Shown in pieces: positions 1 to 41,777 of a stretch of 41,777 nt of DNA. Under the pieces are notes generated by a model. The model was not told the DNA's origin and made no database searches. It worked only from the letters and a program-made list of their open reading frames with translations. The number at the start of each line of letters is the position of its first letter. The stretch's first letter is position 1. Source of the stretch: Pseudomonadota bacterium (GTDB taxonomy: Bacteria > Pseudomonadota > Gammaproteobacteria > CALCKW01); contig JBCCUP010000038.1 of assembly GCA_039196715.1 (NCBI GenBank), positions 1 through 41,777 on the forward strand, written 5' to 3'. The position numbers were made by a program, and so were the translations under genes.

Positions 1-2
1 AG

Positions 3-647
3 GGCTTCACACCGGTTGGCTACGCGCCCGCGGCCGAGGACTACCTGCAATCGCTGGTGCGGGCCCAGCGGCCAACGGTTGCCTCGGGGGTTCCGAACGT
101 GCACGGCTGGACACCCGAGCTCGCCCTCTCGAAGGTGCCCAGCCGGGCACTGCCGGCCGAGACGCTGCGGGCCGTGCTCGGGCACATCCGTGAGGCGCGA
201 CCGATCAGCGTGCAGTACCAGTCCTTCTCCACCGCAGACGCCCGCTGGCGCGGCATCGCCCCCACGGCGATCGGCTCCGACGGCTACCGCTGGCACGTGC
301 GTGCCTACTGCCTCGAGGACGCGCGCTACAAGGACTTCGTCATCGCGCGCATCCTGGACTGGCGTGCTGCGGACGAGGCCGAGGCCGGCGCGTTGCCCGA
401 GGACACGCACTGGCAGCAGTGGGTCCGGTTTCACATCGCGCCGCACCCCGGATTGTCGCCGGGCCAACGCAGCGCGATTGAACTCGATTACGCCATGACA
501 GCGGGGCGTGCCGAGGTGCGTGTGCGCCGTGCCTTGCTCTGGTACAGCCTGCGCCAGTTGCGACTGGACGGCGATGCTGCATCGCGCCCTGCGAGCACAC
601 AACACATCGTGCTGGCCGACCCGACGGAGCTCGACTTCGATGATTGA
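3..647 (+). CDS. WYL-domain transcriptional regulator, C-terminal part
   Basis: The reading frame is open from base 3, so the gene starts left of the window and the N-terminal DNA-binding part is missing. The visible 214 residues fit a WYL domain: a segment on using the 'QYQSFST' strand, then 'GIAPTAIGSDGYRWHVRAYC', which matches the family pattern of a strand followed by a W-containing strand and an arginine-rich ligand-binding region. The last part resembles the WCX extension. WYL proteins usually sense a nucleic acid or nucleotide ligand and regulate transcription; the ligand here is unknown. The stop codon lies inside the next gene (8-base overlap), so the two are probably co-transcribed. 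Confidence 0.8.
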   Translation, partial: GFTPVGYAPAAEDYLQSLVRAQRPTVASGVPNVHGWTPELALSKVPSRALPAETLRAVLGHIREARPISVQYQSFSTADARWRGIAPTAIGSDGYRWHVRAYCLEDARYKDFVIARILDWRAADEAEAGALPEDTHWQQWVRFHIAPHPGLSPGQRSAIELDYAMTAGRAEVRVRRALLWYSLRQLRLDGDAASRPASTQHIVLADPTELDFDD

Positions 648-1275
648 GGCGGTGATTTTCGACTGTGACGGCACGCTGGTCGACAGCGAGCGGCTCTGCT
701 TTCAGGCGACGGTGGAGTGCCTCGCGATCCGCGGCATCACCGCAGACCCGGTTTACCTGGACGCCGAGTACGCTGGCTGCAACCTCGAGGACATGGTGGC
801 GGAAATCGGCGCGCAGCACGGACAGTTGCTCGGCCGCGAGTGTGTGGCCGAGATATCGCGGCGTGAGCGCGAGATTGCACGACACGAGCTGCAGCCGATT
901 GACGGTGTGCACCGTGCCCTGGAGTACATCCGCTTGCCGCGCTGCGTGGCATCGAACGCACCGCTGGACAAGATGCGCTTCTCGCTCGGGCTGACAGGGT
1001 TGGTTGGACACTTCGGCGAGGCCTTGTTCAGCGCCTACTCGGTGCAGGCCTGGAAGCCCGACCCCACGCTGTTCCTGCATGCCGCGTCCGAACTGGGTGT
1101 CTCGGCGACCCGCTGCGTGGTGGTTGAGGACAGCCTGGCCGGGGCCACCGCGGGCTTGCGTGCAGGCATGCACACGCTGTTCTACAACCCGCGTGACAAG
1201 GCCGTGCCCGAGGGGTGCATCGCGTTTTCCGACATGCACCACCTGCCCGAGGTGTTGGCGTCGTTGTCGGAGTAA
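640..1275 (+). CDS. HAD-superfamily phosphatase, YieH-like
   Basis: The 211-residue protein begins with the HAD nucleophile motif FDCDGTLVDSE (residues 7-17), followed by a helical cap, an 'SNAP' stretch in the motif II region, WKPDP (motif III lysine) and VVEDSLAG (motif IV acidic pair). Its layout and several stretches look like E. coli YieH, a phosphatase acting on 6-phosphogluconate, so a soluble sugar-phosphate phosphatase is likely; the substrate is an inference. The ATG at 640 lies inside the end of the WYL gene, and the HAD motif starts a few residues after it, which fixes the start. It ends 15 bases from the convergent glgA stop. Confidence 0.88.
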   Translation: MIEAVIFDCDGTLVDSERLCFQATVECLAIRGITADPVYLDAEYAGCNLEDMVAEIGAQHGQLLGRECVAEISRREREIARHELQPIDGVHRALEYIRLPRCVASNAPLDKMRFSLGLTGLVGHFGEALFSAYSVQAWKPDPTLFLHAASELGVSATRCVVVEDSLAGATAGLRAGMHTLFYNPRDKAVPEGCIAFSDMHHLPEVLASLSE

Positions 1276-1290
1276 GACGCTCGGCGGGTG

Positions 1291-4709
<3,419 letters not shown>

Positions 4710-5921
4710 TCAGCCGGCGTCCTGGCTGAGCTGATGCATCGACGAGGCGGCCCACTGCATCGCCGTGTAGTGCGCGTCGAGTGCACTCTGGGTCGCGTCG
4801 ACTGGCGTGCCCTGGTCGACCCGTTCGAGTGTGCGGGCCTGGTCGAGAATGTCCCGCATCGGACCGGGCTTGCCGAGCAAGGTGTCGTGCACATCGCTGC
4901 AGAGCGACAGGTTCTCGAGGATGTCCTCGAACGACGAATCGGTCATCACGTCCAGCAGCGACAGCATGCCCGCGGTGAAGCACGACTCGGGGTTGTCCAG
5001 GTTGGTCTCCTCGGCGAGGATTTCGCAGAACTTCGCCCGGTAGAGCGCGAGGTTCATCAACTCATCGGGTTTTTCGTTGATATTTGCCATCAACATCACA
5101 CTGATCCAGCTGCGCAGGCGCTTGCGCCCGAGCAACACCGAGGCCTGGCTGATCGATTCCACCGCCGTGGTGCCCCGGCGTGCAGCGGAGTTGACGTAGC
5201 GCAACGCCTTGACCGACAGCCCGACATCGCGGGTGACGAGTTCGGTGATTTCCTCGAGCGTGGTGGCCGGGTTGCTGACCTTGGCCAGAAGCTCGAACAG
5301 CGCAATCTTGCTCGACGGGATGCCGGTTTGCTTGAGCGTGGTCGGCTTGGCGAAGTAGTAACCCTGAAAGTAGTCAACCGCCATCGCGCTGATGGTGTTG
5401 AACTCGTCGACGGTTTCAATGCGTTCGACCAACACCTTGCGGCCCGCGTCGCGGTCGATCTGGGCGAGCTCCGCGAGTTTCTCCGGCCCGGTGACGGTGT
5501 AGTCGTATTTGACGATCTGCACTTGCTGAAGCAACGGCTCGGCGGCCTCGCTGTACTCGAAATCGTCGAGTGCAACTGTGTAGCCATCGCCGATCAGCCG
5601 GGTGACGCCGTCGACCACCTGGTCGGTGATGGTCACGGTCTCGAGAATCTCGAGCACCACCCGTTCGGGGGGCAGGCAGTCGAGCAGGTCCGGGTTGCTG
5701 AGAAACTGCTCGGTGAGGTTGATGAAGGCCAACTGGCCGCCGACAAGGTTATCCAACCCGATCTCGCTGATGGCGTTGGTCAACACGGTCGAGGTGGCGA
5801 GGTCGCCGTCGATCACATTGGCGGTGGACGCTTGCTGGTTTGACCTGAACAGCAATTCGTAGCCGATGGTTGCCTGCGATCGGTCGAGGATCGGTTGCCG
5901 CCCGATGTAAATCTGCGCCAT
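4710..5921 (-). CDS. EAL/HDOD (YuxH-like) signalling protein
   Basis: The 403-residue protein has an N-terminal EAL-like domain (about residues 1-195) and a C-terminal HDOD domain (about 200-390). The start at 5921 gives MAQIYIGRQPILD, the usual YuxH-type beginning; an ATG at 5960 is also open. The EAL part keeps YELLFR and EILE but has LDDFEYSE instead of DDFGTG, so c-di-GMP hydrolysis is not expected. The HDOD part lacks the HD pair (GMLSLLD where HDOD proteins often have GLLHDIG). It is therefore probably a binding or scaffold protein. It stands between glgC and pgm, about 130 and 110 bases from them, in the same direction. Confidence 0.88.
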   Translation of the reverse strand: MAQIYIGRQPILDRSQATIGYELLFRSNQQASTANVIDGDLATSTVLTNAISEIGLDNLVGGQLAFINLTEQFLSNPDLLDCLPPERVVLEILETVTITDQVVDGVTRLIGDGYTVALDDFEYSEAAEPLLQQVQIVKYDYTVTGPEKLAELAQIDRDAGRKVLVERIETVDEFNTISAMAVDYFQGYYFAKPTTLKQTGIPSSKIALFELLAKVSNPATTLEEITELVTRDVGLSVKALRYVNSAARRGTTAVESISQASVLLGRKRLRSWISVMLMANINEKPDELMNLALYRAKFCEILAEETNLDNPESCFTAGMLSLLDVMTDSSFEDILENLSLCSDVHDTLLGKPGPMRDILDQARTLERVDQGTPVDATQSALDAHYTAMQWAASSMHQLSQDAG

Positions 5922-6054
5922 GAAGCCTGTGCACCCTGATCCCGATCGGCGACCGCACATCGGGCGCCGCGGGACATTGCAAGAAAGTAAGGTCGTTGAG
6001 GGTGCAGTTCGGCGGTCTGACGGGGAACTTGAGCGCCGGAGGCGTGCCGCCGGG

Positions 6055-7332
6055 TCAGTCTCGGCGGAAATGGACGGCCTGGCCGAGCATGTCCCCGGTG
6101 ACCAGCACGATGCCGTCCTCGGTCACACGGAACCGGGCCGTGTCGTCTTCGGCTGACTCGCCGACGACCAGGCCATCGGGCAGGTGGCAACCGCGGTCGA
6201 TGATGGCGTTGCGCAGTCGCACGCCTTTGCCAACGCGCACATCCGGAAGCACCACGGTGTGGTCCACCACCGCACCCTTGTCCACCCGCACGTTGGAAAA
6301 GAGCACCGAATTGCGCACCAGGCCGCCGGAGATCACACACCCGCCACTGACCATCGAATCGATGGCGGTGCCGCGGCCCTCGTCACTGTCGAGCACGAAT
6401 TTCGCCGGCGGGAGCTGCTCCTGGTGCGTGAGCAGAGGCCAGCTTCGGTCGTAGAGATCGAGTTTGGGCTCGATCTCCGCAAGCTCCAGGTTCGAGCGCC
6501 AGAAGGCATCGAGGGTGCCGACGTCCCGCCAGTAGGCCGGGCTGCCCTTGCGGTTGCGGAAGGGGACCGCCTGAATGCGGTTTTTTCCGATCAGCTTCGG
6601 AATGATGTCCTTGCCGAAATCGCGGCTGGAATTGCTGTCGTCGGCGTCGTCGAACAGGACTTCGAACAGGAATTGGGTACTGAAGACGTAGTTGCCCATC
6701 GAGGCCAGTGCCGTGTCGGGTTTGCCGGGCACGCACGCGGGTGACGCCGGCTTCTCCTCAAAGCCCGTGATCCAGTTGTCCTCGTCCACCGACATCACGC
6801 CGAAGGCGCGGGCGTCGTCCAATGGCACCTCGATGCAACAGACGGTCATGTCCGCGTCGGCGCGCTGGTGTTGCGCGATCAGCGGGCCGTAGTCCATCCG
6901 ATAGACGTGGTCACCGGACAACACCAACACGTACTCCGGCGCCATGCGGTGGATAATGTCAAGGTTCTGGTAGATCGCGTCCGCCGTGCCGACGTACCAG
7001 TCGTCGCCAGTGCGTTGCGAGGCCGGCAACACTTCGATGAACTCGTCGAGTTCCGAGCGGAAGTTCGACCACCCGCGCGAGAGGTGGCGGATCAGTGAGT
7101 GCGCCTTGTATTGGGTCAACACGCCGATCCGGCGGATCCCGGAGTTCACGCAGTTTGACAGTGGAAAGTCTATGATGCGGAACTTGCCGCCGAAGAACAC
7201 GGCGGGTTTCGCCCGCCACGCGGTGAGCTCGTGCAGTCGAGACCCTCGGCCGCCGGCCAACACCAACGCCAGCGTGTTCTTGGTGAGCAGACTGATGCGG
7301 CGGGCGTCTTCGTTGGCGGTGCGACTGGTCAT
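6055..7332 (-). CDS. glgC: Glucose-1-phosphate adenylyltransferase
   Basis: ADP-glucose pyrophosphorylase, the committed step of bacterial glycogen synthesis, 425 residues as usual for the family. It shows [15 protein letters not shown] (nucleotide loop), [20 protein letters not shown], the [12 protein letters not shown] segment, [17 protein letters not shown] and a C-terminal left-handed beta-helix ([18 protein letters not shown]). The ATG at 7332 is chosen because a GAGG Shine-Dalgarno element lies 7-8 bases upstream and the family N-terminus follows; the frame stays open further upstream but without homology. It heads the minus-strand glycogen gene set. Confidence 0.95.
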
Positions 7333-7451
7333 ACGCTGTCCTCGAGTGGTCACCGGTGTCAGTGGCGCGCCTTGAGGGTAACGCAGTGTGTCGCGCAAAC
7401 GCCACAACCGCTGTCCGCCCTGCGGACTGCCGACGTACTCGGAGCGTGTCC

Positions 7452-8081
7452 ATGCCAGTGTCCCCTGAATTCGCCAGTGTGACGGGCTCCGTGCGCGCCA
7501 ACTTGGCAGGCTTCCCGGTGCGCCGGTTGGACACCGAAGCACGCCGTCTCAGGGCCGCCGCCGTGGCGGTGGTGGTCGTCACCGACCCGGAGCCGGCCGT
7601 GTTGCTGACCCGCCGCGCCGCGACGCTCAACCGCCACGCCGGCCAGTTCGCCCTGCCTGGCGGGCGGCTCGACCCGGGCGAGACCGTCGACCAGGCGGCG
7701 GTTCGGGAAGTGAGAGAGGAACTCGGCTTGTCGCTGAGCGACGGCGACCGGCTCGGCCAACTCGACGATTGCGAGACGCGGTCCGGGTTCTGTGTCAGCA
7801 CCGTCGTCTACGGCTGCTGCGACGCCGCGCTGGCCCCCAATCCTGCCGAAGTGGCTGCGGTCTACACCGTGCTGTTTCGGGAGCTGCGTTCCGACGCCAT
7901 TCCCCTGTTCGAAGACGGCACGGACGGTGAGCCGCCGGTACTGTACTCCGACTTGCCGAGTGTTGGCACCACGGTGTACGCGCCCACCGCCGCCATCCTC
8001 TACCAGTTTCGGGAGGTGGCGTTGTTGGGTCGCACCACGCGGATCGACGCGGTTGGTCAGCCGCGCTTCGCCTGGCGGTAA
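7452..8081 (+). CDS. Nudix hydrolase, CoA pyrophosphatase (NudL) type
   Basis: The 209-residue protein carries a complete Nudix box, [20 protein letters not shown] followed by LGL, preceded by [21 protein letters not shown]. That preceding stretch matches the LLTxR...HxGQxxFPGG pattern of the NudL/CoA-diphosphatase subgroup, so the likely activity is cleavage of CoA or acyl-CoA to phosphopantetheine and 3',5'-ADP. The ATG at 7452 has GGAG 7 bases upstream. It is transcribed divergently from glgC. Confidence 0.88.
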
Positions 8082-8202
8082 CACGGCACGTCACAGGTGG
8101 TGGGCCAGTGCACACCGCAGGTGCGATTGCGCCGTTCTGTTCCACACTATCGACTGCACGCTGCGCCGCTGAGGGTGTGGTGGCTGAGACGGAGACACGG
8201 TC

Positions 8203-9154
8203 ATGAAAGTGGGTTTCATCGGGTTGGGTAACGTCGGCGGCAAGTTGTCAGGCTCGCTGTTGCGAAACGGGGTCGACCTGACGGTTCACGATCTCGATGC
8301 AGAGCGGGTTGCGGCGTTCGTCGCCCGCGGTGCCCGCGCCGCCGAGGGGCCGGCGGCGTTGATGCGCGACTGCGATGCGGTCATCACCTGTCTGCCGTCA
8401 CCCGCCGCGTCGGACACCGTGATGCAAGCGATGTTGCCCGAGGTGACGGACGGCAAGATCTGGATGGAGATGTCGACCACCGACCAGGCCGAGGTCGAAC
8501 GGCTTGGCGCCGACGTCATCGCGCGTGGCGGGGGCTGCGGTCGACTGTCCGGTCTCGGGCGGCTGCCACCGCGCCGACACCGGCAACATCTCGATCTTCG
8601 CCGGGTGTGATCGTTCGACTTTCGAGCGAATCTTCCCGTTCCTCAAGACCATGGGACGCCGGATACTGCACACCGGCGAGCTCGGCTCGGCCTCGGTGCT
8701 CAAGGTGTTGACCAACTATCTCGCAACCGCGAACCTCGTGACCTGCTGCGAGGCGCTGGTGACTGCCAAGGCCGCTGGCATGGATCTCAACACCGCCTAC
8801 GAGGCCATCCGGATCAGCTCGGGCACCAGCTTCGTGCACGAAACCGAAAGCCAGGTCATTCTCAACGGAAGCCGAGACATCTCGTTCACCATGGACCTGG
8901 TCGCCAAGGACATCGGCCTGTTTCAGGACGTGGCCGACCGGGCAGGCCTGCCGTTGGAGATCTCGCCGAAGTTGATCGAGATCTTCGCCGACGGGATTGC
9001 ACGTTTCGGTGAACGGGAACTGTCGCCGAACATCATCCGTCGCCTGGAGGAGGCCACAGGTCTCTCGGTTCTGGCCCCCGGCTTCCCGCCCGAGATGACC
9101 GACGACGAGCCCGAGGAGGCGGGCTACGAGGTGGTGCCGGGCGGCCGTGCATGA
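8203..9154 (+). pseudogene. 3-hydroxyisobutyrate dehydrogenase-family gene broken by a +1 frameshift
   Basis: The first part (8203-8610 frame) begins MKVGFIGLGNVGGKLSG, a Rossmann GxGxxG fold, and runs to about residue 110. Homology then continues one frame over, with VDCPVSGGCHRADTG, the NAD(P)-dependent catalytic loop, and LKVLTNYLATANL, to a stop at 9154. The break falls in GGGGG at 8530-8534; removing one G joins both parts into a normal ~315-residue enzyme (R-G-G-A-A-V-D-C-P-V-S-G-G). Both halves look conserved, so this could be a recent mutation or a sequencing error in a homopolymer. GGAG lies 8-10 bases before the ATG. An intact relative is at 20338. Confidence 0.85.
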
Positions 9155-9160
9155 CGTCCC

Positions 9161-9979
9161 TCAGCGGTCGCTTGCGAGGTCGTCGTCGTCGAGTCTGTGG
9201 CCCCAATCGCGTTTGGCCTGCAGGTAGCGTCGGTTCCAGTCGCCGACGGCGGAGACGTGCTTCACCGGCGTGATGTGCGTCAGCCCGTGCTGCTGCAGGT
9301 CGGTGAGTTTCTTGGGGTTGTTGCTGAGCAGGCGAAACGGCTTGTTGCCGACAAAGTGCTTGATCAGCGTGGCGGCGTCGGAGAAGTCGCGGCTGTCATC
9401 GGGCAGTCCCAAACTGCGGTTGGCCTGGTAGGTGTTCTGCCCAGCGTCTTGTAGCAGGTAGGTTGCGGCCTTTGCCCACAAACCGATGCCGCGCCCCTCG
9501 TGGCCGGCCATGTACACCACATAGCCGCCGCTCGGGTCCGAGGCGATTCGGGCCATCGCCGTGTCCAATTGAGGGCCGCAGTCGCAACGCTCCGAGCCGA
9601 ACACATCACCGGTCAGGCAGTTCGAGTGCACCCGGACGAGCGGGTTGTCGCCGGGCTCGCCGACTGCCAGCACGCTGTTCACCGCCATCGACGAAACCAG
9701 GTGGGCGAAGAGGTGCTTGCTGTCGCCGTCGCGCATGTCGGCTGCCAGCGCCTCGACGGTCGAGAGTTCGCTGGACCGCACCGCCGCGTACCACTGCACG
9801 ACAGTCTGGACCGAGGGCAGGTTGACCGGCATCGGAATGGGACCGAGCAGGTTCACGGCGACGCTGTTTTCGGGCAGCGGGCCGTCGGCTGAGAGCAATT
9901 CGCCGTCCGTGCCGATGCGCCGCAGGCTGCCGCGCTCGACGAGCTGCTCTCGGACGGTCGGGTCGAGGTAGGTGAACAC
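9161..9979 (-). CDS. ribA: GTP cyclohydrolase II family protein
   Basis: It converts GTP to the pyrimidine precursor of riboflavin. The core carries VRVHSNCLTGDVFGSERCDC with the three zinc cysteines, GHEGRGIGL, TYLLQDAGQNTYQAN and LLSNNPKKL, all typical of RibA. The start is set at the GTG at 9979 because it lies 8 bases after the hemL stop with GAGG about 6 bases upstream; further upstream the frame only shadows hemL. With 272 residues it is about 70 longer at the N-terminus than E. coli RibA, and that part has no recognisable DHBP synthase motif. It shares a transcript with hemL. Confidence 0.88.
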   Translation of the reverse strand: MFTYLDPTVREQLVERGSLRRIGTDGELLSADGPLPENSVAVNLLGPIPMPVNLPSVQTVVQWYAAVRSSELSTVEALAADMRDGDSKHLFAHLVSSMAVNSVLAVGEPGDNPLVRVHSNCLTGDVFGSERCDCGPQLDTAMARIASDPSGGYVVYMAGHEGRGIGLWAKAATYLLQDAGQNTYQANRSLGLPDDSRDFSDAATLIKHFVGNKPFRLLSNNPKKLTDLQQHGLTHITPVKHVSAVGDWNRRYLQAKRDWGHRLDDDDLASDR

Positions 9980-9987
9980 GGTTGGCC

Positions 9988-11271
9988 TCAGTTGAGTGTT
10001 GCCATGGCATCGCGGCCGGCGTCGACCGTGCGTGCGATGTCGTCTGGCGTGTGTGCGCTCGAGACAAAGCCGGCCTCGAATGCCGAGGGTGCAAGGTAGA
10101 CACCCCGGTCGAGCATCGCGGCAAAGAACCGCTTGAAGTGATCGAGGTTGCACTGCGTCGCCGCGGCGAAGCTGTTCACCTCCGGTTCGGTGGAGAAGAA
10201 AAGACCGAACATGGCGCCGACCTGACGTGTGGTGAAAGGCACGTCAGCGTCTGCGGCGGCGGCCTGCAGACCGGACAACAGCGACGCGGTGCTCTGTTCG
10301 ATCTGATCGTAGAAGCCAGGCTCGTCGATGATGTCCAGGGTGGCGATGCCCGCGGCCATCGCCACCGGGTTGCCTGACAGCGTGCCGGCCTGGTAAACGC
10401 CGCCGAGCGGTGCAATGTGGTTCATGATGTCGTGCCGCCCGCCGAACACGCCAACCGGCATGCCGCCACCGACAATTTTCCCGAGCGTCGTGAGGTCGGG
10501 CGCGACGTTGTAGAGCGCCTGTGCGCCGCCCTTTGCCACCCTGAACCCGGTCATGACCTCGTCGAAGATCAGGACCGCACCGGTGGCATCGCAGACCGCG
10601 CGCAGCGTTTCGAGGAAGCCGGGCAGCGGTGCGATGCAATTCATGTTGCCTGCCACCGGTTCGACAATCAGACAGGCGATGTCGTCACCGCGTTCGTCGA
10701 ACAGGGCGCGCACGGCCTCGGCGTCGTTGAAGGGCAGGGTCAGGGTGTGCTTCGCGAGTTCCGGCGGCACGCCGGGTGAGCTCGGGACACCCAGTGTGAG
10801 CGCGCCGGACCCGGCCTTGACGAGCAGGGAATCCGCGTGCCCGTGGTAGCAGCCCTCGAACTTCACAATCGTCGACCGGTTGGTGAAGCCGCGTGCGAGC
10901 CGGATGGCACTCATGGTTGCCTCCGTGCCGGAGCTGACCATGCGCAACAGGTCCATGCTGGGGAAGTGAGCCTGGACGCGCTCGGCGAGGTCACTTTCGA
11001 GCATGCACGGCGCGCCGAAGCTCAGCCCGCGTTGGGCCGCCTCGGTCACGGCTTCAACGATGCGTGGGTTGGCGTGGCCTGCGATCATCGGTCCCCAGGA
11101 GCCTACGTAGTCGATGTACGAACGACCGTCGATGTCGTGAAGGTATGCGCCCTCGGCGCGGTCGATGAACACCGGTGTGCCATCCACGGCGCGGAACGCG
11201 CGTACAGGCGAATTCACGCCGCCGGGGATAACGCGCCGGGCGCGCTCGAACTGGGCCAGAGAGCGTTGCAT
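9988..11271 (-). CDS. hemL: Glutamate-1-semialdehyde 2,1-aminomutase
   Basis: PLP enzyme of the C5 pathway making 5-aminolevulinate for haem. The 427-residue protein has [15 protein letters not shown] at the N-terminus, [34 protein letters not shown] and the [12 protein letters not shown] lysine site near residue 265, all family hallmarks. The ATG at 11271 yields the normal N-terminus; the open frame upstream is non-homologous. It precedes ribA by 8 bases and is divergent from the rubredoxin gene. Confidence 0.96.
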
Positions 11272-11294
11272 GGGGTCTCGCACGCAAATCAAGA

Positions 11295-11300
11295 AGTGTA
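11295..11300 (-). promoter_or_regulatory. Possible -10 box for hemL
   Basis: On the minus strand this reads TACACT, 24 bases before the hemL ATG. No convincing -35 hexamer lies 16-18 bases further upstream, so the assignment rests on the -10 alone. Confidence 0.25.
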
Positions 11301-11353
11301 TCGAACTCGCGTCCGGTCCGCAGGCCCGGCAGCCGGTCGGGGTGACGCGGCGG

Positions 11354-11382
11354 TTGGGTGAAACCGGGTGCTGTGGGACAAT
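11354..11382 (+). promoter_or_regulatory. Candidate sigma-70 promoter for the rubredoxin-fbp unit
   Basis: TTGGGT (11354-11359), a 17-base spacer and GACAAT (11377-11382) match the sigma-70 pattern 4 of 6 at each hexamer. Transcription would begin near 11389, 30 bases before the rubredoxin ATG. It lies in the 147-base divergent gap with hemL. Confidence 0.45.
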
Positions 11383-11418
11383 TTCCAATCGTCGAATCGC
11401 GAGGAACGGCCGAGCCGT

Positions 11419-11589
11419 ATGGCCTACAGGAAATACATGTGTATCGTGTGTGGGTGGATCTACGACGAAGAGGCCGGCTCCCCCGAGGACGGTCTGGCGC
11501 CGGGCACCCGCTGGGAGGACATTCCGCTGAACTGGACCTGTCCGGATTGCGGTGTCGGCAAGGAAGACTTCGATATGGTCGAGATATGA
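11419..11589 (+). CDS. Rubredoxin
   Basis: A 56-residue one-electron carrier with two CxxC pairs for a single Fe atom: [10 protein letters not shown] near the N-terminus and [11 protein letters not shown] near the C-terminus, with the conserved [12 protein letters not shown] between them. ATG at 11419 gives the standard length; an upstream in-frame ATG at 11368 would add 17 non-homologous residues. A GAGG stands 14 bases upstream, rather far. Its stop overlaps the start of fbp (ATGA). The electron partner is not identifiable from the neighbours. Confidence 0.93.
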
Positions 11590-12575
11590 GCAGCGCAACC
11601 GTGCGCAGGGTCGACAGCGTCATGGCCGACCAGGGTGTCGAACCCGGATTGCACGCGTTGCTGGTGTGCCTGATCGGCTGTTGTGCGGACATCGCTGTGG
11701 CGGTCGAACGCGGCGCGCTCAAGGGCACGCTCGGGGCGCTTGACAGCGCGAACGTTCAGGGCGAGACCCAAAAGCAGCTCGACGTGATCACCAACGACAT
11801 GCTTGTCGCGGCGCTCACGCACCAGCGGGTTGCCAGCGGCATCGCGTCTGAGGAGGAAGACCACGCCGTCGCGGTGGCGGGCGGCGCGCCCTACCTCGTG
11901 CTGTTCGACCCACTGGACGGGTCGTCCAACATCGATGTCAATGTCACCGTAGGCACCATTTTCTCCGTGTTGCCCGCGCCGGATGGAACGCCGACCGACG
12001 CGGACTTTCTCCAGCCTGGCCGGCGGCAACTGGCGGCCGGCTACGTGGCCTACGGCCCGTCGACGGTGCTGGTCATGTCGACCGGCGAGGGTGTGCAGCA
12101 ATTCGTTTTCGACCGCGAGCGGGCGGCTTTCGTGTTGACCCACGAGCAGCTCGATATCCCGGCAGAAACCGCCGAATTCGCGATCAATGCCGCCCGGTCG
12201 CGACACTGGCTCGCACCGGTCTCCGGCTACGTGGCGGACTGCCAGGCCGGGCGGGACGGTCCACGTGGTCGCGATTTCAACATGCGGTGGATTGCCTCCA
12301 TGGTGGCCGATGTCCACCGAATCATGACCCGAGGCGGTGTCTTCCTGTACCCCGATGACCACGCGATGCAAGCCGCCGGAAAAGCGGGCAAGCTGCGTCT
12401 GATGTACGAAGCGAACCCGATGGGGTACCTGGTCGAGCAGGCTGGCGGTCGGGCCAGCACCGGGCGAGAGGCGATCCTTGACCTGATGCCGGACACACTG
12501 CATCAACGCGTGCCCGTGATCCTCGGGTCGCGTGACGAGGTCGCTGAGATCGATCGGCGTTTCGACACCGCGTGA
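11586..12575 (+). CDS. fbp: Fructose-1,6-bisphosphatase, class I
   Basis: The 329-residue gluconeogenic enzyme removes the 1-phosphate from fructose 1,6-bisphosphate. It shows the metal and phosphate motifs [24 protein letters not shown], and, near the C-terminus, [20 protein letters not shown], which are class I signatures. The ATG at 11586 overlaps the rubredoxin stop by ATGA, and its own TGA overlaps the GTG of the next gene (GTGA), so three genes appear translationally coupled. With glgC/pgm/glgA it links gluconeogenesis to glucan storage within the window. Confidence 0.95.
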
Positions 12576-13018
12576 GCTTCTGGCGCGAACGCGACCTCTC
12601 GGCCTTGAGTGGTGCCGAATGGGAGTCGCTTTGCGACGGCTGCGGGCGGTGTTGTCTGCACAAGCTCGATGACGGCGACACCGTTGCGTTCACGTGTGTG
12701 GCGTGCCGTTTGTTGGACATTTCGACCGTGCGCTGCCGCAGCTACGATGACCGCGCCGAGAAGGTGAGCGCCTGCGTCGTGCTGACCCCGGACACCCTGC
12801 CGGCGCTTGCAGCGGCGCTGCCGGTGACCTGTGCCTATCGGCGGTTGCACGAGGGCGCGGATCTGCCCGCCTGGCACCCCCTGGTCAGTGGCAATCCGAC
12901 GTCGGTCCGGGAGGCGGGTGTGTCAGTGGCCGAATTGGCTGTCCCGGAGACGCGGGTGCCGCGTGGGGTGTCACTCTCGTGTTATGTTACGAGCCTGTAC
13001 ACCCCGAAGTCCGAGTGA
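12572..13018 (+). CDS. YcgN-type cysteine-cluster protein (UPF0260)
   Basis: The 148-residue protein has the family arrangement LCDGCGRCCLHKL (residues about 21-33), FTCVACRLLD and further cysteines (RCRSY, SACVVL, VTCAYRRLHEGADLPAWHPL), which suggests metal or Fe-S binding; the function of the family is not established. The GTG at 12572 overlaps the fbp stop. The C-terminal part 'GVSLSCYVTSLYTPKSE' is short of any added domain. Confidence 0.87.
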   Translation: MSFWRERDLSALSGAEWESLCDGCGRCCLHKLDDGDTVAFTCVACRLLDISTVRCRSYDDRAEKVSACVVLTPDTLPALAAALPVTCAYRRLHEGADLPAWHPLVSGNPTSVREAGVSVAELAVPETRVPRGVSLSCYVTSLYTPKSE

Positions 13019-13143
13019 CTTTGGTAGCATGTCAGGTCGCGCCGCAGGCAAGGATTGCCGGTCCGGCTGCCAAGGCGGAACACAATTTGCTGTCTCTCGG
13101 ACAGTACCGTGCAGAAGCGCAACCTGGAACACACGACAAGGCG

Positions 13144-13647
13144 ATGGATCCTGTGAGCACTGACAACGTGATGGACAATCCGAACCCGGACACGATGGTC
13201 CCCGCAATGGATCGACGACAAGGCATCGGTCGCACCGTGTCGAAGCTCGTGGACGAGCGTCAAAGCGTGTTTGTGGTGTTCTGTGAACTCGCCGGTGTCT
13301 CGACCTTCGACGCCGACGGCAGCGACCGCGGTGACCTGCGGCCGGAAAAATTGACCGCGTTCCTCGAGTTGCTCATGGACTACCTCGGCGCGGGCCACTT
13401 CGAGCTCTACCAGCGCATCATCGACGGGCACGAGCGGCGGCGTCTGGTCTTAGAAGCCGCACAGAAGTACTACCCGACCATCGCAGAAACTACCGACTAC
13501 CTGGTCGAGTTCAACGACAAGTACGACGGCTACGAGGGCGATGCCGACGATGCGGCGACGCTTGAGGTGGACCTGAGCAAGGTCGGCAAGGCGTTGTCGC
13601 TTCGCACCGACCTCGAAGACAAGATTCTCGCCGCGCTCCAGGCCTGA
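13144..13647 (+). CDS. Rsd/AlgQ-family regulator of RNA polymerase sigma-70
   Basis: The C-terminal ~135 residues align by eye with Rsd/AlgQ: a helix with TVSKLVDERQSVFVVFCEL, then LELLMDYLGAGHFELYQRI, a central helix with YYPTIAETTDYLVEFNDKYD, and a final helix ending LRTDLEDKILAALQ. Rsd binds the domain 4 region of sigma-70 and shifts polymerase toward alternative sigma factors; AlgQ affects alginate synthesis in Pseudomonas. The start is uncertain: ATGs at 13144, 13171 and 13207 are all in frame. I chose 13144 (AAGG close upstream), which leaves an unusual N-terminal extension of about 25 residues. Confidence 0.8.
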   Translation: MDPVSTDNVMDNPNPDTMVPAMDRRQGIGRTVSKLVDERQSVFVVFCELAGVSTFDADGSDRGDLRPEKLTAFLELLMDYLGAGHFELYQRIIDGHERRRLVLEAAQKYYPTIAETTDYLVEFNDKYDGYEGDADDAATLEVDLSKVGKALSLRTDLEDKILAALQA

Positions 13648-13758
13648 ACCCGGACGAGCGGCGCGACCCCGATCCGACAGGCGATCCGCTCACACTGATT
13701 TCGTGGCCGCCTCCGCGTGCTGAACAGTGCGATGCGACGGTCGGTCCGAGTGAGGCGC

Positions 13759-14940
13759 ATGGCCACGCTGTTTCTCAAACCCCGTCAGGACCGACGCATC
13801 AAGCGCGGTCACCTCTGGGTCTACTCCAACGAAGTCGACGTCACGCGCTCACCGCTCGACGCGTTCGCCGCTGGCGACACCGTGGACGTCGTGTCGCACG
13901 CGGGGGACAGGCTCGGCCGGGCCACTGTCAACCCGCACACGCTGGTGTGCGCACGCGTGTTCAGTCGGGACGCCGGCGCCAGCCTCGACGCGGCGTTCTT
14001 CGAAGCGCGCCTGCGCGCGGCCCTCGCGTTGCGTGCAGCAGCGCTGCCCACGCCGCATTACCGCCTGGTGCACGCCGAAGGTGACCTTCTGCCCGGCCTG
14101 GTGATCGACCGCTATGACGATGTACTGGTGGTGCAATTGGGCACAGCGGGGCTGGATCGCGCACGCGACGAACTCTTGACGGCTCTGCAGGCCGTTTTAC
14201 AGCCATCGACGGTCATTTGGCGCAACGACTCGCGCGCGCGCCGGTTGGAGGGCCTCGATCTGTCCGTTGACATCGCTTCGGGTCCCCATCCAGGCCAGGT
14301 GTCGGTGATTGAGGGCGGGCTGCAATTCGGCATTGACCCCACGGCCGGACAGAAAACCGGGTGGTTCTACGACCAGCGCGCCAACCGCCTGGCCTTTCGG
14401 CGGTGGGCAACCGGGCGTCGGGTGCTCGACCTGTTCAGCTATGTCGGTGCCTGGTCGGTTGGTGCGGCGGTGGCGGGTGCGGCGTCGGTGACTGCGGTGG
14501 ACAGCTCGGAACACGCGCTGGAGGCCCTTGGTCGCAACGCGGACGCGAACAGCGTGGACGTCGAAACACGGCCTGGTGACGCGCTGGCGATTCTGAAACA
14601 GCTTCGCGAGTCGGGCGCACGCTACGATGCGGTCGTCCTGGACCCACCGGCCTTGATCACCCGGCGGAAAGACACGCGAGCAGGCGTCAAGCACTACCAC
14701 ACACTCAACCAGCACGCGGTCAGGGTGCTCGAGCCCGGTGGCATTCTCGTCAGTTGCAGCTGTTCGCACCACCTGGCGGAACACGAATTGCTCGCGGCCG
14801 TGGAAACGGCCATGCACCGCCGCGGGGGCATCAGCCAGTGGCTCGCGCGCGGTGACCAGGACGTCGACCACCCGGTTCACCCGGCGATGCCGGAATCGCG
14901 GTACCTCAAGACCGTCACCTGCCGGCTGCTGATGCCTTAG
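13759..14940 (+). CDS. Class I SAM-dependent rRNA cytosine methyltransferase, RlmI-like
   Basis: The 393-residue protein has an N-terminal PUA domain (LKPRQDRRIKRGHLWVYSNE, about residues 5-75), a middle linker domain (YHYRL-like, 'DGLLPGLVIDRYDD' region) and a C-terminal Rossmann methyltransferase with RVLDLFSYVGAWSVGAA for SAM and VVLDPPALI plus SCSCSHHL for the target base. This order matches RlmI (m5C in 23S rRNA); the target is inferred. Start at 13759 fits the family N-terminus; an earlier ATG at 13717 adds a basic tail. GAGG is 3 bases before the chosen ATG. Confidence 0.88.
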   Translation: MATLFLKPRQDRRIKRGHLWVYSNEVDVTRSPLDAFAAGDTVDVVSHAGDRLGRATVNPHTLVCARVFSRDAGASLDAAFFEARLRAALALRAAALPTPHYRLVHAEGDLLPGLVIDRYDDVLVVQLGTAGLDRARDELLTALQAVLQPSTVIWRNDSRARRLEGLDLSVDIASGPHPGQVSVIEGGLQFGIDPTAGQKTGWFYDQRANRLAFRRWATGRRVLDLFSYVGAWSVGAAVAGAASVTAVDSSEHALEALGRNADANSVDVETRPGDALAILKQLRESGARYDAVVLDPPALITRRKDTRAGVKHYHTLNQHAVRVLEPGGILVSCSCSHHLAEHELLAAVETAMHRRGGISQWLARGDQDVDHPVHPAMPESRYLKTVTCRLLMP

Positions 14941-15049
14941 TCAGCTGTATGCGAACATGACCAAGGCTTAATTTTTCTCGATGCGCATCTGCGGTTCGAG
15001 GGTCGGCTTCTTGCATCGTTCCGTGCTTTGGTAGCTGTTGAGGCACGAC

Positions 15050-15349
15050 GTGAAACGTATCACCGCCGTAGACCGGCTTGAGGCCGGCCAGGTGCTTGGG
15101 GCTGATGTGGTGGGACCCGACGGGTCGTGCATTGCGTTGAGTGGCGCCGCCTTGCAATCCGACGACATCGCTCGCTTGCGAGCGGCCAGCATGAGCACCG
15201 TCATGGTCGAGCTGTCCGAGGACGACGTGCGCGCGCTCGTCTCAGCGCAGCCTGAGAACACGGACGCGGTGTCACGGTTTCGGCTCAACGACCTCACGCA
15301 CCCGCTGATCAACAAGCTCGTGGAGGTGGCCAGTGAGCTCCGCGCCTGA
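15050..15349 (+). CDS. Small protein beside an HDOD gene, function unknown
   Basis: The 99-residue protein begins at GTG 15050, with GAGG about 6 bases upstream. Its N-terminal half, VDRLEAGQVLGADVVGPDGS followed by a hydrophobic strand and 'GAALQSDDIARLRA', follows the pattern of the small beta-rich domain that often accompanies HD-GYP and HDOD signalling proteins; that likeness is by eye. The last 17 bases overlap the HDOD gene, whose own Shine-Dalgarno lies inside this gene, so they are very likely co-translated. Confidence 0.65.
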   Translation: MKRITAVDRLEAGQVLGADVVGPDGSCIALSGAALQSDDIARLRAASMSTVMVELSEDDVRALVSAQPENTDAVSRFRLNDLTHPLINKLVEVASELRA

Positions 15350-16208
15350 GCAGACTGTGCTCCAGCCTGCTGAAGACACGATCGACGGACTGGTCGCCAA
15401 CGTCACGCAGCTGGTGTCCTTGCCCGACGTGTTTCTCCGGTTCGAACAGGAGCTCGCGAGTCCGACTGCCAGCACCGATTCCCTCGCGGACATCCTGATC
15501 GTCGATCCGGACATCACCTCGCGGCTGCTGTCGCTGGCCAACTCTGCGTTCTTCGGCTTTTCATCGCGCGTCGAGACCGTCCACCGCGCACTGGTGCTGA
15601 TCGGGACATCTCAGGTCCGTGACCTGATCCTCGCCACCGTCGTGGTCGACCGGTTCAGCCGCTTGCCGATCGGCATCCTGGACATGAGATCGTTCTGGCA
15701 ACACAGCATTGCCACAGCCTCGCTCGCGCGTGCGCTGGCGACCGAGCTGCGTATCCGGGCGGCCGACAAACTGTTCATCGGTGGCCTGCTGCACGACCTG
15801 GGCCGGCTGGTGCTGGTGTTGGAACGTGCCGATGACATGTGCGATGCCCTGATTCGTGCGCAGGAAGAGGATCGGGATCTCGCCGAGATCGAGCGCGAGC
15901 TGTTCGGGTTCGATCACGCCGAGGTGGGCGGCGCGTTGGCACGCGCGTGGTCGTTGCCCGAAAGCGTGACCGACATGATCGCCTTGCACCACCGCCCCAA
16001 TGACGCAATGAAACCGGATGTTGACCTGGTACACCTCGCCGACGTGATGGCGCACGGTTTGTCCTGGGGCCGGTCGGGGCAGCGGTTGGTACCTGCGCTG
16101 AGTCACGAGAGCTGGGCGCGCACCGGCCTCTCTGAAGACGCCTTTGACGACATACACGAGATGGGACAGGACATTTACACCGAGATGCAGTCGCTGATCC
16201 TCCGCTAG
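15333..16208 (+). CDS. HDOD-domain signalling protein
   Basis: The 291-residue protein is almost entirely one HDOD domain (about residues 20-235): ILIVDPDITSRLLSLANSAF, RALVLIGTSQVRDLILATVV, FWQHSIATASLARALA, GLLHDLGRLVLV, FDHAEVGGALARAWSLPE and ALHHRP. The HD-type histidines and aspartates are kept, as in many HDOD proteins, but no HD-GYP motif is present. Such proteins usually serve as regulatory or scaffold modules in second-messenger and chemotaxis circuits. The GTG at 15333 has GGAGG 7 bases upstream and lies inside the preceding gene. It runs 8 bases before the GGDEF/EAL gene. Confidence 0.9.
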   Translation: MSSAPEQTVLQPAEDTIDGLVANVTQLVSLPDVFLRFEQELASPTASTDSLADILIVDPDITSRLLSLANSAFFGFSSRVETVHRALVLIGTSQVRDLILATVVVDRFSRLPIGILDMRSFWQHSIATASLARALATELRIRAADKLFIGGLLHDLGRLVLVLERADDMCDALIRAQEEDRDLAEIERELFGFDHAEVGGALARAWSLPESVTDMIALHHRPNDAMKPDVDLVHLADVMAHGLSWGRSGQRLVPALSHESWARTGLSEDAFDDIHEMGQDIYTEMQSLILR

Positions 16209-16215
16209 GCTGAAT

Positions 16216-18123
16216 ATGGAATCGATTGACCGAGGCGCACTCAACGGACCGCAGGCAGTTGCGCGGTCTCTTGACCAGTGGCACGACCACCAGTGGCTCG
16301 CGCTCGACCTGATAAAAGGCTACAACGACACGGCCATTGCCGCGGTTGAAGCGATCGATCGCACGGCGCTCGCGATGACGTCGACTCAGCTGCTGCGTGA
16401 CCTCTTCGGGTTCACGGCCTGTGCCTACGTGTCCGTGCCAAACGGATCCAGGGCGTCCGAGGTGATCTCTGACGACGAGGTGCCCGCACTGTTGGCGGCG
16501 TACCGGGCGCTGAAACAAAGCGGCAAGCTTCGCGTTTCGCTGCGCGCGTTCCCCCCGCGGCCGCGCACGCTGCCGGACGCCGACGGGGCGATTCTGGTGG
16601 CGCCCGTCGACTTTCAGAACCCGCAGGGGCACCACATCATCGCGCTGCTCAGCGAAGGCGCAACCTGGACGGGCATGCGCGGGCGTATGATGGAGTTCGT
16701 GCTCGATCAGGTCCACGGCCACTTCGAAGCGCTGCACCGCGTCGAGCAGGAGAGGGCACGGGCCTCGGCGCTCGAGGTGTCGGTGGTCGAGAAAGAACAG
16801 CAGCTCGAGTTCCAGGCGTCTCACGATCAACTCACGGGCCTGATGACGCGCGAATCGCTGCTGTTGCGCATCGATGATGAGCTTGTGCGCGGCCGCCAGC
16901 TGTGCATCGTGGCCGTCGGCATTCGCGGCTTCTCGCGGGTCAACCACCGCTACGGCTATGCAGCGGCTGACCGCGTGCTGAAGGAGATCGCTCACCGACT
17001 CGACACCGAGACGCGGCGCGGCGCCTTCGATGCGTTGATCGCGCGCATTGCCGACGACCGGTTTGCGCTGGCAATGGTGTTGCCGGATGTCGACGATTTC
17101 GAGCGAGCGAATGCCCATGTCGGGCGATTGTGCGCGACCCTCGGTGTCGGCCTCACGGCCTCGAGCGAGCACATCACGCTCACCGCGCACGCCGGTGTGG
17201 TGCTCGCGCCGGGTGATGCCGACAAAGCGCGGCACGCGGTGAACGCGGCGGAGCTGGCACTCGACGCGGCGGACCACGCGGTCGGGTCTCCGGTCATCGC
17301 GTTTTCCGGTCTGGAACCTGGCGAGAAGCAGGACAACTCGCTGAAGATCGAGTCCGAAATCAACGCAAGCCTGGACAATGGGCACTTTGAACTGTGGTTC
17401 CAACCCAAGATCGACATGGCCACCGAAGCCGTGGTGGGCGCCGAAGCCTTGATGCGCTGGAACCACCCGGAACTCGGGCGGGTGAGCCCGGTGCAATTCA
17501 TTCCGGCCGCGGAGCGGTCGGGTCAGATTCACGCACTCGGCGAATTGGCCTTGCGAGAGGCGTGTCGGCACGTGTCGGCGTGGTTGGACGAGGGATTCAA
17601 GCCCGGGCTGATTTCAGTCAACCTCTCACCAGTGCAGGTGGCGTCTCCGGACCTGCCTGATCGCTTCAGGGCAATATTGGAGGAAGAGGGCGTCAGTGCC
17701 GGCACGCTCGAGCTCGAGGTCACCGAAACCGCCGTGAGCCGAAACATCGACGTGGCAGCACGGGTGATCTCGGAGCTGCACGGCCTCGGCTTCACGGTTT
17801 CCATCGATGACTTCGGCACGGGCTACTCCTCCTTGTTGTTGTTGCGCCAGCTGCCGATCGATGTGATCAAGATCGACCGCGCGTTCATTCGGGATCTGAC
17901 GATCAACCGGGACGATTTCGCCATCGTGCGGGCCATCCTGTCCATGGCAGATGACCTCGACCTCAAGGTCGTTGCCGAGGGCGTCGAGACCCGCGAGCAA
18001 TACGGGTACCTGCGGGCCTTGGGGTGCAGCCAGGTGCAAGGTGCCATCGCAACCATGCCGCTCGCGCCGAAACCCTTCCGCAATTTCGTCGCAGGGTGGC
18101 AGGGCCTGATCGACGAGGTCTGA
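16216..18123 (+). CDS. GGDEF/EAL protein, predicted c-di-GMP phosphodiesterase
   Basis: A 635-residue soluble protein: an N-terminal sensory region (to about 190, possibly GAF-like), a GGDEF domain (about 200-350) and an EAL domain (about 370-620). The GGDEF signature is replaced by A-D-D-R-F (residues 279-283), so cyclase activity is unlikely. The EAL domain retains EALMRW (E410), VNLSPVQ, LELEVTET, IDDFGTGYSS (D531-D532), KIDRAFI and EGVET, so hydrolysis of c-di-GMP is predicted, with the GGDEF part perhaps binding GTP or another ligand as a regulator. It is the third gene of a tight unit with the small protein and HDOD genes. Confidence 0.92.
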   Translation: MESIDRGALNGPQAVARSLDQWHDHQWLALDLIKGYNDTAIAAVEAIDRTALAMTSTQLLRDLFGFTACAYVSVPNGSRASEVISDDEVPALLAAYRALKQSGKLRVSLRAFPPRPRTLPDADGAILVAPVDFQNPQGHHIIALLSEGATWTGMRGRMMEFVLDQVHGHFEALHRVEQERARASALEVSVVEKEQQLEFQASHDQLTGLMTRESLLLRIDDELVRGRQLCIVAVGIRGFSRVNHRYGYAAADRVLKEIAHRLDTETRRGAFDALIARIADDRFALAMVLPDVDDFERANAHVGRLCATLGVGLTASSEHITLTAHAGVVLAPGDADKARHAVNAAELALDAADHAVGSPVIAFSGLEPGEKQDNSLKIESEINASLDNGHFELWFQPKIDMATEAVVGAEALMRWNHPELGRVSPVQFIPAAERSGQIHALGELALREACRHVSAWLDEGFKPGLISVNLSPVQVASPDLPDRFRAILEEEGVSAGTLELEVTETAVSRNIDVAARVISELHGLGFTVSIDDFGTGYSSLLLLRQLPIDVIKIDRAFIRDLTINRDDFAIVRAILSMADDLDLKVVAEGVETREQYGYLRALGCSQVQGAIATMPLAPKPFRNFVAGWQGLIDEV

Positions 18124-18174
18124 ACCGGGCCACGGCGGCGCGGCCGGCGGTGTCCGAAGCCGACGGTAGGCGCG

Positions 18175-18195
18175 TATACTAAGCGGGTTTTTTTT
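18175..18195 (+). promoter_or_regulatory. Candidate promoter of lgt-thyA-folA with T8 start region
   Basis: TATACT at 18175-18180 is a near-consensus -10 box; the -35 region (around 18152-18157) is poor. The predicted first transcribed bases run into eight consecutive T residues (18188-18195), about 40 bases before the lgt ATG. No strong hairpin precedes the T tract on this strand, so it does not look like a terminator. Confidence 0.4.
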
Positions 18196-18231
18196 CAGCC
18201 GATCGGATGGCCACAGGCCGACGCCCCGCTT

Positions 18232-19017
18232 ATGCCCTTTCCCCGCATTGACCCGGTGATGCTCGACCTCGGCATCGTCCAGATTCATTGGTACGGCATG
18301 ATGTACCTGGTGGGGTTTGCCGCGGCGTGGTTTCTGTTGCGACGGCGCGCGCGCCTGGGCCGCTCACCCTGGGGCGGGCAACAGGTGGATGACCTCATCT
18401 TCTACTGTGTGCTCGGCGTCATCCTCGGCGGTCGCGTCGGCTACGTCCTTTTCTACAATTTCGATGCATTGCTTGCCGACCCGCTCATGTTGATCCGCCT
18501 CTGGGAGGGTGGCATGTCTTTCCACGGCGGGCTGATCGGCGTCACGCTAGCCGGGCTTGTATTCTCAGGCAATGCGAGGGTGCCTGCCCTGGTGGTGGCC
18601 GACCACCTGGCCTGGGTCACACCGATCGGCCTGGCAGCTGGCCGGCTGGGCAACTTCATCAACGCTGAACTCTGGGGTCGCGTGACCGATGTGCCCTGGG
18701 GTGTGGTTTTCCCCGGCGCCGGACCTCTCGCGCGCCACCCGTCCCAGTTGTACGAGTTTGTCGGCGAGGGGCTGTTGTTGTTTGTCGTTCTCAGTGTCTA
18801 CTGGCGACGGGCCAGACCGGCGGGCACAGTGGCGGGGTTGTTCCTGCTCGGCTACGGTCTGGCCCGGATCGGGGTCGAGTTCTTCCGTGAACCGGATGCG
18901 CACATCGGATTCATTGCCGCGGATTGGTTGACCATGGGACACGCTCTCAGCGTGCCGATGGTGTTGGTTGGCGGTGCGTTGCTGGTCCTGAACCGCGGCA
19001 GCACGGTGAGGCACTGA
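18232..19017 (+). CDS. lgt: Prolipoprotein diacylglyceryl transferase
   Basis: Inner-membrane enzyme that transfers diacylglycerol from phosphatidylglycerol to the lipobox cysteine of prelipoproteins. The 261-residue protein has about seven hydrophobic segments and the family motifs MSFHGGLIGV, GRLGNFINAELWGR and HPSQLYEF. Slightly shorter than E. coli Lgt (291). The ATG at 18232 has only a weak Shine-Dalgarno. It is followed after 3 bases by thyA, the usual gammaproteobacterial order. Confidence 0.96.
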   Translation: MPFPRIDPVMLDLGIVQIHWYGMMYLVGFAAAWFLLRRRARLGRSPWGGQQVDDLIFYCVLGVILGGRVGYVLFYNFDALLADPLMLIRLWEGGMSFHGGLIGVTLAGLVFSGNARVPALVVADHLAWVTPIGLAAGRLGNFINAELWGRVTDVPWGVVFPGAGPLARHPSQLYEFVGEGLLLFVVLSVYWRRARPAGTVAGLFLLGYGLARIGVEFFREPDAHIGFIAADWLTMGHALSVPMVLVGGALLVLNRGSTVRH

Positions 19018-19020
19018 CGC

Positions 19021-19815
19021 GTGAACACCTACCTGCAGCTGCTGCGCCACGTGCGGGAGAACGGCGTCGTCAAGTCGGACCGCACGGGCACGGGCACACG
19101 CTCGGTGTTCGGGTACCAGATGCGCTTCGACCTCGCCGACGGGTTCCCGTTGTTGACCACGAAGAAACTGCACCTCAAGTCGATCGTGCACGAGCTACTG
19201 TGGTTTCTCGCTGGCGACACGAACGTGCGCTACCTGCAGGACAACGGGGTGTCGATCTGGAACGAGTGGGCCGATGAGCACGGCGACCTCGGCCCCGTAT
19301 ACGGTGCGCAGTGGCGTGCGTGGCCCACGCCCGACGGACACCACGTCGACCAGATCCGGGTGCTGATCGACGGCCTGCGTGACAACCCGGACTCCCGGCG
19401 GCACATTGTCTGCGCCTGGAACCCGGGAGACGTGGAACGCATGGCGCTGCCGCCGTGCCACTGCCTGTTTCAGTTTCACGTGAGCCAGGGTCGCCTGTCC
19501 TGTCAGTTGTACCAACGCAGTGCAGACGTGTTTCTCGGTGTGCCCTTCAACATTGCAAGCTACGCCCTTCTGACAGCGATGCTCGCGCACGTCTGCGGGT
19601 ACGCGGTGGGCGACTTCGTACACACGCTCGGCGATGCACACCTGTACGAGAACCACCTCGAGCAGGCCGACCTGCAACTGTCACGCAGCCCCACCGCGCT
19701 ACCACGGCTGTGGCTCAACCCCGATGTGACGGACCTCTTCGCGTTTCGCTACGCGGATATCCGGTTCGATGGGTACACCGCACAGCCCAACATTCCCGCC
19801 CCGGTGGCCGTATGA
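19021..19815 (+). CDS. thyA: Thymidylate synthase
   Basis: It methylates dUMP to dTMP using methylenetetrahydrofolate. The 264-residue length equals the E. coli enzyme. Visible are [38 protein letters not shown], the active-site [12 protein letters not shown] and [20 protein letters not shown]. The start is GTG at 19021 with GAGG 10 bases upstream. The stop overlaps the folA start (ATGA), so both folate-cycle enzymes are made together. Confidence 0.97.
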
Positions 19816-20324
19816 ACCGCTCCATGGTGATGGCGATGGACCGCAACAAGCTGATCGGCAAGGCCGGCGGCTTGCCCTGGCGGATCCCCGCCGACATGCG
19901 GCACTTTCGCGCGTGCACGATGGGCTGCCCGTTGATCGTCGGCCGACGCACCTTCAGCGAAGACATCGGCCGTCCTCTGCCCGGGCGCGAGATGGTGGTC
20001 GTGACACGGGACGCCGATTGGCAGTGGGACGGCGTGTACGCCGTCTCATCGCTCGAAGACGCTTGGGCACGCGCCGCCGCGTTGATGCCCGAAGCACGCG
20101 CCGCCTGTGTCATCGGTGGCGCGGAGCTGTGTCGACGGGCCATTGACGCGGTTGATACGCTCCATCTGACGGTCATCGACGCGGTGTTCGAGGGCGACAC
20201 CTGGTTTGACAGTTTCGATTGGCGTGACTGGTCGGTTGTGGAGCAACGGGCTGTCGAGCCCGGGCCCGAGGCCGGCACCGACTGGCCGCTCACTTTCTAC
20301 ACACTGACGCGCGCTGGCGCATGA
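19812..20324 (+). CDS. folA: Dihydrofolate reductase
   Basis: The 170-residue enzyme reduces dihydrofolate produced by ThyA back to tetrahydrofolate with NADPH. It has [20 protein letters not shown], the catalytic aspartate in [26 protein letters not shown] and [12 protein letters not shown] at 19812 overlaps the thyA stop. It ends 13 bases before the next gene. Confidence 0.95.
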
Positions 20325-20337
20325 GGGACAAGAGACC

Positions 20338-21210
20338 ATGAAAGTCGCATTTATCGGACTGGGCGTGATGGGGTATCCGATGGCCGGGCACCTGGCCGGC
20401 GCCGGCCACGATGTCACGGTGTACAACCGCACGCGGGCGCGGGCCGAAGCCTGGGTTGCGCAGCACGGCGGTGCGCTCGCGGACACGCCACGGGCGGCGG
20501 CCGACGGGGCCGAGTGCGTGATGGTTTGTGTCGGCAACGACGACGATCTGCGCAGTGTGGTGCTTGGGGAGGCGGGCGCCTTCGTCGGCATGGCCAGCGG
20601 CAGCGTGCTGGTCGATCACACCACAGCGTCGGCCGAGGTCGCGCGGGAGTTGGCGGCGCTCGGCGGTGAGCGCGGGGTAGCGTTCCTCGATGCGCCGGTC
20701 TCCGGGGGACAGGCAGGCGCCGAGAACGGGGTGCTGACCGTCATGGTCGGTGGTGACCAGGCGGTGTTCGATCGGGCCTTGCCGGTGATCGATGCCTACG
20801 CGCAACGCGTCCGCTTGATCGGTGAGGTCGGCGCGGGCCAGTTGACCAAGATGGTCAACCAGATCTGCATCGGCGGGCTGTTGCAGGCGCTGTCCGAAGG
20901 GGTGCACTTCGCGTCCAAAGCCGGTCTCGATGTTGAGGCGGTGTTTGACGTGATTTCCAAGGGTGCGGCGCAGTCCTGGCAGATGGACAACCGCAGCGCC
21001 ACCATGGCGGCGGGAGAGTTCGACTTCGGGTTCGCGGTCGATTGGATGCGAAAAGACCTTGGCATCGTCCTGGACGAAGCGCGTCGCAACGGTGCGCAGT
21101 TGCCCGTGACCACACTCGTGGACAGTTTTTACAGTGATGTGCAGCGCTCGGGTGGGCGGCGATGGGACACCAGCAGTCTGATTACCCGCCTGCAGCAGAA
21201 AAGCCCCTGA
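20338..21210 (+). CDS. NAD(P)-dependent 3-hydroxyisobutyrate dehydrogenase-family oxidoreductase
   Basis: The 290-residue protein begins with [19 protein letters not shown] (GxGxxG Rossmann fold), has the substrate-binding loop [16 protein letters not shown], the helix with [15 protein letters not shown] containing the catalytic lysine, and [13 protein letters not shown]. The family includes 3-hydroxyisobutyrate dehydrogenase and tartronate semialdehyde reductase; the substrate is unknown. It follows folA by 13 bases and may be co-transcribed. A relative of the same family at 8203 is frameshifted. Confidence 0.9.
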
Positions 21211-21218
21211 CGGCCCGT

Positions 21219-21224
21219 TATACT
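21219..21224 (+). promoter_or_regulatory. Possible -10 box before the winged-helix-like gene
   Basis: TATACT, 9 bases after the oxidoreductase stop and about 30 bases before the ATG at 21256. There is no good -35 match, so support is limited to the hexamer and its position. Confidence 0.3.
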
Positions 21225-21255
21225 CGTCGGTTGTGTGGGTTCCCGTGTGACTGCC

Positions 21256-21768
21256 ATGTTGAGTGACAACCCGGAGCAGTGTTTCGAGTTGCTGCATTGC
21301 CTCGCCGTCCGGTCTCGTGTCGACGGCGGTGCGGGTGTCGACCTCTGGGCAGCAGGGGAGGCGCTGGGTTTCTCACCCGACATGACGCAGGCGCTCTCGC
21401 GGCACTTGCTTGACCACCGCATGCTCCAGCCAACCTCGCTCGCTGGCACGGTGGTGGTCTCGCCGGTCGGTCTCGCGTCGATTGCGCTGGCCAAAGCCGA
21501 CCCGGACCGGCCCAGTGTGCATTTTCCGGCGTTGTCGGGCTTCTTCGGCCTGGGCGATGAGATCGATGTCGGCCTCAGCAAGCACGCTGTGAGCGTGTTG
21601 CTCGATCAGCTGTCCGACTGTCGGGGTGTGCTCGGCGCCGAGTCCGGCACGCCGACCCCGCTGGAGCACCGGCTCAGTGAGCTCGAGCAGCTGGTCGTTG
21701 ACAGCCGGGTTGAAACTTCCAGTTTGCGTCGGGGGCTGCAGCGCCTGAGGGCATCGCTGCCGGATTGA
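21256..21768 (+). CDS. Small protein of unknown function, possible winged-helix
   Basis: The 170-residue product is not a family I recognise. Its first ~80 residues have a helix-helix-strand pattern (CFELLHCLAV, VDLWAAGEALGFSPDMTQALSR, LLDHRMLQPTS, GTVVVSPVGLASIAL) that resembles a winged helix-turn-helix domain; the C-terminal 40 residues are probably a helix or short coiled coil with charged repeats (LEHRLSELEQLV). Starts at GTG 21235, GTG 21247 and ATG 21256 are possible; the ATG is chosen because the predicted fold begins soon after. It lies just before the polysaccharide locus and could regulate it, which is a guess. Confidence 0.6.
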   Translation: MLSDNPEQCFELLHCLAVRSRVDGGAGVDLWAAGEALGFSPDMTQALSRHLLDHRMLQPTSLAGTVVVSPVGLASIALAKADPDRPSVHFPALSGFFGLGDEIDVGLSKHAVSVLLDQLSDCRGVLGAESGTPTPLEHRLSELEQLVVDSRVETSSLRRGLQRLRASLPD

Positions 21769-22025
21769 CCAGCAGCGGGTGTGCCAGGCTGCCGGGGCAC
21801 GGGTCACCGGCCCGCTGCCAACCTTTTGGCGCGGGTGGTGTGGCGTCGCTTGCGACATTTTCATCTGCGGCGCGCTTTCTTTTTGGCCGAGTTCGACCCA
21901 TAGTTAAGTGAGTCACTTCTGTGACACGCTGAGGCGTGCTCCAAATTCAGCGTGCGCGGCGAGTCTGCGCACACGACAGGGTGCGTTCGGCGGTGTGCTC
22001 CGTTCCTGTGAAAGCCGATAACACC
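21769..22025 (+). promoter_or_regulatory. Upstream region of the polysaccharide locus with overlapping palindromes
   Basis: This 257-base gap carries no open reading frame I believe in. It contains AAGTGA-G-TCACTT (21906-21918), a perfect 6-bp palindrome around one base, overlapping GTCAC-TTCT-GTGAC (21912-21925). A weak CATAGT -10-like box (21899-21904) stands just before them. Two more short hairpins lie in the probable leader: CACGC-TGAG-GCGTG (21925-21938) and GTGCGC/GCGCAC with a 9-base loop (21952-21972). The first pair could be a regulator-binding site overlapping the transcription start; the regulator is unknown. Confidence 0.4.
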
Positions 22026-23201
22026 ATGTACTTGCAAGACTTCCAACTGAAGGCGCCGCCGTTCGCCGACATTCCCGATCCGGTCTGGTACGTCCCGTAC
22101 AACGCGGCGGAGCGCGCGTTTGCATCGCTGTGTGTTGCGTTGCAGCAGAGTGACCCGGTGATCATCCTCAACGGACCGCACGGCATCGGCAAGACGCAAC
22201 TGTTGCGGCGGTTGTCGTTCGAGTTAGACAGAAGCAACGTACTGAATTTCATCGGCTATGCGGGATACAGCGCCGATGAACTCTTGCTTGCGGTTGCCGA
22301 CGGGTTCGACATCGCGCGCGAGCGGGAGGGGACGGCAGCCCTGGTCAGCGCTATCGGCCACTTCCTGCACGATTGTGTCGCACAGGACCAGCGTGCGGTT
22401 CTGGTCTTAGACGATGCCCACCTGGCACCACCGGAGTTGCTTGAGCACGTGGTGTTGTTGTCCAACCACGTCAGTAGCGGTGTCCGCCCACTGACTGCGG
22501 TCGTTTCAGGCAGTTTTGACGCCGCACGGCCCTTGCCGACGAGTTTGCGGGCAAGGGCGCGCTTCCAGGCTGAACTCGGCGGGATCACCGAGGATGAATG
22601 TGAAATGTACATCCAGACGCGTTGGCATATCGCGGGTGCGTCGGAGCCGCTCGACGTGGACAAGGAGGCCGTGTCGGCCGCCATGGCCTTTTCGGGTGGC
22701 GTGCCGCGCGCACTCGGCTGGGCGCTCGACAGCGCCCTGAGTGTCAGCGCGGCGCAACGTGAGGGGCGAGTCAGCGCGAAGACCATGCAACGCGCGCTCG
22801 CGGTGTTGCGCGGTGAACCTCCGGTGGACGGAGCGCTGCCGGCCGATGCTGCTCAGTTCCCAACACCACCAGACAAACCGGTGGCGAGCACGGTCACGCC
22901 GATCACCGGTGGGCGCGGCCGGCTGGTCATCGCCAACCGCGCGGGTGAGCGGGCTGAGATCGACCTCGCGTTGGGTGATTACTCGATTGGGCGGTCGCCG
23001 GAGTGCGACATCCAACTCGAAAGCAGCCACATCAGCCGTCAGCACGCGCGACTGGAGGTGCGCCGTGACAGCATCGCACTGGTCGACCTCGGTGGTGTCA
23101 ACAAGCCACAGGTTAACGGCGATGTGATCGACCGGCACGTGCTTTCGGTCGGAGACCGGATCCAACTTGGGGAGTTTGCTCTCCACCTCGAAGACGCCTG
23201 A
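22026..23201 (+). CDS. ExeA-like AAA ATPase fused to an FHA domain
   Basis: The 391-residue protein starts MYLQDFQLKAPPF, the typical ExeA/GspA-like N-terminus, with Walker A GPHGIGKT (residues 50-57) and Walker B VLVLDDAH (125-132). After a proline-rich linker the last ~90 residues are an FHA domain: LALGDYSIGRSPECDIQLES, then SSHISRQHARLEV and a final 'SVGDRIQLGEFALHL'. FHA domains bind phosphothreonine. A fusion of this ATPase type to FHA is unusual to my knowledge. It is the first gene of the polysaccharide locus; the start at 22026 fits the family N-terminus. Confidence 0.85.
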   Translation: MYLQDFQLKAPPFADIPDPVWYVPYNAAERAFASLCVALQQSDPVIILNGPHGIGKTQLLRRLSFELDRSNVLNFIGYAGYSADELLLAVADGFDIAREREGTAALVSAIGHFLHDCVAQDQRAVLVLDDAHLAPPELLEHVVLLSNHVSSGVRPLTAVVSGSFDAARPLPTSLRARARFQAELGGITEDECEMYIQTRWHIAGASEPLDVDKEAVSAAMAFSGGVPRALGWALDSALSVSAAQREGRVSAKTMQRALAVLRGEPPVDGALPADAAQFPTPPDKPVASTVTPITGGRGRLVIANRAGERAEIDLALGDYSIGRSPECDIQLESSHISRQHARLEVRRDSIALVDLGGVNKPQVNGDVIDRHVLSVGDRIQLGEFALHLEDA

Positions 23202-23229
23202 CGGCCCTCGGCAACAGACCCGGAATACC

Positions 23230-24786
23230 ATGAACGATTCTGAATTTGTACAGCTCGACGGCGAACGCCAAGAGGGAGGGCGCCTGTTCAAGGTGCTTGG
23301 GCGTCGCAAGATCGCATTCTTCCTGCCACTGTATGCAGCGTTAGCGCTGGTCGCGCTCGCGATCACGCTGGTGACGCCAAAGTATGAGTCGCGTGCGTCG
23401 TTGCAGGTTCAACGCCAGTCTTTGACCGGCGCCGATGCGATCGAGGCTGCAAGGCAAGCGGACAAGCGGCTCGCGCGCGTGCAGCAGACGATGCAGACAA
23501 ACGCGAACATCGAGACCCTCATACGCGAAAACGATGTGTTCCCGCTGGACGTTGAGAACCCACAGTCAGTGATTGATAAATTTCGGAGTTCAATGGCGTT
23601 CGAACGCATCGACACGGATCTTGTTGATGACCGCACGGGCAGACGCTCGACCACAACGTTGGCGTTTGAGGTGGCCTTTCGCCACCCGGACCCGGTCGTT
23701 GCGCACGACGTGACCAATGCGCTTACCGACCAGTTGCTGGCGTTGTCCAACGCGGCGCGGCAAAGTGAGGGCGAAGCGACGGCCGCTGTGCTTCAGGAAA
23801 ACGCCGAGCGGCTTGCATCGGTGGCAGAGGGCCTTGAAGCGCAACTGACTGCCTTTCGTCGCGAGCACAGCGGCAAGCTGCCTGAAGAAGCGGCGACCAA
23901 TTTCCAAGCGGTACAGAGCACACAGGCGCAGCTGCTGGCGGTTGACGCCGAAGTGCGCAGTTTGCAGTTGGAGCGCGCTCGCGTCGAGGCTGAGCTTGCC
24001 AACACCAATCCGTTCGGGCGCATGGTCGCCACCGACGGCACAACTGTGCTGTCCAACGACGAAAACGTGCGCGTGCTGAAAACCCAGTTGGCCGAGGCTC
24101 GCCGCAAGTACTCCGCTGAGCACCCCGATATCCGCCGACTGGAGCGCCAGCTGCGCGAAGCCGAATCCGCCGCCGGTGAGTCCGGATTGACCTCGATCGA
24201 GCGTGCACCGGACAACCCCGCGTACATCACGCTGCGGTCGACGCTCGGATCGTTGGATTCGCGCTTGGGTTCGCTTCAAATCACGCGAGGGGAACTCAGG
24301 ACCAAGCTCGATGGGCTGGAATTGAGGCTCGCAGGTGCGCCTGAAATCGAGAAACAGTATCTGTCGCTTCAACGCGAGTACGAGCAAGCAGTCAGTGAAG
24401 TTGAGGATGCGAGGGCTAAAGTCGCCGATGCAGAGCTCTCTCTCGCAATTGGAAACAGCGACACAGGCGACCGCTTGACGTTGATTGAGGCGCCAGTCGT
24501 TGCCACCTCGCCGGACAAACCCGTGCGTTTGGCCGTTGGCGTGCTGGGCACGCTCATGGCCGTGTTCGGCAGCTTCGCACTGGCCATCCTGGTCGACTTC
24601 TTTGACCGGTCGGTACGGGACGTGAGCGACCTGATCAGCCTGACCGGCGAGCCGCCGCTCGGGGTTATCTCCCGTATCTCGAGTGCTGGGGATACGGCGT
24701 TGAACACCATCGGTTACGTCATGATGGTGGCGACGCCGTTGCTGATCGGCGCCTTCTTGTACCTGCAGCTCGGCCAGGCAGGCTGA
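23230..24786 (+). CDS. Wzz-type polysaccharide copolymerase without kinase domain
   Basis: The 518-residue inner-membrane protein has a first transmembrane segment at about residues 26-50, a long periplasmic coiled-coil region rich in charged repeats, a second membrane segment at about 433-457 and a third near 493-514. A conserved Wzz-type 'KYESRASLQVQRQ' stretch follows the first helix. Such proteins set chain length and drive export of exopolysaccharide. There is no C-terminal ATP-binding domain; a separate kinase gene follows at 24815, as in two-component copolymerase systems. The third hydrophobic segment is additional to the common two-helix plan. Start ATG 23230. Confidence 0.88.
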   Translation: MNDSEFVQLDGERQEGGRLFKVLGRRKIAFFLPLYAALALVALAITLVTPKYESRASLQVQRQSLTGADAIEAARQADKRLARVQQTMQTNANIETLIRENDVFPLDVENPQSVIDKFRSSMAFERIDTDLVDDRTGRRSTTTLAFEVAFRHPDPVVAHDVTNALTDQLLALSNAARQSEGEATAAVLQENAERLASVAEGLEAQLTAFRREHSGKLPEEAATNFQAVQSTQAQLLAVDAEVRSLQLERARVEAELANTNPFGRMVATDGTTVLSNDENVRVLKTQLAEARRKYSAEHPDIRRLERQLREAESAAGESGLTSIERAPDNPAYITLRSTLGSLDSRLGSLQITRGELRTKLDGLELRLAGAPEIEKQYLSLQREYEQAVSEVEDARAKVADAELSLAIGNSDTGDRLTLIEAPVVATSPDKPVRLAVGVLGTLMAVFGSFALAILVDFFDRSVRDVSDLISLTGEPPLGVISRISSAGDTALNTIGYVMMVATPLLIGAFLYLQLGQAG

Positions 24787-24814
24787 TCGCGTTCGCACCG
24801 GAGACACGACACCT

Positions 24815-25627
24815 ATGGAATTCCTGAGAGACGCGGTCAACAAATCCGGCGATGCGATGTCGGCAAACCGCAGTCGCGGCAGCCGCCGCCTGCGCGTGGT
24901 CGACGAGCTGAAGTTCGAGTACACGCAAACGGCGGTGGTGCCGACGCCGCCAGCGACCTTGCACCGAAACCGGGTCATCGCCGGCCGTGACCGCGACGAG
25001 TATGCAGACGCGTACCGCATGTTGCGCTCGCGTGTGATGCACAAGCTCAACGCCGGCGGCTGGACGTCGGTCGGCATCACCAGCACCGGGCCAGGGCAGG
25101 GCAAGAGTCTAACCTCGGCCAACCTCGCTGTCAGCATCGCCCAGAAGGTCAACAACAGTGCTCTGTTGGTGGATTTCGACTTGCGGCGGCCGTCGATCCG
25201 TTCGCTGTTCGATTACCGCGGACCGATGGGCCTGCAGCACTACATCAGCAAACAGGTGCCGCTTGAAGAAGTGTTGTTCAACCCCGGCATCGACCGCCTG
25301 GTGGTGCTGCCCGGGGGCAAGCCCAACAACCGGTCATCCGAGTTGCTCGCCTCGCCGCGCGTCATCGACCTGACCCGTGAGGTGATCGCACGCTACCCGA
25401 CGCGGATCGTCATCTTCGATCTGCCACCGGTACTGGCAACCGACGACGCCCTGACGATCCTGCCGCACCTCGACAGTTGCCTGTTGGTCGTCGAGGAGGG
25501 CCATGCTAAGCGCAACGAGGTGCACCGTGCTGTTGAGTTGCTCGGTGAGTTCAACCTGATCGGGACTGTTCTCAACAAGTCGCGCGACAAGCATTCGGCT
25601 TACAGCTACAAGACCAAGTACTACTGA
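24815..25627 (+). CDS. BY-family tyrosine kinase, CpsD/EpsB-like
   Basis: The 270-residue cytoplasmic protein contains a Walker A STGPGQGKS (about residues 90-98), Walker A' LLVDFDLRRP (117-126) and Walker B IVIFDLPP (198-205). Its last residues, SAYSYKTKYY (261-270), form a tyrosine-rich tail that such kinases autophosphorylate to control polysaccharide assembly. It lies directly after the copolymerase gene at 23230, its likely membrane partner. The first 50 residues are basic and less conserved. Confidence 0.9.
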   Translation: MEFLRDAVNKSGDAMSANRSRGSRRLRVVDELKFEYTQTAVVPTPPATLHRNRVIAGRDRDEYADAYRMLRSRVMHKLNAGGWTSVGITSTGPGQGKSLTSANLAVSIAQKVNNSALLVDFDLRRPSIRSLFDYRGPMGLQHYISKQVPLEEVLFNPGIDRLVVLPGGKPNNRSSELLASPRVIDLTREVIARYPTRIVIFDLPPVLATDDALTILPHLDSCLLVVEEGHAKRNEVHRAVELLGEFNLIGTVLNKSRDKHSAYSYKTKYY

Positions 25628-25671
25628 CCGGGCCCCTGACACGGCGACCTCGAACCCAGCGGACACCGACC

Positions 25672-26610
25672 ATGTACCTCGATTTCTTCAATCTGTCTCG
25701 CAAGCCGTTCTCGATTCACGCGGCGACGGACCACATCTACCTCGGTGAAAACCACGGCGTCGCAGCAGCCTCGCTCGAGTACGGTATTCTCGAGAACCCT
25801 GGTTTCATCGTCATGAGCGGCGAAATCGGCACCGGCAAGACCACACTGGTTCGACATGTGCTCGACCAGGTGGGCGGCCAGACGGTGGTGGCCGAAGTCA
25901 ACTGCTTGCCGAGCAGCCGATCCAACCTGATCGAGCAGCTCTGCGCTGCGTTCGGTGTGAGTTCGCGCGACGTCGGTTTGCCCGATTTCGTCAACCACCT
26001 CAGTGGCTACATCGATGAGCAGAGCAAACGCGGCAAGTCGCTGATCCTGTTCCTCGACGATGCGCAGAATCTCAGCGCTGACGACCTCGAGGCCATCCGA
26101 CTGATCGTCAATTTCAACGACGAGATCGACAAGCTGATCACCGTTCTGTTTGTCGGTCAAACCCAGCTGCGGCGGACGATCCGCAAGGCGGACCTCGCAC
26201 AATTCAGGCAGCGGATTTCGGTCCACTACCACCTCGACGCACTCACGCGTGACGAAACAGCTGACTACATCCGGTTTCGACTCGATGCGTGCGGGGGCGA
26301 CGTCAACATCATTTCGCCGGATGCCGTGTCATTGATCCACCAGCATGCAGATGGACTGCCACGGGTGATCAACGCCATCGCAGACCTCTGCCTGGTGTAC
26401 GCCTTTTCGCGCCAACAGGCGATGGTCGACCCGGACACCGTCAGCGCGGTGGTTCGTGACCGAAACCGGGGCGGAATCGCACTGCAGATGGCACACCTCG
26501 CGCAAAACCCCCTGCGTAATGTCGTTCGGGTGGCGCCCTTCCGCAACCGCTTTGCCAACGACAACCTCTCCGCGCCGGAACTGGCGCGCAGTCTCTACTG
26601 GACAGGATGA
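25672..26610 (+). CDS. ExeA-like AAA ATPase of a polysaccharide locus
   Basis: The 312-residue protein begins MYLDFFNLSRKPFSI and has Walker A GEIGTGKT (50-57) and Walker B LILFLDDAQ (124-132), at nearly the same residue positions as in the ATPase at 22026, so the two are paralogues. It resembles the ATPase found next to the copolymerase and kinase in exosortase-associated polysaccharide loci; the role there is not settled. No FHA or peptidoglycan-binding domain is added. Its stop overlaps the next start (ATGA). Confidence 0.87.
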   Translation: MYLDFFNLSRKPFSIHAATDHIYLGENHGVAAASLEYGILENPGFIVMSGEIGTGKTTLVRHVLDQVGGQTVVAEVNCLPSSRSNLIEQLCAAFGVSSRDVGLPDFVNHLSGYIDEQSKRGKSLILFLDDAQNLSADDLEAIRLIVNFNDEIDKLITVLFVGQTQLRRTIRKADLAQFRQRISVHYHLDALTRDETADYIRFRLDACGGDVNIISPDAVSLIHQHADGLPRVINAIADLCLVYAFSRQQAMVDPDTVSAVVRDRNRGGIALQMAHLAQNPLRNVVRVAPFRNRFANDNLSAPELARSLYWTG

Positions 26611-28070
26611 GTGCTGTAACCTCAGCTCGGGAAGGGCCCGGTCTCGGGGTCACGATAGTCACCATGGTGCTCAGCTTTAATGTGCTGAGCACCATGTTGT
26701 TGGCCGAGCTTCCGGGCGGCAACCTGGCAAACTACGGCGTGACAGGCCTGTTCATGTTCACGGTTGTCACGGTGGGGCTGTTTGCACGCAAGTCGATTTG
26801 GGTTGGCGCCGAGTGGATGTTGCTTATGGCTTGGCTGCTGTATGCGGTGGTGCCAGCGATGCTGTCTCAGGATGTCGAGAGCAGCATGTTCAAGGTGCTA
26901 ACGGTGCTTCAGTTGGCTGTGTGGGCACTTGCGATTCAACAATCCATATTGTGGCGCATGGGTGCAACTGCACCGCTCTTGATGTATGGCGCAGCCGTCA
27001 CGGTTGCGTACGCCGTGAGCTTTGCTGGTATCGGGGTGGGTGTTGTTGAAGGCAGTCCTGATGCCACCGGCCGAGTCGCCAGTACGCTCGTCAATGCAAA
27101 CACATTTGGCGCAGCTGCCGTCATGGGATTGAGTTTGTGTCTCCTGGCTGCGTCTGGACCCCTCGGCCCCAAGGCGTGGCTTATCCAAGTGGTTATGGCT
27201 CTGGCCTTGGTTGTTGCCGTGGTCAACAGTGGCTCTCGTACTGCACTGGTCGGCATGCTGTTCTTGCTGCTAGGGGCATCCTGGGCGTTTCAGTTTTGGC
27301 GCCTGAAGCAGTTTGTCAGGATGTTTCCATCGTTCCTGATGATTGTCGTCGTGGCGAGCGCGACCTACTTCGTTGTCAAGGACATGCCAGTCTTTGCTGA
27401 TCGTGTTGACAGTGTTTTTTCTCTCGAAGACTCGAATTCTATGGTCAGCCGTCTGTGGGACTTTATCGGTGTTGTCGGTGCTGGTTCGCTCAGCGCGGAA
27501 GAGGGTGGTGAATCGATGTCCCAACGGTTTGAGCTCGTGCTCGTGGGGCTGGATTTGCTCTTGCAGAGCAACTTGGTTGGCATCGGGCCGGACAACTTTC
27601 GATCGCTCATTGGTGCGTATTCCCATTCGAACGTGATCGAGATCCTGGTGGCAACCGGCGTTGTCGGTATTCTGCTTTACTACAGCATCTATGTCGCTTT
27701 GGTGTGGCGCTGCGCGAGCATCTTGCGCGTGGATCGGAGCCACCGTGTTGCCCGCATGGCACTCGTTGCGTTGGCCACGTTGTCGTTGATGGATATCCAA
27801 CACGTCAGTTACGACACCAAGCAGGGCTGGCTCTTTCTCGCTATCTTGATCGGCACGGTGGAAGTCGCACGGCGGCGCGCGCTGGCCTCGCGTACGGCAT
27901 CCAATAAAGCGGATAAGCGTACCGCCGAGGATTCACATGCACCGGAGGCGACTGGCGTCATGGCAACACCGAGATTGGTGTCGCAGACGACCCTTGCGCC
28001 ATCGACACCGATCAAGCTGGACACCGACCGGCATGTCGCGTTGAAGGCAATCCGTCCCCTGAAAGACTGA
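26607..28070 (+). CDS. O-antigen ligase/polymerase-like (Wzy/WaaL) membrane protein
   Basis: The 487-residue protein has about ten to twelve hydrophobic segments and a central periplasmic loop, ending in a hydrophilic tail of some 70 residues. Motifs of the family are NSGSRTALVGML and, after the loop, AYSHSNVIEILVATGVVGIL. It would polymerise repeat units or ligate the chain. The gene overlaps the preceding ATPase by ATGA. Its base composition is visibly less GC-rich than its neighbours, suggesting separate history. No exosortase signature is seen in it. Confidence 0.88.
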   Translation: MSAVTSAREGPGLGVTIVTMVLSFNVLSTMLLAELPGGNLANYGVTGLFMFTVVTVGLFARKSIWVGAEWMLLMAWLLYAVVPAMLSQDVESSMFKVLTVLQLAVWALAIQQSILWRMGATAPLLMYGAAVTVAYAVSFAGIGVGVVEGSPDATGRVASTLVNANTFGAAAVMGLSLCLLAASGPLGPKAWLIQVVMALALVVAVVNSGSRTALVGMLFLLLGASWAFQFWRLKQFVRMFPSFLMIVVVASATYFVVKDMPVFADRVDSVFSLEDSNSMVSRLWDFIGVVGAGSLSAEEGGESMSQRFELVLVGLDLLLQSNLVGIGPDNFRSLIGAYSHSNVIEILVATGVVGILLYYSIYVALVWRCASILRVDRSHRVARMALVALATLSLMDIQHVSYDTKQGWLFLAILIGTVEVARRRALASRTASNKADKRTAEDSHAPEATGVMATPRLVSQTTLAPSTPIKLDTDRHVALKAIRPLKD

Positions 28071-28111
28071 GGCCGCGCGGCGTTCAGCCCCTCGGCATTG
28101 TGTGGTGGGCA

Positions 28112-30007
28112 TCACGCCAGCGAGCTGATACCTTCTTCCTTCGCCCAGAGTCCGAGGCACATCAGTTGCCACAGGCGTTCGGCGTAGCCTTCGCGTCCTG
28201 ACATATGCCAGTCGATCATGTGGTCGATGCGGGATTGATCGAACATCTCGCTGACCAGGCTGTTCGGGCTCTGCAGGCTGTCGTGGACCAAGTCGCGCAT
28301 GTCACTTCGCAGCCAGTCGCTCATCGGGATGCCGAAACCGGACTTGGGCAGGTTAAACAACTCTGCGGGCAAGCGCTCTTTCGCGATGTCGCGCAAGATA
28401 CGCTTGCCCTTGCCGTCCTTGTATTTGTAGTGCTCCGGTAAACTTGCGGCGAATTCAATCACGCGGTAGTCGAGCAGCGGTGCACGCACCTCGATGCTTG
28501 CGGCCATGCTCGAGATGTCGACTTTGGCGAGGATGTCGTCCGCCATGTAGACCTGCATGTCGGTGATGCCGGCGCGCGTGATGTCGCTGTGTTTGGCATG
28601 TGATGCGTACACCGCGCTAACGTACTGGTCCACGGCATCCCGTTGCGTTAGTGCGTTCGCAAACGCATCTGAGTACAGCTTCCGTTTATCGCCCGAGACA
28701 AAGGTGGTCACGGTGCGCGCATAGGCCTCGTGAATCGGCAGTGTCGACTCCAGCGCCGCGTTGAGGATACGCTCGGGCAGCGTGCGCAGGTGGCGGGCTC
28801 GCTGGCGTGTGTACCGGGCCAACAGGCCACTGCCGGGGAGCCGGCTGATCAAGCGGTTCAACTGCCGTCGTTGCTCAAACTTTGGGTAGTGCGGGTAGCC
28901 GAGGAACAACTCATCACCGCCATCGCCACTGAGGGCAACCGTCATCTTCTGGCGGACTGCAGCGCACAGGAAGTACGTCGGGATCGTCGAGGCATCGGCG
29001 TACGGCTCACCGTAGTGACGTAGCAGCTTGGGCAGAACGGCGGCGCCGTCGACCGCAACCACGTCCTCGTTGTGGTCGGTTCCGAGCCACTCCGCAACCA
29101 TTCTTGCGGGTGCGCGCTCGTCGAACTTGCGTTCGTTGAAGCCGACGCAGAAGGTTTGCAACTGCGTGCTGTTGAGCGCGCTGGCGAAGGCGGCAACGGT
29201 TGTCGAGTCGATTCCGCCACTGAGAAAGGCACCGAGCGGTACATCGGACTCGAGTCGGTCGCTGACCGCCTGCGTCAGCAGCTCGGACAACGCGTCCTTG
29301 GCGTCCTCGTATGACAGTGTGGATGGGTTGTGCGCCACGGACCAGTAGCACTCCGACGACTCGGTGCCGTCGCGCTCGATCGCAAGCGTCGTCGCCGGTG
29401 CCAGCTTTTCAACGCCTTTGTATACGGCGAACCGATGTGGGATATAGCCGTAAGACACAAAGGCGTCGAGGCCTGTGGGGTCAAGGGTGCGGGTCACGCC
29501 CGCCGAGGCGGTAAGGGATTGCAGCTCCGACGCGAAGGCGACGCCATGCTCGGTGCGCGCGAGGTAGAGTGGTTTCTTGCCGAGTCGATCGCGCCCGAGC
29601 ACAAGGCGCTGGCGTTTACTGTCCCACAGCGCGATGCTGAAGAATCCGTTGAGCTTTTCGCAGAACCGGTCACCGTATTTGCGGTAGCAATACGGAATGA
29701 CCTCGGTGTCGCTGCTCGTGCGGAACACAACGCCGTCGGCCTCGAGCTCTTTGCGCAGCGTTTTATGGTTGAAGACCTCGCCGTTGAACACGAGCCAGAT
29801 GTCGCCCTCGGCGTTGGCCATGGGCTGGTGCCCGCCCGCGAGATCGATGATCGAGAGCCGTCGGTGACCCAATCCAATGTCGCCGTTGCAGTAGCTACCG
29901 CCGCCGTCGGGGCCGCGGTGGAGCATGCGATCTGTCATCGCTGTGACGGCGGTCTCGGTGGCTGGCAATCCCGATCTGAAATTCCAAAATCCCGCTATTC
30001 CGCACAA
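28112..30007 (-). CDS. asnB: Asparagine synthetase (glutamine-hydrolysing)-type amidotransferase
   Basis: The 631-residue protein begins MCGIAGFWNF, giving the class II glutaminase cysteine at position 2, with RLSIIDLAGGHQP and FNGEVFNH downstream. The synthetase half has GAFLSGGIDSTTVAAFAS (SGGxDS nucleotide loop) and SGDGGDELFLGY. In polysaccharide clusters such proteins may amidate sugar or carrier groups rather than make free asparagine. The start is TTG at 30007, fixed by Cys2, with a GAGGT about 10 bases upstream. It lies in inverted orientation inside the cluster and converges on the Wzy gene. Confidence 0.93.
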   Translation of the reverse strand: MCGIAGFWNFRSGLPATETAVTAMTDRMLHRGPDGGGSYCNGDIGLGHRRLSIIDLAGGHQPMANAEGDIWLVFNGEVFNHKTLRKELEADGVVFRTSSDTEVIPYCYRKYGDRFCEKLNGFFSIALWDSKRQRLVLGRDRLGKKPLYLARTEHGVAFASELQSLTASAGVTRTLDPTGLDAFVSYGYIPHRFAVYKGVEKLAPATTLAIERDGTESSECYWSVAHNPSTLSYEDAKDALSELLTQAVSDRLESDVPLGAFLSGGIDSTTVAAFASALNSTQLQTFCVGFNERKFDERAPARMVAEWLGTDHNEDVVAVDGAAVLPKLLRHYGEPYADASTIPTYFLCAAVRQKMTVALSGDGGDELFLGYPHYPKFEQRRQLNRLISRLPGSGLLARYTRQRARHLRTLPERILNAALESTLPIHEAYARTVTTFVSGDKRKLYSDAFANALTQRDAVDQYVSAVYASHAKHSDITRAGITDMQVYMADDILAKVDISSMAASIEVRAPLLDYRVIEFAASLPEHYKYKDGKGKRILRDIAKERLPAELFNLPKSGFGIPMSDWLRSDMRDLVHDSLQSPNSLVSEMFDQSRIDHMIDWHMSGREGYAERLWQLMCLGLWAKEEGISSLA

Positions 30008-30339
30008 AACGTTGCCTACCTCTGTGGTCTACTCATGCCCAGCTGCACAGTATCGACACTGGACGCCTGTGCGGCGCCCGGTCGCTAGACGCGCTGTACA
30101 ACCGACGTCCATCGCCTAGATACCGTCGTGTGCGTCGGGAGGATAGCACTGCAGTTTGCGTGCACAATTGGGTTAAACGCCGACTAGTCTCAGTTACTCT
30201 GATGAGCAGGTTGAGTGCGTAAGAGTACACCGAAGCCGCTCAGTTGAACGGAACAGGTCTTGCGTTGACAGCGTGAGACGGGCTTGAGTGCCAAATCCAT
30301 GACGAACGTGCCCGCTTGACGCAGGATCGGTGAATCTCG
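30008..30339. promoter_or_regulatory. Divergent intergenic region, asnB / outer-membrane barrel
   Basis: This 332-base gap separates two genes that point away from each other, so it should hold promoters for both. I see no credible gene in it. A perfect TTGACA lies at 30265-30270 on the plus strand but no clear -10 box follows at the right distance. A possible GATACT stands on the minus strand near 30053, also without a good -35. No strong hairpin or known riboswitch pattern was noticed. Confidence 0.4.
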
Positions 30340-31611
30340 ATGACTTTGATATCACGTACAACCCAGATTTTGGTCGTGTGTGCCTTGAGCGCATCTGCGC
30401 ATGCGGCGTTCCCAGACCTTGAATTGTCCCCTGCGGTGATTGGAGAGGAGGTGGCGCGTCCAACCTACCCGAATTCCAACGCCATCGCGGTTGCTGTGGG
30501 TGAAGCGTCGTTGTACCCCTCGGCGCGTTTCCGAGTGGGTTCGACAGATAACGTGTTTCTTGATGTGTCTGACAACACCGCAGTCGACTCTACCCGCCTC
30601 TCTTTCTCGCCGCAGCTAAACTACATCGCCTTGGGCGCGAAGCAAATGCTGTGGTTGGGGTACTTGGGCGACTACGCCACCCACAACGATGCCGAACAAG
30701 CCGACTATGACGACCACCGGCTCTCGCTGGTCTCACACACGGCCTTCGATTCACGTCGGAGGCTTGATATCGAGGCAACGATCTCCCAGTCCCATCAAGA
30801 TATTGGGCTTGCGCGCACGACCGATTTCACGGCGGCGGAGATCGTTGCGCTGTCCGAAGTGGATACGTTCAGGCAAAACAAGCTCGGAGCGTCCTTCTCC
30901 TATGGCAACCCTGCAACCAAGGGCGAATTGGTGTTCGGGTACGCCTTTGGTGATATCGAGTTCACGTCGAATGAGGCGGAAACGGCCCAGTACGACCGCG
31001 ACTTTTCCGTCGCGTGGTCTCGGCTGTACTACCGCCTGTCGCCGGATACGCGGGTGTACGGCGAGTTAAGCTACCGGGCGCTCGACTACGACACGGCGTT
31101 TGCCACTGATGGCAGAGAACGGGATGCTGCAAACACAGCCGCGCTACTGGGAATCATTTGGGACACATCGGGTCTGTGGTATGGTGCTGCTTCAATCGGG
31201 ACAGGAGAAAGGGACTACGACGACGCAGGCTTGACTGACTCAAGCACGGTCCTCGGCGATGTCAGTTTGACGTGGCTGGTGAAGTCTTACAGTCAAGTGG
31301 TTTTCCAAGCAGGCCGTCGTGAGTTCGAATCGACGCTGGGCGATGGCCTAGCAGAAACAACAACATACAGCGTCCGCTGGTTGCATGATTGGAGCGATCG
31401 AGTCTCGTCGTCGTTGCGGGCAAGTTCTGTCTCGTCGAAAGAGTCCGATGGCTCCCTCGACAGCGACTACTCTCAAGCGAGTGCACAGCTTGTGTTCGCT
31501 CCGCGCCGGTGGCTTCGATTCTCGCTGGGTGCCTTGGTGGACGATATCTCAAAGTCCAGCGGGAATGCGGATAGAATGCAGACATATTTTGGTGTAGAAG
31601 CGAATTTGTAA
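30340..31611 (+). CDS. Outer-membrane beta-barrel protein of the polysaccharide locus
   Basis: The 423-residue protein has a signal peptide ending near ASAHA at residue 22, then alternating amphipathic strands rich in aromatic residues (LNYIALGAKQ, LGYLGDYATHN, YGELSYRALDYDT), ending FGVEANL, typical of a barrel with terminal hydrophobic residues. It resembles the BBP2-type outer-membrane proteins encoded in exopolysaccharide clusters, including those linked with exosortase. It could be the export pore or a carrier of the polysaccharide. Start ATG 30340. It is followed after 30 bases by the export protein gene. Confidence 0.8.
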   Translation: MTLISRTTQILVVCALSASAHAAFPDLELSPAVIGEEVARPTYPNSNAIAVAVGEASLYPSARFRVGSTDNVFLDVSDNTAVDSTRLSFSPQLNYIALGAKQMLWLGYLGDYATHNDAEQADYDDHRLSLVSHTAFDSRRRLDIEATISQSHQDIGLARTTDFTAAEIVALSEVDTFRQNKLGASFSYGNPATKGELVFGYAFGDIEFTSNEAETAQYDRDFSVAWSRLYYRLSPDTRVYGELSYRALDYDTAFATDGRERDAANTAALLGIIWDTSGLWYGAASIGTGERDYDDAGLTDSSTVLGDVSLTWLVKSYSQVVFQAGRREFESTLGDGLAETTTYSVRWLHDWSDRVSSSLRASSVSSKESDGSLDSDYSQASAQLVFAPRRWLRFSLGALVDDISKSSGNADRMQTYFGVEANL

Positions 31612-31641
31612 CGCAACTCTGCTCTCTCGGGTCTCTAGTAC

Positions 31642-32193
31642 ATGTTTTGGTCAAAAAAATGTCGCATCCCGGCGCGCCTCGCTTTGTTCCTGGTGGTGAT
31701 TGTGGGGTCTGCTTCGATTGCAGACGAGTCGAATCCGGTTGATGACTATCGGCTGGACACAGGGGATCGCATCCTGATCAAAGTCTTCGAGGAGGATGAA
31801 CTGACTGTTGAGACCACGCTGAACGACCGCGGAATCATCAACTACAGTTTCCTCGGCGAGTTGCGAATTTCGTCGCAAACCACCCGAGAGGTGGAGCAAC
31901 TGCTTACCAGCCGTCTCAAAGATGGGTATCTGAAGAACCCTAGCGTCAGCGTCAGTGTGTTGCAGTACCGCCCGTTCTTCATCACGGGAGAGGTACGCAC
32001 GCCAGGTGATTACCCCTTCCAACCTGGGTTGACCTTGGAGAAGGCGGTCTCGGTCGCGGGTGGATTCACCGACCGCGCGTCACGTCGGAAAATTTTTCTG
32101 CAACGCGGTTCCACAGAGAAAAAAGCACGCATGCGATTCCAAGACCGTGTGCAACCTGGCGATATCATCACGGTTGAAGAAGGGTTCTTTTAA
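31642..32193 (+). CDS. Short Wza-type polysaccharide export protein
   Basis: The 183-residue protein has a hydrophobic N-terminus (about residues 8-27, a signal peptide ending near SIADES), a Poly_export domain (YRLDTGDRILIKVFEEDELT onwards) and one SLBB-like segment (FFITGEVRTPGDYPFQPG, LEKAVSVAGGFTDRAS). There is no lipobox cysteine after the signal, and the protein is about half the length of E. coli Wza, lacking the C-terminal membrane helix. Short export proteins of this form are known from exosortase-type loci. It lies between the barrel and the Wzc gene. Confidence 0.87.
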   Translation: MFWSKKCRIPARLALFLVVIVGSASIADESNPVDDYRLDTGDRILIKVFEEDELTVETTLNDRGIINYSFLGELRISSQTTREVEQLLTSRLKDGYLKNPSVSVSVLQYRPFFITGEVRTPGDYPFQPGLTLEKAVSVAGGFTDRASRRKIFLQRGSTEKKARMRFQDRVQPGDIITVEEGFF

Positions 32194-32251
32194 GGTATGG
32201 TCGACGCCCTCATCGGCTCCGTTTCCACAGCGTTTTCAGGTTTAGCTTGAC

Positions 32252-34549
32252 ATGTCTATTTTTCAACAGTCTATGGACGATGACGTCAATTACGGCGATC
32301 ACGACATTGGCGGTGGCGACGAGATAAACCTGCGTGAGTACATCCGTGTCCTGATCAAGAACAAGTGGACCATTGCGCTGATCACGGCCTTGACCACAGC
32401 GCTGGCGTTGGGCTACGTCACTACCTCTACGCCCATCTACAAAGCGACGTCCACGTTGTTGATAGAAGGTGACAAAAACAATGTCGTTTCCATCCAAGAG
32501 CTTTATGGCTTTGATGCTTCCGACACCGATTACTTTCAAACGCAATTCGAAATCCTGAAGTCGCGAGAACTCGCCGAGAAGATTGTGGAAAAGCTTGGTC
32601 TGACCACACACCCCGATTTCACGAACTCTTCGCAATTCGACATCATTGCAGCCGGCAGAGAGCTGCTGGGCATGCCGCCTGTGGAAGGGGCGGTGGACCA
32701 GCAGTCTGAGCTGCTGTCGGCGATGGACCCGGACATGCGACGACGCTTTGTGGCGGGGCAATTCTTAAGCCGACTGTCTGTCGAACCCATCCGCAAGACG
32801 AAATTGGTGCGCCTTGGGTTCGAGTCGCCAGACCCGGTGTTCGCCGCGCACGTCGCCAATTCGGTTGGGGAAATTTATATCGAGGATTACCTTGACGCCA
32901 AAGCCGAGATGACAGAAAAAGCGGCTGACTGGCTGACCGAACGCCTGTCCGTCCTCAAGGTTGCGTTGCAAGAATCGGAAGAAAAGCTTCAGGCGTACAA
33001 GGAAGAAACCGGTCTCGTGGATTTTGGCGGCGGCGTGTCCCGGTTCACCGAACAGGAACTCGCCAATTTCTCGAACAAGCTCGTCGACGCGCAGCGAGAA
33101 GAAGCTGAAGCGGAGGCGCTCTTCAACGAAGTGCAGCGGTTGCGTGCGACTGCGCCAGACGTGTTGGAAAATCTGCCTGCGGTTCAAGCGAGTTCCCTCG
33201 TCCAAACGTACAAGGTGGACCGTGCGGAGGTCGAGCGCGAAATCGATGAGTTGTCCAACCGGTACGGTGACCGACACCCGCGGATGGTCGATGCCCGGTC
33301 CCGCTTGGGGGTAATCGAACGCAACCTCGAGCTCGAGATTCAGCGCATCATATCGTCCATTCAAAAGGACTACGAGTTGGCGCAGTCAAATGTCCGTACG
33401 CTTGAGCAACGTGTTGCCAGTGGCAAGCAAGAGATTCAGAGCATTGGCCGCAAGAGCTTCGAATTGGACCAACTCCAGCGCGAGGTGGATGCCAACAGGA
33501 ACCTGTACGAGACGTTCTTCAATCGATTTCGGGAAACCGACGAGGCGAGCAGCCTCGACTCAACCAACGCGCGCATTTCGGATGCGGCCGTGCCGCCTCT
33601 CTTTCCTGCTAAACCCAAGAAGTCGATGATCGTCGCGTTGGGGTTTATTCTCGGCTTGATTGTGTCCGTCGCGATCGCGTTCTTGCGGGAATACCTCGAC
33701 GACACGGTCGTGGGCGCGGACCAGATTGAATCGAAGTTGGGTCTGCCGCTCCTCGGCATTTTGCCCAAACTGAAACTGAAAAAGGCCACCGAGCTGCCTT
33801 TGAATCCCGACACCATTGTGGATGACAGGGGTAGTTTTGCCGAATCCATTCGGACCATTCGCACCAGCATCACGCTGGGCAACGCGGATGGCTCGGACAA
33901 GCTCGTGATCATCACCTCGAGCGTGCCGAACGAAGGCAAGTCGACCTTGTCCGTGAACCTGGCGCACTCGATGGCCGAGATGGATAAGGTCTTACTGATC
34001 GACGCGGACATGCGCCGACCCAGTGTACACAAGACACTCGGCCTGCCGATTGACTCGCCCGGCTTGGTCAACCTGGTGGAGAAGACGGCTCGCGCGGCCG
34101 ATTGTATCTACAAGGATCTGCTTGGCAGCCTCGATGTGATGCCGGCCGGCGGCGTGCCGGCGAACCCGCTCGAGCTCATCTCGAGCAAGCGCTTTGGCTA
34201 CCTGCTCGAGCAGTTGCGTAAGCACTACGACCGCATCGTGATCGACTGCCCGCCCGTGCAAGCTGTGAGTGATGCGCTGGTGCTCTCACGCCACGCCGAC
34301 TCGGTGTTGTACGTCGTTCGCTCGGGTGAAACGCCGTTCCCGGTGGCCCAACGTGGCGTGCGCCGGATGCAGCAGATCGGTGCGTCGGTCAAGGGCCTGA
34401 TCGTGTCGCAGGTGGACATCGAGAAGCTCAAGAGCCACGGCGGTGACCACTACTACCAGGGCTACTACGACTACTACGGGTACTCTGAAGGCAGCGCGGC
34501 TGCAAAGAAGAAAGTCGTCGACGAGCCGGACGACTTCAGCACACTCTGA
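32252..34549 (+). CDS. Wzc-type polysaccharide copolymerase with tyrosine kinase domain
   Basis: The 765-residue protein carries an N-terminal Wzz domain with a membrane helix near residues 38-58, a long periplasmic coiled coil, a second membrane helix near 457-480 just after the PPLFPAKPKK motif, and a cytoplasmic kinase with Walker A SSVPNEGKST (about 556-565), A' LLIDADMRRP (about 580-589) and Walker B IVIDCPP (about 661-667). A tyrosine cluster HYYQGYYDYYGYSEG lies near the C-terminus. It is a second, fused version of the copolymerase and kinase encoded separately at 23230 and 24815. Its 3' end overlaps the protease gene tail by 14 bases. Confidence 0.95.
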   Translation: MSIFQQSMDDDVNYGDHDIGGGDEINLREYIRVLIKNKWTIALITALTTALALGYVTTSTPIYKATSTLLIEGDKNNVVSIQELYGFDASDTDYFQTQFEILKSRELAEKIVEKLGLTTHPDFTNSSQFDIIAAGRELLGMPPVEGAVDQQSELLSAMDPDMRRRFVAGQFLSRLSVEPIRKTKLVRLGFESPDPVFAAHVANSVGEIYIEDYLDAKAEMTEKAADWLTERLSVLKVALQESEEKLQAYKEETGLVDFGGGVSRFTEQELANFSNKLVDAQREEAEAEALFNEVQRLRATAPDVLENLPAVQASSLVQTYKVDRAEVEREIDELSNRYGDRHPRMVDARSRLGVIERNLELEIQRIISSIQKDYELAQSNVRTLEQRVASGKQEIQSIGRKSFELDQLQREVDANRNLYETFFNRFRETDEASSLDSTNARISDAAVPPLFPAKPKKSMIVALGFILGLIVSVAIAFLREYLDDTVVGADQIESKLGLPLLGILPKLKLKKATELPLNPDTIVDDRGSFAESIRTIRTSITLGNADGSDKLVIITSSVPNEGKSTLSVNLAHSMAEMDKVLLIDADMRRPSVHKTLGLPIDSPGLVNLVEKTARAADCIYKDLLGSLDVMPAGGVPANPLELISSKRFGYLLEQLRKHYDRIVIDCPPVQAVSDALVLSRHADSVLYVVRSGETPFPVAQRGVRRMQQIGASVKGLIVSQVDIEKLKSHGGDHYYQGYYDYYGYSEGSAAAKKKVVDEPDDFSTL

Positions 34550-36155
34550 GCCGATCGCGCGCGCGCAGGCGCGCCAGGCACAACACCCACAGCGCGAGAA
34601 CAGCGCCGCCCCCCGAACTCGATGCCTTGTTGACCAGTGCCGAGGTCGAGGGGGCGCCAACGTCGACAAAAACCTGCGTCTGCACCGCGTTCAAGCTGCC
34701 GTCCGACGCGGTCACACCGAGTATCACCACATCGTCAACGCGGGTGGCCAAGGCATTGGCGTCGGCAACCCGGAGTTGCCCGGTCGCGTTGTCGAGGCTC
34801 ACGGCGCCCGGCGTGTCTGTCGACTGAATTTGCCAGTTCTGTACCGGGTCACCGTTCGGGTCAATGGCGCTGATCGTGCCGAGCAGCGTGCCAGCTGCGG
34901 GCACCGGGTCACTGACACCGATGTGCTGTCCCGCGGTGATCACGGGTGCGAGGTTCTGGGTCGTCATGTCAAAGGAGACACTGGCGGTGTGGGTGATGGT
35001 GCCACCCGACGACGGCGCCAGGGTCGCCTCGGAGAAGAAGTTCAGGTCGCTGCTTGCCGTCGACGGTGCCGTGAACGAGAGGTCCAGTGTGCTGTTCTGC
35101 CCCAGCGCGAGTGTCGGCCCGCTGCAGTTGACCTCCAGACTGGCCACGCCACAGCTCCAGGCCGGGTTGTTGTTTGCCACGTACGCGGTGCCCGAGGGCA
35201 TGTCCACCGTCACCGTGCTGATCGCCACACTGGTGTGCTCGTCATTGTCATAGGTCAACGTGAACGACAATGACTGGTTCGGGTAGGGGCTGTGCGGGCT
35301 GATGCCTGCAGTGCCGTCTGCACCGTCGGCGTACAACGCGTTGATGCCGGCAATGTCGGAGTCGCTCAGACCGACGCGTTGCCCGATCACCTGCGACGTG
35401 GGGTAGAGCGACTCGATGGTCTTCTGGCCATTGGTCGAGAAGAAGTACTCGCCGTAGTGCATGATCGAGCCGAGGTCGTATGCCGTGGTCGACTGCGCAT
35501 TCGACGTGATCTTGTCGAAGTTGTAGCTGTATGCGCTGTTGATGTTGGCGAAGTTGACGCTGACGAAATCGTCTCGGTCCGCCCGTGTGTGTTCGTGGTA
35601 CAGCCCCAGTGCGTGGCCGATCTCGTGGATGATGTTGCCTGTCGAGCAGGCGCTGCCGGCGTAGATGGGTTGCGATCCACCGATGCGGCCGACGTAGGAC
35701 GCACAGCCCGCGTAGTCGGTGAAGGTCACGTAGTCGGGGTAGCTGGCCGCGTTGCCTGCGGTGCGTTCGACAATCGTGATGGGCGTCCTGTCGGTCCAGT
35801 GGGCAATGGCAGCAGCGATGCGGGTCTGAACCGAGCTGCCTATCGAGCCGTCGATGGTGTAGGGCAGAACGCCACCGGGCCACTTCGATCCGTTGGTGGT
35901 GATGTGGAAATCGCGGGGCGCGACGCTGTCCGCCGGCAGACCGGCCGAGAGCGACAGCAGGATATCGCCTTCGAACACGGCACCCACCGAGCTGTGTTGC
36001 ACGGAGACCGCTTGCGGGTTGCCCTTTTCGAACTGCGCCAGGGCGACCGAGTGTGGCTGGCCTTCGCCAGCCACGGTCTCCGGGTGTGTTGCTGCGATCG
36101 CCGATTGTGCGATGCAGACCCCTGAACAAAGTGCGATGAGTCCGCGGGATGCCAT
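34536..36155 (-). CDS. Secreted astacin-type metalloprotease with GlyGly-CTERM-like tail
   Basis: The 539-residue protein has a signal peptide (cut near residue 21, AQSAIA|A), a propeptide-like stretch, and a catalytic domain with the zinc motif HEIGHALGLYHE (residues 177-188) and Met-turn SIMHYGE (about 230-236). After it come a beta-rich part and a cadherin-like segment (AIDPNGDPVQNW, VTASDGS). The end has ASSSGGG, a hydrophobic helix and a basic cluster (residues about 508-539), which fits the GlyGly-CTERM sorting signal cut by rhombosortase. It would be exported and act on surface or matrix proteins. Separate from the polysaccharide genes by strand. Confidence 0.88.
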   Translation of the reverse strand: MASRGLIALCSGVCIAQSAIAATHPETVAGEGQPHSVALAQFEKGNPQAVSVQHSSVGAVFEGDILLSLSAGLPADSVAPRDFHITTNGSKWPGGVLPYTIDGSIGSSVQTRIAAAIAHWTDRTPITIVERTAGNAASYPDYVTFTDYAGCASYVGRIGGSQPIYAGSACSTGNIIHEIGHALGLYHEHTRADRDDFVSVNFANINSAYSYNFDKITSNAQSTTAYDLGSIMHYGEYFFSTNGQKTIESLYPTSQVIGQRVGLSDSDIAGINALYADGADGTAGISPHSPYPNQSLSFTLTYDNDEHTSVAISTVTVDMPSGTAYVANNNPAWSCGVASLEVNCSGPTLALGQNSTLDLSFTAPSTASSDLNFFSEATLAPSSGGTITHTASVSFDMTTQNLAPVITAGQHIGVSDPVPAAGTLLGTISAIDPNGDPVQNWQIQSTDTPGAVSLDNATGQLRVADANALATRVDDVVILGVTASDGSLNAVQTQVFVDVGAPSTSALVNKASSSGGGAVLALWVLCLARLRARDRLRVC

Positions 36156-36329
36156 GTGTTGTTCCGACGTTGTTGTTCTTTTCGGGAACAGCTTTCGCTG
36201 AGCGACCCGCGTGAGCGCTGCAACAGCGAACTCACACCGGGTGTGTCAGGTGTCGGTGGAAAGCGGAAAAACTTGACCGCCGAATGGCAGGAATTGCCGG
36301 CTGTCGACACGCACGGACGGCGTGTGAGC

Positions 36330-36406
36330 TGGCGCTCCGGGAGGGATTCGAACCCCCGACTTTTCCCTTAGGAGGGGAACGCTCTATCCAGCTGAGCTAC
36401 CGGAGC
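36330..36406 (-). tRNA. tRNA-Arg (anticodon CCT)
   Basis: On the minus strand the gene folds as a full cloverleaf of 77 bases including an encoded CCA: acceptor GCTCCGG with CCGGAGC, D-arm GCTCAGCTGGATAGAGC, anticodon stem TTCCC/GGGAA closing the loop CTCCTAA (anticodon CCT, reading AGG), and T-arm with GGTTCGAATCC. It is the only tRNA gene in the window. Confidence 0.97.
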
Positions 36407-36426
36407 GGGGTGGTGGGTCAGCGGAA

Positions 36427-36456
36427 AGTGTAGCAAAGCCGCCGCGCGGCTGTTCA
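36427..36456 (-). promoter_or_regulatory. Candidate promoter of tRNA-Arg
   Basis: On the minus strand TGAACA (36456-36451), an 18-base spacer and TACACT (36432-36427) match sigma-70 hexamers 4 of 6 each. The -10 ends 20 bases before the tRNA 5' end, a normal distance. Confidence 0.45.
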
Positions 36457-36590
36457 CCTGGCACGCGAGCGCACACAGCAGAACCGCTGTCATCACGCGT
36501 CCACGCGGTCCACGCACTCAAGAGGTCGGTTTGCTCGCCGATTCATGTACAGGTTGTTCTACTTGGTGTCAGCAGGAGCGCGAGTCGGCA

Positions 36591-37343
36591 GTGGATATCG
36601 CCACGCTAGTAGGGTTGATAGGTGCACTCGGCATCATTGCGGGCGCCATTCTGGTTGGCGGCAGCTTTGGGGCCTTCGTCGATGTGCCCTCGATGCTGAT
36701 CGTTGTCGGCGGAACCTCTTTTGCGGTCCTGCTGCGCGTCACATTGGGCCATTTCATTGGCTCCTTCAAGGTGCTCGCCAAGGCGTTCATGTTCAAGAGC
36801 GTGCCGCCCGAGGAGCTGATCGTCGAAGCGGTCGAACTCGCCAACGTCGCGCGCAAGGAAGGCGTGCTTGCGCTCGAGGGACGCGAGATCAGTGATCCGT
36901 TCTTGCAAAAAGGCATTTCACTGTGCATCGATGGCAACCCGCCCGAAGTCGTGCAGAACATGTTGGCCAAAGACACCAACCTCACGATCGAGCGTCATGA
37001 ACAAGGGGCGGCTTTCTTTGCGGCTGTCGGTGACGCGGCCCCGGCGATGGGCATGATCGGCACCCTGGTTGGTCTAGTGCAGATGCTCGGAAACATGGAC
37101 GACCCCAAAAGCATCGGTCCGTCCATGGCTGTCGCACTGCTGACCACTCTGTATGGTGCGATCATATCCAACGCGATTGCACTGCCGATCGCGGACAAAT
37201 TGAAGCTCCGAGCGGCCGAGGAAAAGCTCAAGAAGCGACTGATCCTCGAATCGGTGGCCGGCATTCAGGAGGGCATCAACCCACGAGTGCTCGAGCAACT
37301 CCTGAACAACTTCCTGCCCGAATCCAAGCGTGGCTCTGGCTGA
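36591..37343 (+). CDS. pomA: Flagellar stator protein PomA/MotA
   Basis: The 250-residue inner-membrane protein has four hydrophobic segments (for example LVGLIGALGIIAGAILVGG at the N-terminus), the cytoplasmic loop with charged residues, and GDAAPAMGMIGTLVGLVQML plus AIALPIADKLKLR near the last helices, as in sodium-type PomA. It forms the stator channel with PomB and pushes on FliG. The GTG at 36591 gives the family N-terminus; AGGAG lies 12 bases upstream, and an ATG at 36531 would add a non-homologous stretch. pomB starts 18 bases after. Confidence 0.93.
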   Translation: MDIATLVGLIGALGIIAGAILVGGSFGAFVDVPSMLIVVGGTSFAVLLRVTLGHFIGSFKVLAKAFMFKSVPPEELIVEAVELANVARKEGVLALEGREISDPFLQKGISLCIDGNPPEVVQNMLAKDTNLTIERHEQGAAFFAAVGDAAPAMGMIGTLVGLVQMLGNMDDPKSIGPSMAVALLTTLYGAIISNAIALPIADKLKLRAAEEKLKKRLILESVAGIQEGINPRVLEQLLNNFLPESKRGSG

Positions 37344-37361
37344 TGCGAGGCCTGATCCGTC

Positions 37362-38450
37362 GTGGACGATAACGAATGCCCTGAATGCCCCCAGCTACCT
37401 GGGTGGCTTGCGACCTTCGCAGACTTGATGTCGCTGTTGATGTGCTTCTTTGTACTGTTGCTGTCTTTCTCTGAGATGGACGTTCAGAAATACAAGCGCG
37501 TGGCAGGTTCTATGAAGTTTGCCTTTGGTGTGCAGCGCGAGGTGCAGTCAAAGCAGATCCCGAAAGGCACAAGTATCATCGCGCAAGAGTTCAGCGCGGG
37601 TAAACCTGTGCCGACGATCGTCAAGAGCGTGCAGCAGATCACCACAGACCAGTACAAGCAGAACCTCGATTTCAACGACTCCGACTCGAGCAACAACAAG
37701 TCGTCGGGAGAGGAGAGCTCGGGTAACCAGACGACTGACGTCTCGGCAGGCGAGTCGGATACCACGACTGAGGTGGTTGAGCAGACCGAGGCGTTCACTG
37801 AGGCACAGCTTCAGGCCATTGCCGAGGCGCGGGCAGAGGCTATGCAGGACGAACAGCTCAAGATTGCCATGGAGATGGCCCAGGAGCTTGTCGCGATGCA
37901 ACAACAACCTGGTGAGACACCTGTGCGAATCTCCGAGGGCCAGGTACAACGGCGTTTGAAAGAGGCGGCTGAGGCGCGGGCCGAGAGCAAGCTCGAGCTG
38001 GTCAAACGCCGCCTTGAGAACGAAATCGAAGAGGGGCTTGTCGAAGTCGTACGCGAGGGCAACAAGGTGATCGTACGCTTGCGCGAGCGCGGCTTCTTCA
38101 ACACCGCACGCGCCAAGATCAACACCGAGTTTCAGCCCGTGCTGGCGCGCGTCGGTCGGGCACTGTCTGACGTTCCCGGCGATCTGGTGGTGTCGGGCCA
38201 CACCGACAACGTCCCGATCTCGAACGATGAGTTTCGTTCCAACTGGGAACTGTCCGCTGCGCGAGCTGCGAACGTGGTGCACTACCTGACGACTCGAGGT
38301 GGCATTGCGAAGAGCCGAGTCGAAATGCGCGCCCACGCAGAGGTCAAGCCCATCGCTGACAATGCAACTGCGGAGAATCGGGCGCGCAACAGGCGTGTGG
38401 AAGTGGTGATCACCGACACGGGTACGGCCGTGCCGGGCGAGGGTTCATAG
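37362..38450 (+). CDS. pomB: Flagellar stator protein PomB/MotB
   Basis: The 362-residue protein has a short N-terminal tail, one membrane helix (LATFADLMSLLMCFFVLLLS, about residues 16-35) with the ion-carrying Asp21, a low-complexity and charged linker (about 100-235), and a C-terminal OmpA/MotB peptidoglycan-binding domain (GHTDNVPISNDEFRSNWELS, AENRARNRRVEV). Start GTG 37362. The strong likeness to PomB suggests a sodium-driven motor, though ion choice cannot be proved from this. A PilZ gene follows after 23 bases. Confidence 0.94.
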   Translation: MDDNECPECPQLPGWLATFADLMSLLMCFFVLLLSFSEMDVQKYKRVAGSMKFAFGVQREVQSKQIPKGTSIIAQEFSAGKPVPTIVKSVQQITTDQYKQNLDFNDSDSSNNKSSGEESSGNQTTDVSAGESDTTTEVVEQTEAFTEAQLQAIAEARAEAMQDEQLKIAMEMAQELVAMQQQPGETPVRISEGQVQRRLKEAAEARAESKLELVKRRLENEIEEGLVEVVREGNKVIVRLRERGFFNTARAKINTEFQPVLARVGRALSDVPGDLVVSGHTDNVPISNDEFRSNWELSAARAANVVHYLTTRGGIAKSRVEMRAHAEVKPIADNATAENRARNRRVEVVITDTGTAVPGEGS

Positions 38451-38473
38451 ACCGTTTAGAGTGGGGGTGAGTG

Positions 38474-39085
38474 ATGGCGGTAGCAATTCAAGATCAGGTG
38501 AACGCCGCGGCGCGCGGTGCGGAACGACGCACGTTCTTCCGCGTCAATGATGCAGTTTCGCTGCGGGTGACACCGCTCAACGACGACACCGTCGAGCAGT
38601 TCAAGCAGGCACTGGAAAACCGCCGTGCGTCGGGTGACACCGATGCTGCCAGCGCCGGACTGCACATGATGTGGCGCAACATCGAAGAGCATTACCCTGA
38701 CATCGCAGCCTACCTGGTTCGGCTGGAGCAGCGCCTTGATGCGATCCAGGAGCAACTGGGCAACCTGACGGACAACACGCCCACGCGCGAGCCGACCCAC
38801 ACCGTGAACATCAGCGGCAGCGGGCTGCACTTCGACTCCGAGAAGGCGTTTTTCATCGGACAGCAAGTCCGCGTGAGCATGCGCCTGTTTCCGAGCGGCC
38901 AGACGATCGATGCCCTCGCCAAGGTGGTGCGCGAGCACAAGCGCTCGACGCCGGTAGCCCAGGGCAAATTCGGCTGTGCGCTGGAGTTCGTGGATATCCT
39001 CTCGAGTGAGCAGGAAGCCCTGCTCCAGCATATTCATACCCTGCAAATGGACGCGCTCCGCGCGCGGGCAGCCGAGCTGGATTGA
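38474..39085 (+). CDS. PilZ-domain c-di-GMP receptor
   Basis: The 203-residue protein has the c-di-GMP binding motifs RRTFFR (RxxxR, about residues 18-23) and, after a helical insert of roughly 80 residues, NISGSG (D/NxSxxG), followed by beta strands. The helical insert splits the usual PilZ spacing. Start ATG 38474 follows a GGTGAG; the GTG three bases earlier is also in frame. Location directly after pomAB suggests it may adjust the stator in response to c-di-GMP, which is an inference from order only. Confidence 0.86.
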   Translation: MAVAIQDQVNAAARGAERRTFFRVNDAVSLRVTPLNDDTVEQFKQALENRRASGDTDAASAGLHMMWRNIEEHYPDIAAYLVRLEQRLDAIQEQLGNLTDNTPTREPTHTVNISGSGLHFDSEKAFFIGQQVRVSMRLFPSGQTIDALAKVVREHKRSTPVAQGKFGCALEFVDILSSEQEALLQHIHTLQMDALRARAAELD

Positions 39086-39110
39086 CGGCGCCACCCGCCC
39101 CACGGCGGCG

Positions 39111-39150
39111 CCTTGCCGCCTGAGCGGAGAATTTTGCCGCTCCGGCAAGG
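39111..39150. terminator. Long stem-loop after the PilZ gene
   Basis: CCTTGCCG (39111-39118) pairs with CGGCAAGG (39143-39150) and GAGCGG (39122-39127) with CCGCTC (39137-39142), giving 14 base pairs with a 3-base bulge and a 9-base loop. It lies 26 bases after the PilZ stop. There is no T tract on either strand, so it may be a Rho-assisted end, a processing or stability element, or an unrecognised repeat. Confidence 0.45.
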
Positions 39151-39191
39151 TCTCGGGCATGCATTTCGCAACGATGGTGGCTGACACGACG

Positions 39192-39230
39192 GTCGGGTGA
39201 CACCCGACACCAGCCCGCGGAGCACCCGAC
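39192..39230. promoter_or_regulatory. Palindrome and direct repeat before the 39231 gene
   Basis: GTCGGGTG-A-CACCCGAC (39192-39208) is a perfect 8-bp palindrome around one base. CACCCGAC recurs at 39223-39230, right before the ATG and 22 bases from the first copy, with GGAG at 39219-39222 as Shine-Dalgarno. This could be an operator, or a leader in which GTCGGGTG pairs either with the near or the far copy and so exposes or covers the start site. Confidence 0.45.
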
Positions 39231-40505
39231 ATGCAGAAGGCCACGCCAGTCACCACCGAGATCCCCAAGCGCCGCGAGCGCATCGTGGTGTCGTCTCGTC
39301 TGCCGCAGAATGCGGCTGATATCCTGGCCTGCGGCGACGGTGCCGCGCAATCAACATTGGCCCGACGGTTCCCCGACCTGTTTGTGGCTGCGTTCGCCGA
39401 GGGCGTCGGCGACGGTGCCGCTGCGCTGACACTGAACCTCGATGTGTCGCGCGCGCTCGTTGCGCGTTGTGTGGCGTTGGACGAATCGGATCTCAACGCG
39501 ACCGAACTGTTCAACTGGTTTACCCGCAACGAGCGGTTCCAACTCGCCCTGCGCTTCACTGATGTGTGGCAATCGCGTGGCCTGGCCGTGGACGGTGTCG
39601 CCGTGCTCGCCGTGTTGGCAGGCTGCACACGGCGCCTCGCCGGGGCGGCGACGGCACCGGCCAACCCGGCGTCCGGGCTGGCCGATGTGGCCGCGGCGCT
39701 TGCGTTCGCGGCCGGCGCGGACACGGCGGAGACCGGCTCAGCGCCGTGCTGGGTTCAGGCGAGTGAGGCCACCGGCTTCGCTGTCGTTGAACTCGAAGCC
39801 CAGGCGAGCGAGTTGCTCGACACCATGGCAGCGGCCCCCGACGCGCTGGGCTACGGTGCCTTGACGCTCGCGCGCCACCCGTCTGTGGGTGAGCCCGGTG
39901 TGAGCTGCAATCGCACTCTGATCAATGTGCTGTGTGGCGATTGCCGGGCGCGCGCTCACCACAATGCACTCGATACGCTGCGCAATCGGCTCCAGAGCGG
40001 GCAGCTGCGCGCCACCGAAATGCTTGATCACGTGCTTTCGGCGATCAAGCACTGCGGTGGTGTGCGCCGTGTCCACCTACTCGAGGCCGATCTCGCCGCC
40101 GGCGTTCTGCGCAGTCGCCGCCGCCTGCACGTGCGCGGCGCGGTGCCATTGCAACCGTTGGAGGTGGCTATGGGGAGTGCGCCGGCCCTGGAATCCCTGA
40201 TGCTCGTGCCGCAAACGCGCGTGGTGTCGCCGGACGCTGTGCACCCCGATGTGGCCGCACTCGCGGAGTCGCCGTTGTTGCCGGCTAGACACAGCATTGT
40301 CGGCTCCTTGCTGGTGGGCAACCGCCCGCAGGGTGTCGTGGTGGCCGACGCCGAGGGTTTGCCGATCAGCGCGGCCGACGCTGACCGCGTGAACGACCTG
40401 ATCCAACTGTGCAGCAAGCTTCTGTCGTTGCTCACGGGCGAAAACGAGGCCTGGCGCCAGGCGCGGGCCCGGCCGACCCGCGCACACGGAACCCCAGCGG
40501 GCTGA
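39231..40505 (+). CDS. Protein of unknown function, possibly HDOD/GAF-related
   Basis: The 424-residue soluble protein is not one I recognise. The N-terminal ~200 residues are alanine-rich and helical (LFVAAFAEGVGDGAAALTLN), the middle has a CGDCRARAHHNALDTL stretch with paired cysteines and histidines, and the C-terminal ~150 residues (VHLLEADL, SIVGSLLVGNRPQGVVVADA, LIQLCSKLLSLL) look GAF-like. A helical HDOD-like module followed by GAF is possible. Start ATG 39231 with GGAG 8 bases upstream. It ends 64 bases before surE. Confidence 0.7.
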   Translation: MQKATPVTTEIPKRRERIVVSSRLPQNAADILACGDGAAQSTLARRFPDLFVAAFAEGVGDGAAALTLNLDVSRALVARCVALDESDLNATELFNWFTRNERFQLALRFTDVWQSRGLAVDGVAVLAVLAGCTRRLAGAATAPANPASGLADVAAALAFAAGADTAETGSAPCWVQASEATGFAVVELEAQASELLDTMAAAPDALGYGALTLARHPSVGEPGVSCNRTLINVLCGDCRARAHHNALDTLRNRLQSGQLRATEMLDHVLSAIKHCGGVRRVHLLEADLAAGVLRSRRRLHVRGAVPLQPLEVAMGSAPALESLMLVPQTRVVSPDAVHPDVAALAESPLLPARHSIVGSLLVGNRPQGVVVADAEGLPISAADADRVNDLIQLCSKLLSLLTGENEAWRQARARPTRAHGTPAG

Positions 40506-40569
40506 CCGTCCACGGTGAAGTGCAGTCTGGGCGCTATAGTCTCGACTGGCACCGAGAATGTGAAGACCT

Positions 40570-41331
40570 GTGCGTGTACTGCTCAGCAACGATGACGGGT
40601 ACCTGGCCGAGGGCTTGCGTGCGCTGACCCGCGCGGTTGCGGCGCAGGCCGTGGTGGACGTGGTCGCGCCCGACCGCAACCGCAGTGGCGCCAGCAGCTC
40701 GCTGACGCTGACCAATCCCTTGCGCGCGCACGACCACGGCGACGGCGTGTGGTCGGTCGAGGGCACCCCGTGCGACTGTGTGTTGCTGGCGGTCGGGGGG
40801 TTGCTCGAACACGCCCCTGACATGGTGATCAGTGGTATCAACAACGGTCCCAACATGGGCGACGACGTCATCTACTCGGGCACCGTTGCCGCCGCCATCG
40901 AAGGCCGACACCTGGGGTTTCCCGCCCTCGCGGTGTCAATGTCGGCCCACCGGCCGGGCCACTACGAGACCGGTGCCCGGGTGGCTGTCGACATCCTCAA
41001 TCGCATGGTCGGCCAACCGTTGCCAGCTGATACGATTCTCAATGTCAACGTACCGGACCGGCCCTATGACACGTTGGCCGGCTACCGTGTGACACGGCTC
41101 GGCACGCGTGCGCCTGGCGGGTCGGCCGAGCACACCATCGACCCCCGCGGCGAGGGCGCGTGGTGGATCGGGCCTGCTGGCGCACCGCACCGGAATCAGC
41201 CGGACACCGATTTTGCGGCTGTGGACGCCGGATTCGTGTCGGTCACACCCTTACAGATCGATTTGACCCGCTACACTCAACTGGCAGAGTTGAAATCGTG
41301 GCTTGGTCCAGAACATGGTGTTGACGGCTGA
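40570..41331 (+). CDS. surE: 5'/3'-nucleotidase SurE
   Basis: The 253-residue metal-dependent nucleotidase begins MRVLLSNDDGYLAEGLRAL with the conserved NDDG metal site, then APDRNRSGASSSLTL and ISGINNGPNMGDDVIYSGTV, both hallmarks. It hydrolyses nucleoside monophosphates and may act in stationary phase. The start is GTG at 40570. The last 17 bases overlap pcm, the usual gammaproteobacterial partner. Confidence 0.96.
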   Translation: MRVLLSNDDGYLAEGLRALTRAVAAQAVVDVVAPDRNRSGASSSLTLTNPLRAHDHGDGVWSVEGTPCDCVLLAVGGLLEHAPDMVISGINNGPNMGDDVIYSGTVAAAIEGRHLGFPALAVSMSAHRPGHYETGARVAVDILNRMVGQPLPADTILNVNVPDRPYDTLAGYRVTRLGTRAPGGSAEHTIDPRGEGAWWIGPAGAPHRNQPDTDFAAVDAGFVSVTPLQIDLTRYTQLAELKSWLGPEHGVDG

Positions 41332-41777
41332 AGCAATCAGCGGGCGTGGCGCAACCGCGCCGCGGGCACGGGCGCGGATGGTTGACCGTCTCCAGCGGCA
41401 GGGGATAAGCGACACCCGGGTGCTCGACGCCATGGCCACCGTGCCCCGACACATCTTCGTCGATGAGGCCCTGTCTCACCGCGCGTACGACGATTGCTCA
41501 CTGCCGATCGGGCACCGTCAGACCCTCTCGCAACCCTGGGTTGTCGCGGTCATGACGCAACTGCTGCTCGAGTTTTCGCCAATGAGCACGGTGCTGGAGC
41601 TGGGCACAGGCTCGGGCTACCAGGCTGCTGTGCTCTCTCGGCTCGTCGACCAGGTGGTCACACAGGAGCGCATACAGTCGCTGCTCAAGCGGGCGGAGGA
41701 CCGGCTGTTCGCGCTGCGTTACCGAAACGTGCTGGCGCGCCACGGTCACAGTGACACCGCGTGGCAGGACCGTGCAC
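41315..41777 (+). CDS. pcm: Protein-L-isoaspartate O-methyltransferase, 5' part
   Basis: The gene runs past the right edge of the window; 154 codons are visible. The frame starting ATG 41315 has AMATVPRHIFVDEALSHRAY, a GHRQTLSQPWVVAVMTQLL segment, and VLELGTGSGYQAAVLSRLV (SAM-binding motif I), as in Pcm, which repairs isoaspartyl residues in aged proteins. An internal ATG at 41378 is also possible. It overlaps surE by 17 bases; nlpD and rpoS often lie further on in gammaproteobacteria. Confidence 0.92.
   Translation, partial: MVLTAEAISGRGATAPRARARMVDRLQRQGISDTRVLDAMATVPRHIFVDEALSHRAYDDCSLPIGHRQTLSQPWVVAVMTQLLLEFSPMSTVLELGTGSGYQAAVLSRLVDQVVTQERIQSLLKRAEDRLFALRYRNVLARHGHSDTAWQDRA

Follow-up and report, generated by a model that had tools for sequence, protein, structure and literature searches.

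How bacterial polysaccharide co-polymerases are switched on and off is poorly understood, the accepted input being a cycle of tyrosine phosphorylation driven by a BY-kinase. In type VI secretion, Fha binds the phosphothreonine (pThr) of TssL and the system is activated (PMC3953482). A BY-kinase has been found to be a substrate of Hanks kinases in B. subtilis, in vitro (PMC4166321), and a BY pseudokinase has been proposed to serve as the scaffold of a co-polymerase (PMC12004946). The locus described here lies in a window of 41,777 nucleotides, positions 1 to 41,777 of contig JBCCUP010000038.1 of an uncultured gammaproteobacterium (assembly GCA_039196715.1). As judged from sequence, an ExeA-type ATPase with a C-terminal FHA domain, a type of domain that reads pThr, is co-inherited in a polysaccharide assembly cluster with the neighbouring BY-kinase; this protein is here called the FHA-ATPase. 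The association raises the possibility that two types of protein phosphorylation converge on a single machine. A search of open-licence literature found no paper describing an ExeA-FHA ATPase or its arrangement with a BY-kinase, and no described function for the gammaproteobacterial family to which this protein belongs.

Organization of the Locus

The first-pass annotation had read positions 22026-26610 as two ExeA-like ATPases enclosing a co-polymerase and a kinase, with an FHA domain on the first ATPase only, and this placement agrees with the profile searches. Both ATPase reading frames start with ATG, and all genes of the core are on the forward strand: the FHA-ATPase (22026..23201, 391 aa), a polysaccharide co-polymerase, probably of the PCP-2 type, that resembles the XrtA chain-length determinant (23230..24786), a stand-alone BY-kinase (24815..25627) and the second ExeA-type ATPase, of the XrtA/EPS type and without FHA (25672..26610, 312 aa). 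The co-polymerase reaches 145 bits against TIGR03007 over nearly its full length, below the cutoff of 278.85, and 19.9 bits against Wzz, below the cutoff of 25.5. The BY-kinase reaches 169 bits against TIGR03018, below the strict cutoff of that model, and 108.5 bits against TIGR01007, just above the cutoff of 108.05; it carries the motifs GPGQGKS (Walker A), LLVDFDLRRP (A') and IVIFDLPP (B) as well as the C-terminal tyrosine cluster YSYKTKYY. For the second ATPase the TIGR03015 score is 232 bits, and for the FHA-ATPase 109.4 bits, both under the curated cutoff of 324.5.

Upstream, a forward reading frame for a 177-aa protein (21235..21768) is the first gene of the conserved module. It has no Pfam match, while its AF2 model shows an N-terminal HTH with a wing (pLDDT about 80-90 in that part) and gives weak Foldseek matches to winged-helix folds; a counterpart occupies the equivalent place in G001, G002 and G003 (38-57% identity) and in G147 and UBA7957 (about 20%). 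Downstream lies a gene for an O-antigen ligase/polymerase-like protein (26607..28070, forward strand; Pfam Wzy_C, 1.5e-12), which overlaps the preceding stop by 4 nt and is also found in G001 and G003, followed on the reverse strand by an asparagine-synthase-like amidotransferase (28112..30007; TIGR03108, 570 bits, below the cutoff of 816.9). An outer-membrane and second co-polymerase set on the forward strand (30340..34549), assigned from Pfam and NCBIfam profiles, consists of a BBP2-type barrel (30340-31611), a Poly_export/SLBB protein (31642-32193) and a fused Wzc-type co-polymerase/BY-kinase (32252-34549). Membership in the XrtA/PEP-CTERM systems was considered and rejected on the sub-cutoff scores and on the absence of exosortase (PF09721) matches in the five module genomes searched, G000, G001, G002, G003 and G147, all of them drafts and G001 just 79% complete.

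Conservation of the Module

The five genes, from the winged-helix-like frame to the second ATPase, form a module that recurs in two distant lineages, six genomes in all. As the first-pass annotation had proposed to look for, an FHA-ATPase stands beside a BY-kinase in other genomes too, the order being kept in all four genomes of the window's genus (G000-G003), in G147 (the isolate Granulosicoccaceae sp. I2M11) and in UBA7957. Trees were built for four of the genes (FHA-ATPase, co-polymerase, BY-kinase and second ATPase), and each of them gives back the module as one grouping whose internal branching order does not differ between the trees. Support for the module clade is 100/99 for the BY-kinase, 99 for the co-polymerase (SH-aLRT, %) and 99/94 for the FHA-ATPase; in the tree of the second ATPase the module stands as one group against all others that were labelled, and the fork of the module itself is supported at 93/65. 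Given four congruent gene trees and a retained gene order, the module has been inherited as a unit. The FHA-ATPase is the fastest evolving of the four members compared, with 24-25% identity between the lineages as against about 50% for the kinase.

The AAA Part of the FHA-ATPase

The AAA part matches Pfam AAA_22 (E=7.6e-13), and the AF2 model of the protein (pLDDT 80) finds Cdc6/ORC AAA+ and GarA/OdhI FHA structures in Foldseek. Walker A (GPHGIGKT, residues 50-57, 22173..22196) and Walker B (residues 125-130, 22398..22415) are in place. Of the residues expected in an active AAA+ ATPase (Walker A Lys, Walker B Asp-Glu, Arg finger and sensor-2 Arg), the alignment shows K56, T57, D129, R177 and R228, with Asp130 at the position of the catalytic Glu. 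All six module FHA-ATPases have Asp or Asn there, and in the sister lineage of the module Walker B degenerates; the Glu is kept in 39/39 other ExeA-like ATPases and in 17 of the 19 FHA-ATPases encoded outside the module (solo forms). With Asp or Asn in place of Glu, slow ATP hydrolysis and a role as nucleotide-dependent scaffold or switch would be expected. The FHA-ATPase is best read as a putative AAA+ adaptor of the co-polymerase/BY-kinase complex that would hydrolyse ATP slowly or not at all and, in this genus, would be gated by pThr.

Origin of the FHA-ATPase and Nature of Its FHA Domain

FHA-ATPases were found in at least 23 of the 369 sampled genomes and represent a broader gammaproteobacterial family, usually encoded alone. 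Around the solo forms lie unrelated genes, among them purK, ABC-2 transporter and ThiF genes; in the 16 loci whose flanks were long enough, neither a co-polymerase nor a BY-kinase was near, and no neighbour conserved across families offered a clue to function. A purK-like gene adjoins the solo FHA-ATPase in three genomes, and a VWA-FHA protein does so in two f75 genomes. In a phylum-wide sample with four candidates per genome scored, no full-length FHA-ATPase besides that of the window was among the matches listed, and none stood beside other XrtA-type cores in the six loci examined.

The first-pass annotation took the two ATPases for duplicates, one of which had gained the FHA domain, on the basis of their shared start and equal Walker positions. 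These likenesses are real: Walker A occupies residues 50-57 in both proteins (GPHGIGKT and GEIGTGKT), and the acidic pair of Walker B residues 129-130. They are, however, family-wide: MYL or ‘MY..F’ starts and equal Walker positions are general among the 70 ExeA-like ATPases in the alignment. The two proteins are only 22% identical and fall into separate subfamilies: all 25 FHA-ATPases, drawn from many families, lie on one side of a branch supported at 99/97, apart from the 45 non-FHA ATPases, and the second ATPase groups with ATPases of EPS loci. Arg179 is present in 24/25 FHA-ATPases and in none of the 45 others, the second ATPase included, and the AAA parts of all six module FHA-ATPases score best against the profile of the solo forms. 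In favour of a common local origin one may cite, besides the Walker spacing, Asp130 in both ATPases of this genus, Thr157 common to both, and an AU test against joining the two module ATPases that is borderline (p 0.059 and 0.045); long branches also meet in the tree. A recent local duplication is nevertheless disfavoured, and duplication within the locus followed by acquisition of FHA seems very improbable to us; since the two ATPases belong to different subfamilies, the FHA domain is unlikely to have been acquired by either of two copies at the locus, and the fusion instead belongs to an older and wider family. That wider distribution raises another explanation, in which the protein is a general FHA-ATPase that has a separate function, as in the solo genomes, and merely sits in the operon, its link to polysaccharide assembly being positional, as the occurrence outside the module in at least 18 of the 369 genomes and the unrelated neighbours in the 16 loci would allow. 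Against this stand the congruent trees and the gene order retained in both of the distant lineages, as well as the changes particular to the module forms (DDAH/DNAH), absent from most solo forms, and we consider a positional link improbable.

The FHA domain (residues 298-391, 22917..23198) is a candidate pThr binder. Pfam FHA (PF00498) matches residues 319-382 (E=1.6e-16, 60.9 bits against a gathering cutoff of 20.7) and is not matched in the second ATPase; phmmer finds GarA/OdhI chains at 5e-11 to 1e-9, and the phospho-binding FHA structures GarA, OdhI and DgcB are among the matches. Inspection of the linker by eye showed no autoinhibitory ETTS motif of the GarA kind. The fold could instead be a phospho-independent adaptor that couples the AAA part to the co-polymerase/BY-kinase base with no Ser/Thr-kinase input, like the FHA-like domains of secretion rings. 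The second-best Pfam match of the region, Yop-YscD_cpl, is such a ring-component fold, the canonical STNGT loop reads GGVNK in the window, and non-catalytic scaffolding of a co-polymerase has been proposed for EcpK (PMC12004946). Two members that retain the module have also lost pocket residues (Ser337 to Ala and H340Q in UBA7957; N359T and H340Q in G147), so that pThr binding is no module-wide constraint, and docking in this sister lineage is probably phospho-independent. Against a general absence of pThr binding, R323, S337, R338, H340 and N359 are all kept in 4/4 genomes of the window's genus despite divergence to 43% overall identity, and the pocket R, S and N are kept in 19, 18 and 18 of 19 solo relatives. 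The conserved phospho-binding residues (R323, S337, N359) on which the first-pass reading depends are thus intact in the window's genus and eroded in its sister lineage; such erosion where the module is retained weakens the proposed phospho-dependent step. Even so, a purely phospho-independent scaffold, though the weightiest of these alternatives, is in our view somewhat unlikely.

Proposed Role

We prefer to see the FHA-ATPase as a dedicated, co-inherited cytoplasmic subunit of the co-polymerase/BY-kinase machine, docked through pThr in this genus and no recent duplicate of its neighbour, a reading that we would put at about an even chance. An XrtA-type core of co-polymerase, BY-kinase and ATPase is preceded by the FHA-ATPase of the older family and the small winged-helix-like protein. 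The AAA part would bind ATP and enter an assembly with the second ATPase and the co-polymerase/BY-kinase base, or be built up on them; having lost the Glu of Walker B, the protein would hydrolyse slowly and serve as a nucleotide-dependent scaffold or switch. In the window's genus, a Hanks-type kinase would write pThr on a component of the complex to which the FHA domain docks, tying assembly of the co-polymerase to Ser/Thr-kinase signalling in the manner of Fha and TssL in type VI secretion. Ser/Thr kinases, which the first-pass annotation had suggested looking for, do occur: Hanks-type kinases and a PP2C phosphatase are encoded in the window's genome, and Hanks-type kinases in all 11 FHA-ATPase genomes tested, with no Ser/Thr kinase gene within the module. 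A candidate for the mark is Thr267, inside the tyrosine tail of the BY-kinase, which all five module kinases compared have and none of five comparison kinases has. That a Hanks-type kinase marks a Thr on the complex, that this Thr is the docking site of the FHA-ATPase, and that one assembly thereby integrates Ser/Thr with Tyr phosphorylation to gate the machine, is a tentative proposal, which we think unlikely as a whole. A co-inherited FHA-ATPase would open a route for Ser/Thr-kinase signals into the co-polymerase machine. The two lineages, with intact and eroded pockets, offer a natural comparison, and the locus draws attention to the gammaproteobacterial FHA-ATPase family.

Comparison With Known Systems

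The XrtA/PEP-CTERM locus (TIGR03007, TIGR03018, TIGR03015) has the same order of co-polymerase, BY-kinase and ExeA-type ATPase, as in G092, G096 and G136, and likewise O-antigen-ligase-like, BBP2 barrel and amidotransferase genes close by, whereas the window scores below the curated cutoffs, lacks a detected exosortase and has the additional FHA-ATPase and winged-helix-like genes upstream. With BY-kinases of the Wzc/CapB/EpsB type and PCP-2 partners it shares a stand-alone BY-kinase with a Tyr tail beside a Wzz-type co-polymerase, but two ExeA-type ATPases are part of its operon, one of them carrying FHA. ExeA/GspA of type II secretion has the same AAA fold and MY..F start; in the window, however, the neighbours are polysaccharide genes with no recognised exeB/gspB among them, and the FHA-ATPase, in which AAA and FHA were the only domains found and no TM plus PG-binding region was seen, is without the kind of C-terminal extension present on longer ExeA-like proteins. 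Fha/PpkA/TssL of type VI secretion (PMC3953482) is a functional model only, in which FHA docks on a Thr-phosphorylated part of an envelope machine; the systems are not homologous as such, and the window's module is without a kinase gene of this kind. EcpK/EpsV of Myxococcus xanthus (PMC12004946) similarly places a co-polymerase under the control of a cytoplasmic partner with a nucleotide-binding fold, proposed to act as a scaffold, although EcpK is a BY pseudokinase and no AAA+ protein, and is without FHA. The solo gammaproteobacterial FHA-ATPases are encoded away from co-polymerase and BY-kinase genes and mostly keep the Walker B Glu and the S-x-N-G loop, but they have the same AAA_22 and FHA architecture, lie on the same side of the supported branch and share Arg179 with the FHA-ATPase of the window.

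Organization and co-inheritance of the module

The window belongs to a 4.95-Mb draft genome (169 contigs); sequence comparison recovered uncultured Granulosicoccaceae MAGs as its named relatives. An AAA ATPase bearing an FHA domain at its C terminus (FHA-ATPase, 22026-23201) is followed head to tail by three further genes, for a co-polymerase (start ATG at 23230), a stand-alone BY-kinase (24815-25627) and another ATPase (ATPase-2, 25672-26610). The four genes, spaced 28 to 44 nt apart, probably form a single operon, and a Wzy_C-type ligase/polymerase gene overlaps ATPase-2 by 4 nt. Since the cluster also encodes a second, fused Wzc-type co-polymerase/BY-kinase (32252-34549), the locus holds two kinase/co-polymerase pairs. 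Between the wzc-type gene and motAB lies an Astacin (M12A) peptidase gene (34536-36155, minus strand), with a counterpart of 61% identity at the equivalent position in the congeneric genome G003. Several EAL/HDOD/GGDEF proteins (4710-5960, minus; 15333-18123, plus) place cyclic-di-GMP-type signalling genes close to the polysaccharide cluster.

The full order, headed by a winged-helix-like ORF, is retained in the three other genomes of the genus (G001-G003; spread over two contigs in G001) and in two distant genomes, I2M11 and UBA7957. In I2M11 and UBA7957 the flanks are metH-like genes instead of thyA/folA, which argues that the cassette itself is the unit. The same six module members group together, with the same inner branching order, in the trees of the BY-kinase (support 100/99), the co-polymerase (99) and both ATPases, the kinase and co-polymerase trees containing only 16 or 17 comparison loci. 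The association of FHA-ATPase and BY-kinase is restricted but real, and such co-inheritance provides the strongest indication that the FHA-ATPase acts together with the co-polymerase and kinase.

Origin and distribution of the FHA-ATPases

The first-pass annotation had regarded the two ATPases as duplicates, one of which gained an FHA domain. Its Walker positions are exact in both proteins and the C-terminal FHA domain is a strong match (60.9 bits), but the pair shares 22% identity and falls into different groups of a tree of 70 ExeA-like AAA domains. All 25 FHA-bearing proteins (six from the module, 19 encoded elsewhere) lie on a single side of a 99/97 branch, while ATPase-2 is placed apart, among ATPases of XrtA-type polysaccharide loci. 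Arg179 occurs in 24 of the 25 FHA-ATPases and in none of the 45 others; the solo FHA-ATPase profile, built from those outside the module, scores best for every module FHA-ATPase, and all share the C-terminal FHA placement. A simple duplicate pair is therefore disfavoured rather than excluded, given AU test values of p 0.059 and 0.045 for that alternative and the long branches involved.

The ATPase-FHA fusion reaches beyond the window. At least 23 of 369 class genomes sampled carry it (five in the module and 18 elsewhere, in 13 families by the tool's numbering), a lower bound because the larger search scored five candidates per genome. Neither a co-polymerase nor a BY-kinase was found near the solo FHA-ATPases at 16 loci where the flanking sequence spans several kilobases (on one side only in one case; the short contigs L054 and L080 left out), and the neighbours inspected were for the most part unrelated genes. 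In two genomes of family f75 (L078, 8974-14106, and L081) the genes after the solo FHA-ATPase encode a VWA protein, which itself carries an FHA domain, and a repeat protein; together they may form a distinct FHA-based complex.

Active sites and phosphorylation

The AF2 model of the FHA-ATPase (pLDDT 80, six-sequence alignment) matched Cdc6/ORC-type AAA+ structures in Foldseek and, separately, the GarA/OdhI FHA domains. In a residue alignment, 39/39 other ATPases and 17 of the 19 solo FHA-ATPases keep the Walker B Glu; the module FHA-ATPases carry Asp (genus) or Asn (I2M11 and UBA7957), which would reduce hydrolysis. The genus ATPase-2 also has Asp here. The phospho-binding pocket (R323, S337, R338, H340, N359) is intact throughout the genus, with GGVNK in the STNGT loop, but I2M11 has lost H340 and N359, and UBA7957 S337, R338 and H340. 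Phosphothreonine reading is therefore plausible for the window's FHA domain, while across the module as a whole it is under no constraint.

Candidate kinases are available: the genome that contains the window gives three Pkinase matches above the cutoff, together with one match to PP2C and four to FHA, and Hanks-type kinases occur in 10/10 other FHA-ATPase genomes tested. In the window's own genome, a large Hanks-type kinase (L046, 6163-10557), which also contains a P-loop NTPase region, adjoins a nucleotide-cyclase-like protein whose C terminus carries an FHA domain (5221-6126). Elsewhere in this genome, the FHA half of the FHA-ATPase is matched most closely (34%) by a small FHA-domain protein near a mutL-like gene (L036, G000:C5:16925-17362). 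Thr267 of the BY-kinase, inside the C-terminal Tyr cluster, is found in 5/5 module kinases and 0/5 comparison kinases; picked up by scanning these ten, it is only a lead as a putative module-specific site.

Comparison with known systems

Precedents establish that each step of a phospho-gated mechanism exists somewhere, without showing its occurrence in the module. Type VI secretion is activated when Fha binds PpkA-phosphorylated TssL (PMC3953482), PtkA, a BY-kinase of B. subtilis, serves readily as an in vitro substrate of Hanks-type kinases (PMC4166321), an M. xanthus BY pseudokinase is a proposed scaffold of the co-polymerase EpsV (PMC12004946), and mutation of pssZ, a PP2C-type phosphatase gene within a rhizobial exopolysaccharide region, abolishes exopolysaccharide production (PMC6213207). 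The initial observation is partly confirmed and its interpretation, phospho-dependent control of polysaccharide assembly, partly supported; we consider such gating of the module rather unlikely. The core of co-polymerase, BY-kinase and ATPase resembles XrtA/PEP-CTERM polysaccharide loci but scores below the cutoffs of that system, and a search of five module genomes revealed no exosortase; we describe it as XrtA-like in origin rather than as a member of the XrtA system.
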